From contig CAMDQO010000003.1 of assembly GCA_945906105.1 (NCBI GenBank), positions 62,001-126,000 of the forward strand: DNA of 64,000 bases. Direction: 5' to 3'. Below the pieces are notes generated by a model, which did no database searches, was not told the DNA's origin, and saw only the letters and a program-made list of their open reading frames with translations. Both the position numbers and the translations under genes were made by a program. Below, piece after piece: positions 1-64,000 of this stretch. This DNA comes from Novosphingobium sp. Chol11 (GTDB lineage Bacteria; Pseudomonadota; Alphaproteobacteria; Sphingomonadales; Sphingomonadaceae). Within the stretch, counting starts at the first letter, position 1. Every line of letters begins with the position of its first letter.

Positions 1-812
1 TGGAGCTGGTCGGGGAAGCTTTTGGCGATCCGGCAGCTCCACCCGTCCTCTTCTTCCATGGCGGCGGGCAAAGCCGCAGCGCCTGGCGCGGATCAGCGCG
101 GATTGTCGGCGACGCCGGTTTCTACGGTGTAACCTTCGACTTGCGCGGCCATGGCGAAAGTGATTGGGCGGCAGACGGCGATTATCTGCTCGATGCCTAC
201 GGGCGCGACGTGGAGCGCTTGCTTCAGCAGTTTGAGCGCCCGGTCACACTGGTCGGCGCTTCGCGCGGCGGACAGGCTTCGCTGGTCGGCGGCTCGCGCC
301 ATCCTGATCGCGTCAGGCTGATCATGCTCGCCGATGTTGCCCCCTTGATGCGTGACCACGGCATAGACGGCATCCGCGGCTTCTTTGCCGAGGGAGCGGC
401 AGGTTTTGGCAGTCTGGATCAGGCCGCAGATTCGCTTGCTCACCATCTCGATCAGCCACGGATCGACGATGCCTCACGTCTCGCCCGCTCGATGCGGCAG
501 GATGCGGCAGGGCGCTGGCACTGGCGCTGGGACCCCGCGACCGGACATGCAGACTTCCTGCATCCCCCCAGCGAGGGCGAGGCGATATTGGCCGCTGCGG
601 CGCGGGTTACATCGCCCATTGTTCTCGTGAGGGCCGAACTGAGCCACCTGCTTACCGACGAAGGCGTTGCCCGGTTTCAAAAGCTGGCTCCACAAATGCA
701 GGTGGTCACCGCCATGGGTGTCGGTCATATGTTCACCGCAGACCGCAATGATGGCTTTGCCGCCGAATTGCTGGATTGGCTGTCAAAAGTGCCGGAGAGG
801 ATTGTGGCATGA
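1..812 (+). CDS. alpha/beta hydrolase, 5' end outside window
   Basis: The reading frame is open from base 3 to the stop at 812, so the start codon lies upstream of the window. The visible part has the alpha/beta-hydrolase landmarks in order: an oxyanion-hole HGGG segment, a DLRGHGESD strand, the nucleophile elbow GASRGG (Ser codon 261-263), and a late VGHMF segment that supplies the catalytic His. These enzymes cleave esters, lactones or C-C bonds; the substrate here is unknown. The stop overlaps the next ATG (ATGA), so it is probably translationally coupled to the SDR at 809 in a five-gene operon. Hydrolase identity is firm; the exact reaction is not. Confidence 0.85.
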   Translation, partial: ELVGEAFGDPAAPPVLFFHGGGQSRSAWRGSARIVGDAGFYGVTFDLRGHGESDWAADGDYLLDAYGRDVERLLQQFERPVTLVGASRGGQASLVGGSRHPDRVRLIMLADVAPLMRDHGIDGIRGFFAEGAAGFGSLDQAADSLAHHLDQPRIDDASRLARSMRQDAAGRWHWRWDPATGHADFLHPPSEGEAILAAAARVTSPIVLVRAELSHLLTDEGVARFQKLAPQMQVVTAMGVGHMFTADRNDGFAAELLDWLSKVPERIVA

Positions 813-1561
813 CCAAGGGAGCGGCCTTCGTGGTCGGCGCGACCGGCGGGCTTGGCCGGGCCAGTGCTTTGGCCCTCTCACGCGAATGGGATGGTGTGGC
901 CATTGGCTATCATTCCAGCGCCGATAAAGCGACCCAGCTGGCGGCAGAGCTGTCACCGGCTTGCTATGGCTGGCCGGTTCACTGCGATCTGACCGACGGT
1001 GATTCCGTCATCGCCGCCATTGCCGGGGCCAAGGCCCGTTACGGCCGGATCGGCACGATGGTTTTTGCTTCTGGTGTGGCGATCCCCCAGCCCTTCGTCA
1101 GCACAATCAGCGAAGCACAATGGCGCGAAGTGTTCGAGACCGAAGTGATTGGCCTGACCCGCATCGTTTCAGCCACCTTGCCACATTTCCGCGAACAAGG
1201 CGGTGGAAATTTCGTCATAGTGGTGTCCGTCGCCAACTATGCTTTTCCGCCGGGAGACGCGCTTTCATCGGTCCCCAAGGCGGCCATGGAATCGCTCGGC
1301 CGCGCCATCGCCAAGGAAGAGGGGCGCTACGGCATTCGCGCCAATATGGTCGCTCCTGGCATTATCGATGCTGGCCTTGGAGCAAGCTATCTCCAGAATA
1401 TGTACACGCCCGAAGTCTGGGATGCGCAGCGCAAGCGCATCGCGCTCCAGACTTTCGGTACGGGCGAGGATATTGGCGATGCGGTAGCCTTTCTCGCTTC
1501 TGAGCGGGCTAAATACATTACCGGGCAAACACTGATCGTTGATGGAGGATATAGCCTGTGA
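809..1561 (+). CDS. SDR-family protein lacking the catalytic Tyr
   Basis: This is a 250-residue Rossmann protein with the cofactor motif GATGGLG near the N-terminus and the C-terminal signature ITGQTLIVDGG of classical short-chain dehydrogenases. The active-site Tyr of YxxxK is replaced by Ser: the segment reads SSVPK, confirmed from the codons tca tcg gtc ccc aag. The upstream active-site Ser (VVSVAN) is kept. The start at 809 is chosen over an upstream TTG because it gives the standard N-terminus and an ATGA overlap with the hydrolase. It may be a reductase with altered chemistry or a non-catalytic NAD(P) binder; this is inference. Confidence 0.85.
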   Translation: MTKGAAFVVGATGGLGRASALALSREWDGVAIGYHSSADKATQLAAELSPACYGWPVHCDLTDGDSVIAAIAGAKARYGRIGTMVFASGVAIPQPFVSTISEAQWREVFETEVIGLTRIVSATLPHFREQGGGNFVIVVSVANYAFPPGDALSSVPKAAMESLGRAIAKEEGRYGIRANMVAPGIIDAGLGASYLQNMYTPEVWDAQRKRIALQTFGTGEDIGDAVAFLASERAKYITGQTLIVDGGYSL

Positions 1562-1983
1562 GTGAAGCAAACCATGCGCGCGTGCTGGCATTTCTCGATG
1601 CCTTTCATGTGGCCGGAACCCCGGATTTTACCGCATTAGCCAGTCATTTTTCAGCTGATGGCTATTATCAGCCGCTGGTTCCCGCAACAGAACGGATCAC
1701 CGGACGCAAGGCCATCGCCGCCGCGCTCGAAAAGCAATATCAGACCTATTATGAATGCGTCTGCGAGATCCATGCCTCTGCCGCTATGGGACGTTTCGTC
1801 TTCACCGAGCGCACCGATCACGTCACTCTCCATGCCGGTGATCGCAAGGTTGGTTCGCGCGTCTGTGCAGTTTTTGAATTCAACGAGGCCGGTGAGATTG
1901 CCGGTTGGCGGGAATATTGGGACACGGGCGATGTGATGAAGCAGATGGGCATCTCTGCCGAAGACCTTGCGGCGGCGATGTAA
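1558..1983 (+). CDS. SnoaL/limonene-epoxide-hydrolase-like protein
   Basis: This 141-residue protein starts at a GTG that overlaps the preceding stop (GTGA). Its pattern (short N-terminal helix, a FSADGYYQPL strand, GRKAI, and a C-terminal GWREYWDTGDV strand) is that of the NTF2-like cone fold used by SnoaL cyclases and limonene-1,2-epoxide hydrolase. Such proteins act on epoxides, hydroxy-ketones or polycyclic intermediates with no cofactor. It is one of five proteins of this fold in the catabolic region. An epoxide hydrolase role is possible but the catalytic Asp/Arg set was not confirmed. Confidence 0.7.
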   Translation: MSEANHARVLAFLDAFHVAGTPDFTALASHFSADGYYQPLVPATERITGRKAIAAALEKQYQTYYECVCEIHASAAMGRFVFTERTDHVTLHAGDRKVGSRVCAVFEFNEAGEIAGWREYWDTGDVMKQMGISAEDLAAAM

Positions 1984-1987
1984 GGCG

Positions 1988-2620
1988 ATGCTCACTCTCC
2001 ACCATCTCAACAATTCTCGTTCGCAAAAAATCGTCTGGCTGCTGGAAGAGCTGGAGCAGCCTTACGAGCTGGTCAACTATCAGCGGGATCCGGTAACGCT
2101 GATGGGACCACCTGCCCTTAAGGCACTGCACCCGCTCGGCAAGTCACCGGTGCTCGATGATGACGGGAAATTGCTCAGCGAATCCGGTGCCATCACCCAA
2201 TATTTGCTGGCGAGATATGGCGGTGGCCGGCTCGCCCCTGATCCGGAGGGGCCCGATCATTTACGCTTTCTGGAATGCCTGTATTTTGCCGTATCGGCGG
2301 GTATGAACCCGATCATGATCAAGGTATATGCCAGCGCATTCAAACTGTCTGGCAGCGCGATGGATGTGGCTGCGACGGCTGAGCTTGAATGTGCCTTGAA
2401 CTATATCGAGACCCTGCTGGGTCAAGATGATTGGCTGATGGGCGATCTGTTTACCGCAAGCGATATCCAGATGAGCTTCATTCCCGAACTGGCGCGTGCC
2501 GTCGGCGCAGCGGGCGATCACCCGGTGATCGAGGCATGGCAACGCCGCCTTTACGCGCGCCCCGGCTTCCACCGCGCCATCGCGCGTGGCGGCGCTTATG
2601 CCTATGCCGAGCCGGTCTGA
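1988..2620 (+). CDS. glutathione S-transferase family protein
   Basis: The protein has 210 residues. Its N-terminal thioredoxin-like domain includes the segments NNSRSQKIVWLLEEL and GKSPVLDDDGKLLSESGAI, the cis-Pro and Glu-Ser glutathione-binding motif of GSTs. An all-helical C-terminal domain ends in the family pattern with PGFHRAIARG. GSTs conjugate, isomerise or reductively cleave electrophilic intermediates with glutathione. The ATG at 1988 is chosen because the GST fold begins at once (MLTLHHL). It lies 4 bp after the SnoaL stop, in the same operon. Specificity (for example etherase or isomerase) cannot be told. Confidence 0.85.
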   Translation: MLTLHHLNNSRSQKIVWLLEELEQPYELVNYQRDPVTLMGPPALKALHPLGKSPVLDDDGKLLSESGAITQYLLARYGGGRLAPDPEGPDHLRFLECLYFAVSAGMNPIMIKVYASAFKLSGSAMDVAATAELECALNYIETLLGQDDWLMGDLFTASDIQMSFIPELARAVGAAGDHPVIEAWQRRLYARPGFHRAIARGGAYAYAEPV

Positions 2621-2661
2621 TTACGCCGCCACCAACTCTTGAGAATGTGAAGGACGCCGAT

Positions 2662-3000
2662 ATGGAAGCCACAATCCGATCCATCTACACGCGCTGGAAT
2701 GATGCAGACGGCGAAGGCGTTCTGGCCGCATTTCGCGCGCTCGGCCCCCGTGGCTTCACTATCGAATATGTCGGCAATGATCCCATCGACGGTGAAACGG
2801 CGGTTGCTGATATGTGGAAGCAATATTCGGGCACCTGCACCACCGATGTCGTCGAACTCCTGGTCAACGGCAACGAAGCGGCAGCCTTGATCCATAACAA
2901 CCTGCAGAAGGATGGCGGCATCGTCACTCTGCCCAGCATCGAAACCTACAAGGTGCAGGACGGCGTTCTGGAAGTCCGTTACTTCCACAAGACCGCCTGA
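2662..3000 (+). CDS. small NTF2-like (SnoaL-fold) protein
   Basis: This 112-residue protein begins MEATIRSIYTRWNDADGEG and continues through GETAVADMWKQY to the strand YKVQDGVLEVRYF, a standard NTF2-like cone layout. An AAGGA ribosome-binding site about 8 bases upstream supports the ATG at 2662; longer in-frame versions would run through the GST gene. It is the last gene of the rightward operon and is followed by a hairpin. Function is unknown; proteins of this size in catabolic clusters are often isomerases, dehydratases or cyclases. Confidence 0.7.
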   Translation: MEATIRSIYTRWNDADGEGVLAAFRALGPRGFTIEYVGNDPIDGETAVADMWKQYSGTCTTDVVELLVNGNEAAALIHNNLQKDGGIVTLPSIETYKVQDGVLEVRYFHKTA

Positions 3001-3020
3001 CGCTCAAACGCACCGAGCGC

Positions 3021-3048
3021 GAAAAAGGGGAGGCCGAACGGCCTCCCC
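3021..3048. terminator. Rho-independent terminator between convergent genes
   Basis: A perfect 9-bp stem (GGGGAGGCC / GGCCTCCCC) with a GAAC loop. On the minus strand it is followed by TTTTTC, so it best terminates the leftward gene at 3076-3606; the plus-strand tail is only moderately T-rich. Confidence 0.75.
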
Positions 3049-3075
3049 TTCCCCCTCTCCAGAAGCTGGAAATTC

Positions 3076-3606
3076 TTACTTGTAAGGATCGACCGGCTGC
3101 GGCGCTTCGATCACTTCGAGATCGATCAGCATCGAGAGCACGTCCGAGATTGAATAGATGTGGACGATCTTGTCGCCATCGAACTTGATCCAGCTGAACC
3201 ACAGCACATCGAGCTGGTTGCCGGTTGGCTCAACACCCATGTAGGGGCCGCCGGTGTGCTTGCCGTGGTGATGGCACAGAACGCAGATTTCATCGTCACC
3301 GCTGCCCCAGACCTTCAGGGTGCGATAGAGGCTGGGCGGGAAAGTGCTATAGAGCGCCTTGGGCGAGGTCGACCATTCCGCGAAGGTGCCCAGATCAGGG
3401 CGGTTCGGGTTATCATAGGTCATCTTTTCGGTGTTCATGTAGCGATCGAAACCGCTCCAATCACCCGCGTTCAGCGCCACGTGCAAGTCCATCCACTGGT
3501 TGGCCATGAAGGCTTGCCGATCAGTCAGCCCGCTGTTGATTTCGGCGCGCTTGGCAGGCGAAAGGGTGAAATCTTCGAGCGTGAAAGGCGGAAGGCGTCC
3601 GGCCAT
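3076..3606 (-). CDS. SnoaL-like ester cyclase family protein
   Basis: This 176-residue protein has the helix GDWSGFDRYMNTEKMTYDNP, a central part with a CHHHGKHTGG stretch, and a C-terminal strand WIKFDGDKIVHIYSISD, consistent with the larger SnoaL-type NTF2 fold. The adjacent His and Asp residues could form an acid-base site, as in polyketide cyclases. It is transcribed alone, divergently from the SnoaL/PQQ dehydrogenase operon, with a palindrome in the shared promoter region and a terminator at its 3' end. Substrate unknown. Confidence 0.65.
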   Translation of the reverse strand: MAGRLPPFTLEDFTLSPAKRAEINSGLTDRQAFMANQWMDLHVALNAGDWSGFDRYMNTEKMTYDNPNRPDLGTFAEWSTSPKALYSTFPPSLYRTLKVWGSGDDEICVLCHHHGKHTGGPYMGVEPTGNQLDVLWFSWIKFDGDKIVHIYSISDVLSMLIDLEVIEAPQPVDPYK

Positions 3607-3652
3607 AAAGTATCTCCAAAGTTAGGCCGACGATAAGCGGCATGGTCTTTAT

Positions 3653-3672
3653 CGGTCACAAGCGTGTGACCG
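3653..3672. promoter_or_regulatory. perfect 8-bp inverted repeat, candidate operator
   Basis: CGGTCACA and TGTGACCG are separated by AGCG, midway between the divergent genes at 3606 (minus) and 3792 (plus). The symmetry and location suggest a repressor or activator site. The arms are in the reverse order of a CRP site (TGTGA-N6-TCACA), so CRP itself is not implied. Confidence 0.45.
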
Positions 3673-3791
3673 CGTTCGGATGCGCTTTTCCTGTCTGTGG
3701 AGCCGAGTGCAACCTACCATTGGGAAGGCCTTTGATTTCGTCCCGCTGATAGCTCTTCATCAACAAAAAATGGATGCGGAAAGGCAGATTT

Positions 3792-4247
3792 ATGGCGCTT
3801 TCACTTGAGCAAATGTCCGACCGGTTCGAGATTCAGGATCTTCTCGTCGGCTACTGTTATGCCGTCGATGATAAAGATTTTGACGCTCTGGACCAGTATT
3901 TCACCGAGGACGCGGTGATTGATTACAGCGAGATGGTTGGTGTCAAAGGGTCGCTGACCGAGATCAAGGCGTTCCTCCGCGCCAGCCTCGGCCCGATTCC
4001 CATGGCCCAGCACGCGGTGATGACAACGCAATACAAGTTTGATGGTGATACGGCGGAAACCCGCACTGTCTGCCATAACCCGATGGTGGTGCCCGGCGAT
4101 GATGGGCAGCCACAGGCCATCTTCTTTGGCCTTTGGTACGTTCACCAATTCCGCCGGACGCCGCAAGGCTGGCGGATTTCCAGCCTCTACGAAAAGAAAT
4201 GCTACAACCACAACCTGCCTGACCATGTGAAGGCAATGACCGTATGA
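3792..4247 (+). CDS. SnoaL_4-type dehydratase/isomerase-like protein
   Basis: The N-terminal pattern (FEIQDLLVGYCYAVDDKDFD followed by LDQYFTEDAVIDYS) is typical of the NTF2-like subfamily that contains scytalone dehydratase and LinA. The length is 151 residues from the ATG at 3792, chosen because AAGG lies 7 bases upstream; an in-frame ATG at 3774 is the alternative. The stop overlaps the start of the PQQ dehydrogenase (ATGA), so the two are coupled. A dehydratase or isomerase role is possible but not proven. Confidence 0.7.
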   Translation: MALSLEQMSDRFEIQDLLVGYCYAVDDKDFDALDQYFTEDAVIDYSEMVGVKGSLTEIKAFLRASLGPIPMAQHAVMTTQYKFDGDTAETRTVCHNPMVVPGDDGQPQAIFFGLWYVHQFRRTPQGWRISSLYEKKCYNHNLPDHVKAMTV

Positions 4248-6583
4248 AATTCCTGAATCGGCTGCTGGCGATCGTCCTGTTGCTGCTTGCGGGCAGCCTG
4301 TTCTGGATTGGCGGGCAACTGCTGCTGGCAGGTGGTTCACCCTATTACGTGCTGGCCGCCTTGCTGCTGGCAGGCACGGCTTGGCTGTTATGGCTGCAGA
4401 ATGCCAAGGCGCTTCGGATTTTTGCCGCGCTGTGGGCAGCCACGCTGTTATGGGCGCTGTGGGAGAGCGGTCTGAACGGCTGGGCGCTGGCGGGCAGGCT
4501 GGGCCTGCTGACTGTGATCGGCCTGTGGCTGCTAGCCCCCTGGGTAAGGCGCTCACTCGGCGTGGCGAAATCCAGCCTGCTCAGCCGTGTGCTGCTGGGG
4601 CTGGCCGTGGCCGGGATCATCGGCGGCACCGCATGGATATTCTGGAATGACCGGATAACCGGCGGGACTGAACTGTCCGTGCTAAGCGGTGCGCCGGTCG
4701 ATCCTGCAGCTGGGGAATGGGCGAATTACGGCAATGTGGCGGGCGGCAATCGTTACTCCCCGCTGGCGCAGATCACGCCCGCCAATGTTGGTGCGCTAAC
4801 CGAGGCATGGACTTACTCGCTGGGAAAAGAACCCAATGGCGAAGCCGCGCCGTTTGAAGCAACGCCCTTGAAGATTGGCGACAAGCTGTATTTCTGCACC
4901 GGCTATAACGACATCGTCGCGCTGGATGCCGAGACGGGCAAGCAGCTCTGGCGCTATGCTGCCCATGCCAACACCGAAGGGATATTTGGCCAGACCTGCC
5001 GCGGCGTCACCTATTACACAGTTCCCGATGCGCCCAGTGGCACCCCCTGCGCCGCCATGGTCTATACCGCCACGATCGACAGCCGCCTGCTGGCGGTGGA
5101 CGCAGAGTCAGGCAAGGCTTGCACCAGCTTTGGCCAAGGTGGCTCGGTCGATCTGCTAAAGGGCATGAGCGCAGCGCCTCAGGGCTATTACCATGTCAGC
5201 TCCCCGCCTGCTCTCATCGCTGGCAAGCTGGTGCTCGGCGGCTGGGTAACGGATGGCCAAACCACCGGTGAGCCATCGGGGGTCATCCGCGCCTATGATG
5301 CCGTCACCGGCAAGCTGGCATGGGCATGGGACATTGGCCGGCCTGACCGCTCTGGCGAGCCCTCTCAGGGGGAAACCTATACCCCCGGCACACCAAACAG
5401 CTGGAGCCTGATGAGCGCCGACCCCGCGCTCGGGCTGGTCTATGTACCCATGGGCAATGCCACGCCGGACTATTATGGCGGCCACCGCACCGCTGAAATG
5501 GACAAGTATTCCAGCGCCGTCGTCGCGCTCGATGTGGCGAGTGGCAAACCCCGCTGGCACTTCCAGACAACGCATCATGACTTGTGGGACTATGATGTTG
5601 CCTCACAGCCGGTGCTACTGGACCTCGCCGATGGACGCCCAGCCCTGCTCCAGCCCACCAAGCGCGGCGAGCTGTTCATGCTGGATCGCCGCACCGGAGT
5701 ACCGATCGCCGAAGTGACCGAACAGAAAGTGCCGGTCAGCAACGCCGTGGGTGAGCGTTCTTCTCCCACCCAGCCGTTTTCCACCGGCATGCCCAGTTTC
5801 CGGGGAACCATGCCCAGCGAAAAGACCATGTGGGGTCTGGCCATGGTCGATCAGGCATGGTGCCGGTTGCGCTTCAAGCAGGCGCGGTTTGACGGTCCGT
5901 TGACCCCGGTTGAGGCTGACAGGCCGACGATTACCTGGCCCGGCTCATTGGGCGGGCACAACTGGGGCAGCATTGCCGTTGATCCGGTTAACCGGATCGC
6001 TCTGGTCAATTCATCGCACGTCGTCACCTATAGCCGTCTGATCCCGCGCAAAGTGGCAGACGAAATGGGTCTGAAGCCGGTTGCCAAACCAAGTTTCGAG
6101 AACGTGGCCGGGCCGGTAGCGCAAGCGGGCACGCCTTATGCTGTGTCGGTTGCACCGTTCCTGTCGCCACTGGTCGCGCCCTGCACCCAGCCGCCCTATG
6201 GCATGATCAGCGCGATCGATCTCAATACCCGCAAGCTGTTGTGGCAGAAGCCCTTTGGCACGATGCGTGACAGCGGCCCCTTGCTGCTGAGCACCGGCCT
6301 GCCAATCCCGATGGGCGTGCCCAATATCGGCGGCGGCGTTGTGACGGCATCGGGCCTCGCCTTCATCGGCGCGACACAGGAACACATGTTCCGCGCTTAC
6401 GATCTGCGCACCGGGCGTGAGCTTTGGAAGGGCCGGTTGCCCGCTGGCGGCAATGCCAATCCGATGAGTTACTGGTCTGACAAATCAGGCCGCCAGTTCG
6501 TCGTTATCGCCGCTGGCGGACATGGCGGCATCCTCTCGGGCTACAGCGACAAGCTGATCGCCTATGCCCTGCCACAAAAATAA
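4244..6583 (+). CDS. membrane-bound PQQ-dependent dehydrogenase (glucose/quinate type)
   Basis: This 779-residue protein has about five hydrophobic segments in residues 1-130, as in the membrane anchor of Gcd and QuiA, followed by a periplasmic beta-propeller with repeated tryptophan-docking segments. The PQQ-site motif HHDLWDYDVASQP lies near residues 444-456. These enzymes oxidise polyols or cyclic alcohols in the periplasm and pass electrons to ubiquinone. Its place in a catabolic operon after a SnoaL protein suggests oxidation of a pathway alcohol, not sugar metabolism. PQQ biosynthesis genes are not in the window. Family assignment is strong; substrate is inferred. Confidence 0.9.
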   Translation: MKFLNRLLAIVLLLLAGSLFWIGGQLLLAGGSPYYVLAALLLAGTAWLLWLQNAKALRIFAALWAATLLWALWESGLNGWALAGRLGLLTVIGLWLLAPWVRRSLGVAKSSLLSRVLLGLAVAGIIGGTAWIFWNDRITGGTELSVLSGAPVDPAAGEWANYGNVAGGNRYSPLAQITPANVGALTEAWTYSLGKEPNGEAAPFEATPLKIGDKLYFCTGYNDIVALDAETGKQLWRYAAHANTEGIFGQTCRGVTYYTVPDAPSGTPCAAMVYTATIDSRLLAVDAESGKACTSFGQGGSVDLLKGMSAAPQGYYHVSSPPALIAGKLVLGGWVTDGQTTGEPSGVIRAYDAVTGKLAWAWDIGRPDRSGEPSQGETYTPGTPNSWSLMSADPALGLVYVPMGNATPDYYGGHRTAEMDKYSSAVVALDVASGKPRWHFQTTHHDLWDYDVASQPVLLDLADGRPALLQPTKRGELFMLDRRTGVPIAEVTEQKVPVSNAVGERSSPTQPFSTGMPSFRGTMPSEKTMWGLAMVDQAWCRLRFKQARFDGPLTPVEADRPTITWPGSLGGHNWGSIAVDPVNRIALVNSSHVVTYSRLIPRKVADEMGLKPVAKPSFENVAGPVAQAGTPYAVSVAPFLSPLVAPCTQPPYGMISAIDLNTRKLLWQKPFGTMRDSGPLLLSTGLPIPMGVPNIGGGVVTASGLAFIGATQEHMFRAYDLRTGRELWKGRLPAGGNANPMSYWSDKSGRQFVVIAAGGHGGILSGYSDKLIAYALPQK

Positions 6584-6595
6584 GGAACGCAATTC

Positions 6596-7438
6596 ATGAG
6601 CACTGTTGCCGTCGTCACCGGAGCCACGCGCGGTCTGGGTCGTGGAATCGCGCGCGGGCTGGCCTCCAAAGGAGCAACCGTCTGCGTCACCGGACGTAAC
6701 ACGGCAGAACTTGCCGCCGTGTCTGAAGAGATCGCAGCGGCGGGCGGCAAGGCGCTGGCGATTGCTTGCGATCATACCGACGATGAACAGGTTGCCGCCG
6801 TGTTTGCGCAAGTGAAGCGAGACTTGGGTGGACTGGATATTCTGGTGAACAACGCCGCTGCGGTTTACCCCGAATTGCTGATCGCGCCGGGAGGATTCTG
6901 GGAAAAGCCGCTGAAGATGGTCGACATGATCGATGTCGGTTTGCGGTCCAACTATGTCGCGGCATGGCACGCGGCTCCACTGATGATCGCGGCGGGCAAA
7001 GGCCTGATCGTCAGCATATCGTTCTACGGTGCGGTCTCTTATTTCCACGGCGCGGCCTATGGCGCGGCCAAGGCCGGCACTGACAAGATGATGGCCGATA
7101 TGGCCGTGGACCTTGCCCCGCACGGTGTCGCCGCCGTTGCACTGTGGCCCGGCTTCATCCTGACCGATGCCGTGCGCGCCATGCCACCCGAACACATTCC
7201 TGACGATCTGCTCGCGATGCTGCCGCTCTGGGAAACGCCGGAGTTTACCGGGCTCGTCATTGAGGCGCTCTATCGCGATCCCGGCCTGATGGCGCTCAGC
7301 GGAGAGGCGCTGATCGGTGCGGAACTGGGCGAGCGTTACGAGATAAAGGATACCGACGGCAAGCAGCCGATCTCCTACCGCGCCAACATGGGCGCACCGG
7401 CCAAACCCTTCACGCCAGCCGGAGGGCAAGCCGCATGA
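6596..7438 (+). CDS. short-chain dehydrogenase, DHRS1-like
   Basis: The protein has 280 residues with the cofactor motif GATRGLG, the NNAA motif, active-site Ser in VSISFYG, and YGAAK as the catalytic Tyr-Lys pair. The layout with a long C-terminal extension resembles the DHRS1-type SDRs. It begins 12 bp after the PQQ dehydrogenase and its end overlaps the next start (ATGA), placing it in the same operon. It probably oxidises or reduces a ring hydroxyl or ketone using NAD(P). Confidence 0.88.
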   Translation: MSTVAVVTGATRGLGRGIARGLASKGATVCVTGRNTAELAAVSEEIAAAGGKALAIACDHTDDEQVAAVFAQVKRDLGGLDILVNNAAAVYPELLIAPGGFWEKPLKMVDMIDVGLRSNYVAAWHAAPLMIAAGKGLIVSISFYGAVSYFHGAAYGAAKAGTDKMMADMAVDLAPHGVAAVALWPGFILTDAVRAMPPEHIPDDLLAMLPLWETPEFTGLVIEALYRDPGLMALSGEALIGAELGERYEIKDTDGKQPISYRANMGAPAKPFTPAGGQAA

Positions 7439-8214
7439 TCGAAGCTGTTCTCGTCGTTCTGACCAAAGCGCTGCCCGGCCGCGAGGCCGATCTTGATGAC
7501 TGGTACACCAACATTCACATTCGCGACGCCTTGCGCTTTCGCGGATCGATCACCGCGCAGCGTTTCAGCCGCAGTTCCGATCAGCCGATGCCGCTTCCCG
7601 CCAGCTTCGACTGGCAGTGCCTGGCGCTTTACGACGTGTTCGATGCGGAACGATTCTCGCGCGAGCATTGGGACAATGCCCTGACCAGCCGGATGATGGT
7701 GACAGACGCCATCGATGATACCGTGCTGGAGGATTATCATTACTACCCCCTCGCCTTCCGCGACAACGATCCGGGCACGCCGCATTCAGGCGGCGTAATC
7801 CTTGAGCAGTTGAACGCCACGCCGGGTCAGGACGCCGCGTTCCGCGAATGGTATGTCGATGAATATTTACCGCAAACCGCGCGCCGTCCCGGCGTGAAAT
7901 CGGCAGGTTTCGCCATGTTCCGCAGCCACGGCCAGATGATCCCGACCACGCCCGGCCACAATTATGTTGGCATCTACAAGATCAATGACCCCGCCGCCTG
8001 GCAGGCATGGCAAGCAAGCTCGGCTCTGGCAGATGCACCTTGCGTCGATCAGGCAAGCCTGCGCGTCACGCATTGGGACTGGCTGACGGACATGCTTACC
8101 AAGGACGCGGTGCAGAACCCCTCGTCGGCCGGACTTGCTGCCGAAGAAGCCGCGCGTCTGCGCATGGGTGACCGTGTGCTGACATCCGGCACTGAAAAGC
8201 TCGGCGCTGCCTGA
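7435..8214 (+). CDS. two-repeat dimeric alpha/beta-barrel (EthD/ABM-like) protein
   Basis: This 259-residue protein consists of two ferredoxin-like halves. Each starts with a strand (EAVLVVLTKALPGRE; GGVILEQLNATPGQD) followed by a W-Y-x(n)-H/L helix (DDWYTNIHIRDALR; REWYVDEYLPQTARR). This duplication is typical of EthD- and antibiotic-monooxygenase-like proteins, which form dimeric barrels. It is the last gene of the operon starting at 3792. It could be a cofactor-free oxygenase, an isomerase or an accessory protein; no catalytic residue can be assigned. Confidence 0.55.
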   Translation: MIEAVLVVLTKALPGREADLDDWYTNIHIRDALRFRGSITAQRFSRSSDQPMPLPASFDWQCLALYDVFDAERFSREHWDNALTSRMMVTDAIDDTVLEDYHYYPLAFRDNDPGTPHSGGVILEQLNATPGQDAAFREWYVDEYLPQTARRPGVKSAGFAMFRSHGQMIPTTPGHNYVGIYKINDPAAWQAWQASSALADAPCVDQASLRVTHWDWLTDMLTKDAVQNPSSAGLAAEEAARLRMGDRVLTSGTEKLGAA

Positions 8215-8223
8215 TCGGGCCTG

Positions 8224-9438
8224 CTACCACACCAGCGGCAGGCTGACCGGCTGGATCATACCGAGATGGTATTCAATCTCGTGATCCGGTTTGACGCCAA
8301 ACTGGGAGATCCGGCTTACGAATTCCTCGATGGCAATGCGCATCTCGCGGCGGGCAAGGTGCATTCCCACGCACATGTGCGGGCCGAAGCCGAATGACAC
8401 ATGGCGGGGATTGCGATCAAACCGGATCTGGCCCGGCTCGGCAAACTCCTCGGGATCGCGGCCCGCCAGTGTGGTGTGTACCGCCACCTTGTCACCCGGC
8501 ATCATCCTGACGCCGCCGAATTCGGTTTCCTTTGTGCAAGTGCGAAACGTGGTGACTGCTGCATAGGCGCGCATCATCTCGTCAATCGCGTGCGGAATTT
8601 GCTTGGGATTGTCCTTGAGGTATTGCTGGTCCTGCGGATTGCGGGCGAGATGGACGAACTGGTTTCCCATGTTGGTGGACACCGTATCGAGCCCACCGAT
8701 GAACAGGTTGAAGGTGAAGCCCACCAGCTCATCATCATTGAGCTTGCGCCCATCAACTTCGACGCCAAGCGCATAGCTGATAATGTCACCGCGCGGATTC
8801 TTGCGGCGGTCTTCGATCTGTTCGCGCAGGAAACCAACCACATTGCGGGTGGCATCCGCGATTTTCCACATATCCATTTCGTGCAGCAAACCATATTCCC
8901 ATTCGAGGAATTGCTTGGTGTTGCTCAGCGGGAAATCCATCAGTTCAAGGAAAACCTTGATCGGGAATTCGAAGGCAAAATCGGCCATGAATTCGCAAGC
9001 GCCGCGTTCCCGGAAGGTCTCGATATATTCAACGGCATAGTTGCGGATACGGACTTCCAGCTTGGCCATGGCCGATGGCGTGAACAGCGGGTTGATGAAG
9101 GCGCGATACTTGGCGTGCTCGGGCGGATCGATCTCTACCGGCAGGTTGGTCCAGGTTTCGCCAACCAGCTTGGAAAAAGGTGAAAAGTCCTTGCTGGAGA
9201 AGGTTTCGGTATCAAAATAGATCTTCCGCAGATCTTCTACCCGGCGGACGATCCAGGCCGGGGAACCGCCCGGATAGGCATGGGGGGCATAAAAGATGCC
9301 TGGGCCTTCGTGGATGGCAGGTGCCCACTGGGCGAAGGGATCCTCACGCGTCGTCATACCGAAAACGTAAGGGAACGGGCGAACCAGAGCTGGCGGAACA
9401 TGATCCGGGATCACCGGTTCGGGAAACTGAATCTGCAT
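8224..9438 (-). CDS. cytochrome P450, P450cam-like
   Basis: This 404-residue protein is similar along its length to P450cam (CYP101): VPPALVRPFPY near the N-terminus, FPIKVFLELM, the I-helix GGLDTVSTN with the Asp-Thr pair for O2 activation, the ExxR motif EMMR, the heme loop FGFGPHMCVGMHLARREM (Cys356) and the terminal PVSLPLVW. It is a class I enzyme needing ferredoxin and reductase; candidates are encoded at 20320 and 22641. It is closely related to the P450s at 27294 and 32015. It is divergent from an HxlR regulator. Substrates of this clade are often terpenoids; that is inference here. Confidence 0.93.
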   Translation of the reverse strand: MQIQFPEPVIPDHVPPALVRPFPYVFGMTTREDPFAQWAPAIHEGPGIFYAPHAYPGGSPAWIVRRVEDLRKIYFDTETFSSKDFSPFSKLVGETWTNLPVEIDPPEHAKYRAFINPLFTPSAMAKLEVRIRNYAVEYIETFRERGACEFMADFAFEFPIKVFLELMDFPLSNTKQFLEWEYGLLHEMDMWKIADATRNVVGFLREQIEDRRKNPRGDIISYALGVEVDGRKLNDDELVGFTFNLFIGGLDTVSTNMGNQFVHLARNPQDQQYLKDNPKQIPHAIDEMMRAYAAVTTFRTCTKETEFGGVRMMPGDKVAVHTTLAGRDPEEFAEPGQIRFDRNPRHVSFGFGPHMCVGMHLARREMRIAIEEFVSRISQFGVKPDHEIEYHLGMIQPVSLPLVW

Positions 9439-9581
9439 CGCCCTACTCCATGAATTTCGTGATCATGACCTGCGGGTTTGGATAGCGATTGACGATCACT
9501 TCCAAGCCTGCCGACTTTCATTTGCATCAATTATCGGCTAACATGATTTTCAACAAGTAGAATGAAATTTGGTGGGTTAGT

Positions 9582-9932
9582 ATGTTTAAGATGACTATTG
9601 TGAAAAACCGCGAAGTCAAAGCCGGCGAATACGCAGATTTGCGCAAGGCTTTGACGATGATTGCCGGGAAGTGGAAACTGGAAATTCTCTGGCTGCTCTA
9701 TCACCGCACCCATCGCTTCGGTGAATTGCTGCGCACAATTCCTGGCGTGACGCAGCATATGCTGACCCGCCAATTGCGCGAGCTGGAAGCCGATGGGCTG
9801 GTGACGCGCAAAGTCTTTGCCGAAGTCCCGCCGCGCGTCGAATACAGTATGACCGAGGCAACCAAGGCGCTGGAGCCAACGATAAAATCGCTGATGGAGT
9901 GGTGGCAGCAATTCGGCAAAGCCGCGCCGTGA
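9582..9932 (+). CDS. HxlR-family transcriptional regulator
   Basis: This 116-residue winged-helix protein has the family signature MIAGKWKLEILWLL...HRFGELLRTIPGVTQHMLTRQLRELEADGLV. The N-terminal Cys used by redox-sensing HxlR proteins is absent and the protein has no Cys at all, so a ligand- or partner-based signal is more likely. It is divergent from the P450 at 8224-9438 with a 143-bp gap, the usual arrangement for a local regulator. The 9,439-9,581 gap carries TTTGGATAG at 9477-9485, a core shared with other promoters in the region. Confidence 0.85.
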   Translation: MFKMTIVKNREVKAGEYADLRKALTMIAGKWKLEILWLLYHRTHRFGELLRTIPGVTQHMLTRQLRELEADGLVTRKVFAEVPPRVEYSMTEATKALEPTIKSLMEWWQQFGKAAP

Positions 9933-9943
9933 TATTGGCCATG

Positions 9944-11122
9944 CTACCAGCGCCGCCGCAGTTGCACCCCGCGCCGCCGCGCACGTAACTGGTTTTCGCG
10001 CAAGTCAGGTGACACTTCAGGTGTGTCGGCTGGAAGCTGCGCGCGCAGATCAGCCAGAGCGACCGGTCTGAGCACTGGTGCTGGCCCGCTGCTCGCCTCG
10101 GTCCAGCGCAGCATGATGGCGCCTTCACTGTTACCGCCGGGATCGAGCCAGTTGGGCACACCGGGATCTTCCAGCGCGATTACCGCACGGAAACGCCCAT
10201 CGCTGTCGATCCGCGCCTGCCCACCGTTCAGGCTGGACTGGCGGTTCATCCAGTCCACGCTGTTCCACAGCATGTCGGATAGCTGAACGTTCCAGTAGCG
10301 AACCTGATCCGGCAGTTCGGATTCCAGCAGCAGAACCTTGCCCGGCACCAGCCGGAACAGCCCCTGATAATAATGCTGGCCCTGCACGCCGCCCTGCCCG
10401 GCCCAGTCATCGTGCTCAAGCCGGTTCCAAAGTTCTTTCTTGCGCTGCGCCGCGATAAAACCCAGCGCCATGCCGGACAATCGCTTGGGATAAGCCGCCA
10501 GCGCAGCGAGGCGCTCGGTGATTTCGGCAGCAGACCGGCGGCGTGGGCTATGGGCCTTGTCGATCCGCTCGATGGCAATGCGCGCCTCGCGGCCGGCTCC
10601 CCAGTCATAACTCGCCTGCCGCAGCGACAGCGAGCGGGCGGAAGGATCGAGGCGGTGCCAGTCGCCAGACCAGTCCACAGGCTTTTCGGCGCTGAGCAGC
10701 AGCGAGAAGCGCCCCTGAACGTCCAGCTTCAAAGTGTCGAAATCCAGCAGGCCAAGCGACGGCCCCGGTGTATCCATCACCCCCAGCCCGCCCGCGGTAA
10801 TGTCCATCAGCAGGAACAGCCCTTCGCCGCGTTCACCAGTCAGGAGATAGCTGCCGGTGCCATCAATCGTCGCCGTGCCATAGATGAAATCGGGGTTGGT
10901 GCCGACGCAGTGCAGATGAGTGCTGACGGCGGGAACGAAATCGGGGAAATCGGCATCGGCAAAGGCGGTAAACCAGCCCGATGCCAGAGTCATCCAGAAC
11001 AGCCGCTCTGCTTCTGCTGCGGCTTGCGGATCGGCGGGATCGGCCAGCAGGCCCAGCAGGTCAGACGTGCCGCTGAACGAGGCGATCCGCTCTTCCCAAG
11101 AGCTTTTTGGCCAGCCGCTCAT
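9944..11122 (-). CDS. DUF1214-type protein
   Basis: This 392-residue protein has a C-terminal half (LESELPDQVRYWNVQLSD, then NSVDWMNRQSSLNGGQA and a DPGVPNWLDPGG segment) matching the DUF1214 pattern seen in many catabolic clusters. No membrane span or cofactor motif is visible. Its start overlaps the sulfotransferase stop by 4 bases, so the two are co-expressed leftward. The biochemical role of DUF1214 in such clusters is not established; it has been annotated without proof as a carotenoid- or steroid-associated domain. Confidence 0.7.
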   Translation of the reverse strand: MSGWPKSSWEERIASFSGTSDLLGLLADPADPQAAAEAERLFWMTLASGWFTAFADADFPDFVPAVSTHLHCVGTNPDFIYGTATIDGTGSYLLTGERGEGLFLLMDITAGGLGVMDTPGPSLGLLDFDTLKLDVQGRFSLLLSAEKPVDWSGDWHRLDPSARSLSLRQASYDWGAGREARIAIERIDKAHSPRRRSAAEITERLAALAAYPKRLSGMALGFIAAQRKKELWNRLEHDDWAGQGGVQGQHYYQGLFRLVPGKVLLLESELPDQVRYWNVQLSDMLWNSVDWMNRQSSLNGGQARIDSDGRFRAVIALEDPGVPNWLDPGGNSEGAIMLRWTEASSGPAPVLRPVALADLRAQLPADTPEVSPDLRENQLRARRRGVQLRRRW

Positions 11123-12252
11123 ATGAAATCGCCGTAGGTTTCTATGTAATCAGCATAAACTGACTCCACCTGCTCACGCGTCAGGCCATAATCCGACAGC
11201 TCATATTTATGCTGGCCATGCTTGTCCGAAGGGTTCGCCGCCCACCAGTTGCTGACGGCGGCTTGGGTTTCGGCGCTGAAATCCATGTCCGCGTGGGCAT
11301 AAACCTGCCGCACTGCAGCGACCGGATCGGCGACAATGTCCTTGAACCGCAGATCAAGCACTTTCACCTGAGGATTGGCCTTGCGCCATGCCATCGATGC
11401 CACTTGCCCATCATGCCACAGATGCAGCAATTCCTGCCCCAGTGCAGCGCGATCAATCGCCTTGAAGCTGATGCAGCGGATAACCTCGATCAGGCGAGAG
11501 ATAGAGGCCATCACCGTTACCGGATCGCGGTGCGGCTGAACCAGCACTGCATCGGGATAGGCACTGAACAGCTCGGGCAGATGATAAGCGTGTTCCTGAA
11601 CTTTCAGCACCCAGCGCGAGCGCGGGTTCTTCCATGACAGGTGCTGGAGCCACATCTTGTGAACCTGATAGCCGAAACGCGTGTCAGCCTGCCTATACCA
11701 TTCATAATAGCCCGGCAGACTGAACAGCATCGTCGGGTTAATCCCCTGAAACGCGGTTTCCAAAATCATGCCGCACTCCTGCGGAATGCGCGCGCCGATC
11801 GGGTGCGCCTTCAGCACATCAGCCCATGCCCCGGTGAAGTTCGCAGCGACATAGGCATCGAAACCATCGGCGCGCGGGTCGGTATCGAAGGTTGCGGCAT
11901 CAGGCGGCGGTGATGGTGCCGCCACTTCCCATTGCAGCGGCGTGCGCACCTTCGCGTCGGCACCGATCAAGGAGTGCAGGATCGATGTTCCGCAGCGCGG
12001 CAGACCAAGGATGAACACAGGTCGTTCGATCTTGACCTCGGCAATCTCAGGATACTTGGCGCGGTCCGCAACGATAGCCGCCAGTCGCGAAAGGTTGTCA
12101 CGAAACTGTGCCAGCGCACGCTCCCTGCCATCGCTGGTCAAGCCCGTTTCCGCTTCCAGCGCGGTCAGGGCGGCTGAGAGACCGGGGTATGTACTTGCGG
12201 CGATTTCGCCAGTCAGGCCCGCTTCGGCGAGCATAATTTCTGCTGTAATCAT
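11119..12252 (-). CDS. PAPS-type sulfotransferase family protein
   Basis: The protein has 377 residues. The 5'-phosphosulfate loop is FILGLPRCGTSILHSLI (near residues 79-95) and the 3'-phosphate motif is VQPHRDPVTVMASISRL in the second half, as in the bacterial Sulfotransfer_3 group. Such enzymes move sulfate from PAPS to hydroxyl groups. It heads a two-gene leftward operon with the DUF1214 gene and is divergent from the SDR-GMC-ALDH operon. A sulfotransferase in a degradative cluster is unusual; it may mask or solubilise a hydroxylated intermediate. That role is inference. Confidence 0.8.
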   Translation of the reverse strand: MITAEIMLAEAGLTGEIAASTYPGLSAALTALEAETGLTSDGRERALAQFRDNLSRLAAIVADRAKYPEIAEVKIERPVFILGLPRCGTSILHSLIGADAKVRTPLQWEVAAPSPPPDAATFDTDPRADGFDAYVAANFTGAWADVLKAHPIGARIPQECGMILETAFQGINPTMLFSLPGYYEWYRQADTRFGYQVHKMWLQHLSWKNPRSRWVLKVQEHAYHLPELFSAYPDAVLVQPHRDPVTVMASISRLIEVIRCISFKAIDRAALGQELLHLWHDGQVASMAWRKANPQVKVLDLRFKDIVADPVAAVRQVYAHADMDFSAETQAAVSNWWAANPSDKHGQHKYELSDYGLTREQVESVYADYIETYGDFI

Positions 12253-12288
12253 GCCCCAAGGCTAGGCCTGCAAAAAGCCGCCTCACCC

Positions 12289-12303
12289 GTCTTGGGATAG
12301 GGG
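12289..12303 (+). promoter_or_regulatory. candidate shared operator (GTCTTGGGATAGGGG)
   Basis: It lies 48 bp before the ATG of the SDR at 12351. It matches 13 of 15 bases with a site in the promoter region before the LLM gene (17307-17321). Related GGATAG cores occur in other promoter regions of the cluster. Confidence 0.35.
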
Positions 12304-12350
12304 CGGACACTGTATGGCGCGGCAATTCATCATGGCTGGGAGAACTGGCA

Positions 12351-13124
12351 ATGAAGCTCGATCTGAACCAAGTCTATAATCTGCGCGGCAAGGCCGTGAT
12401 CGTCACCGGAGCTGCTCAGGGAATGGGCGAGGCCATGGCGCGCGCCTTTGCCGGTGCGGGCGCGAAGGTGATGCTGGCGGACATCAGCGGCGATCAGGTT
12501 GCAGCGGTGGCACAGGACATTGGCGGCGATGCTGCGGCCATGACGGTCATTATGGCCGACGAGGCCAGTATCATCGAACTGGTGAAGGCAGCGCGCGCAA
12601 AATTCGGGCGGCTCGATATTCTGGTCAACAATGCGGGCGTGCAGCACCGCCGGATGCTGGAAGATACCGATCTGGCCTATTGGGACCAGACACTCGACAT
12701 CAACCTGCGCGGGGTGATGTTGGCCATGCGTGAAGCGGTGGCGGTAATGCGGGCGGATGGCACCAAGGGGGCAATCGTTAATATCGCCTCGAACAGTGCG
12801 TTTCATCCGATGGCCCCCAGCCTGATGGCCTATGCAGCGAGCAAGGCGGGCGTTGTCTCCATCACGCGATCGGCGGCGATGGAAGTGGCCAAGGGCGGCA
12901 TCCGCGTGAACGCTGTTTGCCCCGGAAACACCACCACCCCGGGCCAAGGCACCGCCAGCGGACCGGGCTTCCCGCCCGAAGTAATCGCCAAATTCATGCC
13001 ACCACTCGGCCGCCCCGGCAGGCCCGATGAAATCGCCGCCGCCGTGCTGTTCCTCGCATCCGACGCAGCAAGTTATATCACCGGCCAGACGCTGATTGCC
13101 GATGGCGGACACCTGATCGGTTAG
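12351..13124 (+). CDS. short-chain dehydrogenase/reductase
   Basis: This 257-residue classical SDR has the cofactor motif GAAQGMG, NNAG, active-site Ser in NIASNS, YAASK, and the C-terminal ITGQTLIADGG. Asp after the second strand (LADIS) favours NAD(H). It is first in an operon with a GMC oxidoreductase and an aldehyde dehydrogenase, which suggests stepwise oxidation of alcohol functions to acids. Specific substrate unknown. Confidence 0.9.
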   Translation: MKLDLNQVYNLRGKAVIVTGAAQGMGEAMARAFAGAGAKVMLADISGDQVAAVAQDIGGDAAAMTVIMADEASIIELVKAARAKFGRLDILVNNAGVQHRRMLEDTDLAYWDQTLDINLRGVMLAMREAVAVMRADGTKGAIVNIASNSAFHPMAPSLMAYAASKAGVVSITRSAAMEVAKGGIRVNAVCPGNTTTPGQGTASGPGFPPEVIAKFMPPLGRPGRPDEIAAAVLFLASDAASYITGQTLIADGGHLIG

Positions 13125-13134
13125 GGGCGACACC

Positions 13135-14733
13135 GTGCCGGAAATCTATGATTACATCATTGTCGGAGCAGGCTCTTCGGGATGCGTGCTGGCCAACCGC
13201 TTGTCCGAAAACCCGAAAACCCGCGTTCTGCTGCTGGAAAGTGGCCCCGATGACAAAAGCCCGCTGATCCGCATGCCGCGCGGCGTCGGTAAATTGCTCG
13301 ATCCAAATAATCCGCACGTCTTTGCCTATCCGGTAACGCCAGCGGGCAACCAGCCGCAGGAGCTATGGCTGAAGGGGCGCACTGTCGGCGGATCCAGCTC
13401 GATCAACGGCATGGTCTATATGCGCGGGAGCCCGCAGGACTATGACGATTGGTCCAAGGCTGGTTGCACTGGTTGGGGCTGGGACCGGATCGGCGCGCAC
13501 TATGTGAAGCTGGAAGATCACGTGCTGGGTGCCGATGAATGGCGCGGCACTGGCGGTCCTCTCAAAATCTCACGCATGCCCATGGGCAATCCGCTGTGCC
13601 AGGCGATCCTTGATGCGGCGGGTGAACTGGGTGTGCCTGAGGTTGAGGATATCAACCACATCGATGTCGTCGCCGATCAGGGCATGGGATACCAGACGAT
13701 CACCACCTTCAAGGGCAAGCGCTTTTCCGCCGCCCGCGCCTTCCTCGATCCGGTGCGCAGCCGACCCAATCTGGATATCCTCACCGGAGTTCGCGCCGAA
13801 AAGATCCTGTTCGACGGCAAGCGGGCCAGCGGCGTGCAACTGGCGGACCGCACTGCCCTCTGCCGGGGCGAAGTGATCCTCAGCGCCGGCGCCGTCGAAT
13901 CGCCCAAACTGCTCGAACTGTCCGGGATCGGTGACAGCGAACGCCTGAAGGCATTGGGTATAGAGCCGCTGTACCACAGCCCGCTGGTTGGCGAAAACCT
14001 GCGCGAGCATCGCTATATGGCGATGGACTGGCGAGTAAGTGGGCATAGTTCCAACCAGAGCTTACAAGGGCTTGGTCTGATCGCCTCGGTCTTGCGCTAT
14101 TTCCTGCTCTCCAACGGCCCGATGACCGATGCTGCTCACGAAGTTGGCGGCTTTATCAAAACACGGCCAGAGCTTGACCGGCCCGACGCGCAGATCGGCT
14201 CGATGCTGGTGACGATGGGGGTGAATGACGCCGGGAAGGTCACTCTCGGCAAAGAGCCCGGCATGCGCGTGCTGGGCTATTTCACCCGGCCGGAAAGCCG
14301 GGGCTGGACACATATCACCTCGCCCGATGCGGCAACTATGCCCGCAATCAACGCCAACCACTTTGCTGAGGAGATTGACCGGCAAACGGCGCTGGACCTG
14401 TTCAAATGGCTGCGACGCCTCGGCGAACAACCAGCCTTGGCCAAATGGATAGTCGAAGAAACCGGCGCGGGTGCGGAGATGCGCAGTGATGAAGCCATCC
14501 TTGCCAACCTGCTCAAGTTAGGCGGCACCAGTTTTCACATCGCCGGCACTGCCGCGATGGGCGCAGACGAGACCAGCGTGCTCGATCCACAGCTACGCGT
14601 GCGCGGGATCGAAGGCCTGCGCGTCTGCGACACCTCGATCATGCCCAGCCTCGTTTCCGGCAACACCAACGCCCCCGCCATGGCCATTGCCATGAATGCG
14701 GCGGACATGATCCTTGCGAAAGCCCCTTCCTGA
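13135..14733 (+). CDS. GMC-family FAD alcohol oxidoreductase
   Basis: This 532-residue protein starts at GTG 13135. The N-terminal FAD motif is VGAGSSGCVLANRLSE, followed by a GMC signature around GGSSSINGMVYMRG. The C-terminal active site has His468 (SFHIAGTAAMG) and Asn510/512 (SGNTNAP). GMC enzymes of this bacterial group are choline- or alcohol-dehydrogenase-like and oxidise primary alcohols to aldehydes. Its stop overlaps the ALDH start (TGATG), so aldehyde product can pass straight to the next enzyme. Good family confidence; substrate inferred. Confidence 0.92.
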   Translation: MPEIYDYIIVGAGSSGCVLANRLSENPKTRVLLLESGPDDKSPLIRMPRGVGKLLDPNNPHVFAYPVTPAGNQPQELWLKGRTVGGSSSINGMVYMRGSPQDYDDWSKAGCTGWGWDRIGAHYVKLEDHVLGADEWRGTGGPLKISRMPMGNPLCQAILDAAGELGVPEVEDINHIDVVADQGMGYQTITTFKGKRFSAARAFLDPVRSRPNLDILTGVRAEKILFDGKRASGVQLADRTALCRGEVILSAGAVESPKLLELSGIGDSERLKALGIEPLYHSPLVGENLREHRYMAMDWRVSGHSSNQSLQGLGLIASVLRYFLLSNGPMTDAAHEVGGFIKTRPELDRPDAQIGSMLVTMGVNDAGKVTLGKEPGMRVLGYFTRPESRGWTHITSPDAATMPAINANHFAEEIDRQTALDLFKWLRRLGEQPALAKWIVEETGAGAEMRSDEAILANLLKLGGTSFHIAGTAAMGADETSVLDPQLRVRGIEGLRVCDTSIMPSLVSGNTNAPAMAIAMNAADMILAKAPS

Positions 14734-16220
14734 TGACTGTTCCTTACACCAATATCACCCGCCTGTTCATCGATGGCAGCTGGGTTGCTCCCGAAGCTGG
14801 CAGCGAAGCGGTGATCAATCCAGCGACCGGTGCGGTGATCGGCCATGCCCCGCTGGCCAGCATGGCGCAGGTTGAAGCGGCCATCGCCGCTGCCCGGCAG
14901 GCCTTTGACCACGGCCCCTGGCCAAGCATGACCATGGATGAGCGCGCGGACGTGATGCAGCGCATGGTCGATGCCTTGCGGGCGCGGGCTGCCGATATTG
15001 CCGCCCTGATCGTCGCTGAAGTGGGCTGCGCGCAGCACATTACCCACGGGATGCAGGTCGCCAATCCGATCAACCATCTGGTCGCCGCCATCGCCTCTGC
15101 CCGCCGGGAAGAAACCGAGCGGCTGCCGATCGACATCACCCCTAACATGTTCGTGCCAGGTGGTCCGCAGTCAATCGGCGGCACCACCGTGGTGCGTGAA
15201 CCATTCGGCGTGGTCAGCGCCATCACCGGCTATAATTTCCCCTTCCTGCTCAACCTCGCCAAGATCACCCCCGCTCTGCTGGCGGGCTGCACGATGGTGC
15301 TGAAACCGTCGCAGTTCACGCCCTATTCGGCACTGCTGTTTGGCGAGATCTGCGAAGAGATCGGCCTGCCCAAGGGCGTGCTCAATGTTGTCACCGGCGG
15401 CATTGCCGAGGGGCAGTTGCTCTGCACCGATGAGCGCGTGGACATGGTCACTTTCACCGGCTCCGAAGGCGTTGGCGCGGCAATCATGGCGCAGGCGGCA
15501 CCGACGCTGAAGAAAGTGCATCTCGAACTCGGCGGCAAATCCGCGATGATCGTGCGCCACGATGCCGATGTGCAGCGCGCCGCCGCAATGGCGGTGGGCT
15601 ATCTCTCGGTCAACGCCGGGCAAGGCTGCGCCATCCCCACGCGCCTGCTGGTCCACAACTCGATCCGCCCGGCATTTGCCCAGATTGCCAAGGCAGTAGC
15701 GGCGCAGATCAAGCTTGGTGATGCCGCTGACCCCACAGTCACCATGGGGCCGCTGATCCGCGAAAGCCAGCGCACCAAGGTTGAGCACTACATCGCCAGC
15801 GGGAAAGCAGCAGGCGCGACCCTGCTGTGCGGCGGCGGCAGGCCCGCCGGATTGGAAAATGGCTTCTTCACCGACCTGACACTGTTCGACGATGTCACCA
15901 ACGACATGGCCATCGCGCAGGACGAAATCTTCGGGCCTGTTGGATGCATCATCGGCTTTGACAGCGATGAGGAAGCCATCGCCATCGCCAACGCTTCACG
16001 TTACGGCCTCAACGGTGCCATCGAAACCGCTGACGCCGCCACCGGCTATGCCATGGCCATGCGCATCCGCGCGGGCAGCGTATCCCTCAATGGCGGCACC
16101 GGCACGATGAGCTATGCGCCTATTGGTGGCTACAAGCGCTCAGGTGTTGGCCGCGAATACGGTCCGAACTGGCTGCGCGAATACCAGCATGAGAAGTCGG
16201 TGTTTTACCCGATTGGGTGA
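14733..16220 (+). CDS. NAD(P)-dependent aldehyde dehydrogenase
   Basis: This 495-residue ALDH has the cofactor region ITGYNFPFLLNLAKITPAL, the Glu of LELGGKSA, the catalytic Cys299 in NAGQGCAIP, and a normal C-terminus (GGYKRSGVGREYG). It oxidises an aldehyde to an acid, most simply the product of the coupled GMC oxidoreductase upstream. The pair would turn a hydroxylated methyl group, such as a P450 product, into a carboxylate. That coupling is inference from the 1-base overlap. Confidence 0.93.
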   Translation: MTVPYTNITRLFIDGSWVAPEAGSEAVINPATGAVIGHAPLASMAQVEAAIAAARQAFDHGPWPSMTMDERADVMQRMVDALRARAADIAALIVAEVGCAQHITHGMQVANPINHLVAAIASARREETERLPIDITPNMFVPGGPQSIGGTTVVREPFGVVSAITGYNFPFLLNLAKITPALLAGCTMVLKPSQFTPYSALLFGEICEEIGLPKGVLNVVTGGIAEGQLLCTDERVDMVTFTGSEGVGAAIMAQAAPTLKKVHLELGGKSAMIVRHDADVQRAAAMAVGYLSVNAGQGCAIPTRLLVHNSIRPAFAQIAKAVAAQIKLGDAADPTVTMGPLIRESQRTKVEHYIASGKAAGATLLCGGGRPAGLENGFFTDLTLFDDVTNDMAIAQDEIFGPVGCIIGFDSDEEAIAIANASRYGLNGAIETADAATGYAMAMRIRAGSVSLNGGTGTMSYAPIGGYKRSGVGREYGPNWLREYQHEKSVFYPIG

Positions 16221-16226
16221 GCGCCA

Positions 16227-17258
16227 CTACAATCCCTGCGCCGCCCCCAGCACCCCAGCCGCAAAGCAATCCATCGCCGCCTCGCGCTGGGCCGGATTAC
16301 CGATCCCCCACGCGAGGTCCACCACGCCGACCCCGCAATCGCGGATCGCCTCCATCTTGCCTTTGAGGGTTTCCGGTCCGCCAACGAAATAGGGTTCCAG
16401 AACGAGCGGCACCACTGGCGGGCCGCCCATTGTTTTCTGCTGAATTTGCGCCTGTTCGGCGGCCTTTGCCCCGAAGAACGCGCCCATATCGTCCATCGCC
16501 TTGGTGTCGCTTTGGGCTGCATAGGCGATGCCGCGATAGATGACATGCTCCGGCCCCGGCTGCCAACCTGCATTGGCCGCCTCGGCATGGTAAAGCTTCA
16601 CCCATTCGCGCACCACTTCGGGCGGCGCAAAGGAGAATGCGATGCCCATGTGGCGGGCAGCGGCGAAGCGCACCGATTCATCGCTGTTGCCCGAACCGAA
16701 AATCGGCGGATGCGGCGTCTGCACGGTCTTGGGCCAGACCGAAACGGTGCTGAACTGATACTGCGCGCCAGCCCAGGCAAACGGCTCGTCCGATGTCCAG
16801 GCCTTGACGATCAGGTCAATTCCTTCCTGCGTCATCGCGCGCGTGGCGGCGGCATCGGTATCATAGGTCTGGTGTTCATTCGGCGTGCCGCGCAGGAACA
16901 GCACGACCAAGCGCCCACCGCTGAGCATATCGACCATCGCCAATTCCTCAGCAAGGCGAACTGGGTTTGACAGCGGCACGAGAGGCCCGAGAAGGGCAAT
17001 CTTGGCACGGCTCGTCACTTGTGCCAGCGCGGCTGCCATCACGCAGGGGTTAGGCGTCATGATATAGGGCGCATAATGATGTTCGGACAGGCTGACCCAA
17101 TCAAAGCCCAGCGCATCAGCCTTGCGCGCCATGGCAAGGCTATGGGCGAACGAGGCCTGTGCCACATCCCGCTGGCAATAGCCGGGTTCGGCCGGCCACA
17201 CTTCAAGGCCCGGCGCCGGTCCATCGTAACCTGTCATGCAAAGACTTGATACCAGCAT
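16227..17258 (-). CDS. LLM-class flavin-dependent oxidoreductase
   Basis: This 343-residue protein follows the bacterial luciferase-like TIM barrel pattern: DALGFDWVSLSEHHYAPY, ALLGPLVPLSNPVRLAEELAMVDMLSGGR, and the substrate/FMN region PIFGSGNSDESVRFAA. These enzymes use reduced FMN supplied by a separate reductase to oxygenate substrates, including Baeyer-Villiger reactions. It is transcribed leftward and convergent with the ALDH, and divergent from the SnoaL gene at 17381. No flavin reductase gene was seen in the window. Confidence 0.88.
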   Translation of the reverse strand: MLVSSLCMTGYDGPAPGLEVWPAEPGYCQRDVAQASFAHSLAMARKADALGFDWVSLSEHHYAPYIMTPNPCVMAAALAQVTSRAKIALLGPLVPLSNPVRLAEELAMVDMLSGGRLVVLFLRGTPNEHQTYDTDAAATRAMTQEGIDLIVKAWTSDEPFAWAGAQYQFSTVSVWPKTVQTPHPPIFGSGNSDESVRFAAARHMGIAFSFAPPEVVREWVKLYHAEAANAGWQPGPEHVIYRGIAYAAQSDTKAMDDMGAFFGAKAAEQAQIQQKTMGGPPVVPLVLEPYFVGGPETLKGKMEAIRDCGVGVVDLAWGIGNPAQREAAMDCFAAGVLGAAQGL

Positions 17259-17306
17259 CGCGCCAATTCCTCCTTAGGCAATGGCTAGGTTGGATTGCCG
17301 ATGAAT

Positions 17307-17321
17307 CCCCTATCCAAAGAG
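17307..17321 (-). promoter_or_regulatory. candidate shared operator (minus strand CTCTTTGGATAGGGG)
   Basis: It lies 48-49 bp before the LLM start codon in the same relative orientation and spacing as the related site before the SDR at 12351. The plus strand here also shows CCCCT/AGGGG symmetry (17307-17324). Confidence 0.35.
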
Positions 17322-17380
17322 GGGCCAAGCGTTCTGTGCGTGATCTAGGTTTTCACCAAAGCAGAACGAGGAATTTGGGG

Positions 17381-17809
17381 ATGAATCAGGCGGTTCGTGT
17401 CGGAACAGGTTTAAGCGCGCAGGATGAGCGGGCGATTTCCGCTGTGCTCATCGCCTATGCGACCGGCATCGATCAGCGCGATTGGCCGCTGTTCAAGTCG
17501 CTGTTCACATTCGATTGCGAGGCGGATTATGGCGACTTTGGCAAGTGGCACGGGGCAACCGCCATTACCGAATACATGAAGCAGGCACACGCCGATCTTG
17601 GGCCAACCCTGCACCGGATAAGCAATATCGATATCCATAACGTCAATGACGGGGTTCATGCGCGATCCTATGTTGATGCTCTGCTTACGCCGATGAACGA
17701 AGGCGGCCCGATGCATCGCGGCGTAGGTTATTATGATGATCAATTTGCCCGCACCGGCAATGGTTGGCAGATCGCCAGACGCCAGTTTCATGCGCTGCTG
17801 CTTGATTGA
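17381..17809 (+). CDS. SnoaL_4-type NTF2-like protein
   Basis: This 142-residue protein has the helix ISAVLIAYATGIDQRDWPLFKSLFTFDCEADYG, as in scytalone dehydratase-like NTF2 folds, then a C-terminal WQIARRQFHAL strand. The ATG at 17381 follows GAGGA by 8 bases and fits the family length; longer frames run into the promoter region. It is probably co-transcribed with the SDR at 17837 (27-bp gap). A dehydratase or isomerase role is possible. Confidence 0.7.
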   Translation: MNQAVRVGTGLSAQDERAISAVLIAYATGIDQRDWPLFKSLFTFDCEADYGDFGKWHGATAITEYMKQAHADLGPTLHRISNIDIHNVNDGVHARSYVDALLTPMNEGGPMHRGVGYYDDQFARTGNGWQIARRQFHALLLD

Positions 17810-17836
17810 TAGTCCTGTTTCAATGAAAGAACGGCC

Positions 17837-18562
17837 ATGACCAGCCTTGCCGGAAAGAATGCCATCGTCACCGGCGCCTCTGCGGGCATCGGAGCGGCGA
17901 CTGCCCGCAGGCTGGCCGCAGCCGGTGCCAATGTCATGCTGGTTGCCCGCCGACTGGACCGGCTGGAGGAACTGGCGGCGGAACTGGGATCAGCGGCCAG
18001 CCCGCTGGCGCTTGACCTTGGCGAGGCGGATGCGGCGCAGGCTTTGCTTGATGCCGCCACGGCGCGTTTTGGCAAGACCGATATTCTGGTCAACAACGCC
18101 GGCATTCTCCGCACCAGCCATGTCGATGCCTTCGATCTGGCCGAGCTTGAGCCGCTGATCGCCATCAATTATACCACCGTGGTCCGCACCAGCTTGCTGT
18201 TTGCCCGCCAGATGAAGGCCCATGGCAGCGGGCAAATCGTCAACCTCTCCAGCATCGGCGCCAGCCTGACTGCTGCGGGTACAGGGGTTTACGGCGGGCT
18301 CAAGGCCGCGCTGGAGCGGTTCACCGATGTGCTTCGGATCGAACTGGCAGGCAGCGGCGTGCGCGTCGGGCTGATAGCACCCGGCACCACCACCACCGAA
18401 ATCTTCGCCGACATGAAGCAAAAGGGGCAACCCGGCTGGGATGAATTCATTCCGCCGATGGTGCCCGATGATATTGCCAAGGCTGTGCTATTCATGTGCG
18501 AGCAGACGGGCAACGCCAATGCCGCCCGGATGCACATCTATGCCACTTCAGAAGCTTTCTGA
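17837..18562 (+). CDS. short-chain dehydrogenase/reductase
   Basis: The protein has 241 residues with GASAGIG, NNAG, active-site Ser in NLSSIG, and YGGLK as Tyr-x3-Lys. Arg residues after strand 2 (VARRLDR) favour NADP(H). The C-terminus (ANAARMHIYATSEAF) lacks the usual VDGG ending, typical of the YdfG-like SDR group. It is the second gene after the SnoaL protein and is convergent with the Old Yellow Enzyme gene, with the stops adjacent. Confidence 0.88.
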   Translation: MTSLAGKNAIVTGASAGIGAATARRLAAAGANVMLVARRLDRLEELAAELGSAASPLALDLGEADAAQALLDAATARFGKTDILVNNAGILRTSHVDAFDLAELEPLIAINYTTVVRTSLLFARQMKAHGSGQIVNLSSIGASLTAAGTGVYGGLKAALERFTDVLRIELAGSGVRVGLIAPGTTTTEIFADMKQKGQPGWDEFIPPMVPDDIAKAVLFMCEQTGNANAARMHIYATSEAF

Positions 18563-19708
18563 TCAGTCCAGCCTGCCATAGGCCGACATATCGAACGGAT
18601 TGAACGGCTCACCCCGACGGGCTTTGCCGATCCAGTCAGCATCCATCAGTGCGGCGCGGCCGATTGCTACCAGATCGAATTCACCAGCAGCAAAGCGGCG
18701 CGCCACTTCGCCCAGATTATCAACCGATGCAGTCGGTTCCATGAATGAGCTTTGCAGATCCTTGTCAAAGCCAATGCCGCCGACGGTCATCACCGGTTTG
18801 CCGGTCAACTTACGGATCCAGCCAGACAGGCCCATGTCTGAACCTTCGAAGGCAGGGGCATCAAAATGCCGGGTCGAAACATCGAAGATATCAACGCCAG
18901 CATCGGCCAGAGCGCCGGTAATCATGGCCAGTTCTTCCGGCGTTTCCGCCAGCTTGGCATCATAATCCTGCAACTTCCATTGCGAGAAACGATAGATGAT
19001 CGGCTTGTCGGCAGGAATCACCCGGCGGACTGCCCGCACCACTTCGCGCGCCAGCCGGGTGCGCCGCAGCAGATCACCGCCCCACTGGTCGCTGCGGAGG
19101 TTGGTCTCTCCCCACAGGAAGCTGTCGAGCAGATAACCATGCGCGCCGTGGAGCGCGATGGCATCAAAGCCCAATTCATGAGCCAGGGCTGCGCTTCGAG
19201 CGAAACCGGCAATGATATCGGCAATATCGGCATCGCTTGCCGGAACGCCTGGCGCTTTCACCGCTTCCAGATAGTCCGGTGGCACCATCGCCTTGTCCAG
19301 CGGCCCCCAGATGCCCGACGGACTGATCGAGGGTGCCTCGGGATGCAGACCCGTGCCAGCAAGTCGGATCGGCCCCATGTGCCATAGCTGCGGCGCGATC
19401 TTGCCGCCTGCCGCGTGGACGGCATCGACCACGGTCTTCCAACTGGCCAGCGCCGCCTCTCCGTACATTACCGGCAACGCCGGACCGCCGGTGGTGCCAT
19501 CGCCCAGAGCGGCTGGATGATCCGGGCCGACGCCTTCGGTGATGACCAGGCCCATGTGTGCGCGGCGGGAATAGTACCCGGCAGCACCCGACAAAGGCAC
19601 CCCGTCCGGGCTGAAATTTCGCGTCATCGGTGACATGACAAAGCGGTTCGCCGTGGTGAGCGATCCACAAGTGAAGGGCGTAAACAGGGGTTCCAGCTCT
19701 TGTCGCAT
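18563..19708 (-). CDS. Old Yellow Enzyme-family NADH:flavin oxidoreductase
   Basis: This 381-residue FMN TIM-barrel protein has QLWHMG, the substrate motif HGAHGYLLDSFLWGETNLRS and a C-terminal FMN phosphate site (VAIGRAALMD). The usual Tyr of the RxDxYGG loop is Trp here (RSDQWGG). These enzymes reduce the C=C bond of enones, a common step for cyclic terpenoid or steroid ketones. The ATG at 19708 is chosen because GAGG lies 5 bases upstream; a TTG at 19723 is the alternative. The gene is divergent from the globin gene, with a FixK/Fnr box in the shared region. Confidence 0.9.
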   Translation of the reverse strand: MRQELEPLFTPFTCGSLTTANRFVMSPMTRNFSPDGVPLSGAAGYYSRRAHMGLVITEGVGPDHPAALGDGTTGGPALPVMYGEAALASWKTVVDAVHAAGGKIAPQLWHMGPIRLAGTGLHPEAPSISPSGIWGPLDKAMVPPDYLEAVKAPGVPASDADIADIIAGFARSAALAHELGFDAIALHGAHGYLLDSFLWGETNLRSDQWGGDLLRRTRLAREVVRAVRRVIPADKPIIYRFSQWKLQDYDAKLAETPEELAMITGALADAGVDIFDVSTRHFDAPAFEGSDMGLSGWIRKLTGKPVMTVGGIGFDKDLQSSFMEPTASVDNLGEVARRFAAGEFDLVAIGRAALMDADWIGKARRGEPFNPFDMSAYGRLD

Positions 19709-19820
19709 TGTGTCCTCGCGCAAATCCGATCTGCCACATCGTCGCGATTACGAGCACCATGACCTTCCGCAAGACAGGGGAACGCGACTTGCCCGGAGTC
19801 AAAAGAACCTGCGCAGATAC

Positions 19821-19834
19821 TTGATCTCGATCAA
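19821..19834. promoter_or_regulatory. FixK/Fnr-type box TTGATCTCGATCAA
   Basis: A perfect TTGATC-N2-GATCAA palindrome, 53 bp upstream of the globin ATG (19888) and 113 bp upstream of the Old Yellow Enzyme start. It matches the consensus of alphaproteobacterial FixK/FnrL and Anr regulators. Two other perfect copies occur at 28622 and 55620. Confidence 0.75.
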
Positions 19835-19887
19835 GCCCGCGCCACCGTAGCGCGATAATCATCGCGGGCAGGAGCAGGGGAGATGGC

Positions 19888-20316
19888 ATGGCTGAACTGA
19901 CTGAGATTATCGCTGCAGATAGGTTGGGAGAAATCCTCGAACAGTCTCTTTATGCGGTGGCTGAAGCGGGGGAAGATATCACCCCGCATTTTTTTGAGCG
20001 CTTTTTTGCCCTGCACCCCGATCAGCAGGCGATGTTCTTCCAGCCAACGGTTTCGTGCGGCGCGATGGTCAACGAGATCCTCGAAAGCCTTATTGCCCTC
20101 GCCGCCAACGAAGGGTGGGTCAGCACTTCGATCCACAATCTGGTCATCGCCCATCGCTGCTATGGCAACTTTCCGCTGCCACTCTATGCAGAATTACTCG
20201 ACCTGTTTATCGAGACGCTAGCCGACCTTGCAGGTGATCGCTGGTCAGCCGAATTTGAGGCGGCTTGGCGGCAGACGACCGCTGAACTCTATACGCTGAT
20301 CGCCCACGCGCACTGA
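19888..20316 (+). CDS. single-domain bacterial globin
   Basis: This 142-residue protein has a globin helix pattern. The E-F region has TSIHNLVIAHRCYGNFPLPLY with His89 as the likely proximal (F8) ligand, followed by LLDLFIETLADLAGDRWSAEFEAAWRQ, the G-H helices of bacterial haemoglobins. No reductase domain is fused. Possible roles are O2 supply to the oxygenases, NO removal or sensing. A perfect FixK/Fnr box lies 53 bp upstream, supporting low-oxygen or NO control. The gene converges on the ferredoxin gene with a 3-bp gap. Confidence 0.8.
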   Translation: MAELTEIIAADRLGEILEQSLYAVAEAGEDITPHFFERFFALHPDQQAMFFQPTVSCGAMVNEILESLIALAANEGWVSTSIHNLVIAHRCYGNFPLPLYAELLDLFIETLADLAGDRWSAEFEAAWRQTTAELYTLIAHAH

Positions 20317-20319
20317 ACT

Positions 20320-20532
20320 TTAGGCAGGCACAACCTTGAGCGCCGATTGCGGGCAGGCATCTGCCCCTTCGCGCGCCAGATCTTCCATGCCTTCGGGCAC
20401 GATCTCATCATCGACATAGACGATGCCGTTTTCATCCAGCTTGTAAACGTCCGGACAGATTTCCGCACAGACACCATAGCCGCAACAGGCCGGCTTGTTG
20501 ATCACTACCTTGAGCTTGCCCTGACCGGACAT
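20320..20532 (-). CDS. [3Fe-4S]-type ferredoxin
   Basis: This 70-residue ferredoxin has C16-x2-Tyr19-x2-C22-x3-C26-P and a distal C60-P (ADACPQSAL). The replacement of one cluster Cys by Tyr is the C-x2-X-x2-C pattern of [3Fe-4S] or labile [4Fe-4S] ferredoxins that serve P450s. It is divergent from the first Rieske operon, sharing a 111-bp promoter region. It is the only ferredoxin gene in the window, so it is the likely electron carrier from the reductase at 22641 to the Rieske and P450 enzymes. Confidence 0.9.
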   Translation of the reverse strand: MSGQGKLKVVINKPACCGYGVCAEICPDVYKLDENGIVYVDDEIVPEGMEDLAREGADACPQSALKVVPA

Positions 20533-20578
20533 GGTTTACTCCTCTCACCCACTCGATGAATCGCAACTTACACCTTGA

Positions 20579-20598
20579 ACATATTTCATTCAATATGT
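20579..20598. promoter_or_regulatory. inverted repeat ACATATT-N6-AATATGT, candidate operator
   Basis: Perfect 7-bp arms centred between the divergent ferredoxin and Rieske alpha genes, 46 bp before the Rieske ATG. A plausible target is the TetR regulator encoded in the same operon (24628-25248). Confidence 0.5.
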
Positions 20599-20643
20599 AT
20601 AACGCGAATCAACGAGAAAAAACTACCTGAGGAGAAGATCATC

Positions 20644-22032
20644 ATGCTGAAGCAAGCAAGCCTGGTCCTGCGCGACGGAACCACCCTCGACGATCTGATT
20701 ATGCAAGACACCAACGAGGTGTCGCTCCGGGTGATGACCGACGAAGAGCTCTACGGCCATGAAATGGAGCGTATCTTCGCCAAGACCTGGCTTTTGCTGG
20801 GGCATGAGAGCGAGATCCCCAAGTCCGGCGATTTCATCGTCCGCGATATGGCTGAAGATAATGTCATCATTGCCCGCGATCGCGAAGGCGGCGTCAACGT
20901 CTCGCTGAACGTCTGTCCGCATCGCGGCATGCGGGTCTGCCTGGGCGAAGCCGGCAACAAGCCGATCCATCAGTGCATCTACCACGGCTGGGCTTTCAAG
21001 CCGAACGGCGACTTCATCGGCGCGCCAGTTGAGCGTGAGAGCATGCACGGCAACAATGTCGACAAGGCGACGCTGGGCCTGAAGAAGGCGCGCGTTCACC
21101 TCTATGGCGGGCTGATATTCGCTACCTGGAATATCGAAGGTCCATCATTCGATGACTATCTGGGCGACATCAAATATTACATGGACCAGCTGTTCTGCCG
21201 CACCGACAACGGGCTGGAACTGCTCGGCCCGCCGCAGCGTTTTGTCCTGCCCTGCAATTGGAAAGTGCCGGGCGAACAGTCTGGCTCTGACGGCTTCCAC
21301 ACCCTCACCCTGCACCGCAGCCTAATGGAAGGCGGCGTGATGGGCGGCACGGCTGAGACGATCTACGATCAGGCTCCCGGCATGTACGGCGTCGATGTCT
21401 CCTGCGAACAGGGCCATTCGCTGCGCTGCCTTGAAGCGGAAAAGACCTTCAAGATGTTTGCGGACATCCCTTTTGAAGGCAAATCAACCGAAGAGCGGCT
21501 GAACCTCCTGACCCCGCCGGGCATCACCAAGGAGATGATCCCGGAGCTGTTCAAGAATCTGTCCGAAGATCAGGTCGAACAGCTTGCAACTTTTCCGCCG
21601 CAGGTTGGCGGCATGTTCCCCAACATCCTGATCGCCTTCATCTTTGCTCCGCGCACGGATGGCGGATCATCGGGCGCGCTGGCGCTGCACACTTACGTGC
21701 CGAGAGGCCCGAACCATGTCGAGTTCGTCAACTTCATCTTTGCCGAGAAGGACGCACCCGAACAGATGAAGCGCGATATGCTGCAGAACTCGGTCCAGCA
21801 GACCGGCACTTCGGGCACCATCGAGCAGGATGATGCCGACGTCTGGCCAGTGATCATGCGCAACGCGCGCGGCGGTGTGAGCAAGCACATGACTCTGAAA
21901 TATCAGGCATTGCACGGCCATGAACGGCCCGAAGGCTGGAAGGGCGGCGGCTTGCTCTATCCTGGCTTCACCAAGGACGACACCCAGTGGAACTGGTGGA
22001 TGGCCTATCACAAGCTGATGAGCGAATCCTGA
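20644..22032 (+). CDS. Rieske ring-hydroxylating oxygenase, alpha subunit (copy 1)
   Basis: This 462-residue protein has Rieske ligands C91-x-H93-x17-C111-x2-H114 (NVCPHRGM and CIYHGWAF), the bridging Asp216 and iron ligands His219 and His224 in DGFHTLTLH, and a late Asp in EQDDADVWP. It inserts O2 into an aromatic or olefinic ring or hydroxylates a nearby carbon. ATG 20644 has GAGGAG upstream. It is followed at once by its beta subunit and a ferredoxin reductase. It is clearly similar to copy 2 at 30004 along the whole length. Substrate not determinable; terpenoid/resin acid dioxygenases are a possible parallel. Confidence 0.95.
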   Translation: MLKQASLVLRDGTTLDDLIMQDTNEVSLRVMTDEELYGHEMERIFAKTWLLLGHESEIPKSGDFIVRDMAEDNVIIARDREGGVNVSLNVCPHRGMRVCLGEAGNKPIHQCIYHGWAFKPNGDFIGAPVERESMHGNNVDKATLGLKKARVHLYGGLIFATWNIEGPSFDDYLGDIKYYMDQLFCRTDNGLELLGPPQRFVLPCNWKVPGEQSGSDGFHTLTLHRSLMEGGVMGGTAETIYDQAPGMYGVDVSCEQGHSLRCLEAEKTFKMFADIPFEGKSTEERLNLLTPPGITKEMIPELFKNLSEDQVEQLATFPPQVGGMFPNILIAFIFAPRTDGGSSGALALHTYVPRGPNHVEFVNFIFAEKDAPEQMKRDMLQNSVQQTGTSGTIEQDDADVWPVIMRNARGGVSKHMTLKYQALHGHERPEGWKGGGLLYPGFTKDDTQWNWWMAYHKLMSES

Positions 22033-22053
22033 GAAACGCCGGAGGATATCGAA

Positions 22054-22635
22054 ATGACCTGGGTTACCAAATCAACCGCCGCTCCTGATTCCACCACCAT
22101 CCTGCGCGGGCTTTCCTCGCGGCGGCGGGTGCCAGTCGGCTCGGAAGTGTACAATCGCCTGCTCGAAACGCTCTACGACGAAGCCGCTGTGCTCGATGAG
22201 CGCCGGTTCGATGACTGGATCGCCATGCTGTCTCCCGATCTGGTCTATCAGGCTCCGATCCGCCTGACCCGCACCGGAGCGAACAAGGACCGCGACGTGA
22301 TGCGGACCATGTTCCATTTCGATGATGATTACACCTCGATCATGATGCGCATGGGCCGCTTGCAGAAGAGCGCATGGGCAGAAGATCCGCCATCGCGCTG
22401 CCGCCGCTTCGTCACCAATGTCCGAGTGGGTGAGTGCGATACGCCAGGCGACTATGAGGTTGTCAGCTATCTGTTTCTGGAACGCAGCCGCGGCGACAAC
22501 CCGCATAATGAAACGCTGACTGCCGAACGCCGCGATATCTGGCGTGAGCAGGATGGCGCTTATGTCCTCGCCAAGCGCGAGATCATTGTCGACCAATCAG
22601 TGCTCGGCATGTCCAACCTCGCGATCTTCCTCTGA
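22054..22635 (+). CDS. Rieske oxygenase beta subunit (copy 1)
   Basis: This 193-residue protein has the cone fold of ring-hydroxylating oxygenase small subunits: YNRLLETLYDEAAVLDERRFDDW at the N-terminus, a RCRRFVTNVRVGE strand, and a C-terminus VDQSVLGMSNLAIFL typical of the family. GGAGG precedes the ATG. It forms an alpha3beta3 complex with the subunit encoded 21 bp upstream; the small subunit is mainly structural. Confidence 0.93.
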   Translation: MTWVTKSTAAPDSTTILRGLSSRRRVPVGSEVYNRLLETLYDEAAVLDERRFDDWIAMLSPDLVYQAPIRLTRTGANKDRDVMRTMFHFDDDYTSIMMRMGRLQKSAWAEDPPSRCRRFVTNVRVGECDTPGDYEVVSYLFLERSRGDNPHNETLTAERRDIWREQDGAYVLAKREIIVDQSVLGMSNLAIFL

Positions 22636-22640
22636 GTCTG

Positions 22641-23819
22641 ATGGCCAGCGCGTCTCCACCATCGATAGTCGTGGTTGGCAGCGGGCTGGCCGGATTTGGC
22701 GTGCTACGCGAACTGCGCAAGCTTTCGCCAGATGCCAAGCTGACCCTGGTGACGCTGGAAGACGGGCATTTCTATTCTAAGCCAGCCCTCTCAACCGCGC
22801 TGGCCAAGGGCAAGACAGCTGAAACGCTGATCACCTCTAATGCCGAAAAGATGGCCGGACAGCTGAAACTGGATGCCCGCACCGGACGCGAGGCGGAGGC
22901 CATCGACCGGGCTGGCAAAGCACTGCTCACCACGGGCGGGCCAGTGCCTTATGATGCGCTGGTGCTGGCGACAGGGGCTCTGCCCGTCCGTCCGCCGATT
23001 GAGGGGGACGCCGCGCATCGGGCTATCGCGGTTAACCAGCTTGATCACTATGCCCGGCTTCGCACGGAGATGCCTGACGGGGCACGGGTGCTGATAATGG
23101 GTTCGGGGCTGGTTGGCACCGAATTCGCCAATGACCTGATCTCCACCGGCTACCGCCCGGTGGTGGTCGATATGCTGCCATTGCCGCTGGCGCAACTGGT
23201 GCCTCCCGCCGTGGGCGAGAAGGTGCGTGATGCGCTGAGCGCTCAAGGAGTCGAATGGCATCTGGGCCGCAGGATCACAGCGATAAACTACAAGGGCGAT
23301 GTGCCCGGCTATGTTGCTACTCTCGATGATGGCACACTGATCGAGGCCGATCTGGTGCTCTCCGCCGTTGGCCTGCGCCCCAATGTAGCACTGGCGGAAG
23401 AAGCAGGGCTGGACATTGGCAGCGGGATTGGCGGCGGCATCAAGGTCAACGAATTTGGCCAGACCAGCGATCCGCATATCTTCGCGATTGGTGACTGCGC
23501 CGAGTATCAACACGGCCTTTCCGCCTATGTTACACCGATCATGGCGGCGGCGCGCGGGATCGCGCCCTCGGCGCTGGGCACGCCCACCGCAATCCGCTTC
23601 CCGCCGCTATCAGTGCAGGTGAAGACCACACTGCTGCCGATCAACCTGCTGCCGCCACCCCGCGCTCTGCAAGGCGAATGGCGCACTGTGGAAGACGATG
23701 CGCAAGGGTCAAAACACGTGTTCGTCGGCAGCGACGGGATCGTTCGCGGCTATGTGCTGACACAGGACAAGTGCGAACAACGCATGGAAATGGACGCTAA
23801 AGTGGGAGAGAGTGCATGA
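22641..23819 (+). CDS. FAD-dependent ferredoxin/rubredoxin-type reductase
   Basis: This 392-residue protein has two dinucleotide sites: VVVGSGLAGFGVLRELRKL for FAD and IMGSGLVGTEFANDL for NAD(P)H, plus the late FAD motif IFAIGDCAEY. The DGHFYSKPALSTAL segment is like rubredoxin reductases (AlkT/RubB group). No fused [2Fe-2S] domain is present. It starts 5 bp after the beta subunit and overlaps the SDR start (ATGA). As the only such reductase in the window, it likely feeds the [3Fe-4S] ferredoxin used by both Rieske systems and the P450s. Confidence 0.9.
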   Translation: MASASPPSIVVVGSGLAGFGVLRELRKLSPDAKLTLVTLEDGHFYSKPALSTALAKGKTAETLITSNAEKMAGQLKLDARTGREAEAIDRAGKALLTTGGPVPYDALVLATGALPVRPPIEGDAAHRAIAVNQLDHYARLRTEMPDGARVLIMGSGLVGTEFANDLISTGYRPVVVDMLPLPLAQLVPPAVGEKVRDALSAQGVEWHLGRRITAINYKGDVPGYVATLDDGTLIEADLVLSAVGLRPNVALAEEAGLDIGSGIGGGIKVNEFGQTSDPHIFAIGDCAEYQHGLSAYVTPIMAAARGIAPSALGTPTAIRFPPLSVQVKTTLLPINLLPPPRALQGEWRTVEDDAQGSKHVFVGSDGIVRGYVLTQDKCEQRMEMDAKVGESA

Positions 23820-24631
23820 GCCGTTTGCTTGAGGGCAAGGTCGCTATCGTAACTGGCGGAGCCAAAGGCCTTGGTCATGGCATATCGCGTGCCCTTGCCA
23901 AAGAAGGAGCATCGCTGCTTATCAGCGGGCGCGACGGCGCTGCGACTGCAGCTGTCGCGGCGGAAATTGAGCGTGATTTTGGCACGAAGGCCATCGGCAT
24001 TGCTGCGGATTCAGGTGTCAAAGAAGACGTTCTGGCAATGGTGCAGCAAACGGTTGAGGCTTTTGGCGGCATCGATATTCTCGTCAATAACGCGTCGTTG
24101 CTGTCAGCGGGTGTCTTGCTTGAACATAAGACAGACGAAATGCTGCGCCGGACGCTTGAAATAGGCATTTGGGGCAATTGGTGGGCGATGCAGGCTGTGT
24201 TTCCACATATGAAGGCGCGCGGCGGCGGCTCTGTTGTCAACTTCAGCTCGATTGATGCGCAAACCGGCGCTTGGCTACACAGCGATTATAATATCAACAA
24301 ATTGGGTATCGTTGGCCTGACACGAAGCGCTGCGGTGGAATGGGGGCGTTATAACATCCGCGTCAATGCAATCGCACCAACGGGGTTAGGCCAAGTTTTT
24401 GCGCAGCTTGTCAAAGACGTTCCCGGCTTCCTCGAAAACGTCGTGGCAACCAACCCGCTAAAACGCGCCGGAGACCCTGAAAAGGATATCGGCCCGGTCG
24501 TCGTTTTCCTCGCTTCGGAAATGTCGCGCTTCATGACGGGCGAGATGATCAACGTCGATGGCGGGCAGAATTTGCCGGGCTACGTCAGCATCCCGCACAA
24601 TCTCGAAGAGCTGGAAAAGGGCGCCGTATGA
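23816..24631 (+). CDS. short-chain dehydrogenase/reductase
   Basis: The protein has 271 residues with GGAKGLG, NNAS, active-site Ser in FSSIDAQ, YNINK as Tyr-x3-Lys, and TGEMINVDGG near the C-terminus. It overlaps both neighbours by 4 bases (reductase before, TetR after). Position after the Rieske oxygenase suggests a cis-dihydrodiol or ring-alcohol dehydrogenase role. Local base use is slightly more A/T-rich than in the genes around it, a possible sign of separate origin. Confidence 0.88.
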   Translation: MSRLLEGKVAIVTGGAKGLGHGISRALAKEGASLLISGRDGAATAAVAAEIERDFGTKAIGIAADSGVKEDVLAMVQQTVEAFGGIDILVNNASLLSAGVLLEHKTDEMLRRTLEIGIWGNWWAMQAVFPHMKARGGGSVVNFSSIDAQTGAWLHSDYNINKLGIVGLTRSAAVEWGRYNIRVNAIAPTGLGQVFAQLVKDVPGFLENVVATNPLKRAGDPEKDIGPVVVFLASEMSRFMTGEMINVDGGQNLPGYVSIPHNLEELEKGAV

Positions 24632-25248
24632 GCTCTGTCGCAGTCCAGATGGAAGCAGAATCCACCCCCGAAGTTGAACTTTCGCCGAGCGTTATCCGTA
24701 TCATGAGCGGCGCTCTCGATGCGATTGCGGCGCGCGGTGTGAAGCGTCTGTCGATGAGCGACATCATAGATGCCAGCGGTGTTTCGCGCGGCACACTCTA
24801 CCGCTATTTCTCCAACAAGGACGAGGTGCTGTCTGCCGTCGCGGAATTTGTCTGCACCGGCTTCGAAAACGGCATTCGCGAAGCTGGCAAAGGCATTGAA
24901 GACCCGATCCTGCGGCTGAAAGCGGTAATGCAGTTCTACGCCCGCTACACCGATGAGAACTCCCCCGGCCGCGTTTTTGAGGTGGAACCAGCGTTCCATC
25001 TCGCCTTCTTCCGCAGTCGCTTTTCGCGTTACAAGCAAGCCGTGCTCGACGCGCTTGAACCGACATTTGACTACCTCGACAATCTGCTGGGCGAGCCAAT
25101 GAACCGGGATGGCTTCGTCGAAGGGCTGGTGAGAAACCAGCTCAGCACGCTGCTGATTCCTGCCAGCGAGCAATGGAAACAACTTTGGAATGACACGGCA
25201 GACAACATCCAGAAATGGGCGTTGGCGATTGCCACCTCGCGAAATTGA
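24628..25248 (+). CDS. TetR-family transcriptional regulator
   Basis: This 206-residue protein has an N-terminal helix-turn-helix (RLSMSDIIDASGVSRGTLYRYFSNKDEVL) and an all-helical ligand domain. It is embedded in the Rieske operon with ATGA coupling to the SDR. It probably autoregulates by binding an inverted repeat such as 20579-20598 or 28664-28687 and releasing on binding a pathway intermediate. The target assignment is inference. Confidence 0.9.
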   Translation: MSSVAVQMEAESTPEVELSPSVIRIMSGALDAIAARGVKRLSMSDIIDASGVSRGTLYRYFSNKDEVLSAVAEFVCTGFENGIREAGKGIEDPILRLKAVMQFYARYTDENSPGRVFEVEPAFHLAFFRSRFSRYKQAVLDALEPTFDYLDNLLGEPMNRDGFVEGLVRNQLSTLLIPASEQWKQLWNDTADNIQKWALAIATSRN

Positions 25249-25267
25249 GCAGGAAAGGAACATAATT

Positions 25268-26494
25268 ATGGCTACTGCCTCGATAAACGAAGCTCCCGAT
25301 TTCTCCACCTATGCCGACAAGGCAACAGCGGATGCATTGGTGGCGCGGGCGAAGGAACTGCGCCCGTTCCTGATGGCCGAAGCGCCCGAAGGCGAAAAGC
25401 GGCGCAATCCGACGCCTGCGGTCGATAAGATGCTGAAGGACGAAGGCTTCCTGCGCATGTTGTTGCCCAAGCGACTGGGCGGCTTCGGACTTTCGCCCAC
25501 CGACCTGTGCCGCGTCCAGATGGAAATCGCCAAAGGCGATCCGTCGATCAGCTGGGTGGTGCAGATCGTCAACGGCACCAGTTGGATCACCAGCCTTGCG
25601 CCCGACGGAGTGCAGGATGCCGTTTTCGCTAATGGCCCTGCCGCAGTGTGTGGCGCCTACAACCCGCCGGGCAAGGCGCGCAAGGTTGATGGCGGCTGGA
25701 TCATCAATGGCGCATGGCCATATACCTCTGGCTCGCGGCAATCGACCTGGGCGCAGCAAGGCGTCGTGCTGGAAGGCTATGAAGGTCCGATCGTTCCCGG
25801 AATCAGCATGTGCTATATTCCCTTCACTGACCTGACGATAGTCGATACCTGGTATGTCACGGGAATGCAGGGAACTGGTTCGGATACCAGCGTCGCAAAG
25901 GATGTGTTCATTCCCGATGCTCAGATGGTGCTGATGGATGAGCGCGCCGGACAAATTGATCGAACCAAGCGGCACTTCGGTGCGCCGTCCGACCTGCTGC
26001 CAGCCATTCCGGTCGTTCGCACAACCGGCATCGCCCAGTTACTCGGCGCGGTCGAGGCAATGCTGGAAATTGTCCAGGCCGAAGCCCCCAAGAAGCCCGT
26101 CCTTACCACCACGATCATGCCGCGCACCAACTCTGGTTCCTATATGCGCGATCTGGGTGAAACGGCAGCCACTATCGAAACGGCCAAGTTGATTCTGTTC
26201 AACCTGACCGGTGAACTGGATGCGGTTGGCTATGGCGCTGAACTTACTCTGGAAGCCAAGGCCCGAGGCCGGGGCCAGTGCGGAAAGTTGATCGAATTGA
26301 TCCATCAGGCCAGCGAATCTCTGATGTTTCAGGCCGGATCGTCAGCATTCGCGCTCGACAAGCCGATCAGCCGTTACTGGAAAGACGTTTCGATGGGCCT
26401 GCGTCATATCCAGAACATTCCGACCATCGGTTATGAAATCTATGGCCGTAATATCGCCGGAGCAGACCCGATCTCGCCGCCCGGAGCCTATTGA
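25268..26494 (+). CDS. acyl-CoA dehydrogenase-fold flavin monooxygenase (copy 1)
   Basis: This 408-residue protein has the two-component flavin monooxygenase pattern of the HsaA/HpaB C2/DszC group: LLPKRLGGFGLSPTDLCRVQMEIAKGDPSISWVV, a WPYTSGSRQSTWA core segment, TGSDTSVAKDVFIPD and a helical C-terminus. These enzymes hydroxylate aromatic or heteroaromatic compounds with FMNH2 supplied by a partner reductase, which is not obvious here. ATG 25268 follows AGGAAAGGA. It resembles the gene at 28732. The 3' end overlaps the convergent DLH-family gene by 7 bases. Confidence 0.85.
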   Translation: MATASINEAPDFSTYADKATADALVARAKELRPFLMAEAPEGEKRRNPTPAVDKMLKDEGFLRMLLPKRLGGFGLSPTDLCRVQMEIAKGDPSISWVVQIVNGTSWITSLAPDGVQDAVFANGPAAVCGAYNPPGKARKVDGGWIINGAWPYTSGSRQSTWAQQGVVLEGYEGPIVPGISMCYIPFTDLTIVDTWYVTGMQGTGSDTSVAKDVFIPDAQMVLMDERAGQIDRTKRHFGAPSDLLPAIPVVRTTGIAQLLGAVEAMLEIVQAEAPKKPVLTTTIMPRTNSGSYMRDLGETAATIETAKLILFNLTGELDAVGYGAELTLEAKARGRGQCGKLIELIHQASESLMFQAGSSAFALDKPISRYWKDVSMGLRHIQNIPTIGYEIYGRNIAGADPISPPGAY

Positions 26495-27294
26495 TCGGCG
26501 ATCAGGCGCGCACGAAAGAAGGCAAGTATTTCGTCGCGCGCCTGAACCGTCGGTTGACCGACCTCATCGATCAGGTGCAGCGTAACCACAGAGTGCGGCA
26601 TCTTGAGCGGCGCATCGGGATTTGCGGCTGAATCGGGCAGGACTGTGCCGATGAACCGGTCGCCCAATGCCTCGCGATAGGCGGCGAACCGCTCTGCGCG
26701 GCAGAAACTGTCGCCTTCGAATCGATAGGCGAGCACGGTCAGGTCCTCGGCTTGCATCCTTTCCTTGACCGCTGCCAGTTCATCGGGATCGATGGCCAGC
26801 CCCGCAGGATTGTGCATCGGCATGGAGGGCTGCGACATCACCGGCGCAATAACCGACTTCTCCAGCATCATCGACAGCGCGAAATTGCCGGTAAAGCACA
26901 TGCCGATCGCGCCGACGCCCTTACCACCGCATTCCTTGTGTGCCTGAGCAGCCAGTGCGCGAAGCCACTGCGTTACCGGGCTTGAGGCATTGCTGGCGAA
27001 GGCACGAAATTCCTTGCTGATGCAGGCGCGCGCCAGTGTGATCATCGCCTTGCCGTTGCCCGGCAACACCCCATCTTCACCAAACAGCGACGGCATATAG
27101 ACCGTCAGCCCTGCATCACGCACCCAGCGGGCAAACCGCGCAACATAGGGGCTGATTCCGGGAATCTCCGACATGACGATCACCGCCGGACCGCTTCCCG
27201 AAACATAGACGCGCTTGGTCTTGCCCAGCAAAGTCACCTGACGCTTTTCGAAATCGTCGAGACTGTCCCTGAAATTCGGATCGATATCAGCCAT
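26488..27294 (-). CDS. dienelactone hydrolase family protein
   Basis: This 268-residue alpha/beta hydrolase has the Cys nucleophile in GAIGMCFTGNFAL, as in dienelactone hydrolases, and SVVTLHLIDEVG near the C-terminus, where the catalytic His is expected. The ATG overlaps the P450 stop by one base (TGATG), so the pair forms a leftward operon. DLH-type enzymes open lactones or enol-lactones, which could follow a ring oxygenation. The nearest functional parallel cannot be fixed. Confidence 0.85.
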   Translation of the reverse strand: MADIDPNFRDSLDDFEKRQVTLLGKTKRVYVSGSGPAVIVMSEIPGISPYVARFARWVRDAGLTVYMPSLFGEDGVLPGNGKAMITLARACISKEFRAFASNASSPVTQWLRALAAQAHKECGGKGVGAIGMCFTGNFALSMMLEKSVIAPVMSQPSMPMHNPAGLAIDPDELAAVKERMQAEDLTVLAYRFEGDSFCRAERFAAYREALGDRFIGTVLPDSAANPDAPLKMPHSVVTLHLIDEVGQPTVQARDEILAFFRARLIADQ

Positions 27295-28511
27295 CACCAC
27301 ACCAGCGGCAGTTTATCAGGCTGAAGGATGCCGCCAGTGTGCGTCTTGACAACATAGCCATCCTGAATGCGGAACGGCGGAATTGCCTTCAGAAATTCCT
27401 CCAGCGCAATCCGCATCTCGCGCCGTGCCAGATGCATCCCGACGCACAGATGCGGCCCGTAACCGAAGCTGAGATAGCGCGATTTGCGGCCCAGTTTGAC
27501 CACATCGGGATCGTCATAGGCATCGGGATCATGGCCCGCGAGGCAAGTTGCCAGCGCCACCTTGTCACCCGGCTGGAAAGTCACGCCATTGATTGTCACT
27601 TCGTTCTTGCAGGTGCGGAAAGTGGTGACCGCCGGATAGGCGCGCATCATCTCTTCTATGGCATCCATGATCATCTCGGGATTGGCGCGCAGCGTGGCCT
27701 GATCTTCAGGATGGGTTGCCAAGTGCCGGAACTGCCAGGCCATGTTGGTGGAGACAGTGTCCATGCCGCCGATGAACAGGTTGAAGGTGAAGCCCACCAG
27801 TTCATCATCGGTCAGCGGACGACCTTCGATCTCGGCAGTAACGCCATAGGAGATCAGATCGCTGCCGGGATTGGCCTTCCGGTCGGCAATCTGTTCGCGC
27901 AGGTATGTCACGACCTTGCGTGTGCTGGCCGCGATTTTGCCAAGGTCATTGGTGTGCAGCAGGTCCATTTCCCATTCGAGGAAGGTGGCGACCATGGTCT
28001 GCGGCAGGCCCATCAGTTCAAGGAACACCTTGATGGGAAATTCAAAGGCGAAATCATGGACGAATTCGCATGATCCCTTGGCCTTTATCGCCGCACAATA
28101 ATCCTGAGCATATTGCCTGATCTTGCCGTCCAGCTTGTTGATTTCCTTGGGCGTGAACAGCGGGTTGACGAACTTGCGATAAAGCCCGTGCATCGGCGGA
28201 TCGGTTTCCGCCGGAAGCGAACTCCATGTCTCACCCACCAGCATGGCGAAGGGCGCGAAATCCTTGTTCGAAAAATTGTCGGTGTCGAAGTAGATCGTTT
28301 CCAGATCCTCTACCCGCCGCACGATCCAGCTTGGCGTGCCGCCCGGATAGGCATCGAGCGAATAAAACACCGGCGGCATGGTGCGGTGAATATGCGGAAT
28401 GGTCGTCAGAAACGGGTTTTCGTCGACCAGAGCGCCCATCTTGATCGGATAGTCCAGCACCAGTTCCCTGGGAACATGAGGCGGAGCTTCAGTCACTTGT
28501 GCGCCCAGCAT
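27294..28511 (-). CDS. cytochrome P450, P450cam-like
   Basis: The protein has 405 residues with the same P450cam-type landmarks as the P450s at 8224 and 32015: HVPRELVLDYP, FPIKVFLELMGLP, I-helix GGMDTVSTN, EMMR, the heme loop FGYGPHLCVGMHLARREM with Cys356, and a PDKLPLVW end. It heads a leftward operon with a DLH-family hydrolase and is divergent from the second oxygenase operon across a 220-bp regulatory region. The close paralogy of three P450s suggests duplication and split specificity on related substrates. Confidence 0.93.
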   Translation of the reverse strand: MLGAQVTEAPPHVPRELVLDYPIKMGALVDENPFLTTIPHIHRTMPPVFYSLDAYPGGTPSWIVRRVEDLETIYFDTDNFSNKDFAPFAMLVGETWSSLPAETDPPMHGLYRKFVNPLFTPKEINKLDGKIRQYAQDYCAAIKAKGSCEFVHDFAFEFPIKVFLELMGLPQTMVATFLEWEMDLLHTNDLGKIAASTRKVVTYLREQIADRKANPGSDLISYGVTAEIEGRPLTDDELVGFTFNLFIGGMDTVSTNMAWQFRHLATHPEDQATLRANPEMIMDAIEEMMRAYPAVTTFRTCKNEVTINGVTFQPGDKVALATCLAGHDPDAYDDPDVVKLGRKSRYLSFGYGPHLCVGMHLARREMRIALEEFLKAIPPFRIQDGYVVKTHTGGILQPDKLPLVW

Positions 28512-28621
28512 CGGAATTCTCCGTCATATGTTTTATCGCGATTCAGCGGCTAACAACCCAGGCGATTTTGATACCTGCTGAAGGATAGGTCGACCGAATA
28601 TAACAAGGCGGTTGGCCCTAT

Positions 28622-28635
28622 TTGATCTGGATCAA
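28622..28635. promoter_or_regulatory. FixK/Fnr-type box TTGATCTGGATCAA
   Basis: A perfect TTGATC-N2-GATCAA palindrome in the divergent region between the P450 (28511, minus) and the flavin monooxygenase (28732, plus). It lies 97 bp before the latter. Confidence 0.75.
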
Positions 28636-28663
28636 TTCACGTCTCTCTAAAATCTGCTTGATA

Positions 28664-28687
28664 ATACACATTAGACATTTTGTGTAT
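28664..28687. promoter_or_regulatory. inverted repeat ATACACA-N10-TGTGTAT, candidate operator
   Basis: Perfect 7-bp arms, 45 bp before the flavin monooxygenase ATG and close to the FixK/Fnr box. A TetR- or LysR-type site is plausible; the arms differ from the repeat at 20579. Confidence 0.45.
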
Positions 28688-28731
28688 ATCTAGTTGATTC
28701 GCAAAGTGCGCCTTGGAGAGGATCACGGGCA

Positions 28732-29967
28732 ATGGCCACGCAACTTAAAGCGGCTGGGATTGAGCAGACTTGCGGGTACAATCTGCAAGCCGAAAAAGAG
28801 ATGGTCGGCCGCGCGCGTGAGTTGCAACCGCTGCTCCGCCAACATGCCTCGCACGGCGATGAGCATGGCGTACTCCATCCCGATGTCTTCGCCGCGCTGA
28901 CCGATGCCGGCTTCTGGGCCATGGCAGCCCCCCGCCGCTGGGGCGGCCTTGGCACCAGTGCCCGCGCCATGTCGCTGGTCGGCTATGAACTGGCCAAGGC
29001 CGATCCTTCCGTAGGCTGGGTCTATACCGTGTTGCACGGCACCACCTGGGTCGCCAGCCTTGGGCCAGACGCGCTTCAGGAAGCCATTTTCGGATCGAGC
29101 AGCGAGCACCCGGTGATCTGCGGCATCGCCAACCCTCCCGGCACGATGGTCGAGGTGGACGGCGGCTACATCGTCAACGGTCGCTGGCCCTATGCCTCGG
29201 GCTCGGCTCATGCCTCCTGGGCGCAGCTGGGCGTGGCCACGGTGGACAAGGACGGAAACCACGGCGGCGGCTTCGCCTATCTGCGGGCTGAGCAATATTC
29301 CATCGACAACACCTGGCACATGATGGGGATGAAGGGCACCGGCTCCAACACCATCGTCGCCAAGGACGTGTTCATTCCCAAGGAGCAGTTCTACAATGTC
29401 GCAGAGCTGGGCATTGGCGGACACGAGCCTGGCAAGCGTCATGTGGGCGAGCCCTCGGATTTCTGGCCGTTCATGCCGTTCCTGCGCGCCACCGCTCACG
29501 CCGTGGTTGCCGGTGCCGCCTCGGCCATCATGGAGCGGGTCATGGAAGCCTCGCACAAGCGGCCCATCGTTTACACCTCCTATGCCCGCCAATCGGAAGC
29601 GGTGATGATGCAGGGTGAACTCGGCAAGGCTGCCGCAAAGATTTCCGCCGCTGAAGCGCTGACCTTCAAGAATTGTGATCTGATTGACAATGCCGGCCTC
29701 GCGCATGAGCGGCTTACCCCGCAGCAGCGAGCACTGAGCAAGGGCGAAGGCTCTTTGGCCGTCAGCCTGCTCAACGAAGCCATCGAGGAGTTGATGTTCC
29801 TTGCCGGATCAAGTGCCTACGCCGATTCCAACCCGATACAGCGGCTTTACCGTGACGCCTCTTTCGCCATGCGTCACGTCGCGAACCTGCCTTACGTCGG
29901 CTACGAAATTCTCGGCAAATCGCTGCTCGGTATCGAACCCAATATCGCCCTTCCCGATTTCATCTGA
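28732..29967 (+). CDS. acyl-CoA dehydrogenase-fold flavin monooxygenase (copy 2)
   Basis: The 411-residue protein follows the same pattern as the gene at 25268: MAAPRRWGGLGTSARAMSLV, a GTTWVASLGPDALQEAIF segment, WPYASGSAHASWA, TGSNTIVAKDVFIPKE and a helical C-terminal domain with LMFLAGSSAYADSNPIQR. It is predicted to be an FMNH2-dependent hydroxylase of the HsaA/DszC type. It is the first gene of an operon with Rieske alpha/beta and a P450, downstream of a FixK/Fnr box and an inverted repeat. Confidence 0.85.
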   Translation: MATQLKAAGIEQTCGYNLQAEKEMVGRARELQPLLRQHASHGDEHGVLHPDVFAALTDAGFWAMAAPRRWGGLGTSARAMSLVGYELAKADPSVGWVYTVLHGTTWVASLGPDALQEAIFGSSSEHPVICGIANPPGTMVEVDGGYIVNGRWPYASGSAHASWAQLGVATVDKDGNHGGGFAYLRAEQYSIDNTWHMMGMKGTGSNTIVAKDVFIPKEQFYNVAELGIGGHEPGKRHVGEPSDFWPFMPFLRATAHAVVAGAASAIMERVMEASHKRPIVYTSYARQSEAVMMQGELGKAAAKISAAEALTFKNCDLIDNAGLAHERLTPQQRALSKGEGSLAVSLLNEAIEELMFLAGSSAYADSNPIQRLYRDASFAMRHVANLPYVGYEILGKSLLGIEPNIALPDFI

Positions 29968-30003
29968 CCCCCAAAAACCAGAACTCAAGAGAGGAGACAG
30001 GCC

Positions 30004-31383
30004 ATGCGTCTCAATTCACGCAAGGAATACGCCAACGAAGCGATCTCGCAGTTCATCGACATCGAGAATCGCGAAGTATCGGTCGCCGCGCTGCACGATG
30101 CCGAGCTATACGAACTCGAACTGGAACGAATCTTCGCCAAGGCCTGGCTGATGATCGGCCATGAGACCGAAATCCCCAATGTGGGTGATTATGTCGTGCG
30201 GCTGATGGGCGAGGATCAGGTGATCGTTGCCCGCGCGGCCGACGGTCAGGTTCACGTTTCGCTCAACGTCTGTCCGCACCGGGCGATGCACGTCTGCCTG
30301 GCGGACAGCGGCAATGCCCGTGTCCACAAGTGCATCTATCACGGCTGGGCCTTCCGCCCCGACGGCAGCTTCATCGGCGCACCGATCGAGCGCGAGCAGA
30401 TGCACGGCAATATCAAGACCAAGGATCAGCTCGGCCTGAAAAAGGCCCGCGTCCAGCTTTACGGCGGTCTGGTGTTCGCCACCTGGAACCATGACGGCCC
30501 GTCACTCGATGACTGGTTCGGCGACATGAAGTTCTATTACGACATGCTGTTCTGCCGCACTGACAACGGACTCGAAGTGCTCGGCCCCCCGCAGCGCCTG
30601 ACCATCGACGCCAACTGGAAGACAGCGGGCGAGCAATCCGCCTGCGATGGTTTCCACACGCTCACCCTGCATGGCTCGGTGATCGATATCGGTGCAATGG
30701 GCGGCGAGAGCGATACCGAGCATGAAAGCGCGCCCGCCATGTATGGTATCAACCTTTCGGGCAACGGCCATTCGCTGCGCTGCATCGCCGCCGACACCAG
30801 CTGGGCGCTGGCGCATGGCAAGGGCGATCTGACGCCCGAACAACGCCTCGAAGCCTTCCCGCCCCCCGGCATCACGCCCGAACTGCTGCCCGAAGTTAAG
30901 CGCAACATGAGCGCAGAGCAACTCCATGTGCTGGCCAAGGCTCCGCCGGTGGTGGGCGGCATGTTCCCCAACATGAACATCCTTTTCATCTACAGCCCGC
31001 TGCGCGACGGCACTCTGGGATCGGCGCTGGTGCTCCATTCGATCATGCCCAAGGGGCCGGACCATTTTGAATGGACGACCTATTACTTTGCCGAAAAGGG
31101 CACGCCCGAACATATCAAGGTGATGATGCGCGCCTCAGCCACGCTTGGCACCGGCACGTCGGGTATCATCGAGCAGGATGACAGCGACACCTGGCCGCAC
31201 ATGACCGAGAGCGCCAAGGGCGTGATTGGCCGCACCGAAACGCTAAAGTATCAAGCCATCCTTGGCGAAAACCGTCCGTCTGACTGGCCTAACAAGGCCA
31301 AGGTCTATGAAGGCTTCGGCAAGGACGATGCGCAGTGGGAGTGGTGGCTGGCCTATCACAAGCTGATGACCGCCGACGCCTGA
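30004..31383 (+). CDS. Rieske ring-hydroxylating oxygenase, alpha subunit (copy 2)
   Basis: This 459-residue protein has Rieske ligands C90-x-H92 and C110-x2-H113 (NVCPHRAM, CIYHGWAF) and the catalytic segment DGFHTLTLH. The late Asp lies in EQDDSDTWP. An AGAGAGGAG ribosome-binding site precedes the ATG. It is a close paralog of the alpha subunit at 20644; most differences are in the C-terminal substrate domain, where copy 2 has IDIGAMGGESDTEHESAP. No separate reductase or ferredoxin gene follows, so it must share those of copy 1 or use an unlinked pair. Confidence 0.95.
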   Translation: MRLNSRKEYANEAISQFIDIENREVSVAALHDAELYELELERIFAKAWLMIGHETEIPNVGDYVVRLMGEDQVIVARAADGQVHVSLNVCPHRAMHVCLADSGNARVHKCIYHGWAFRPDGSFIGAPIEREQMHGNIKTKDQLGLKKARVQLYGGLVFATWNHDGPSLDDWFGDMKFYYDMLFCRTDNGLEVLGPPQRLTIDANWKTAGEQSACDGFHTLTLHGSVIDIGAMGGESDTEHESAPAMYGINLSGNGHSLRCIAADTSWALAHGKGDLTPEQRLEAFPPPGITPELLPEVKRNMSAEQLHVLAKAPPVVGGMFPNMNILFIYSPLRDGTLGSALVLHSIMPKGPDHFEWTTYYFAEKGTPEHIKVMMRASATLGTGTSGIIEQDDSDTWPHMTESAKGVIGRTETLKYQAILGENRPSDWPNKAKVYEGFGKDDAQWEWWLAYHKLMTADA

Positions 31384-31418
31384 GCCCTTTCACCGCATTC
31401 CGAAAAAGGACCACAATC

Positions 31419-31985
31419 ATGTCCGTCACCATCGCCACCGTAAACTACACCCGCGAAGACCAGCGCCGCGGCGAGGTTCCCTATGGTTCCCCGGTTTACA
31501 ACACCATCATGGGCTTTCTGATCCGCGAGGCGCGCCTGCTCGATCACCGCGAAATCAAGGCTTGGGGCGAACTGCTCGCCGAGGATCTCGAATATAAGGC
31601 GCCGGTTCGCATCACCCGGCGGGTCCAGCAGTTCGATCAGGAATTTGGCACCATGGGCCATTTCGATGAAGACCATAACTCGATGATGCTCCGCATCACC
31701 CGGTTGCTCACCACGACCAACGCCTGGTCGGAAGATCCGGCCAGCCGCGTGCGCCGTTTCATCTCCAACGTCTCCATCTGGGAAACCGACGCGCCTGATG
31801 AATACGAAGTGTCGAGCTACCTGCTCCTTACCCGCAACCGGGCAGAGGCGAAGGACTACAAGCAACTCAGCGCCGAGCGGAATGACCGCCTGCGCATGAC
31901 CAAGGACGGCTTCAAGCTCGCCCGGCGCTCGATCCTGCTCGATCAGGTGGTGCTGGGCATGCCCAACTTCGCCATTTTCCTGTGA
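31419..31985 (+). CDS. Rieske oxygenase beta subunit (copy 2)
   Basis: The protein has 188 residues with the small-subunit pattern: YNTIMGFLIREARLLDHREIKAWGELL, RVRRFISNVSIWE, and the C-terminal VLGMPNFAIFL. The ATG at 31419 follows AAAAAGGA and avoids overlap with the alpha gene. It pairs with the alpha subunit 35 bp upstream and matches the beta subunit at 22054 in layout. Confidence 0.93.
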   Translation: MSVTIATVNYTREDQRRGEVPYGSPVYNTIMGFLIREARLLDHREIKAWGELLAEDLEYKAPVRITRRVQQFDQEFGTMGHFDEDHNSMMLRITRLLTTTNAWSEDPASRVRRFISNVSIWETDAPDEYEVSSYLLLTRNRAEAKDYKQLSAERNDRLRMTKDGFKLARRSILLDQVVLGMPNFAIFL

Positions 31986-32014
31986 TTGCATATTTCTGCT
32001 GAGAGGAAGTTCCC

Positions 32015-33235
32015 ATGTCGCTTGAGCTCGTGATTGATCGCTCCATTCCGGCGCACGTGCCGGAAGCGCTGATAAAGGATTGGCCATTCCGGTTCGGCAC
32101 GACTCACAAGGGCAATCCCTTTGTCGATCTGGTCGATCCGGTACACGCCAGCTACCCGGATGTGTTCTACACCCGTGATGCCTACCCAGGAGATCAGCCA
32201 GCCTGGGTGGTCCGCCGGTTCGACGATGTGTCCGCGATCTACAAGGACAATGTGAATTTCATCAACATGGGCTTCGCGCCCTTTGCCATGCTGACGGGTG
32301 AGGATTGGCATCTGGTCCCGGCGGAAATGGACCCGCCAAACCACGGCCGCTACCGCGCGATGATCTTCCCGCTGTTCACCCCCAAGGCAGTGCGCAGTCT
32401 GGAGGATAAGGTGGCTGCCTATGCCAGTCACTACATCAACCAGTTCAAGGATCGCGGTTCTTGCGAATTCATGCGCGAATTCGCCTTTGAATTCCCGATC
32501 AAGGTGATCCTTGACCTGATCGGACTGCCGCAAGACATGGTTGCCCAGTTCATGGCTTGGGAAACCGATCTGCTGCACGGCCACGATCTGGAAACCATTG
32601 CCGCCGCCACGAAAAGCGTTGTCGCTTACCTTCGCAGCGAGATCGAGGACCGCAAGCGCAATCCTCGCGAAGATCTGCTGACTTTCGGCGTCAACGCCGA
32701 GGTCGATGGCGTGAAGATGAGCGATGATGAAGTGCTGGGCTTTGCCTTCAACCTGTTCATTGGTGGGCTGGACACGGTTTCAACCAACCTTGGTCTGCAT
32801 TTCTGGCATCTGGCCACGCATGCCGAGGATCAGGCGAAGCTGCGCGCTAATCCTGAACTGATCCCCGATGCGATTGAGGAAATGCTGCGCGGTTATGCTG
32901 CGGTTTCCACCTTCCGCACCGTGGCCAACAAGACCGAGATCAAGGGCGTGACGATGATGCCCGGTGACAAGGTGATCATGTCCACCACACTGGCCGGGCG
33001 TGATCCTGCGGCTTGGGACCATCCCGCCGAAATCCGCCTTGATCGCAAACCACAGCACGTCAGCTTCGCGACCGGGCCGCACTTGTGCCTTGGGCTGCAT
33101 CTGGCGCGCCGCGAACTCAATTTTGCCATCAGCCAGTTCCTCAAGGAAATCCCGCAGTTCCGGCTGGCACCCGGCAAGGAAGTGGAATTCCATCTCGGCA
33201 TGATCCAGCCCTTGGAACTGCCGCTGGTCTGGTAA
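32015..33235 (+). CDS. cytochrome P450, P450cam-like
   Basis: The protein has 406 residues with HVPEALIKDWP, FPIKVILDLIGLP, I-helix GGLDTVSTN, EMLR, the heme loop FATGPHLCLGLHLARREL (Cys358), and a C-terminus HLGMIQPLELPLVW shared with P450cam-type enzymes. It is the last gene of the monooxygenase-Rieske-P450 operon (29-bp gap after beta, with GAGAGGAAG before ATG). It is a paralog of the P450s at 8224 and 27294. Confidence 0.93.
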   Translation: MSLELVIDRSIPAHVPEALIKDWPFRFGTTHKGNPFVDLVDPVHASYPDVFYTRDAYPGDQPAWVVRRFDDVSAIYKDNVNFINMGFAPFAMLTGEDWHLVPAEMDPPNHGRYRAMIFPLFTPKAVRSLEDKVAAYASHYINQFKDRGSCEFMREFAFEFPIKVILDLIGLPQDMVAQFMAWETDLLHGHDLETIAAATKSVVAYLRSEIEDRKRNPREDLLTFGVNAEVDGVKMSDDEVLGFAFNLFIGGLDTVSTNLGLHFWHLATHAEDQAKLRANPELIPDAIEEMLRGYAAVSTFRTVANKTEIKGVTMMPGDKVIMSTTLAGRDPAAWDHPAEIRLDRKPQHVSFATGPHLCLGLHLARRELNFAISQFLKEIPQFRLAPGKEVEFHLGMIQPLELPLVW

Positions 33236-33352
33236 GCGGAACTAAACAACCCGCTTTACAGTGGTAAAACGATCATACCTTCAGACAGGTTCTCTAGGCG
33301 TCTAGACTGCCCATCAACGATAACAGACACAAAATGCGACGGAGCCTGAAAC

Positions 33353-34639
33353 ATGAGCAGCACCACAGTTGATCCGCTGGACCAGATGGTTGCCGACTAT
33401 TCGCTTGTAACCAACGGCTATTCCGGCACGGCACCCAACAATCCTTATCCGATGCTCTCTGAAAAGCGCGGGCGGTGCCCGGTGATGCATGGCGATCTGC
33501 TGCTACAGAACCAGATCCCCTCGATGGCCGATTACATGATGACTGGCCGCCCAACCGTTACCCTGTTCCGCTACAAAGACATTCACACCGTCCTGATGAA
33601 CCCCAAGGACTGGCTGAGCTACATCGTCGGTGATGGCTTTGGCGCGGCGGTGGACAATATGCTGCTGACCGCGATGGACGGTGAGCCCCATGACAAGTTT
33701 CGTGCGACGCTGGCCAAGCCGTTCATGCGGACCGAAATCCGCAAGCTGGTCGATACCCTGATCCGCCCGGTGGTGATGGATGAATTCATCAACAAGCTGC
33801 GCCCCAATGGCGGGGCCGATCTGGTCCGCGAGCTGGCCCTGCCCTTCCCCCTTCGCGCCATGTACGCCTATTTCGGATTTCCACAGGATGCCGATCTGCT
33901 CTCCAATCTGGCCAGCTGGGCGATCCAGGTCGTCGCCGCACCGCAGGCTGATCCCGCACTGGCGGCGATCACCGTGCCGCAATCGATGGTCGCCGGGCAA
34001 TCGATGTATGACACTGTGCTGCCGATTGTTCAGGCCTATCGCGCGCGCGGCGAAATGCGCGTCGATATCCTTGGCCACATGATGCAGGTCGAGCACGAGG
34101 GACGCCAGTTCACTGACGATGAAATCACCCTGTTCATCCGCATGCTGCTGTTGGCAGCAGGAGAGACCACCACCCGCAGCTTTGCCAACATGATGGTGCA
34201 ACTGCTCGAAAACCCCGATGTGCTGGAAGAGGTGCGTCAAGATCGCACGCTGATTCCTAAAGCCGTGTTCGAGACCATGCGCCGCGACCCGACCGCCGGT
34301 GCCGTCGCCCGCATCGCTGCCCGCGATATGGAAGTGGACGGCGTGGCAATTCCCAAAGGCACCGCCGTGCTGCTGTCGATCGCCTCGGCCAACCGCGATC
34401 CCGAATCCTATGAGGATCCAGACCGCCTGTGGCTGAAGCGCCCGATGCGCCCGCTGCTCAGCTTTGGCTTTGGTCCGCATATGTGCATGGGCATGCACAT
34501 GGCTCTGGCGGAGATGGAAGTTGCGCTTGATGCCATGCTCGATCTGCCGAACCTGCGCTTCGATCCCGCCTATCCGCACCCGGAAATCCGCGGACTGAAC
34601 ATGCGCGGGCCTGATGCCATCCATGTGTTGTGGGATTGA
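33353..34639 (+). CDS. cytochrome P450 of a different family
   Basis: The protein has 428 residues. The I-helix AAGETTTRSF has the more usual AGxxTT form, ExxR is ETMR, and the heme loop is FGFGPHMCMGMHMALAEM with Cys378. It lacks the P450cam-type N-terminus and LPLVW end, so it comes from another bacterial class I family. It has its own 117-bp upstream region with a short inverted repeat (TCTAG-N4-CTAGA, 33293-33306). It probably acts on the same substrate series at a different position. Confidence 0.93.
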   Translation: MSSTTVDPLDQMVADYSLVTNGYSGTAPNNPYPMLSEKRGRCPVMHGDLLLQNQIPSMADYMMTGRPTVTLFRYKDIHTVLMNPKDWLSYIVGDGFGAAVDNMLLTAMDGEPHDKFRATLAKPFMRTEIRKLVDTLIRPVVMDEFINKLRPNGGADLVRELALPFPLRAMYAYFGFPQDADLLSNLASWAIQVVAAPQADPALAAITVPQSMVAGQSMYDTVLPIVQAYRARGEMRVDILGHMMQVEHEGRQFTDDEITLFIRMLLLAAGETTTRSFANMMVQLLENPDVLEEVRQDRTLIPKAVFETMRRDPTAGAVARIAARDMEVDGVAIPKGTAVLLSIASANRDPESYEDPDRLWLKRPMRPLLSFGFGPHMCMGMHMALAEMEVALDAMLDLPNLRFDPAYPHPEIRGLNMRGPDAIHVLWD

Positions 34640-34762
34640 GGTCTAATCGCACAGGACGGCACTATCCCGATGGTAGGTGAAGCGCACTAAGGCCTCGCTT
34701 CACAATGCGCCCAGTTATCGCAGCAGCACCATAAGCAAGCTGCACCAGACTGGGAGACCGCC

Positions 34763-36178
34763 GTGTTCAAACCTCAGGGAACAACGCCACGCGAACATGA
34801 TACGCATGACGCGGATGTAACACAGCTGACCGCTTATCTGGAAGCCGAACTGGGTTGTACGCAGATAGAATTGCACAAGGAGCGGCGCTGGCGGCCGGTA
34901 TGGCGGGCGACCATGATGCAAAACGGCCAGCCGGTCGAAATGCTGCTCAAGGGTGAACGCACCTGGCTGACCCATCCCTATCCGCTCGATTATGAGAGCG
35001 ATATGCAGCGCACCCTGCATGAAAATGGCGTGCCGATCCCGGCGATCCTCGGATATTGCCCAGAACCTGCCGCCATCGTCATGGAATGGGTGCGTGGCGG
35101 TCGTGATCCGGGGCTGATCCAGCAGGCCATCGAACAGGGCTCGGAAATGACCGAAGACCGCTGGCAGGCATCACTCAGTTACATGGAAATCCTGGCCCGA
35201 ATGCACGCAATTGCGCCAGATAAGTTCGTTGCCGCCGGAGCCCTGATGCCGGCGGATGACCGGGGAATCGCTCTGGGCAACTTCGAGCTGTTCCATGCCA
35301 TGACCGGGATGAACGGCATCAGCGATCCCTTCATCCATTTCTTCGCCGGGTGGCTGCGGCGCAATTATCCGCAAGGCCGTTCGCGTGTGTCGTTCCTCAC
35401 GGGCGATTGCGGCCAGTTCCTCTCTGACGGCCCGGAAGTAACCTGCATCCTCGATGTCGAGATCGGCCACCTCGGCGATCCGATGCGCGATCTGGCCTGC
35501 TACCGTGGCCGCCACCCGATCGAGAACATGGGCGACGTGCCTGCGCTGTTTCTCCATTACGAACAGGCTTCAGGCCAGCTGCTCGATTACGATGCCATCG
35601 CCTTCCACACCGTCGCCTTCCTCTGCGAGGCCTACTACGGTCCATTCTTCGGCCTGCATGACATGGGGCGCGGCGGTGACTGGGTGGAAAGCATGGTCCA
35701 GATCGCTGTCATCGGTCGGCGCGCGGTGGAAGCGCTCGCCGAAATCATCGGGCTGGAACTGGACGACATCGCCCTGCCACCCCCTGAAGCCACTCCCTTT
35801 GAAGACCTCGCGCTGGGCAAGCTGATCGCCGAACTGGGCCGCCTGCCTGAAAGCGATGCTTTGCCGGACTGGCAACGCAATGTGCTCGCCTCCATCCCGC
35901 ATTACCTGCGCAATCGCGGACGCTACCGCCAGTGGTGCGAAGCGGCAGACATTGCTGAAACGGCAGCACTGACCGGGACCAATCCCGCTGACGTAATCGA
36001 AGCTGACGCCGACCTCACCCGCTTCATCGCTGCTGCCGGTGCCGAACAGGATGCCGCCCTCACCCGCCTGTTCCACCGCCGGTTCTTGCGCCAATGCCTG
36101 ATTATCGCCGGAGCCGATCCCGCGCCCGGCCATATCGCTCTGGCCAAGATGGAGCCGATTCTCGACCGCAAGCCATAA
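34763..36178 (+). CDS. APH-fold phosphotransferase family protein
   Basis: The 471-residue protein has an N-lobe with a basic strand (VEMLLKGERTWL), a hinge AAIVMEWVRGG and a kinase-like C-lobe, GDCGQFLSDG followed by ILDVEIGHLGDPMRDLA. The Brenner motif HxD-x4-N is altered: the His is Thr and the Asn position is Leu (D-x-GQF-L). The metal-binding Asp (LDVE) is kept. Such proteins in terpenoid or steroid clusters may phosphorylate hydroxy intermediates or hydroxyacyl-CoAs; that is inference. It is 12 bp before an SDR and related to the gene at 37005. Confidence 0.8.
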   Translation: MFKPQGTTPREHDTHDADVTQLTAYLEAELGCTQIELHKERRWRPVWRATMMQNGQPVEMLLKGERTWLTHPYPLDYESDMQRTLHENGVPIPAILGYCPEPAAIVMEWVRGGRDPGLIQQAIEQGSEMTEDRWQASLSYMEILARMHAIAPDKFVAAGALMPADDRGIALGNFELFHAMTGMNGISDPFIHFFAGWLRRNYPQGRSRVSFLTGDCGQFLSDGPEVTCILDVEIGHLGDPMRDLACYRGRHPIENMGDVPALFLHYEQASGQLLDYDAIAFHTVAFLCEAYYGPFFGLHDMGRGGDWVESMVQIAVIGRRAVEALAEIIGLELDDIALPPPEATPFEDLALGKLIAELGRLPESDALPDWQRNVLASIPHYLRNRGRYRQWCEAADIAETAALTGTNPADVIEADADLTRFIAAAGAEQDAALTRLFHRRFLRQCLIIAGADPAPGHIALAKMEPILDRKP

Positions 36179-36190
36179 TAGGAAAACATC

Positions 36191-37000
36191 ATGGATCTGG
36201 GCATCAAAGGCAGGGTCGCGCTGGTAACGGGTGGTTCGCATGGCATTGGCCGCTGCGTGGCCGAAGAACTAGGGCGAAATGGTTGCAAAGTCGTCGTGGT
36301 CGCGCGCGGGCAGGAACAGCTCGATGCCACGGTTGCCGCAATCCGGGGCGAAGGCGGTGAGGCGATTTCCTTTTCGGGCGATCTCACAAAATTCGAGAGC
36401 TATCCGGCCATGGTGGCTGCCGCAGAAGCTGCTTTCGGCCTACCCGACATTGCGATCTACTCACCTGTCGCGCCGCTATCCGGCAGCTTCGATGACTATG
36501 ACGACAGCGCATTTGACACAGCCTTTACCAATATCGTCAAAGGCTTTGCTCACTTCGTCCGCTCTGTTTCTCCGGCGATGAAGGCGCGGCAGTGGGGACG
36601 GATCGTGACGATAGGCTCGGGCCATGGCCGCCTGCCTGCGCGGCTTTCCACGCTGGGATTCGATTATGTGCTGGCCAACACTGTCCGCCCTGCCGGACTG
36701 GGCCTGAGCCGCACCATTGCCGACGAACTTGCCCCCTTCGGCATCACCGTCAACACCATACCGCCGGGCTTTGTCGACACCGGCGCGTCTTATGATGCCT
36801 TCTTCCAGACCTGCGCCGATGCTGTCGGCCAGACGCTGGAACAATTCCGCCACGATCTCATCAACCGCATCCCGATGAAGCGCTTTGGCCGCCCCGAGGA
36901 GGTGGCGAGCCTCTGCGCCTACCTGTGCTCGCAGAACGCCAGTTACATCACCGGGCAATATATGCTGGTCGATGGCGGGCGAATGGAGGTCTATTACTGA
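36191..37000 (+). CDS. SDR-family protein with Lys-to-Asn change in YxxxK
   Basis: The protein has 269 residues with GGSHGIG at the cofactor site and ITGQYMLVDGG near the end. The active-site segment reads FDYVLANT, so the Lys of YxxxK is Asn (codon aac), while Ser (TIGSGHG) and Tyr are kept. Loss of this Lys usually cripples classical SDR chemistry, so it may be a variant with a different proton relay or a non-reductase role. It lies between two phosphotransferases and is convergent with the second. Confidence 0.82.
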   Translation: MDLGIKGRVALVTGGSHGIGRCVAEELGRNGCKVVVVARGQEQLDATVAAIRGEGGEAISFSGDLTKFESYPAMVAAAEAAFGLPDIAIYSPVAPLSGSFDDYDDSAFDTAFTNIVKGFAHFVRSVSPAMKARQWGRIVTIGSGHGRLPARLSTLGFDYVLANTVRPAGLGLSRTIADELAPFGITVNTIPPGFVDTGASYDAFFQTCADAVGQTLEQFRHDLINRIPMKRFGRPEEVASLCAYLCSQNASYITGQYMLVDGGRMEVYY

Positions 37001-37004
37001 AGGA

Positions 37005-38423
37005 TCAACGCTCTGGAATTACCTGCAGATCAAGTCCGACATTGTATGAGGCGATGCCGCAACCGGTCAGCAGGAAGTCCTGCCGTCGCAGCCACTTATG
37101 GAAATGCTGAATAAGGCGGGCGTCGTATTCTTCCCCCGCTTGCAGCACGAATGCCTCCAATCGCTCCATCATGTCCGCCTGCCCAGACGGGCGAGAGCCG
37201 ATCAGCGCCTCGGTATCGGCAAGATCAGCGGCCAACACATCCGCACCATATGTCAGCCATCGCTGCTGGTAGTTTGCCAGCGCTGCCGCTGAATCACGCG
37301 CATAGGCAGTGGCCGGGTCAGGCCCGGCCATTGCCGCGATCTGGCGGACTAGGTGATGTCCGGCCTGATCGAAGCCCATTGCCCTTGATTCTGGGGTGTG
37401 TGGTTCGCTCAGCTGCACACCATCATGTGCGGCCATCGCCGTCACGCACCAGCGCGAGGTGGCCACGGCAAAGTTCAGATAGGCGGTATAATCCTGTTCG
37501 GGCGTCGATGTGAACGCCAGCGGCCACAGCATGAAGCCATTGACCCCGCAATAGCCAGCCGTGTGATATTCGATCAGCCGCTTGGGTATCCGGTCACCGC
37601 TCACCTGCTCGTAGTGATCATAAAGCGCTGCCAGATCGCCCAGCGGCTCCGACGTGTCGCGCAGCCGCATTCCTGCCAGTTCAGCCGCCGGATCACCGAA
37701 TGCCGACATCTCGAAGTCAATCAGCCCGGTCACGCTGTTGCCCTCGAACATGAATTGCCCGGCATCGGCATTGATGAAAGCTGCCCGCGTCCGATCCAGC
37801 GGAACATTGCGGCGAAGCCAGCCTGCAACGAAACGCATCAGCGGCCATGGCCGACCGATGAGCCGGTCGAATATCGCCTCCGATGCGGCGTAGAGACCTC
37901 GCGAAACCGCATCGGCACCGACTGGAATTTCCAGACCGACGTCGGCAAAGCTCTCAAGCGGCAAGCGGTGCAAACGGGCGATGATTTCGACAAACTCCTC
38001 GCGCACTTGGCGGCGGTCATCGGCATCGTCAATTGTTGCGGTATTGATCGTGCCCGGAATCCGCTCGAGCACCAGCGAACAAGGATCATCGATCAGGCCA
38101 AGAACCTTTGGCGCCGGGATGCCGCTAGCCAGAAAAGCGCGATGGATCGCTGCTTCCTGCTGCATATCGATCGGCGAAACATAATTATCGCCGCGCGGAC
38201 CGCGGATATAAAGCGCCACAACCTCGCCGCCGCGCTCAACTTCCGCATCCCAACCCGTCCGCCAGCGCGCATGAGGTGTCAATCGAAGCACCTTGCCCAA
38301 ATTTGCGTCAAGCCAGGCGAAGACTTTCCGGTCCATCGCGCTTGCGAGAACAATCGGCGAATCGCCCACGGTCATGCTCCACTTTGACACTTCCAACTGC
38401 CCAATCCTATCAAGCACTCCCAT
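37005..38423 (-). CDS. APH-fold phosphotransferase family protein
   Basis: The 472-residue protein has an N-lobe ending in SLVLERIPGTI, and a C-lobe with INADAGQFMFEG and LIDFEMSAFGDPAAELAG. It shares the unusual D-x-GQF motif and similar length with the phosphotransferase at 34763, so both belong to one sub-family lacking the HxD-x4-N Asn. The 37-residue N-terminal part before the kinase fold is variable, and a later start is possible. It is the last catabolic gene before the tRNA. Confidence 0.78.
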   Translation of the reverse strand: MGVLDRIGQLEVSKWSMTVGDSPIVLASAMDRKVFAWLDANLGKVLRLTPHARWRTGWDAEVERGGEVVALYIRGPRGDNYVSPIDMQQEAAIHRAFLASGIPAPKVLGLIDDPCSLVLERIPGTINTATIDDADDRRQVREEFVEIIARLHRLPLESFADVGLEIPVGADAVSRGLYAASEAIFDRLIGRPWPLMRFVAGWLRRNVPLDRTRAAFINADAGQFMFEGNSVTGLIDFEMSAFGDPAAELAGMRLRDTSEPLGDLAALYDHYEQVSGDRIPKRLIEYHTAGYCGVNGFMLWPLAFTSTPEQDYTAYLNFAVATSRWCVTAMAAHDGVQLSEPHTPESRAMGFDQAGHHLVRQIAAMAGPDPATAYARDSAAALANYQQRWLTYGADVLAADLADTEALIGSRPSGQADMMERLEAFVLQAGEEYDARLIQHFHKWLRRQDFLLTGCGIASYNVGLDLQVIPER

Positions 38424-38498
38424 TGCCGCCAGACCTGTCGCCTGGAAGGCAGCGCCAGGAGCCGGTTCTAAAATGATGTTATATATTTCAATGATTTA

Positions 38499-38533
38499 GT
38501 TTTTACCGCATCGCAGAACGATGGGGTAAAAAC
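38499..38533 (-). terminator. hairpin terminator of the tRNA-Tyr transcript
   Basis: A 15-bp stem with one mismatch (GTTTTTACCGCATCG / CGATGGGGTAAAAAC, loop CAGAA) lies 17 bp beyond the tRNA 3' end in its transcription direction, with a mixed A/T tail. Confidence 0.6.
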
Positions 38534-38550
38534 ATTATCAGATGAAGCGG

Positions 38551-38636
38551 TGGTGGACAGGGCTGGATTCGAACCAGCGTACGCTCTCGCGGGCAGATTT
38601 ACAGTCTGCTGCCATTAACCACTCGGCCACCTGTCC
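38551..38636 (-). tRNA. tRNA-Tyr (GTA), CCA encoded
   Basis: The minus strand folds as a type II tRNA. The acceptor stem is GGACAGG/CCTGTCC with discriminator A and encoded CCA. The anticodon loop reads CTGTAAA (GTA), there is a long variable arm, and the T-loop is GGTTCGAATCC. The anticodon and variable arm identify tyrosine. Its 3' end faces the catabolic region. Confidence 0.96.
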
Positions 38637-38787
38637 ACACCAGCCTGCTGGCACCGGGTTGCCCCGTTATTGCGGCCCCGCGAGGGAGCCTTCCAGCCGA
38701 GAGATGGGGCACATGGCGAAGCGAGGCTTGCCTGTCAATGGGGCGACGGGCATGAGCGGCAGGGAAACTTCTCAATCAGGTGTGTGA

Positions 38788-39591
38788 ATGACAAATCAAA
38801 GTGAAGGCAAGCCGAAGCGGGCATTGCGTGGACGCGCGGGCCGAATGCAGGGCGGACGCGGCAGTGGGCGGGCATCGACCGGGGCGGTGCGGCTCTGGGG
38901 ACGGCATGCGGTGGAGGCGGCGCTGCTCAATCCTGAGCGGAATCATCGCAAGCTGTGGGCAACCCGCGAGGGAGTCGCAGCGCTTAGCGGTGAATTGCCC
39001 GCCGACTTCAAGGTTGAATGGGCGCAAGGAGCAGATCTTGCCCGTCTGGTAGCGCACGATGCGCCGCATCAGGGGCTGGTGCTCGAATGCGACGCGCTTG
39101 AGGATGTCTATCTCGGCGATGTGCTGCACGGCGATCCAGCGCGCCCACTGATCGTGCTTGATCAGGTGACCGACCCGCATAATGTCGGTGCGATCCTGCG
39201 ATCAGCTGCCGCTTTCAACGCCTGCGCCATCCTGACGCAAGATCGCCATGCCCCGCCCGAATCAGGCACCGTCGCCAAATCGGCTTCGGGCGCGCTGGAA
39301 ATCGTGCCTTGGGTGCGGGTGGTCAATCTGGCCCGCGCGCTCGAAGAAGTGGCCGAGGCGGGGTACTGGCGCATCGGCCTGGCTGGTCAGGCCGAGGCGA
39401 CGCTGGCCGAGGCGCTGCCCTCTGGCCCGGTCGCGCTGGTGCTCGGCGCAGAGGGCGACGGCATGCGCCACAACATCACCCAGCACTGCGACGCGCTTGC
39501 CCGCTTGCCGATCAGCGAGGCGATGGAAAGCCTCAATGTCTCGAATGCCGCTGCGGTGGCGCTCTATGCCACAGCGATGCGCGTTTTATAG
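38788..39591 (+). CDS. rlmB: SpoU-family 23S rRNA 2'-O-methyltransferase (RlmB type)
   Basis: The 267-residue protein has a basic N-terminal tail, a substrate-binding domain (LWGRHAVEAALLNP), then the knotted SPOUT motifs DQVTDPHNVGAILRSA, LVLGAEGDGMR and ESLNVSNAAAVALYA. RlmB methylates G2251 of 23S rRNA using S-adenosylmethionine. The 151-bp stretch between tRNA-Tyr and this gene shows no further gene. A lipoprotein gene follows after 23 bp. Confidence 0.92.
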   Translation: MTNQSEGKPKRALRGRAGRMQGGRGSGRASTGAVRLWGRHAVEAALLNPERNHRKLWATREGVAALSGELPADFKVEWAQGADLARLVAHDAPHQGLVLECDALEDVYLGDVLHGDPARPLIVLDQVTDPHNVGAILRSAAAFNACAILTQDRHAPPESGTVAKSASGALEIVPWVRVVNLARALEEVAEAGYWRIGLAGQAEATLAEALPSGPVALVLGAEGDGMRHNITQHCDALARLPISEAMESLNVSNAAAVALYATAMRVL

Positions 39592-39614
39592 AATTCACAC
39601 CAGAGGGGGACTCA

Positions 39615-40487
39615 ATGCAAACTGGTATCATCAAACGCTTTGGCGCCATCGGCTGTGTGATTGCCATGGCGCTGACACTCACCGCCTGCCTGCTTTCACC
39701 GGGCAAGTTCGTCTCCAGTCTCGACGTCCGCAAGGATGGCCAGTTCACTTTCACCTACAAGGGTGAAGTGTTCATGCTGGCGCTGACCAAGCTTGCCGAG
39801 ATGGGCAAAAACAGCGATTCACGGCCGTTTGAGGCGATGCCGTGCTTCGATCAAAATGACAACGACCGCGCCTGCACCGAAGCCGAGATCGCCACGCAAA
39901 AGAAAGATTGGCAGGACGAGCAGCAAGCCTCTGCCGAGCGCTCAAAGAAACAGGCCGAGGAAATGAAGCCCTTGCTGGGCGGCATGGACCCGAGCGATCC
40001 CAAGCAGGCCGAAGAATTTGCCGCCAAGCTGAGCCGGCAGGCTGGCTGGCGTTCAGTCGTCTATAAGGGCGAAGGCCTTTATGAGGTTGATTTTGCTATT
40101 TCGGGCAAGCTCGATCATGACTTCACTTTCCCGACCATCGAGGGCTTTCCGATGGCCAATGCCTTCGTTCAGCTCAGCCTGCGCAATGACGGCACTTTGC
40201 GCGTTGAGACGCCGGGCTTTGCCCCCAGTGCTGGCGGCTCACCTTACATGCAACTGATGCAGATGGGCATGGCTGAGGAAATGGCCAAGGCTGACAAAGA
40301 CGGTAAGAAAAACATGCCGAAAATTCCGGTACTCAGCGGTCAGTTCACCGTGACCACCAATGGTCATATCCTGGCCAACAACACCGATGAGGGGCCCAAG
40401 CAAGGCACGACAGGCCAGATGATGACCTGGAAGATCGGTCTGGATACCAAGGCCCCGCCGACTGCACTGATCAAGCTGGGCAACTGA
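39615..40487 (+). CDS. predicted lipoprotein of unknown function
   Basis: The 290-residue protein begins with a signal peptide ending in the lipobox LTAC (MQTGIIKRFGAIGCVIAMAL then TLTAC), so it is a lipid-anchored envelope protein. Residues about 85-130 are charged and helical (QQASAERSKKQAEEMKPLL); the rest is beta-rich. A GAGGGGGA ribosome-binding site supports ATG 39615. No named domain was recognised. It may be co-transcribed with rlmB and ends at a strong terminator. Confidence 0.8.
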   Translation: MQTGIIKRFGAIGCVIAMALTLTACLLSPGKFVSSLDVRKDGQFTFTYKGEVFMLALTKLAEMGKNSDSRPFEAMPCFDQNDNDRACTEAEIATQKKDWQDEQQASAERSKKQAEEMKPLLGGMDPSDPKQAEEFAAKLSRQAGWRSVVYKGEGLYEVDFAISGKLDHDFTFPTIEGFPMANAFVQLSLRNDGTLRVETPGFAPSAGGSPYMQLMQMGMAEEMAKADKDGKKNMPKIPVLSGQFTVTTNGHILANNTDEGPKQGTTGQMMTWKIGLDTKAPPTALIKLGN

Positions 40488-40521
40488 TCGGTTCGACACA
40501 CCCCGGCAGTTTACCACAGAA

Positions 40522-40554
40522 AACGCCGCGCCCGAACATATCGGGCGCGGCGTT
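40522..40554. terminator. bidirectional Rho-independent terminator
   Basis: A perfect 14-bp stem (AACGCCGCGCCCGA / TCGGGCGCGGCGTT) with an ACATA loop, followed by TTTCTT on the plus strand and by TTTTC on the minus strand. It serves the lipoprotein gene and the convergent HU gene. Confidence 0.93.
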
Positions 40555-40606
40555 TTTCTTATTCACGCGGGCCAGAGGCGTATGGCCTGCCCGAGATAAA
40601 CGGGTC

Positions 40607-40879
40607 TTAGTTGACCGCGTCCTTCAGGCCCTTGCCGGCCTTGAACTTGGGCTGCGTCGATGCCTTGATGGTCATCGGTTCGCCAGTGCGCGGGTTACGC
40701 CCGGTCGAAGCCTTGCGCTTGGCAACCGAGAAAGTGCCGAAACCGACGAGGCGAACTTCATCACCCTTCTTCAGCGCGCCGGTGATGGCATCGAATACAC
40801 CCTCAACAGCTTTGGTGGCATCGCTGCGTGTCAGGCCGCTTGAATCCGCTACTGAGCCGATCAGTTCGTTCTTGTTCAT
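40607..40879 (-). CDS. hupB: DNA-binding protein HU
   Basis: The 90-residue histone-like protein begins MNKNELIGSVADSSGL and carries the beta-arm DNA-binding signature GFGTFSVAKRKASTGRNPRTG followed by KFKAGKGLKDAVN. HU bends and compacts DNA as a dimer. It lies directly downstream of lon on the same strand, an order common in bacteria, with a 267-bp gap that should hold its own promoter. Confidence 0.96.
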   Translation of the reverse strand: MNKNELIGSVADSSGLTRSDATKAVEGVFDAITGALKKGDEVRLVGFGTFSVAKRKASTGRNPRTGEPMTIKASTQPKFKAGKGLKDAVN

Positions 40880-41146
40880 ATCGGGAACCCCCTACCTTGG
40901 TTGTAAATCGGAAACTTCTTGGAATCGCCTCGAAGTGGCGGGAATTGAGCGAGTTTTTGGGGAACTGTCAAAGTGAAATGACAGAGTTTTCTGCCCATTA
41001 TCCCCGGAAATTGGTCATTTTCGATGAGATGAGGCACTTGCCAAGCCGCAAAAAACCATTCCTGCCAAAATCACACGCTCAAGCCGCTGATTCGCGGCAT
41101 TGCAGCAAGAATCAGTTGCACTGCGAAACAATGCCGCTGCAGCCCC

Positions 41147-43543
41147 TTAATGCGCGGTCAGTGATGTCGCTGCAGCAGCGGTCGCGCCATGCCCTGGCTG
41201 ACTGGCGAGATCGTCCTGCTCGGTCCATACGATCGGTTCGATCGGCTGGGTAAGCGCCAGCGCCAGCACCTGATCAACATAGGCAACCGGAACAATCTCC
41301 AGCCCCTCCTTGATGTTGGCGGGAATCTCGGCAAGATCCTTGCGGTTCTCTTCGGGGATCAGCACGGTCTTGATGCCGCCGCGAAGTGCCGCCAGCAGCT
41401 TTTCCTTGAGGCCGCCGATTGCCAGCACCCGCCCGCGCAAGGTGACTTCACCGGTCATCGCCAGATCGGCGCGCACCGGAATACCGGTAAGTGTGGAAAC
41501 CATGGCTGTGACCATGCCGATACCGGCGCTCGGGCCATCCTTGGGCACCGCACCTTCGGGCAGATGGATGTGCAGATCCTTGCGATTGAAGATCGATGGC
41601 TTGATGCCGTAAGCCGGAGCCCGCGCCTTGACGAAGCTGAAGGCCATCTGCACGCCTTCGCTCATCACTTCGCCCAGCTTGCCGGTGGTCCTGACCGCGC
41701 CCTTGCCCGGCACGGTGACGCTTTCGATAGTCAGCAATTCGCCGCCCACTTCGGTCCAGGCGAGGCCAGTAACAGCGCCGACCTGATTTTCCTCATCAGA
41801 CACCCCGTGGCGGTACTTTTGCACCCCGGCATAGTCGGCGAGGTTTTCTGGCGTGATTGTCACGCTCTTTTCCTTGCCTTCAAGGATTTTACGCAGCGAC
41901 TTTCGCGCCAGCCGCGCGATTTCACGCTCGAGCGTGCGGACACCGGCTTCACGGGTATAATAGCGGATCAGATCACGCAGCGCCGCGTTGGTCAGGGCAA
42001 ATTCGCTCTTCTTGAGGCCGTGGGCTTCGACCTGCTTGGCAAACAGATGCCGCTCAGCAATCTCGACCTTCTCGTCCTCGGTATAGCCTTCGAGCCGGAT
42101 GATCTCCATCCGGTCAAGCAGCGCCTGCGGCAAGTTGAGGCTGTTCGCGGTGCAAACGAACATCACGTCCGAAAGGTCATAATCGACCTCAAGGTAGTGA
42201 TCCTGAAACTTCGAGTTCTGCTCCGGATCGAGCACTTCGAGCAGTGCTGAAGCCGGATCGCCGCGGAAATCCTGGCCCAGCTTGTCGATCTCATCGAGCA
42301 GGAACAGCGGATTGCTGGTGCCGGCCTTCTTGAGATTGGTGATGATCTTGCCCGGCAACGAGCCAATGTAAGTGCGGCGGTGGCCGCGAATTTCGGCCTC
42401 ATCGCGCACGCCGCCCAGTGACTGGCGGATAAATTCACGCCCCGTCGCCTTGGCGATCGACTTGCCCAGCGAGGTCTTGCCAACGCCCGGAGGGCCGACG
42501 AGGCACAGGATCGGTCCCTTGAGTTTGTTGGTCCGCGCCTGCACCGCCAGATACTCGATGATGCGGTCCTTGACCTTTTCCAGCGCATAGTGATCATCAT
42601 CGAGCACCGTCTGCGCCTTGGCGATATCGCGCTTCAGCTTGGACTTCTTGCCCCATGGCAGCCCCAGCAGCACATCCAGATAATTGCGGATCACCGTGGC
42701 TTCGGCGCTCATCGGCTGCATCGACTTCAGCTTCTTGAGCTCGGCATTAGCCTTGGTGCGGGCTTCCTTGGACAGCTTGAGCTGATCGACCTTGGCCTGC
42801 AGTTCGGCAATCTCGTTGGCTTCTTCGCCGTCGCCGCCGCCCAGTTCAGACTGGATCGCCTTCATCTGTTCGTTGAGGTAATATTCGCGCTGTGTCTTTT
42901 CCATCTGGCGCTTCACACGGCCACGGATCTTGCGCTCCACCTGCAGCACGCCAAGCTCACCCTCCATGAAGGACAGAGCCATTTCCATGCGCTTGAGCGG
43001 ATCGGCTTCGGTCAGCATCGCCTGCTTGTCCGCCACCTTGGCGGCGATCTGCGCGGCAACGCCATCGGCCAACAGCCCGGCATCGACCAGCTCGGCAAAA
43101 TTCGCCCCGGCATCGGTGGAGAGCTTCTTGTTGAGCTTGGCATATTCGCCGAACTGTTCGACCACCGTGCGCATCATCGCGGTAACTTCGTTGCCCGAGG
43201 CGGTAACCGGCTCCAGCTTTTCAACTTCGGCGACCAGCGCATCGCCCTCTTCGCCAATCTTCTCCATCCGCGCGCGTTGCTGGCCTTCAACCAGCACGCG
43301 CACCGTGCCGTCAGGCAGCTTGAGCAGCTGGAGCACTGTGGCGATCACGCCGATGTCATACAAATCATCCGCCACCGGATCATCGCAGCCCGGATCAAGC
43401 TGAGCGACGAGGAAGATATCCTTATTGCCCGCCATCGCCGCCTCAAGCGCAGCCACCGATTTCTCACGGCCAACAAACAGCGGCACGACCATGCCGGGAA
43501 ACACCACGATATCGCGCAGGGGAAGCAGGGGAAGCAGTATCAT
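41147..43543 (-). CDS. lon: ATP-dependent protease Lon
   Basis: The 798-residue protein is close to the usual length. Domains in order are the N-terminal LAN domain ([22 protein letters not shown]), a coiled-coil segment around residues 215-270, the AAA+ ATPase with Walker [14 protein letters not shown] and an arginine-rich sensor region, and the serine-lysine protease domain with Ser672 (DGPSAGIG) and a Lys in [10 protein letters not shown]. It degrades misfolded and short-lived regulatory proteins in the cytoplasm. A heat-shock-type promoter lies upstream. Confidence 0.97.
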
Positions 43544-44006
43544 GCGTTTATCCGTCCAATCCGGCGCCGCCGTGGCACCTCCCGGGTGAACCGGGGCTTG
43601 ACCGCAGATATGGGGTTGGCCTTGGCGCGGTGCAATGGGGGAATGTGGAAGGGTTGTGGATGGGGTGTGATCAGGTCTGAAAGCTGGGCATGAGCGCCAA
43701 TCCAGTCAGGCTTGCGGCGGGCAACTTGTGCGATTGGTCAGCTCCGCTGCTCCCGCCTCGTGTTGCTGTCCTACACGCCGCCAAACGGCTATGGTTGCGC
43801 CGCTCTTTGACCTTGTCCAATCGATCCTTCCGGCGCTCAGACGAAGCCAGAACGCATGACCAGACGTGATTATTTTTCAAAAAGCGACATATGTCACCTT
43901 TTCGCCATAACCTGCTGAAATATCGTTGTTTAAGGGCCGGACACCCCTGTCCGGGTTGTCACCCTGACGAAAAAGTAAATATCCTGGAATTCCGCCAGTC
44001 TGCCTC
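43544..44006. other. 463-bp gap between lon and ybaB
   Basis: No credible gene was found. The part next to lon holds a sigma-32-like promoter (43608-43635). A 7-bp GC-rich hairpin at 43937-43954 (CCGGACA-CCCC-TGTCCGG) could end the dnaX-ybaB transcript, but it lacks a T-run. Confidence 0.5.
43608..43635 (-). promoter_or_regulatory. candidate sigma-32 promoter of lon
   Basis: On the minus strand TTGCAC is followed after 14 bases by CCCCATAT, matching the heat-shock consensus CCCCATNT exactly at -10 and TTGAAA at 4 of 6 at -35. It ends about 64 bp before the lon ATG. Lon is a classical heat-shock gene. Confidence 0.5.
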
Positions 44007-44345
44007 TCACATCCCCGGCAGCTTGAACCCCGGCGGCAAGCCCATGGATCCCTGAATCCGCTCCATTTCCGCGTTCGAGGCCGCATCGGCCTTGCCGCGG
44101 GCGTCGTTGAAGGCGGCGGCGACGAGGTCTTCGAGCATCTGCTTTTCGCTCAACGCCATCAGGCTGTCATCAATGCCCACGCCGATGACGCGGCCCTTGG
44201 CGGTGCAGCGGATTTTGACCAGACCGCCGCCCGAAACGCCCTCAACCTCGATTTTCTCAAGCGTGTTCTGGGCTTCGGACATCTGCTTCTGGATGGTCTC
44301 TGCGGCGGCCTGAGCAGCCTTGATCATTTCTTCCATCGACTTCAT
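44007..44345 (-). CDS. YbaB/EbfC nucleoid-associated protein
   Basis: The 112-residue protein follows the family pattern: an N-terminal amphipathic helix (MEEMIKAAQAAAETIQKQM), a VEGVSGGGLVKIRCTAKG strand, and a C-terminal SMGLPPGFKLPGM. It binds DNA as a dimer. The ATG overlaps the dnaX stop by 4 bases, the normal dnaX-ybaB arrangement. Confidence 0.95.
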   Translation of the reverse strand: MKSMEEMIKAAQAAAETIQKQMSEAQNTLEKIEVEGVSGGGLVKIRCTAKGRVIGVGIDDSLMALSEKQMLEDLVAAAFNDARGKADAASNAEMERIQGSMGLPPGFKLPGM

Positions 44346-46156
44346 GCGAAACGGCTCCGGTTAAATTTGCCGCTTTGGGCAGCGGCTGCTTCATCAACAA
44401 ATTCTGCGTCCGGGAACGCGGCAAGCGCCGCTGCGACCAGCGGCGAACTGCGCATGGCGGCATTTTCGGCGGCCTTGGCAGCCTCGGCCAGTTCACGCAT
44501 CGACGGCATGGACTCACCCTCGCCCCGAGACACTTCCCAGCGCTCACCCGTGGCACGCAGCAGGGCATCGCGGATCTCGGGAGCGGGATCGCCGGGGTAG
44601 CCCTCGACCAGCGCATAGCGCAGCTCACCGGGCTTGAGATCCACCACCCGCATCCAGTCGCGCATGATCTGGGCGATCCGCAGCTGGCCGCTGTGCTCAA
44701 CCGTGTCGCACAGAGCGATCCAGTTAGTTGTCGCGAGTGCAGCAGCAGGTGCCGGTGCAGGAGAGCCATCAGGGGCACTTGCGGCGGGGGCGGAAGCGGC
44801 AGCCTGAACCGCAGCCTCCTGCAGCTTCTTCGCCAGAGTGCCGGGATCGGGCAGATCGCTGGCGTGCATCACGCGCAGCAGCGCCATCTCTGCCGATGCC
44901 AGCGGATCGGGCGCGGCCTTAACCTCGTCATGCCCCTTGAGCAGCAGTTGCCACAAGCGGTGCAGCTGACCGGGCGAGAGCCGCACCGCCCAATCCTCTA
45001 TCGCCGCCCGTTCCTCAGCCGATGAGGCATCGGTACCGTTCTTGCCGACCTGCGCCACGGTGACGCGGTGGACCAGTTCCATTTGCGAACGCATCAATGA
45101 GACTGGCTCTACCCCCAGCGCGAACTGGGCATCGACCATTTCAAGCATCGAAGCCGCATCGCCTGCCAGCAATGCAGCGAGCAGGCGGCGCTGCACCGAC
45201 TTGTCGGCAAGCCCCAGCATTTCCTGCACTTGCACCGGGCCGACGTGGCCATCGCCGCCCATATCGGCATGGGCAATCGCTTGATCGAGGATCGACAAGC
45301 CATCGCGCACCGAGCCTTCGGCGGCGGCTGCGATCATCGCCAAAGCCTCGGCATCGGCGTCGACTCCTTCGGCTTTGCAGATCTTGGCGAAGTGTTCGGC
45401 GAGCATCGGGGCTTTGATCCGTCGCAAGTCAAAACGCTGGCAGCGCGACAGGACGGTGACAGGAAGTTTGTCCACCTCGGTGGTGGCAAACAGGAACTTC
45501 ACGTGCGGAGGTGGTTCCTCAAGTGTCTTAAGCAAGGCATTGAAAGCATTGCGAGATAGCATGTGAACTTCATCAATGATGTAGATCTTGTAGCGCGCCG
45601 AAACGGCGGCATAGCGTACCGCCTCGATAATCTCGCGGACGTCATCGACACCGGTGTGGCTGGCGGCATCCATCTCGATCACATCGATATGGCGGCCCTC
45701 TGCAATGGCAATACAAGGGTCACACAAGCCACATGGATCGATGGTAGGACCGCCCTGCCCGTCCGCGCCGATGCAGTTGAGTGCCTTGGCAATGAGTCGC
45801 GCAGTGGAAGTCTTGCCGACACCGCGCACGCCGGTCATCAAAAAGGCATGGGCGAGCCGGTCACGCCTGATCGCATTGGCCAGCGTCTGGACCATCGCAT
45901 CCTGCCCGATCAGTTCGGAGAAAGTCTGCGGCCGGTATTTGCGCGCGAGGACGCGGTATATCTGATGCGGTGTTGATGCGGGCGGCGGCGCGGCTTCCAC
46001 AACGGGGGGCGCCTGAACAGGCTCAGGCTCAGGCTCAGGCCCACCAAACAGCGCAGACTGCCCCGCAGCTTCCAGTTCAGCCGTGCTGGGGGCTGCTTCG
46101 CCTTCGGGATCATTGCCTAGCGGGTCGGGGCCAAAGATGTCGGTGGATTCGTCCAT
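44342..46156 (-). CDS. dnaX: DNA polymerase III subunits gamma/tau
   Basis: The 604-residue clamp-loader ATPase has, after a Pro/Glu-rich N-terminal extension of about 65 residues, YRPQTFSELIGQD, Walker A GVRGVGKTSTARLIAKAL, a four-Cys zinc site (DPCGLCDPC), and the DEVHMLS Walker B segment. The C-terminal tau region is Ala/Pro-rich, as in alphaproteobacteria. It loads the sliding clamp at replication forks. A short tandem hexamer (46020-46037) encodes a PEPEPEP run in the N-terminal extension. Confidence 0.96.
   Translation of the reverse strand: MDESTDIFGPDPLGNDPEGEAAPSTAELEAAGQSALFGGPEPEPEPVQAPPVVEAAPPPASTPHQIYRVLARKYRPQTFSELIGQDAMVQTLANAIRRDRLAHAFLMTGVRGVGKTSTARLIAKALNCIGADGQGGPTIDPCGLCDPCIAIAEGRHIDVIEMDAASHTGVDDVREIIEAVRYAAVSARYKIYIIDEVHMLSRNAFNALLKTLEEPPPHVKFLFATTEVDKLPVTVLSRCQRFDLRRIKAPMLAEHFAKICKAEGVDADAEALAMIAAAAEGSVRDGLSILDQAIAHADMGGDGHVGPVQVQEMLGLADKSVQRRLLAALLAGDAASMLEMVDAQFALGVEPVSLMRSQMELVHRVTVAQVGKNGTDASSAEERAAIEDWAVRLSPGQLHRLWQLLLKGHDEVKAAPDPLASAEMALLRVMHASDLPDPGTLAKKLQEAAVQAAASAPAASAPDGSPAPAPAAALATTNWIALCDTVEHSGQLRIAQIMRDWMRVVDLKPGELRYALVEGYPGDPAPEIRDALLRATGERWEVSRGEGESMPSMRELAEAAKAAENAAMRSSPLVAAALAAFPDAEFVDEAAAAQSGKFNRSRFA
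46020..46037. repeat. three copies of GGCTCA inside dnaX
   Basis: An in-frame hexamer microsatellite that encodes alternating Pro-Glu residues in the N-terminal extension of DnaX. Copy number changes would keep frame. Confidence 0.85.
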
Positions 46157-46207
46157 TGCCGCTAGTTAGGCATCTCTCGGCGAATTGTCGAAGGCGATTT
46201 GCGCCTT

Positions 46208-46693
46208 TCACACACCGGCGCGCAGCAGCATTACCGGGATATCGGAAAAGCCCGGATCAGGCCGTGTCTCACACCCCTTGCCCAGCGCAGCTATCCACAC
46301 CGGACGGCGGCTCGCCGCGATGCCCTGCCGGGCCAGTTCGCGATTGAAGTAATAGTCCATCAGGGGGCCAAAACGCGGCAGGTCATCACGCCATTGCCCG
46401 CGCCACAGGTAACTGACCCGCCCCTCTTTCGCCAGCAGCCGCACCGAATTGGCATTGGTCGTGCCATGCGGATCGAGCAGGCGTAGCACCATGCGGCACG
46501 GCCCGCGCTGCGCTGTCACGCGATTGCGCTGACCGATTTCGAGGTTCACCGCGTAACCTTCAGCGGTCATCTTGGCTGCAAGCTCACGCAGCGCCCTGCC
46601 GCTATCATCAAAGGGCACCGCATAGTCGCCATGCAGCTTCACTCCCAAAGTCATCACGAGCAACAACGCTCCGGCAATTCTAGCCGTCCGCAC
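46208..46693 (-). CDS. exosortase-linked protein of unknown function
   Basis: This 161-residue protein has an N-terminal hydrophobic segment (ARIAGALLLVMTLGVKL) that is a signal peptide or anchor, then a soluble domain with two Cys (GPCRMVLRL and GKGCETRPD) that could pair in the periplasm. It overlaps the exosortase stop by 14 bases, so it is co-translated. In other exosortase loci this place is often taken by an EpsI-like protein, but the sequence does not look like EpsI. No function can be given. Confidence 0.75.
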   Translation of the reverse strand: MRTARIAGALLLVMTLGVKLHGDYAVPFDDSGRALRELAAKMTAEGYAVNLEIGQRNRVTAQRGPCRMVLRLLDPHGTTNANSVRLLAKEGRVSYLWRGQWRDDLPRFGPLMDYYFNRELARQGIAASRRPVWIAALGKGCETRPDPGFSDIPVMLLRAGV

Positions 46694-47579
46694 GTGACTG
46701 ATCCAGAGTGCCGCGATAGACCACAGCGGTGATAACGATCAGCGACATCCAGCCAAAGCACGTCGCCCCCAGGCCAACATGCCAGTAATCGAAATCCTTG
46801 GGATACCAGGCGATCATCGTCAACCGCACACCGTTGACCAGCACCGATGCAAGCACTGCCAGCGCCAGGGTCCAGCGCAGCCGGGTGGTGATGCGGTAAT
46901 CAAACCATGCCACCGCCGTGGTCCACAGGATCAATGCCAGCGATATGCCATGCAATGAGGAGCAACCCGGCGCGATAACAAAGCGTGTGCCATCGGTAAA
47001 TTGCAGGACATTGCCAAACGCCGGCATCCCCGAGATCAGCGAGACGAAAGCAGCATCAGCGGAAAGCAGCGGCCCCGCCCCCAGCGCCAGAAATATCCGC
47101 CCCCAGAACAGGAAGGTCGAGAGGCTGAGGAAAATCGCGGCGGCGCGCCTTGCGGATGAATGGGCAGGCGATGCCAGCCAACCCCACAAAGCCACGCCTG
47201 ATAATGCCGCACCGCTTAAGGGCGGCAGCGGGGCCAGCGCGGCGAGAATTGCTGCACCTGCCAGAAGCCAGTCGATCTGCGTCGGCAGGTCAGGCTTGCC
47301 CTGATGCCACAGCAGACCAAGACCAGCCGCAATCGCCAGCCAGACAATCGCGCTGATATCGAACAGATTGATAACGGCGTTCAGCCAGCCATGCGACTGC
47401 ACCGATTCACCCACGAATGTGGGTAAAGCGTTGGCCGTCAGTAGCAGATAGACAAAGCCGTAAAGCGTATCGCGCGATAGTGCCGCGCGATGCCCAGCAA
47501 TTGCCGCCAGATTACTTCTCGCCGCGGTTGCGCAGGCGCTTGTAAGCCAGGCCGAATGCAGCAAGCGCCGGGATGCCAA
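46680..47579 (-). CDS. exosortase (PEP-CTERM sorting transpeptidase)
   Basis: This multi-pass membrane protein (up to 299 residues) has the exosortase catalytic set: Cys in IAPGCSSLHGISLALILW, Arg in VNGVRLTMIAW and His in DYWHVGLGA. It cleaves C-terminal sorting signals at the inner membrane. The start is uncertain: the longest frame begins at a TTG (47579) inside the upstream small gene, with no clear ribosome-binding site, so coupling or a later non-ATG start is likely. The neighbouring 59-residue protein is its probable substrate. Confidence 0.88.
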   Translation of the reverse strand: MASRRLLHSAWLTSACATAARSNLAAIAGHRAALSRDTLYGFVYLLLTANALPTFVGESVQSHGWLNAVINLFDISAIVWLAIAAGLGLLWHQGKPDLPTQIDWLLAGAAILAALAPLPPLSGAALSGVALWGWLASPAHSSARRAAAIFLSLSTFLFWGRIFLALGAGPLLSADAAFVSLISGMPAFGNVLQFTDGTRFVIAPGCSSLHGISLALILWTTAVAWFDYRITTRLRWTLALAVLASVLVNGVRLTMIAWYPKDFDYWHVGLGATCFGWMSLIVITAVVYRGTLDQSRADG

Positions 47580-47691
47580 GGCCGATTACCGGAGCGGGGG
47601 CGCCTGGCACACACATTCCGGCAAAGGCAGGCGTAGCGCCCGCAATCATGGCGACAACGGCGACAATGGCAAAATCGGTAATCCGGCGCAT
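47512..47691 (-). CDS. very small PEP-CTERM-like exosortase substrate
   Basis: The 59-residue protein has a signal peptide (residues 1-24, ending in AFA), then about eight residues including one Cys (GMCVPGAP). A C-terminal sorting signal follows: PAPVIGLGIPALAAFGLAY and the basic end KRLRNRGEK. GGAGGAG lies upstream of ATG 47691. With almost no mature domain between the two signals, it is unlike normal PEP-CTERM cargo. It precedes the exosortase gene and likely shares its transcript. Confidence 0.8.
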   Translation of the reverse strand: MRRITDFAIVAVVAMIAGATPAFAGMCVPGAPAPVIGLGIPALAAFGLAYKRLRNRGEK

Positions 47692-47839
47692 GAGAGCACT
47701 CCTCCAGGTCACAATAGTTGCTTGATAGTTTTATGCATTGACGGCTTGGTGTCAACCACCATATGCATGGTGTTGGAAGATAATTCGCGCCACCCAAATT
47801 CGGAATGGCAGCTTTGAGGGCGATTCGGAGATGAATGGC

Positions 47840-48640
47840 ATGGCTTGGACCGAGTGGTTGCAATGGCTGTTCACAGGCACCAATGGCTTCATCCTTTACT
47901 GGAGCCTGCTGTTCGTTTTTGCTGCGCTGGAACTTATCAGGCCTTCCGCGCCAAGGGGAATTGCCTTGGCGCCCAGACTTAAGGTCAACTTCGGTCTTGG
48001 CATTATTACGGCTGCGCTCGGCAGCTTGCCGTTTCTGTCTGAAATCGTGCTTGCCAGCACGGTCGCTGATCATGGCTGGGGTCTGCTCAACCGCCTGCCG
48101 ATCAATACAGGCTGGCAGATCGCAGTGAGTTTTCTGGCCTATGATCTGTTCGGTTATGGCGTGCATCGGCTTGAGCACCGCTGGCAGCCGCTTTGGCGAC
48201 TTCACCGGATCCATCATTCCGACAACGACATGGACCTCACCACCCTGTTTCGCACCCATCCGCTCAGTGCCTTGCTGGGTGTGGCGTTCCATATGGTGCT
48301 GATAGTTTCGCTGGGAATCCATCCAGTGGGGATTATTCTGCATGAGTTCGCCAAGCTGGTGGCGATGGGGCTTGGCCACGCAAAAGTGGCTGCATCACCG
48401 CGCCTCAGCAGCCTGTGTTCGCTACTGGTCGTCACCCCCGCTTTCCACGCGTTTCACCATTCGGCATGCCAGCCCGAAACGGACAGTAATTATGGTGAGG
48501 TACTGACCATTTGGGATCACCTGCTGGGAACCACCAGCCGCCGCAAAGGCGATGTTGATCGCTTCGGCCTTGGTGATGCCTATGACAGCGATGCCGCCAG
48601 CCTTGCGGGACAACTGAAGTTGCCATTTATTTCAAGGTAA
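47840..48640 (+). CDS. fatty acid hydroxylase/sterol desaturase-family membrane enzyme
   Basis: The 266-residue protein has several membrane spans and the three histidine clusters of the di-iron family: HRLEH, HRIHH and FHAFHH. These enzymes hydroxylate or desaturate lipids, sterols or carotenoids in the membrane using O2. ATG 47840 is chosen because GGAG lies 9 bases upstream; ATG 47831 is the alternative. It is divergent from the exosortase locus and convergent with the SRP RNA gene. The specific lipid substrate is unknown. Confidence 0.85.
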   Translation: MAWTEWLQWLFTGTNGFILYWSLLFVFAALELIRPSAPRGIALAPRLKVNFGLGIITAALGSLPFLSEIVLASTVADHGWGLLNRLPINTGWQIAVSFLAYDLFGYGVHRLEHRWQPLWRLHRIHHSDNDMDLTTLFRTHPLSALLGVAFHMVLIVSLGIHPVGIILHEFAKLVAMGLGHAKVAASPRLSSLCSLLVVTPAFHAFHHSACQPETDSNYGEVLTIWDHLLGTTSRRKGDVDRFGLGDAYDSDAASLAGQLKLPFISR

Positions 48641-48642
48641 AA

Positions 48643-48737
48643 GGAGCCGGACGACCCGCCGCTATCCGTTGTGGCTGCTTCCTTCCGGATCTGACCAGAT
48701 TGGCGAACGCAAACGCCCGCCCGGACTCCCGGTCGCG
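48643..48737 (-). ncRNA. ffs: signal recognition particle RNA (4.5S type)
   Basis: The minus strand contains the universal SRP RNA core GGTCAGATCCGGAAGGAAGC around 48671-48695, within a longer hairpin whose ends (GGAGTCCGG and CCGGCTCC) pair. It is the small bacterial form without an Alu domain. The exact ends are approximate to a few bases. It guides membrane-protein targeting with Ffh. Confidence 0.93.
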
Positions 48738-48779
48738 CATATGGCGGCAGGCTCGCGATTCCGCAAGCCCGAAGCACAA

Positions 48780-49058
48780 TCAGCGAAAATTGTCGGCGTA
48801 AGTCTGCAATTTCAGCCGTTTTGGCGGTGTGGCATGGACCACAGCAGCGATGCCGTGCTTTCCCGCATAGGCCTGCGCCAGTTCTTGACTGGCAAACTTG
48901 AGCACGACCTGCACTTGCGTATCACCCGAACCCGCCCAACCCATCAGCGGATCGGCGGTGCGGGCTTCAGCCGGATCGAATTCAAGGATCCACTGGTCCG
49001 TGTTCGCCTTGCCAGACTGCATAGCGTTCTTGGGGCGTTGAAAGATGCGTGCGCTCAT
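48780..49058 (-). CDS. NDUFS4-like complex I accessory subunit
   Basis: The 92-residue protein has the ETC complex I subunit pattern: ARIFQRPKNAMQSGKANTDQWILEF, then DPLMGWAGSGDT and a C-terminal KLQTYADNFR. This accessory subunit of NADH dehydrogenase is found in alphaproteobacteria and mitochondria. It lies alone between the SRP RNA and hrpB. Confidence 0.93.
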   Translation of the reverse strand: MSARIFQRPKNAMQSGKANTDQWILEFDPAEARTADPLMGWAGSGDTQVQVVLKFASQELAQAYAGKHGIAAVVHATPPKRLKLQTYADNFR

Positions 49059-49105
49059 GTTTTAAGCCCTGTCCCGAATCGTCGCCAGAATCAAGCCTTG
49101 CTCAA

Positions 49106-51541
49106 TCAAGTTCGGTTGAATGCGTTCTTGGTCTTCAAACTTGGCACTTCAGTCCATGGCTCGTCAGGCCAACGGTGCCGGGGGTAGCGGCCCTTCATAT
49201 CCTTCACCACATCGCGCCATGATCCGCGCCAGAAGAGAGGAAGATCGCGCGTTGTCTGGATCGGTTTGGTACCGGGAGAGGTCAGCTTGAGCAGTAGGGG
49301 CTGCGCTGGCTGGCCGAACATGGGATGCTGGTCCAGCCCGAATAGTGCCTGCACCCGCAGTTCCACCGATGGCCCGCCGGGATCGGCATAGTCGATCGCG
49401 TGGTGCGTTCCCGCCGGGCTGGTGAACTGCGGCGGGGCAAGCCGTTCCAGTTGCTGGCGTTCAGCATAGTCCAGTCGGTTCAGGAGCGCGTTGTGCAGCG
49501 CGCCCTTATCGAGCGCATCGAGACGGCGGGAGAGCAGCGGCAGCAGCCAGTCGCCGACAGCGTGGCGCAGGGCTTGTTCGCCAAGCGCGGGCAGCCCGGC
49601 ATGGGCAGCGCGAGAGAGCAGCGCGAGGCTGGCATCAGAGAGCGGCAGCAGGCCAAGCCCCTCATCACGCACCTTGCCTGCGAGAAACGCGGCGATCGCA
49701 GCGGGATCAGGCTTGGGATCAGGCCCGCGCGCCACGACTATCGCGCCCAGCCGCTGTTCGAGCAGCGCCTCCACCCGGCGTTCGTCGGCGATCCATTTGA
49801 GCGAGGGGCGGCGCTCGATCTTGTGCGCCAGCCAGCGCAGCACTTCCGCCTCGCTCAGCGCAATCGCGCCGGTGATCCGCGCGCCTTTGGCCTCGCCCTG
49901 CGCTTCGCCCACCGCCAGCCATTCCGCGCGGATCAAGCTCGATGCAGGATCAAGCCGCAACCCCCTGCCCCCGGCGGTCAGCCACAACTCGCCCGATGAA
50001 TCGCGGCGGCGGGCAAGCATTTCGGGGAAACCTTCGGCGAGGATGGCTCCGGGGGGCGGGGTATCCCCTTTGGGCGATCCCGAGCCAGATACCGCCTTTG
50101 CCCAACCGGCCGCCAGCTTGCGCGAAGCCTCAGCCCGTCCGCTGCGGTCCCCGCGCCAGCGGTCCAGCCGCGCGAGCAGGTCTTCACCGCGCCCGCCCAG
50201 CCCGCGTTCCTGCAGCAACAGCGCAAGCTGCGCCGCCTCAGCCTCTGCACCATGCTGAGCAGCGCGGAGCAACATATGGGCCAGCCGCGGCTCTAGTGGC
50301 AGTGCGGCCATGGCCCGCCCATGCGGTGTGATCCGCCCCTCCGCATCGAGCGCATCGAGGCTTGTCAGCAGTGCATTAGCCGCCGCCATGGCTGGCGCAG
50401 GCGGGGCATCAATCCATGCCATCGCTGCCACATCACCCGCGCCCCATTGCGCCAGCGTCAGGGCCAGTGGAGCAAGATCGGACACCAGCATTTCAGGGGG
50501 ATCAAACGGCGCGCGGCCGGCGTGGCCAGCCTCTTCCCACAAGCGATAGGCAATGCCCGGCCCTTGCCGCGCCGCACGACCTGCCCGCTGTGCCGCCGCT
50601 GCCTGACTGGCGCGGTGAGTCACCAGCCGGGTGACACCCGCCGCCTTGTCAAACTCTGCGCGGCGCGAAAGGCCTGCATCAACCACCACCGAAACACCAT
50701 CTAGCGTCAGCGAAGTTTCGGCAATCGCGGTGGCCAGCACAATCCGCCGCCGTCCTTGGGCATCGCGCCTGATCGCCGCGCGCTGATCAGCCGGATCGCA
50801 TTGGCCGTGGAGCGGCAGGACCAGTGCCAAGGGCAGCTTTTCGGCCAGCCGCTCACGCGTCCGTTCGATCTCGCCAACTCCGGGCAAGAAGGCGAGAATA
50901 TCCCCCTCCTCCTCGCGCCATGCGGTGATCACGGCAGCAGCGACAGCATCATCCAGCCGCAATTCAGGCCGCGCACCCAGCCAGCGCAGGGCGAGCGGAT
51001 TGGCCTTGCCCTCGCTCTCGATCACCGGCGCGCCGCCCAACAGCGCCGCAAACCGCGCACCGTCGATAGTGGCAGACATCACCACCAGCCGCAGATCTTC
51101 GCGCAGCACAGTCTGACTCTCGATGGCCAGCGCCAGCCCGAGGTCTGAATCGAGGTGGCGTTCATGCGCCTCATCAAACAACACGGCGGTAATGCCCGCC
51201 AGCTCAGGGTCTTTCAAAATGGCTGAAACAAAAATCGCCTCGGTCATCACCAGGATGCGCGTCTTGCCAGAGCGCTTGCTGTCAAGCCGGGTGAGATAGC
51301 CCACGGTTTCACCAGCCTTCTCGCCCATCAGTTCAGCCATGCGTTCCGCCGCCGCGCGCGCAGCTACGCGTCGCGGGCTGAGCAGGATCACCGTGCCGCT
51401 GCACCAGCTCTCAGCCAGCAGCACCGGGGCCACAGCGGTGGTCTTGCCCGCTCCCGGCGGCGCAATCAGCACGGCGGAGCATCGCTCACGCAGTGCGGTG
51501 AGCAGGTCCGGCAGCACGGCGTGGATCGGCAGAATGTTCAC
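49106..51541 (-). CDS. hrpB: ATP-dependent helicase HrpB
   Basis: The 811-residue DExH-box helicase has Walker A IAPPGAGKTTAVAPVLL, DEAHERHLDSD, SAT (MSATIDG), and the family VI motif QRAGRAARQGPG, followed by a long HrpB C-terminal domain. The GTG at 51541 is chosen because the protein then begins NILPIHAVLPDLL, as HrpB proteins do, and the length matches the family. It follows the TonB-like gene by 7 bp. Its cellular role in bacteria is poorly defined. Confidence 0.93.
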   Translation of the reverse strand: MNILPIHAVLPDLLTALRERCSAVLIAPPGAGKTTAVAPVLLAESWCSGTVILLSPRRVAARAAAERMAELMGEKAGETVGYLTRLDSKRSGKTRILVMTEAIFVSAILKDPELAGITAVLFDEAHERHLDSDLGLALAIESQTVLREDLRLVVMSATIDGARFAALLGGAPVIESEGKANPLALRWLGARPELRLDDAVAAAVITAWREEEGDILAFLPGVGEIERTRERLAEKLPLALVLPLHGQCDPADQRAAIRRDAQGRRRIVLATAIAETSLTLDGVSVVVDAGLSRRAEFDKAAGVTRLVTHRASQAAAAQRAGRAARQGPGIAYRLWEEAGHAGRAPFDPPEMLVSDLAPLALTLAQWGAGDVAAMAWIDAPPAPAMAAANALLTSLDALDAEGRITPHGRAMAALPLEPRLAHMLLRAAQHGAEAEAAQLALLLQERGLGGRGEDLLARLDRWRGDRSGRAEASRKLAAGWAKAVSGSGSPKGDTPPPGAILAEGFPEMLARRRDSSGELWLTAGGRGLRLDPASSLIRAEWLAVGEAQGEAKGARITGAIALSEAEVLRWLAHKIERRPSLKWIADERRVEALLEQRLGAIVVARGPDPKPDPAAIAAFLAGKVRDEGLGLLPLSDASLALLSRAAHAGLPALGEQALRHAVGDWLLPLLSRRLDALDKGALHNALLNRLDYAERQQLERLAPPQFTSPAGTHHAIDYADPGGPSVELRVQALFGLDQHPMFGQPAQPLLLKLTSPGTKPIQTTRDLPLFWRGSWRDVVKDMKGRYPRHRWPDEPWTEVPSLKTKNAFNRT

Positions 51542-51548
51542 CCCGCCG

Positions 51549-52313
51549 TCAATTCGCCTCACCGCGCACGAAGTCAAAGTGGATCTTGACCCAGGCCCCG
51601 ACCTGCGGCTTGCCGTCTATGCGCGGCGGGCGCACCTGAAACTGCCATGCCGCTTGCCGCAACGCCCGTGCCAGACCTGAACCCGGCGGCGATTCGCCCA
51701 GCATCTGGCAATTATCGACGCGGTAATTCTCGATAGTACGGCAGGCGATTTCCGCCCATTTTCCGCCAACGCTCTGCTCGGTCATATAGCCTGCCAGTTC
51801 TGCGCGGCTGGGTTCGCGGTGCCATTCGGCGCGGAACAGGCGCTGCCCTTGCGGTCCCTCACCCGGCCCCATCGTGCCCTTGGAATTGCCCGAACCGGAA
51901 CCGCTCTTGCCCAGTTTCGAGATGTCCGAGGCAGCAAAGTCAGCGCCTGACATCTTGATCATCGGCGCTGCCACCGGCGGCGCTGTTGGGATCGCTATCT
52001 TCGGTGGAATGATCGGCGGCACGACCCGATCAGTGATGACCGGCGGCACCTTGGCCTTCTGCTGCTTTTCCGCCGTCGCCTTTTTTGCAGAGGAGGATGA
52101 GGAAGCAGGTGACATCGTAATCGCGGTGAAGCGCTCGCGCGCACTTTTTATCTTGTCGTCGAAATATCCCATCCACAGCATGGCCAGACCGAATAACAGA
52201 ACCATTGCTGCCGATAGCCCCAGCGCGATAACCCGCTCACTGCGGGTGGCCTGACCACGATAGCGCGCAGGTGTGAGGGCGGCTTCAATCTGCACTGAGG
52301 CGCGGTTAGACAA
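51549..52313 (-). CDS. TonB-like single-span envelope protein
   Basis: This 254-residue protein has a cytoplasmic N-terminus of about 28 residues, one membrane span (VIALGLSAAMVLLFGLAMLW), a Lys/Pro-rich periplasmic stretch (KVPPVITDRVVPPIIPPKI), a Gly/Ser linker, and a C-terminal domain ending WQFQVRPPRIDGKPQVGAWV that resembles the TonB C-terminal fold. It may be an energy transducer or a structural relative of one; no ExbB/ExbD genes are nearby. Probably co-transcribed with hrpB. Confidence 0.7.
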   Translation of the reverse strand: MSNRASVQIEAALTPARYRGQATRSERVIALGLSAAMVLLFGLAMLWMGYFDDKIKSARERFTAITMSPASSSSSAKKATAEKQQKAKVPPVITDRVVPPIIPPKIAIPTAPPVAAPMIKMSGADFAASDISKLGKSGSGSGNSKGTMGPGEGPQGQRLFRAEWHREPSRAELAGYMTEQSVGGKWAEIACRTIENYRVDNCQMLGESPPGSGLARALRQAAWQFQVRPPRIDGKPQVGAWVKIHFDFVRGEAN

Positions 52314-52413
52314 GCTTCATCCTTCCGTCCAGCCGCAGAGCTTCGATGCTTGAGGCGATCACCCCAAACTCTCACTGCGCCCTGTCGGACAGAAAGCCTG
52401 AACGTCAGATGAT

Positions 52414-53430
52414 TTAGTAGCGCCTTGAAACTGCAAATTCAGCAGCCTCGGCCATTGCGGCGCGCGCGGGGCTGGCGGGGAATCCCGCAATCGCATCAAT
52501 CGCCCTCTGGGCATAATGCCGCGCACGCTCGCGTGTGGCGGAAACGGTATCGTGCCGGGCGATCAACGCGGTGGCATGGGCGAGGTCTTCATCCTCAATG
52601 CGGAAGCCAGCGATGGCCTCTTCCCAGAAACGGCGTTCCTCGGCACTGCCACGCGCATAGGCGAGAATCACCGGCAGGGTCATCTTGCCCTCACGGAAAT
52701 CATCGCCGCGGCCCTTGCCCATTTCAGCGGCATCGGAATCATAATCGATGGCATCATCAACCAGCTGGAAGGCAATGCCAAGGTTGCGCCCAAAGGCATC
52801 GAGCGCCAGTTCATCAGCTTCGCTGCGTTCAGCCACTACGGCGGCGATGCGCGTGGCAGCAGCGAACAGTGCGGCGGTTTTTGATCCGATGATCTGGAGG
52901 TAATGTTCCTCGCCAGTCTCAACCTTGCGCTGGGCAACAAGCTGATCCACCTCACCCTCGGCGATCACCGAACTGGCTTTGGAGAGAATTTTCAGCACCT
53001 TGAGGCTGCCATCCTCGACCATCAGCTCGAACGCGCGGGTGAACAGGAAATCGCCGACCAGCACCGTCGCCGGATTACCGAAGACAATGTTCGCGGTTTC
53101 CTTGCCGCGCCGCAGGTCAGAGCCATCAACGACATCATCGTGCAGCAGCGTGGCGGTGTGGATGAACTCCACAGCCGCAGCCAGCAGATGGTGGCGCGTG
53201 CCGTGATATTCGCACAGTGCCGCACCGGCGACGGTGAGCATCGGGCGCATCCGTTTGCCGCCGCCAGAAATCAGGTGTCCGGCCAGCGCCGGGATCAGCG
53301 GAATTTCGCTGTGCATCCGCTCAAGAATGATCGAATTGACCGCATTCATGCCGGGTGCCGTCAGCGCCAGCAAGGGTGCCAGCGAAGGTTCGGTCATGCG
53401 GGGGCGGAGGGGGATGATATCTGCGCTCAT
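52414..53430 (-). CDS. all-trans polyprenyl diphosphate synthase
   Basis: The 338-residue protein has the two Asp-rich motifs of long-chain prenyl synthases: LLHDDVVDGSDLRRG and QLVDDAIDYDSD, plus GGKRMRPML for isopentenyl diphosphate binding. It most likely makes the isoprenoid tail of ubiquinone. ATG 53430 gives MSADIIPLRPR and the usual length; an ATG at 53457 is the alternative, and neither has a clear ribosome-binding site. It is divergent from the chorismate mutase gene. Confidence 0.92.
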   Translation of the reverse strand: MSADIIPLRPRMTEPSLAPLLALTAPGMNAVNSIILERMHSEIPLIPALAGHLISGGGKRMRPMLTVAGAALCEYHGTRHHLLAAAVEFIHTATLLHDDVVDGSDLRRGKETANIVFGNPATVLVGDFLFTRAFELMVEDGSLKVLKILSKASSVIAEGEVDQLVAQRKVETGEEHYLQIIGSKTAALFAAATRIAAVVAERSEADELALDAFGRNLGIAFQLVDDAIDYDSDAAEMGKGRGDDFREGKMTLPVILAYARGSAEERRFWEEAIAGFRIEDEDLAHATALIARHDTVSATRERARHYAQRAIDAIAGFPASPARAAMAEAAEFAVSRRY

Positions 53431-53519
53431 GAGCCAGCGCCATTGCGCGAGGGCCATGTGTAACGCAAGTGCAAAGCGGGCAATGGCAATCGCGCTTTTC
53501 TCATGCTAGCGCAGCTCTG

Positions 53520-53816
53520 ATGCCAAACTCACCCACCGATTTGACCCTCGCTTCTTTTCGCGCCTCCATCGACAATATCGATGCCGCGCTGATCCACATC
53601 CTTGCCGAACGCTTCCGTATCACCAAGGCGGTGGGTGCCTACAAGGCCGAGCACGCCCTCCCCGCCTCTGACCCCTCGCGTGAAGACCGCCAGATCGAGC
53701 GGCTGCGGAAACTGGCCGAAGACGCTCAGCTCGATCCCGATTTCGGCGAAAAATTCCTGCGCTTCATCATTGATGAGGTGATCCGGCACCATGAAAAAGC
53801 GAAGAACGGCAACTGA
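53520..53816 (+). CDS. monofunctional chorismate mutase (AroQ type)
   Basis: The 98-residue all-helical protein has the AroQ pattern: FRASIDNIDAALIHILAERFRITKAVGAYKA and the C-terminal helix FLRFIIDEVIRHHEK. It converts chorismate to prephenate for phenylalanine and tyrosine synthesis. ATG 53520 gives the normal short length; a longer frame would start at 53469. Confidence 0.9.
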   Translation: MPNSPTDLTLASFRASIDNIDAALIHILAERFRITKAVGAYKAEHALPASDPSREDRQIERLRKLAEDAQLDPDFGEKFLRFIIDEVIRHHEKAKNGN

Positions 53817-53903
53817 AGCCTTAGGCTGATCGCTTTTGAATGCGGAGTAAATCCGCCCAGTACACTGAATGTCCGTGGACCGGGCGGGGACTTTCATGGG
53901 CAA

Positions 53904-55544
53904 TCAGGCAGCTTGCAGCATTCGGGCGAGATCCTCGTTCGCGTCTCCGGTCGGGCGGATATCGAACTTCTCGATCAGCACACCAAGCACTTCGGGGGTG
54001 AGGAACTGCGGCAGCGTTGGCCCGAGGTGGATCTTGCGAATGCCGAGGTGCAACATGGACAGCAGCACGGCGGTAGCCTTTTGCTCAAACCAGCTGATGG
54101 CATAGTGCAGCGGCAGATCATTGACCCCGCAACCCAGCGCTCCGGCAACGGCAGTCGCAATCTGGATGGCCGAGTAGGCATCGTTGCACTGGCCAACGTC
54201 AAGCACCCGCGGGATGCCATTGATGTCGCCCATATCCTCGCGGTTGAAGCGGAACTTGCCGCAACCCAGTGTGAGCACAAGGCTATCCTTCGGCGTCGCC
54301 ATGGCGAGATCGTGGAAGTAGTTGCGGCCTGGCCGTGCGCCATCACAGCCACCGATCAGGAACAGGTTCTTGACCTCGCCCTTGCCGATCATGCCGAGCA
54401 GGGTATCGGCCACGCCCATCACCGTATTGCGGCCAAAGCCTGCGGGGATGGTTTCTTCTACCGCGTCCTCGGCAAAGCCCGGCTGAGCCAGCGCGCATTC
54501 GATAACTGCGGAGAAGTCGTCGTGTTGGATGTGCGGGATACCATGCCAGCCGACCGGTCCAGCGGTGAACAGGCGATCAGCATAGCCCTTGATCTCGGGA
54601 TTGATCAGACAGTTCGAAGTCATGATAATCGCGCCGGGGAATGCATCGAAGTCGTTATGCTGGTCCTGCCAGGCACCACCATAATTGCCGACGAGGTGCT
54701 TGAACTTCTTGAGGCCGGGATAGGTGTTGGCCGGAAGCAGTTCACCGTGGGTGTAAACGTTGATGCCCTTGCCTTCGGTCTGGTGAAGCGCGGCCATCAT
54801 GTCGCCAAGGTCATGACCGGAAACGAGGATGCACTTGCCCGCCTTGGGCGTCATGCGCACATGGGTGATCTCGGGATGGCCGAAACGCCCGGTGTTAGCC
54901 GCGTCGAGCATCTCCATGACCTTGAAGTTGAGTCCGCCAACCGCCAGCGATTCTGCGACCAACGCATCGATATCGGTCGGATCGGCGGCGAGGAAGGCGG
55001 AGATACGGTGAAACTCGGCGTTTACGGCGGTTTCTTCGGTCCCCAGCACACGGGCGTGCTCACTGTAGGCGGCGGTGCCTTTCAGGCCATACAGGATCAG
55101 ATTGCGCAGGCCGACGATTGAGGGACCATCGCGATCCATGAAGCGCTGGACTGCCGCATATGGCGCAGCTTCAACGTAATCGTTCGACGTGTGGCCGGGA
55201 TCCCAGATCGCGGGTTCGGGCAAGTCAGTCAAATCTGCCCCGGCACGTTCGGCAAGACCCTTCGCCGTGGCGCGAATATCAAGCGCGCGGCCAATCAGTT
55301 GGGTGAAACGGCTGCGGTCAAAATTGACGTTGGTCAGCGTGGTGAACCATGCGTGCGGCGTGAAGGCATCAACTTCGGCATCGTGCGCACCCACTCGCGC
55401 GGCACGGTCTGCATAAACGGAAACGCCCAGCATGATGCGCAGCAGCACGTCCTGCTTGTTCGCCACGGCCTCGGTCTTGCCGCATGACCCGACCTTGACG
55501 GCACAGCCGCCTTTGTTGCTTTGTTCGCACTGCACGCAATACAT
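53904..55544 (-). CDS. hcp: hybrid-cluster protein (hydroxylamine/NO reductase)
   Basis: The 546-residue protein has an N-terminal cluster set CVQCEQSN...C...C (C3, C6, C14, C21) and, later, the hybrid-cluster ligands in GHDLGD, TSNCLINP, GCDG and LGCGKFRF. Hcp is a high-affinity NO or hydroxylamine reductase of the nitrosative stress response. It is divergent from nsrR, with an NsrR-like site and a perfect FixK/Fnr box in the shared region, so control by NO and low oxygen is likely. No separate Hcr reductase gene is adjacent. Confidence 0.96.
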   Translation of the reverse strand: MYCVQCEQSNKGGCAVKVGSCGKTEAVANKQDVLLRIMLGVSVYADRAARVGAHDAEVDAFTPHAWFTTLTNVNFDRSRFTQLIGRALDIRATAKGLAERAGADLTDLPEPAIWDPGHTSNDYVEAAPYAAVQRFMDRDGPSIVGLRNLILYGLKGTAAYSEHARVLGTEETAVNAEFHRISAFLAADPTDIDALVAESLAVGGLNFKVMEMLDAANTGRFGHPEITHVRMTPKAGKCILVSGHDLGDMMAALHQTEGKGINVYTHGELLPANTYPGLKKFKHLVGNYGGAWQDQHNDFDAFPGAIIMTSNCLINPEIKGYADRLFTAGPVGWHGIPHIQHDDFSAVIECALAQPGFAEDAVEETIPAGFGRNTVMGVADTLLGMIGKGEVKNLFLIGGCDGARPGRNYFHDLAMATPKDSLVLTLGCGKFRFNREDMGDINGIPRVLDVGQCNDAYSAIQIATAVAGALGCGVNDLPLHYAISWFEQKATAVLLSMLHLGIRKIHLGPTLPQFLTPEVLGVLIEKFDIRPTGDANEDLARMLQAA

Positions 55545-55573
55545 GGTGTTCTCCTGAACTTGATCATGGCCTA

Positions 55574-55596
55574 AAGATGAATTTAGAATTCCACTT
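55574..55596. promoter_or_regulatory. candidate NsrR operator
   Basis: AAGATGAATTT followed after one base by GAATTCCACTT. The first half matches 10 of 11 and the second 7 of 11 bases of the NsrR consensus AAGATGCATTT-N-AAATGCATCTT. It lies 30 bp before the hcp ATG. Confidence 0.6.
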
Positions 55597-55619
55597 TGTG
55601 CAGACGAGCCTCGTTAGCT

Positions 55620-55633
55620 TTGATCTTGATCAA
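55620..55633. promoter_or_regulatory. FixK/Fnr-type box TTGATCTTGATCAA
   Basis: A perfect TTGATC-N2-GATCAA palindrome between hcp (55544, minus) and nsrR (55699, plus), about 75 bp before hcp. hcp is a typical Fnr-family target. Confidence 0.8.
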
Positions 55634-55698
55634 CCTTCTTCGCAGCGATGTGCATCATTTTACGTGCAACGCTTCCCATCCCGGAAATTGATCTCGTC

Positions 55699-56109
55699 AT
55701 GCAACTGACCCGCCACACCGATTATGCGCTGCGCCTGCTGATCGCTTTGGCGACTGCCGATAGTGTTCGGCTATCGGTCGCTGAAGTGGCTGAAGAGCAG
55801 AAAATTTCGCGCACGCACCTGCTAAAAATCGCCAATGCTCTGGCGCACGCCGGGTTCATCAAAGCGGTGCGCGGACGCGGCGGTGGTGTGCAACTCGCGC
55901 GCGTGGCAAGCGAAATCAATCTCGGCGCTGTAATTCAGGCGAGCGAGCCAGAGTGCTGCATGATTGATTGCACGGCCTGCAAATTGATCCGGAGCTGCAG
56001 TCTTCCGAGGGTTCTGGATGAGGCAAAGGCAGCGTTTCAGTCAGTGCTGGCGAAATATTCACTGGCCGATATTGTCAGCAAAGGGTTGCCTCAAAGTCAG
56101 GCAAACTGA
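55699..56109 (+). CDS. nsrR: Rrf2-family NO-sensing repressor NsrR
   Basis: The 136-residue protein has an N-terminal winged helix (MQLTRHTDYALRLLIALA, ISRTHLLKIANALAHAG) and an iron-sulfur Cys group ECCMIDCTACKLIRSC matching the NsrR spacing. The cluster reacts with NO and releases DNA. ATG 55699 begins the family-standard MQLTRHTDYALR. Divergent from hcp, its most common target. Confidence 0.93.
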   Translation: MQLTRHTDYALRLLIALATADSVRLSVAEVAEEQKISRTHLLKIANALAHAGFIKAVRGRGGGVQLARVASEINLGAVIQASEPECCMIDCTACKLIRSCSLPRVLDEAKAAFQSVLAKYSLADIVSKGLPQSQAN

Positions 56110-56117
56110 CAGGCTTT

Positions 56118-57509
56118 CTAAATCTGCCGTGACCGTGGCAGTCGCAGCTTGACCAGCAACCCGCCCAGATCCTCGCTCTCATCAAGCTCGACCGAGCCGC
56201 CGTAAATCTCGGCAACGTCACGGACAATCGCCAACCCAAGGCCTGTTCCGGGCTTGCCAGTATCCAGCCGTGCGCCGCGATCGAAGATGCGAACGCGCTC
56301 CTCCTCGGGAATGCCCATGCCATCATCTTCGATCCAGATTTCACAGGCCTGTTTATCATCCGGCGCGGCATCAAGGGTAACGAACACAGAGCCACCGCCG
56401 TATTTGGCGGCGTTTTCGATCAGGTTGCCGAGGATTTCGTCAAGATCCTGCCGCTCGATGGAAACCGCCGCATCGCGGTTGCCGTCAATATCGAAGCGGG
56501 TCTTTTCATAAAGCCGGGTGACAGCACGCAGCACCGCATCCGCGCTTTCCGCCACCAATGCATGGCTTAACCCCACCGCCCGGCGACCGACGGCGCGGGC
56601 GCGGGCGAGATGGTGATCGACCTGCCGCCGCATCACCGCTGCCTCACGGATCACCGTTTCGGCAAGATCGGGAGCATGGGCGGTGGCCGCGTTCATCACC
56701 ACGGTCAGCGGGGTTTTCAGCGCATGGGCAAGGTTGCCGGCATGGGTGCGTGCTTCTTCGGCCTGCCGCTCCGTATGCGCGAGCAACCCATTCAGTTCCT
56801 CGACCAGAGGCTGGACTTCCAGCGGAAGCGGCTCGGTCACCCGGTTAGTGCCGGTGGTGCGCATCCGCTGGATCGCCCGGCGCACACGGCGCAAGGGGCC
56901 AAGGCCGTACCAGGTCTGAAACACCGCCATCAGGAACAGGCCGAGCCCCAGCACCAGAAAGCTCCACGACAGGATCGATCGGATGCGGAAAATCTGCGCA
57001 TCCAGTTCCTTGCGGCTTTCCGCCACCACGAAGCGCCACTGCGTTTCGCTGCCCGGCAGGATGATCGAACGCTCCATCACGCGCAGTGGCTCTCCAGCGA
57101 ACTGGGTACTGCTGTAACTGTGTGGCTGAGGATCGTTGTGCCCGGCATCCACCCGCAAGCTGCGATCCCACAGCGAACGCGAGGGGAAATCTTCATGATC
57201 CTTGCCGCTGATCTGCCAGTAAAGACCGGAATTTGGCTCGAGAAAGCGCTGATCCCCCAGCGGCCGGTTGAAATAGATTTCGCCGTCCGGGCCAATCTCG
57301 GCCGAGGCGACCATGGCGTTGAGCATATTGGCCAACTGGGCATCGCCATTGCGCTCGACCAGACTGGTGAGCGAACGATCCAGCGCCACTCCGCCAAGCA
57401 GCAACAGGATGATGATCCACCCCGCCGCGATCAACATCATGCGGCGACCGAGGCTGCCGGTGTGAGGGGCGGCAGTGTGGGGTTTGGCTGGAGTGATTTC
57501 GGGGGCCAT
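56118..57509 (-). CDS. sensor histidine kinase
   Basis: The 463-residue protein has two membrane spans (about residues 25-45 and 180-200) around a periplasmic domain. It continues with a HAMP-like linker (GLGPLRRVRRAIQRMR), the phospho-acceptor His in NLAHALKTPL (near residue 260), and ATPase boxes with N-box IENAAKYG, G1 EDDGMGIPEEE and G2 GTGLGLAIV. It senses an envelope signal and phosphorylates the response regulator at 57628. The gene order PepSY, regulator, kinase resembles PhoPQ-like sets. Confidence 0.93.
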   Translation of the reverse strand: MAPEITPAKPHTAAPHTGSLGRRMMLIAAGWIIILLLLGGVALDRSLTSLVERNGDAQLANMLNAMVASAEIGPDGEIYFNRPLGDQRFLEPNSGLYWQISGKDHEDFPSRSLWDRSLRVDAGHNDPQPHSYSSTQFAGEPLRVMERSIILPGSETQWRFVVAESRKELDAQIFRIRSILSWSFLVLGLGLFLMAVFQTWYGLGPLRRVRRAIQRMRTTGTNRVTEPLPLEVQPLVEELNGLLAHTERQAEEARTHAGNLAHALKTPLTVVMNAATAHAPDLAETVIREAAVMRRQVDHHLARARAVGRRAVGLSHALVAESADAVLRAVTRLYEKTRFDIDGNRDAAVSIERQDLDEILGNLIENAAKYGGGSVFVTLDAAPDDKQACEIWIEDDGMGIPEEERVRIFDRGARLDTGKPGTGLGLAIVRDVAEIYGGSVELDESEDLGGLLVKLRLPRSRQI

Positions 57510-57540
57510 AATATGCTCCCTATCCGTCCCCGTCCGTCCA

Positions 57541-57604
57541 GAGCTTGTCGAAGGACTGCACTTCTTTGCTACCTCGCAAGTGAGGACAACCCTTCGACAA
57601 GCTC
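57541..57604. repeat. inverted REP-like element between regulator and kinase
   Basis: Perfect 14-bp arms GAGCTTGTCGAAGG and CCTTCGACAAGCTC with a 36-base spacer, inside the 118-bp gap of a two-component operon. The arm sequence is a well-known dispersed palindrome in sphingomonad genomes. It may modulate kinase expression by forming an RNA hairpin. Confidence 0.8.
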
Positions 57605-57627
57605 AGGGCAGACGGAATAGGGTGGCG

Positions 57628-58305
57628 TCAGCCCCGCCCCGGACCAGCGGGATCATCAAGGCTATAGCCAAGCCCGCGGATCGTGGTGATCACATCGGCG
57701 CCCAACTTTTTGCGGATGCGGGTAACAAAGACCTCGATCGTGTTGGAATCACGGTCAAAATCCTGATCGTAAATATGCTCGATCAGTTCGGTGCGGCTAA
57801 CGACCTTGCCCTTGTGGTGGAGCAGGTAGGACAGCAGCTTGTATTCCTGCGCGGTCAGCTTCACCGGCTCACCATCAAGCGTCACGCGGCCTGAGCGGGT
57901 ATCCAGCCGCACGTCCCCGGCGGTCAATTCGCTGGAACTGTTGCCCGAGGCGCGGCGGATCAGCGCGCGTAGGCGGGCGATCAGTTCCTCGGTCTGGAAC
58001 GGTTTGGCGAGGTAATCATCGGCCCCGGCATCAAGCCCCGCCACCTTGTCAGACCAGCTATCGCGCGCGGTCAGTACCAGCACCGGGAACTTGCGGCCTT
58101 CCTTGCGCCACATACCCAGCACGGTCAGTCCATCGATCTCGGGCAGACCAAGATCGAGGATCACCGCATCATATTCTTCGGTGGAGCCCATGAAGTGCCC
58201 GTCTTCACCATCGACTGAAAGATCGACAGCATAGCCGGTCTGCTCCAGCGTGGACTTCAGCTGTTTGCCAAGGGTTGGTTCGTCCTCGACGATCAGGATG
58301 CGCAT
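57628..58305 (-). CDS. OmpR-family response regulator
   Basis: The 225-residue protein has a receiver domain with acidic pocket EDE, phospho-Asp in DAVILDLGLPEIDGL (near residue 51) and Lys in YLAKPF, then a C-terminal winged helix (TIEVFVTRIRKKLGADVITTIRGLGYSL). It is the partner of the kinase downstream; the genes are separated by a REP-like repeat. Confidence 0.95.
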   Translation of the reverse strand: MRILIVEDEPTLGKQLKSTLEQTGYAVDLSVDGEDGHFMGSTEEYDAVILDLGLPEIDGLTVLGMWRKEGRKFPVLVLTARDSWSDKVAGLDAGADDYLAKPFQTEELIARLRALIRRASGNSSSELTAGDVRLDTRSGRVTLDGEPVKLTAQEYKLLSYLLHHKGKVVSRTELIEHIYDQDFDRDSNTIEVFVTRIRKKLGADVITTIRGLGYSLDDPAGPGRG

Positions 58306-58392
58306 CGTCTGTTCCCTGTTAATCTGTGTATCGAAAAACCATGCGGCGAAAGGCGCAGGTCGTCAATGTTGCGGGTATCAATATTGGGGGCA

Positions 58393-58686
58393 TCAATGGC
58401 GTGAACGAATCTGGCCAGACTTGGCATCAACATCGACGAAGAATACCCGGCCATCCTTGATGAATTTCAGCCGGTAAGCCATCGCAGCGGGATCATATTC
58501 CGGCCCCAGATACTGCATCCCGGGCATCGATGGCAGCACCCGCCCCTCAATCTCACGCAAAGGCAGCACATTGCCCGCACGCATTTCCTTGCGCACCTGC
58601 CCCTGCTCATCACCGGGAGCGGCGTGAGCGAAGGGCACGGCAAGCGTCGAAGCGGCCATAGAAAGGAGGAGGGTGAGGCGGATCAT
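58393..58686 (-). CDS. secreted PepSY-domain protein
   Basis: The 97-residue protein has a signal peptide (residues 1-22, ending AHA) and a PepSY-type domain with LREIEGRVL and YRLKFIKDGRVFFVDVDAKSGQI. Small PepSY proteins next to OmpR-type systems are thought to modulate the sensor kinase. It is first in the leftward gene set PepSY, regulator, kinase. Confidence 0.9.
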   Translation of the reverse strand: MIRLTLLLSMAASTLAVPFAHAAPGDEQGQVRKEMRAGNVLPLREIEGRVLPSMPGMQYLGPEYDPAAMAYRLKFIKDGRVFFVDVDAKSGQIRSRH

Positions 58687-58748
58687 GTTGGCTCTGCGTC
58701 TAAAGCGTTTGGATTGAACAACAAGTGAATGGTATCACTGTAGTTCAT

Positions 58749-59588
58749 TCAGGCAGTGAGCCGCGCAATATACGCATCGCGGATGGCTCGGGTAACTGCC
58801 CCCGGCTGCCCATCCCCAATCGCCCGCCCATCAACTTCGACCACCGGCATCACCAAAGAACCCGCAGCAGACAGGAAAGCTTCGCGCGCGGCGAACAATT
58901 CATCGGGGGTGAAGGGACGCTCCTCCACCGCCAGCCCCATTTCGCGGGCAATCTCCAGCACGCAGATGCGCGTGACCCCCGGCAGCACACCGTGATCGAC
59001 CGGGTGCGAAACGAGCACCCCGCGCGCATCAATGATGTGTGCGTTGGCGCTGGAGCCTTCGGTAATCACGCCGCCTTCGATCAACCAGGCGTCGTCCACC
59101 CCGGCAGCACGCGCCTCTTCCTTGACCAGCACGGCATAGAGCAGTTGCGTGGTCTTGGCGGCGCGCACTTGCCAACGCATGTCGGGCCGCAGGATGATCT
59201 TGAGGCCAGTCTCGGCCTGCGAATTATCCACCAACCGCGCTTCCTGTGTAAACACGATCCGCGTCGGTTGGGGCGCAGAGATGGGTGATAGGAAATCCCG
59301 ATCAGCCGCAACTCCGCCCGTCACTTGCAGATAAACCCGGCCTTCAACTAAGCCATTGCGCGCCACCGCTTGTTCAAAAACCGCCCGCCAGTCTGCCACA
59401 TCGGCAATCCCGGCCAGCTTCAACGACCGTTCCAGCCGCGCCATGTGGTATGGATAATTGGCCAGCCGCCCATCCAGCACCGGCACAACCTCATAGACGC
59501 TCTGCGAAAACAGCAGCCCGCGATCGAAGATGGATACTTTGGCTTCGGTTTCCGGAAGCCACTCGCCGTTGAGCCATATGGTGCGCAT
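58749..59588 (-). CDS. class IV aminotransferase (D-amino-acid transaminase type)
   Basis: The 279-residue PLP enzyme has IFDRGLLFSQSVYEVVPVLDG, the PLP-binding Lys in AAKTTQLLYAVL, EGSSANAHIID, and a C-terminal VMPVVEVDGRAIGDGQPG. The pattern is that of D-alanine/D-amino-acid transaminases more than branched-chain enzymes. ATG 59588 (MRTIWLNGEWLPE) is the family start; the longer upstream frame runs into a repeat element. Confidence 0.9.
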   Translation of the reverse strand: MRTIWLNGEWLPETEAKVSIFDRGLLFSQSVYEVVPVLDGRLANYPYHMARLERSLKLAGIADVADWRAVFEQAVARNGLVEGRVYLQVTGGVAADRDFLSPISAPQPTRIVFTQEARLVDNSQAETGLKIILRPDMRWQVRAAKTTQLLYAVLVKEEARAAGVDDAWLIEGGVITEGSSANAHIIDARGVLVSHPVDHGVLPGVTRICVLEIAREMGLAVEERPFTPDELFAAREAFLSAAGSLVMPVVEVDGRAIGDGQPGAVTRAIRDAYIARLTA

Positions 59589-59647
59589 GACGAGACTAAT
59601 CAGCGTGGCCAGGGTTCTTGTCAACGCAACCAGCAACATCTTCCCCT

Positions 59648-59738
59648 CGTCATTGCGAGGAGCGAAGCGACACGGCAATCCAGTGCGTCGCGCGCAACCG
59701 CTCTGGATTGCTTCGGAGCTGCGCCCCTCGCAATGACG
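59648..59738. repeat. 91-bp dispersed palindromic repeat
   Basis: Outer arms CGTCATTGCGAGG and CCTCGCAATGACG enclose inner arms GCAATCCAG (59675) and CTGGATTGC (59703). Repeats of this kind occur in many bacterial genomes. It fills most of the region between the aminotransferase and the ABC-F gene. Confidence 0.85.
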
Positions 59739-59783
59739 AAGGAAGGTTGTGTGTCGTGGCGATCATGGGCTAGGGGCGCGCCC

Positions 59784-61556
59784 ATGGCCGCACCGATACT
59801 TAGCTGGGAGGGTCTGAGCCTGCATCATGGCTCGGGCTGGCTCTTCACCGACCTTGATCTCACCATTGGCGAACGGGATCGGCTGGCGCTGATCGGGCGC
59901 AATGGCGCGGGCAAAACCACACTGCTGCGGATGATCGCCGGGCAGATCGAGGCGGACAAGGGCACACGATCAATCCGTCCCGGCGCGCGCATCGTCATGC
60001 TCGAGCAAGACCCGTTCTTCACCGGCCATGAAACGCTGATGGACTTCGCGCTTTCCGGCCCGGACGCCCCCGAGTGGCACGAGGTCGAAGCCATCGCCGA
60101 TCAACTGGGCATCGACATGAGCCGCCCGGCGGAAAATGCCAGCGGTGGTGAGCGGCGGCGGGCGGCCCTCACCCGCGCTCTCGCCTCCGATCCCGATATT
60201 TTGCTGCTGGATGAGCCGACCAACCACCTTGATCTCGCGGCTATCGAATGGCTGGAATCATGGCTTGCCCGGTTCAACGGCGCTTTCGTTGTCATCAGCC
60301 ATGACCGTACCTTCCTCACCCGATTGACCAAGGCCACGCTGTGGATTGATCGCGGCGCGATCCGGCGCAAGGAGGTTGGCTTTGGCGGCTATGATGCCTG
60401 GATGGAGCAGATCTTCGCCGAGGAAGCCCGCGCGGCTGACAAGATGGATGCCAAGCTGAAGATCGAGGCGCACTGGCTCGAACGCGGCGTCACCGCGCGC
60501 CGCAAGCGCAACATGGGACGGCTGGAAAAGCTCTATGAAATGCGGGCAGCCCGCGCCGCCATGCTCAGCCCCACCGGCGTGGCCAAGATCGCGCTGGGCA
60601 GCGATGATGTGAAGACCAAGGCGGTGATCGTTGCCGACAAGGTCACGAAGAAATTCGGTGAGCGGGTAATAATAAAGGACTTCACCTTGCGCATCACGCG
60701 CGGTGACCGGATCGGTATTGTCGGGGCCAATGGCACGGGCAAGACCACGCTGCTCAAACTGCTGACCGGCGAACTGGAGCCGGATTCGGGCAAAGTAACC
60801 CTCGCCAAAACGCTCGACGCGGTGATCATCGATCAGCAGCGCAGCCTGCTCTCACCCGACAAGAAGTTGCGCGATATTCTCGCTGAGGGCGGTGATTGGG
60901 TCGATGTGCGAGGCGTGCGCAAACACGTTCAGGGCTATCTCAAGGACTTCCTGTTCGATCCCGGCATGGCCGATGCCCGCGTCGGCACACTATCGGGCGG
61001 CGAGCGTTCGCGGCTGTTGCTGGCGCGCGAATTTGCCCGGCTTTCCAATCTCTTGGTGCTCGACGAGCCGACCAATGACCTCGATCTGGAAACGCTCGAT
61101 CTGTTGCAGGAAGTGATTTCGGATTACGATGGCACCGTGCTGATCGTCAGCCATGACCGCGATTTTCTGGACCGCACGGTAACGGTGACGCTGGGCCTCG
61201 ATGGCTCGGGCAAGGTTGATATTGTTGCAGGTGGCTATGCCGATTGGGTGGCGCAGCGGCAGGCCAAGGCTGCACCGACGAAAACAGCAAAAGCCGCAGC
61301 ACCGCCGCCTCCCCCACCGCTGAAGAAAGCAAAGCTCACCTACAAGGACCAGCGCGACTACGAGCAACTGCCCCAGCGGATCGCGGAAATCGACAAAGCC
61401 ATCGCCCGCGATGAGGCGGTGCTGTCTGACGCCGCGCTCTACACCCGCGATCCGGCAAAGTTCGCCGCGCTGACGGCGGCCATAGACAAGGCCCGCGCTG
61501 ATAAGGACGCCGCCGAGGAGCGCTGGCTGGAACTGGCGGAGCTGGTTGAGGGTTAA
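59784..61556 (+). CDS. ABC-F family ATPase (Uup-like)
   Basis: The 590-residue protein has two ABC domains: Walker A GRNGAGKTTLLR and GANGTGKTTLLK, signature motifs ASGGERRRA and LSGGERSRL, and Walker B LLDEPTNHLD and VLDEPTNDLD. A C-terminal charged coiled coil after a poly-Pro hinge (AAPPPPPPLKK) is the Uup mark. It has no membrane domain and acts on ribosomes or DNA structures. ATG 59784 (MAAPILSWEGLSL) is the natural start. Confidence 0.94.
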   Translation: MAAPILSWEGLSLHHGSGWLFTDLDLTIGERDRLALIGRNGAGKTTLLRMIAGQIEADKGTRSIRPGARIVMLEQDPFFTGHETLMDFALSGPDAPEWHEVEAIADQLGIDMSRPAENASGGERRRAALTRALASDPDILLLDEPTNHLDLAAIEWLESWLARFNGAFVVISHDRTFLTRLTKATLWIDRGAIRRKEVGFGGYDAWMEQIFAEEARAADKMDAKLKIEAHWLERGVTARRKRNMGRLEKLYEMRAARAAMLSPTGVAKIALGSDDVKTKAVIVADKVTKKFGERVIIKDFTLRITRGDRIGIVGANGTGKTTLLKLLTGELEPDSGKVTLAKTLDAVIIDQQRSLLSPDKKLRDILAEGGDWVDVRGVRKHVQGYLKDFLFDPGMADARVGTLSGGERSRLLLAREFARLSNLLVLDEPTNDLDLETLDLLQEVISDYDGTVLIVSHDRDFLDRTVTVTLGLDGSGKVDIVAGGYADWVAQRQAKAAPTKTAKAAAPPPPPPLKKAKLTYKDQRDYEQLPQRIAEIDKAIARDEAVLSDAALYTRDPAKFAALTAAIDKARADKDAAEERWLELAELVEG

Positions 61557-63361
61557 GCGCCCCCGCCCAGCCGCTCGGCAATCCGCTCATCCATCCGCTT
61601 TTCAAGCATGGCCAGCGGCATCACGCCTTCCTTCAGCACATCGTGGAACCACGGCAGGCTGAACTTTGCGCCCAGTTTCGTCTGTGCCCTTTCGCGCAGT
61701 TTCAGCCACATATTGTGGCCGATCTTGTAGCTGCAAGCCTGCCCCGGCTGCGTGCAATAGCGTTCCACCTCGCGCTGGCTGCGCGGTCGGGTAAAGTCGG
61801 TGGTGGCAACGAGGTAATCAGTCGCCTTGGCGCGGCTCCAGCGCTTGGAATGGATGCCAGTATCGACCACCAGCCGCGCCGCGCGGAACAGGAACGACTG
61901 GAGATAGCCCGCCTTTTCGATCCCCGAATAGCCGCCCAGTTCATCGGACAACTGCTCGGAATAAAGCGCCCAGCCCTCACCATAGGATGAGATGAAGTTG
62001 TTGCGCAGCAGCATCGGCACTTCGCCGCCCAGTTGTGCATAGCCGCCTTGCAGATGGTGGCCGGGAACGCCTTCATGATAGGTCAGCGAGGGCAGCTGAT
62101 ATTTCGGCCAATCACCCACTTCCTTGAGGTTGATCCAGTAAATCGCCGAACGCGAACCATCGAGAGGCGCGCGGTAATAATAGCCGTTCGAGGCCCCGTC
62201 CTGAATGTCTGCCGGAACACGCCGCACATCGAGCGGCTGATTGGGTATGTCTGAAAAGGCCGGTGCCAGCTTGCCACGCATCGCCGCAACCCCGGCATTC
62301 AGCCCGGCGATCAGCTCTGCACGGCCCGCATCGGTGGCGGGATAAAGCTGATCGGGCGAGGTGTTGAGCGCAATCAGCCGCTCACCCACCAAGCCCTTGG
62401 TATAACCCGCAGCGTTGAGGATAACGTCCAGTCTGGCCTGCAATTCGGCGACTTGCTGCAGCCCGACCTTGTGCACCTCCTCAGGGGTCATGCTGGTCGT
62501 CGTCGCCTGTGCCAGAGCCGCAGCATAGATTTCGCCGCCTTGCTTCATCCGCCATAGCCCATCACCGGGGCGTGTCGAGCCGCGCAGGCGCTGGATCAGC
62601 GCTATCTGGCGATCGAGCGCCGGATAGACCTCAGCCGAAACGATCTTCGCCGCGCGCGCCTGCCATTCACCGTCGATGCCCAATGCACCCGCGCGCCGCA
62701 CCAGACTGCGCACCATGCCGCTGTCTTCCGCCGCCGGACTGCGCAGTTTCTGCATCTGGCCGAGCGTCAGATCGAGCGACCAACCGGGTGCCAGAAATCC
62801 GCGTGCAGCCTGTGCGCGCTGGTATTCGCCGTTATCATCGAGTGCGAAACGGAAGGCGGCGAGGCGCGAGAGATAGGCCTCGCAATCGCCAACTGTGTTG
62901 ATGGAGTGCTGGCTGTCGAGAAAATTGGGCACGCTGAAATAGGCCCCGCCCTGCTGGAATATCGGGTAGGGCCGTTGCACCGATTGCAGGCCAAAACGTT
63001 CGGGCACCAATCGCTGCTCGAACATATAGATCGCATTGGCGAGATTGCGGCGTCCAGTCGCGCTCAGTTCGGCTGCCGTAACTTCGCGCAGACCTGCCAA
63101 AGCCTTTTTCGACAATGCGCGGCTGATCACGCGCTGGCCTTCGCCATAGTCATCCAGCCGTGATTTCAGCGCCGCGCGCACGCCCTTGTCGAGGCCAAGT
63201 GAGCTGGCGCTTTCCGGGTTGATCAGCAGGTTGTTGGTGAAAATCGTGTCCATCAGCGCCGTGAGCGAGGCATCACCACCAGCACCAGCCCAGGCGGTTA
63301 TCGGCAAACCTGCAGAAATTGCCACCGCGCCACTCGCCACCAGAAATTGCCGCCGTTCCAT
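61553..63361 (-). CDS. Tat-exported DUF885 protein (predicted metallopeptidase)
   Basis: The 602-residue protein has an N-terminal twin-Arg signal (ERRQFLVASGAVAISAGLP, cleavage after about AWA) and, near residues 425-440, a zinc-type motif YHEGVPGHHLQ. DUF885 proteins are predicted peptidases; substrates are unproven. It is convergent with the ABC-F gene, their ends overlapping by 4 bases. Confidence 0.9.
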   Translation of the reverse strand: MERRQFLVASGAVAISAGLPITAWAGAGGDASLTALMDTIFTNNLLINPESASSLGLDKGVRAALKSRLDDYGEGQRVISRALSKKALAGLREVTAAELSATGRRNLANAIYMFEQRLVPERFGLQSVQRPYPIFQQGGAYFSVPNFLDSQHSINTVGDCEAYLSRLAAFRFALDDNGEYQRAQAARGFLAPGWSLDLTLGQMQKLRSPAAEDSGMVRSLVRRAGALGIDGEWQARAAKIVSAEVYPALDRQIALIQRLRGSTRPGDGLWRMKQGGEIYAAALAQATTTSMTPEEVHKVGLQQVAELQARLDVILNAAGYTKGLVGERLIALNTSPDQLYPATDAGRAELIAGLNAGVAAMRGKLAPAFSDIPNQPLDVRRVPADIQDGASNGYYYRAPLDGSRSAIYWINLKEVGDWPKYQLPSLTYHEGVPGHHLQGGYAQLGGEVPMLLRNNFISSYGEGWALYSEQLSDELGGYSGIEKAGYLQSFLFRAARLVVDTGIHSKRWSRAKATDYLVATTDFTRPRSQREVERYCTQPGQACSYKIGHNMWLKLRERAQTKLGAKFSLPWFHDVLKEGVMPLAMLEKRMDERIAERLGGGA

Positions 63362-63451
63362 GTTTCGTCCCCGCAGAATAGTTACATCGGTGACGGGATT
63401 GCATGACGCGGGCGGGCAAGCAAGCGCCGCTCGTCGATTGCCTGTCAGCAG

Positions 63452-63922
63452 TTAGCCGAGCCGGTAAAACCCCGCCACCCTATCCAGCGCCAGCTTCAGC
63501 ACCAGCTTGCCGCTGCGCACCGGCCAGGCGAGCGCTTTTTCGGCCAGAGGCAGCGTTTCACCAGCACAGACCACCCGCCACAGCACGTCGGCGAGGCCCG
63601 GTCCGGCCGCCGTGACTGCACCATCGAATCGCGTCTTGGCGGCGATCTGGCGTTCGGTGGCGTTGAGTCCGCGATCAGCCGTGCCTTTGATCCGCACCGC
63701 ATCCCAACGCATGGTGATACTGGCGGAAAGCTGCGCGCGCTCCCAATCAGCACGGAGTTGTTCCCCGGCAGCGAACTGGCGATCATCAAGATGCCCGCGT
63801 GCATGGAGCCATGTGAGCGGCGATTCTGCCAGATTGACCGTGGCACTGCGGCGCCCACGCCGCGCTGCGGTGCGCGATGGCCCCTCGCTGGTCAGTTCGC
63901 GTTCGACAAGTTGGCGCTGCAT
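63452..63922 (-). CDS. DUF6456-type protein
   Basis: The 156-residue protein has an Arg-rich N-terminal tail followed by the segments ESPLTWLHARGHLDDRQFAAGEQLRADWERA, SASITMRWDAVRIKG and LADVLWRVVCAGETL. This matches the DUF6456 pattern common in alphaproteobacteria, often found in helix-turn-helix proteins. No HTH is visible in this short version. Function unknown. Confidence 0.75.
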   Translation of the reverse strand: MQRQLVERELTSEGPSRTAARRGRRSATVNLAESPLTWLHARGHLDDRQFAAGEQLRADWERAQLSASITMRWDAVRIKGTADRGLNATERQIAAKTRFDGAVTAAGPGLADVLWRVVCAGETLPLAEKALAWPVRSGKLVLKLALDRVAGFYRLG

Positions 63923-64000
63923 GGGTTCTTCCCTTCCAAAAGTTGCGAATCAGCGCTTGCCAAATGTGGCTAGTTGTAGGAAAGTGAAAAACCAATTTGG
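63923..64000. other. end of window, no gene seen
   Basis: The last 78 bases are the upstream region of the DUF6456 gene; no reading frame or repeat is supported. Confidence 0.6.

Follow-up and report, generated by a model that had tools for sequence, protein, structure and literature searches.

FnrL probably activates, at low oxygen, two promoters in a catabolic cluster of the sphingomonad Novosphingobium sp. Chol11: that of a globin gene and that of an operon for an HsaA-like flavin monooxygenase, Rieske oxygenase subunits and cytochromes P450 (28732–34639), with binding, activation and the oxygen response all predicted from sequence. As oxygen falls, FnrL, an oxygen-sensing iron–sulphur member of the Crp/Fnr family, would retain its cluster, bind palindromes in both promoters and recruit RNA polymerase from about −41.5, thereby activating the globin gene and the operon. 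Close to the start of the second promoter, a further palindrome probably brings in a substrate signal, for instance via the cluster's TetR-type regulator. The cell would then raise both its oxygen-binding globin and its oxygen-using enzymes under scarce, though not absent, oxygen. Against this, the anaerobic induction of oxygen-requiring enzymes looks paradoxical.

The palindrome TTGATC-N2-GATCAA (TTGATCNNGATCAA) occurs exactly at three places in the window, by which we mean the whole 64-kb stretch analysed (starting at 19821, 28622 and 55620; Table 1). An earlier sequence-only reading had reported the first two as exact boxes in divergent promoter regions and a third by hcp/nsrR; re-reading of the letters confirmed all three, each lying between accepted genes. 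Purely mechanical antisense ORFs overlap the 19821 site. With up to two mismatches to TTGATCNNGATCAA, the window holds 10 matches versus a shuffle mean of 2.63, and 10 were reached in 0 of 100 shuffles. The genome-wide motif scan that the earlier reading proposed finds the strict half-sites at 33 places over spacings N0 to N30 in the 3.0-Mb genome. Four have the N2 spacing, every one on the window's contig, and the 29 at the other 30 spacings amount to 0.97 per genome or 0.021 per 64 kb. At this rate the Poisson probability of at least three strict sites per window is 1.4e-6, so that three lie far above chance expectation; the 0.004 per 64 kb given previously was too low compared with about 0.02 from the spacing controls, because TTGATC/GATCAA is common in the Chol11 genome. 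The looser TTGAT-N4-ATCAA is found 12 times genome-wide versus 6.05 per other spacing (P 0.02), a modest, roughly twofold enrichment, and chance may thus account for many of the loose sites elsewhere. A reversed-pattern control gave 0 matches but contains TAG words, possibly rare here, and was not used as evidence.

Table 1. Features of the window, with positions counted from its first letter.
Feature	Position	Strand	Remarks
Old Yellow Enzyme family flavin oxidoreductase	18563–19723	−	Pfam Oxidored_FMN; divergent from globin
FnrL-type box TTGATCTCGATCAA (predicted)	19821–19834		between divergent Old Yellow Enzyme gene and globin
Single-domain globin, 142 aa	19888–20316	+	Pfam Globin 22.7 bits, cut-off 22
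Ferredoxin-like ORF, 70 aa	20320–20532	−	between globin and Rieske gene; convergent with globin
Palindrome ACATATT-TCATTC-AATATGT	20579–20598		conserved; between ferredoxin-like ORF and Rieske operon 1
Rieske oxygenase alpha subunit, operon 1	20644–22032	+	Pfam; without box
TetR-family regulator	24628–25248	+	Pfam TetR_N; candidate for the cluster's local operators
Cytochrome P450	27294–28511	−	closest solved relatives in CYP101 family; divergent from HsaA-like gene
FnrL-type box TTGATCTGGATCAA (predicted)	28622–28635		between divergent P450 and HsaA-like flavin monooxygenase
Inverted repeat ATACACA-N10-TGTGTAT	28664–28687		near expected transcription start; candidate substrate-responsive operator
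HsaA/HpaB-like two-component flavin monooxygenase	28732–29967	+	first gene of oxygenase operon 2
Remainder of presumed operon 2	30004–34639	+	inferred from gene order and strand
Rieske alpha, operon 2	30004–31383	+	
Rieske beta, operon 2	31404–31985	+	
P450, operon 2	32015–33235	+	
P450, operon 2	33353–34639	+	
hcp, hybrid-cluster protein / hydroxylamine reductase	53904–55544	−	NCBIfam over cut-off
NsrR-like palindrome AAGATGAATTTAGAATTCCACTT	55574–55596		between box and hcp
FnrL-type box TTGATCTTGATCAA (predicted)	55620–55633		between hcp and nsrR-like gene
Rrf2-family regulator, NsrR-like	55648–56109	+	107 bits to NsrR, cut-off 182 not reached

The boxes look like real FnrL sites because related species have matching sites at the same places. 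Each of the three other genomes found to carry this globin locus has both catabolic boxes, the 28622 box at a position common to the four, and the sphingomonad consensus TTGAY-N4-RTCAA is matched at both promoters in 4/4 genomes. Novosphingobium strain MW5 is one carrier of both promoters. In four-way alignments, 11 of 14 box positions are invariant in the globin promoter versus 30 of 151 outside, and 12 of 14 versus 56 of 201 in the HsaA-like promoter. No other 14-base window of either promoter is as well conserved as the box (1 of 152 and 1 of 202 windows); when just the three closer genomes are compared it is less outstanding, with 4 of 152 windows doing equally well at the globin and 9 of 202 at the HsaA-like gene. 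At the globin, the box is exact in loci L076 and L077 and replaced by TTGATCTGCGTCAA in L078. The most divergent genome, G201, carries the variants TTGATCTGCGTCAA and TTGACCTGAATCAA, both of which fit the consensus TTGAc/t-N4-g/aTCAA derived with fnr mutants of Sphingopyxis granuli TFA (PMC7713065). Boxes of this type stand before further genes too: ccoN/ompW, a truncated globin, hcp/nsrR (with G199 and G200 having theirs in the corresponding position) and some of the other oxygenase genes. This shared-promoter comparison drew on 26 loose sites in the own genome, 20 in G199, 19 in G200 and 13 in G201, or 25, 19, 18 and 12 loci, since some loci hold two. Its cut-offs were set once (start within 350 bases, 40% identity, half the shorter length, a codon-position G+C filter), and groups that are antisense ORFs were excluded from the counts.

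A fitting regulator is at hand. The genome encodes an FnrL-type protein with Crp/Fnr domains, an E-TVSR recognition helix and cysteines C4, C7, C15 and C103, so the expected Fnr/FixK homologue exists. The four cysteines are kept in 7/7 FnrL sequences (the own one and those of six further genomes, a partial one being shifted by one position), and FnrL-type genes are present in all four genomes with the globin locus. NCBIfam FnrL is the best family for the protein, yet its 227 bits fall below the cut-off of 300, hence the name FnrL-type. The third cysteine is displaced by two from the E. coli spacing, and the helix has the E--SR form; the cysteine rule applied is that of PMC7713065. With this protein, the conserved position of both boxes in four genomes and the wider set of shared Fnr-type promoters, the earlier proposal of Crp/Fnr-type regulation gains partial support.

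At the globin promoter, the box lies 53 bp upstream of the globin ATG and 97 bp upstream of the divergent Old Yellow Enzyme ORF. The globin is a single-domain protein of the Vitreoscilla haemoglobin (VHb)/flavohaemoglobin type, with a Pfam score just over the cut-off and no reductase domain. Its proximal histidine, His89, is invariant in 16/16 aligned homologues. Profile searches match Hell's gate globin, flavohaemoglobin and VHb, the similarity to VHb being weak (E 0.006); the sequence has no match at E 0.01 among solved structures. Its AlphaFold model (pLDDT 86) retrieves globin folds as top Foldseek hits (best E 0.002, TM about 0.7). The ferredoxin-like ORF, named from its cysteine pattern alone, is kept in four genomes and is convergent with the globin gene, which is thus probably monocistronic. 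We also considered the globin box as driver of the Rieske gene 3′ of the globin (chosen ATG 20644; mechanical ORF start 20575) and rejected this, as the minus-strand ferredoxin-like ORF and a separate palindrome intervene, both conserved, and the intergene around that palindrome contains no Fnr box. Of the two oxygenase operons in the cluster, one bears a box, which qualifies the earlier suggestion that the oxygenase genes are tuned through such sites; the Rieske gene nearest the globin has its own promoter without a box.

The globin may supply oxygen to the oxygenases. Alternatively, its box could be real while the protein removes NO in connection with nitrate respiration, its place in the catabolic cluster being incidental. 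We regard this as possible but doubtful: narK, hcp and the nsrR-like gene stand at other boxes in the genome, and NO removal is among the roles proposed for VHb in the portion of PMC3962134 used here, but the order Old Yellow Enzyme, globin, Rieske is the same in the three other genomes with this globin. The NO tuning suggested by the sequence-only reading finds no sign at the two catabolic boxes and is plausible at hcp, via a separate NsrR-like operator. E. coli-type hcp is under FNR and NsrR control, and the hcp promoter here likewise combines an Fnr box with an NsrR-like palindrome; unlike in E. coli, the nsrR-like gene diverges from hcp across the box. AAGATGAATTTAGAATTCCACTT shares 18 of 23 letters with an E. 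coli NsrR consensus, a score reached by 5 of 2000 random 270-base stretches of the window. The Rrf2-family regulator scores almost equally as RirA (106 bits).

At the second promoter, the box is 96 bp from the HsaA-like ATG and 110 bp from that of the divergent P450. The HsaA-like protein reaches 196 bits to NCBIfam HsaA, under the equivalog cut-off of 450, and matches XiaF and HsaA-type entries in the PDB. The ATACACA-N10-TGTGTAT repeat is mostly retained in G199 and G200 and decayed in G201. Since the enzymes need oxygen, FnrL might instead bind here as a repressor and shut off, at low oxygen, oxygenases that compete with respiration for it; the box sits in a divergent region, whose P450 side, in the three genomes compared, lacks a −10-like hexamer at the −41.5 spacing. 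We consider this unlikely; the average spacing from box to −10 on the gene side resembles activation. Across 32 promoters of 11 families, picked after the fact, the A/T fraction peaks at 22 and 23 bases from the box (0.74 and 0.82), the expected beginning of a class II −10 for an activator centred at −41.5. The best TATAAT score falls at spacings 21–22 (1.90; mean 1.44, s.d. 0.27), with spacing 34 at 1.88. Individual −10s are weak, a clear consensus −10 at that spacing being absent from the globin and HsaA-like promoters of some species, and the opposite sides of divergent boxes are also fairly A/T-rich at the same spacings (0.50 and 0.77). In S. granuli, Fnr boxes lie mostly at activating positions, and its authors doubted direct repression, with SGRAN_1582 as one possible exception (PMC7713065).

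Slightly less credible still is that another Crp/Fnr protein uses the boxes. Two more with an E-x-x-SR motif are encoded in the genome: an FtrB-like protein over its NCBIfam cut-off (helix ENLSR), beside narK and perhaps responsive to nitrate or NO, and a third, Crp-like one (ETVSR). The DNA separating narK from the FtrB-like gene contains two boxes, but no box of G199, G200 or G201 joins a shared narK/FtrB group in the box-promoter comparison, and FnrL-type genes occur in 4/4 genomes. That the palindromes arose by chance, or were inherited and serve no function, is very improbable. In its favour, the loose-site enrichment is only twofold, and homologues in G049, from another genus, lack boxes (a 51%-identical globin, within 300 bases upstream at up to one mismatch, and a 70%-identical HsaA-like gene), but the strict sites cluster in the intergenic DNA of a single contig, and across four genomes no stretch of either promoter is better conserved. 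Over all 25 other globin loci found in the family, the G049 locus among them, the 300 bases upstream contain no site with up to one mismatch to the strict or loose consensus, which counts against the FnrL reading as well.

Finally, we would like to place activation by FnrL at these promoters beside known systems. S. granuli TFA, also a sphingomonad, has the same box consensus, with its Fnr (FnrN/FixK) boxes mostly at −41.5 (PMC7713065). It shares ccoN as a listed target and ompW as a possible one, and its targets include cytochrome b561, a flavin-containing monooxygenase (SGRAN_3916) and the operon of an acyl-CoA dehydrogenase (SGRAN_4065); its extra Fnr sites between narU and divergent ftrB resemble the arrangement here, with two boxes separating narK from the FtrB-like gene. 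Unlike here, no globin, P450 or Rieske gene stands in Table 1 of PMC7713065, and that paper's main text never uses the words globin, haemoglobin or hemoglobin. In Dinoroseobacter shibae, FnrL induces fixNOQP (cbb3 oxidase) and has TTGAT-N4-ATCAA-type sites as here; a word search of the main text of PMC5398030 finds no globin, P450 or dioxygenase and one monooxygenase (crtA). For VHb (vgb), Fnr is among the regulators in E. coli, and raised activity of a dioxygenase has been reported, both in a section of the review PMC3962134. The VHb system and the locus here unite a single-domain bacterial globin, Fnr-type control (here predicted) and a link to oxygenases; for VHb that link comes, in the same section, from recombinant hosts and in vitro mixing, whereas here globin and oxygenase operons share one natural locus. 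Precedents thus exist for a globin gene and for a monooxygenase gene under Fnr. Among the open-licence matches listed, titles and the starts of abstracts report neither this locus nor Fnr control of such an operon, which is weak evidence of novelty.

We put forward a broader role for FnrL tentatively, as a possible but doubtful reading: FnrL may be a low-oxygen booster of aerobic catabolism in sphingomonads. Activating boxes would drive up to three types of globin and a set of oxygen-consuming enzymes (the HsaA-like/Rieske/P450 operon, a flavin monooxygenase, a TauD dioxygenase, LigAB), local operators would gate some promoters by substrate in an AND logic of scarce oxygen and substrate, and the cluster globin would feed oxygen to the cluster oxygenases. 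If so, a low-oxygen activator would also raise oxygen-dependent degradation under oxygen shortage, which is common in soils, sediments and biofilms, and the locus would be a natural case of a bacterial globin co-regulated with adjoining oxygenases, a link that so far rests on recombinant VHb in the part of PMC3962134 used. A second globin-like ORF (C15 of the own genome) has no Pfam match at 0.001 and no globin among its PDB matches at E 1; BLASTP aligns it to the window globin at 20% identity (E 6e-4), and hhalign gives it a probability of 88% against the globin profile, so its name is tentative.

The sequence-only reading had described two exact TTGATC-N2-GATCAA palindromes in a cluster for aerobic catabolism, with a third ahead of hcp; all three are present where it had placed them, and all are intergenic relative to the accepted genes. 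When the strict half-sites were counted at every spacing from N0 to N30 across the genome that holds the window (3.0 Mb), they occurred at 33 places, four of which have the N2 spacing and lie on the window's own contig, while the remaining 30 spacings together account for 29. From these other spacings, 0.021 strict boxes are expected per window, giving a probability of about 1e-6 for three. The looser TTGAT-N4-ATCAA occurs at 12 sites against 6.05 per spacing; as this enrichment is only twofold, single loose sites mean little.

A scan of named genomes identified close relatives of the globin at three loci (87, 84 and 60% identity), one in Novosphingobium sp. MW5 and two in MAGs of Sphingomonadaceae; on this ground we regard the window's own genome as that of a Novosphingobium-like sphingomonad. 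The gene order Old Yellow Enzyme, globin, Rieske is kept at all three loci. The genomes with these loci, G199, G200 and G201, also encode HsaA-like orthologues (96, 94 and 79% identity). Both boxes are exact in G199 and G200, whereas G201 carries TTGATCTGCGTCAA at the globin and TTGACCTGAATCAA at the HsaA-like gene, where the box starts 110 bases upstream of the ATG in all four genomes. In four-way alignments, each box is the most conserved 14-base window of its promoter (rank 1 of 152 for the globin, 1 of 202 for the HsaA-like gene); with the three closer genomes only, the boxes stand out less, 4 of the 152 windows at the globin and 9 of the 202 at the HsaA-like gene being as conserved. At the 25 other globin-homologue loci among 199 genomes of the family, including the 51% identical globin of G049, a genome of another genus, the 300 bases preceding the match contain no site with fewer than two mismatches, nor was a box found at the HsaA-like homologue of G049 (70%). 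The boxes are therefore a feature of this locus type rather than common to all such genes.

Which regulator would bind them? For the Crp-type helix-turn-helix family, the window's own genome has three proteins above the cut-off and one further match below it. One is FnrL-type, with cysteines at positions 4, 7, 15 and 103 and the helix ETVSR, and its gene is some 5 kb away from the ompW/ccoN cluster; its 227 bits lie under the NCBIfam FnrL cut-off of 300, yet FnrL is still the best-matching family. The other two are FtrB-like, adjoining narK, and Crp-like. An FnrL-type match was present in all six other genomes queried; its identity is 47% in G049 and 71-84% in the remaining five. We consider the boxes very likely to be functional Crp/Fnr-type sites; most likely FnrL is the regulator that would bind them, and most likely they would activate at low oxygen. 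The proposed control of globin and oxygenase genes by oxygen or NO through a Crp/Fnr-type regulator is partly supported, by the encoded FnrL-type protein and the conservation of the boxes; no sign of NO sensing was found at the two catabolic boxes, and the Rieske operon next to the globin has no box.

Between the globin and the nearest Rieske gene lie a conserved minus-strand ferredoxin-like ORF and a second, different conserved palindrome, so the globin is probably the sole gene of its operon and this first Rieske operon is not tied to a box. The box-linked oxygenase set is the operon of HsaA-like, second Rieske and P450 genes, possibly joined by the divergent P450. Several enzymes of the cluster (window positions 16227-37000) are encoded more than once, with two Rieske alpha/beta pairs, two HsaA-like enzymes and three P450s. 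Genome-wide, 17 P450 loci were found (18 matches, two in the same frame), of which three (C3:90622, C7:124569 and C17:52360, by contig, C3 being that of the window) have a loose box shortly before them, an association that, counted after the fact, is suggestive only.

In Sphingopyxis granuli TFA, fnr mutants yielded the consensus TTGAc/t-N4-g/aTCAA, with boxes mostly centred at -41.5 (PMC7713065). Among the targets were ccoN, hemN2, cybB and narU as well as an operon for an acyl-CoA dehydrogenase and the gene of a flavin-containing monooxygenase. Both G201 variants match this consensus, which occurs at 26 sites in the window's own genome, 20 in G199, 19 in G200 and 13 in G201. Promoters with a site in more than one of the four are tabulated; a few further ones are shared by two. 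Fnr control has precedents for a globin and for a monooxygenase, and it is their combination here that is interesting.

Features of the predicted regulon and its promoters (L-numbers denote loci; other coordinates are window positions)
Feature	Coordinates	Strand	Genomes sharing box	Remarks
Globin/Old Yellow Enzyme promoter	box 19821-19834		4/4	
HsaA-like promoter	box 28622-28635		4/4	with divergent P450 in 3/4
ccoN/ompW promoter			4/4	
Truncated globin promoter	L128:1078-1558, L154, L135, L081		4/4	
hcp/nsrR-like promoter	box 55620-55633		3/4	
Flavin monooxygenase promoter			3/4	FMO-like by Pfam, own genome
ArsC-like gene divergent from probable TonB receptor			3/4	both named by eye
Second globin-like ORF/tgt (tentative name)	L012:976-1514, L159		2/4	
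TauD dioxygenase promoter	L016:1501-2442, L088		2/4	
LigAB dioxygenase promoter	L101:241-1547, L142		2/4	
Cytochrome b561-like promoter			2/4	named by eye
feoB promoter			2/4	
Ferredoxin-like ORF	20320-20532	minus		70 aa, conserved, between globin and nearest Rieske gene; too short for the 100-aa ORF list
Second palindrome	20579-20598			conserved
Inverted repeat	28664-28687			24 bases, HsaA-like promoter, near expected start
NsrR-like palindrome	55574-55596			between Fnr box and hcp, near expected start

Both copies of the truncated globin tested (L128, L081) contain Pfam Bac_globin (PF01152). The cytochrome b561-like gene had no match in NCBIfam. The second globin-like ORF, of 155 aa, is transcribed divergently from tgt and in two genomes follows a box at a distance of 56-57 bp; it had no match in Pfam and may represent an undescribed globin family. 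The box precedes ligA of the ring-cleaving LigAB by 71 bp in G199 and 59 bp in G200; at the TauD-type gene it overlaps the stop codon of the preceding TetR-type ORF, and a palindrome lies near the expected start. In the window's own genome, narK and the FtrB-like gene are separated by a region with two boxes, resembling an arrangement described in TFA (PMC7713065). The gene adjoining these FnrL-type boxes and the FtrB-like regulator (L018:2911-5649, 912 aa) resembles two fused transporters, the second half being NarK/NarU. Two loose boxes near moa genes (L010, L011), one at the moaE end and one at 51 bp from a small ORF that precedes moaA, formed no group with promoters of G199-G201.

The globin itself (142 aa) barely exceeds the Pfam cut-off. 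Profile searches match Hell's gate globin (4.5e-6), flavohaemoglobin (1e-5) and Vitreoscilla haemoglobin (0.003-0.006); its structure model is fairly confident (pLDDT 86) and aligns with globin folds in Foldseek at a TM of about 0.7, with no E-value below 0.001.

Across 32 oriented promoters from 11 families, A/T content peaks where 22 and 23 bases separate the base from the box (0.74 and 0.82), the position expected for the start of the -10 element with a class II activator. The TATAAT score is highest at spacings 21-22 (1.90; mean 1.44, sd 0.27), almost equalled by 1.88 at spacing 34. On the opposite sides of the boxes (14 promoters) there is no corresponding TATAAT peak, and A/T content is nonetheless 0.50 and 0.77 at 22 and 23 bases. 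The differing palindromes of the two oxygenase operons, one at the HsaA-like promoter and one at the first Rieske operon, are candidates for operators bound by the product of the TetR-type gene at 24628 or by other regulators; by eye, the globin promoter has no comparable second palindrome.

The palindrome before hcp we take to be NsrR-like by comparison with the E. coli NsrR consensus. It agrees with this consensus at 18 of 23 letters in the window's own genome, 16 in G199 and 13 in G200, where the counterparts are weaker and of the AAGTG...CACTT type; 5 of 2000 random stretches reached 18, the only score so tested. Hcp may therefore be under the dual control of FnrL and an NsrR-like repressor.
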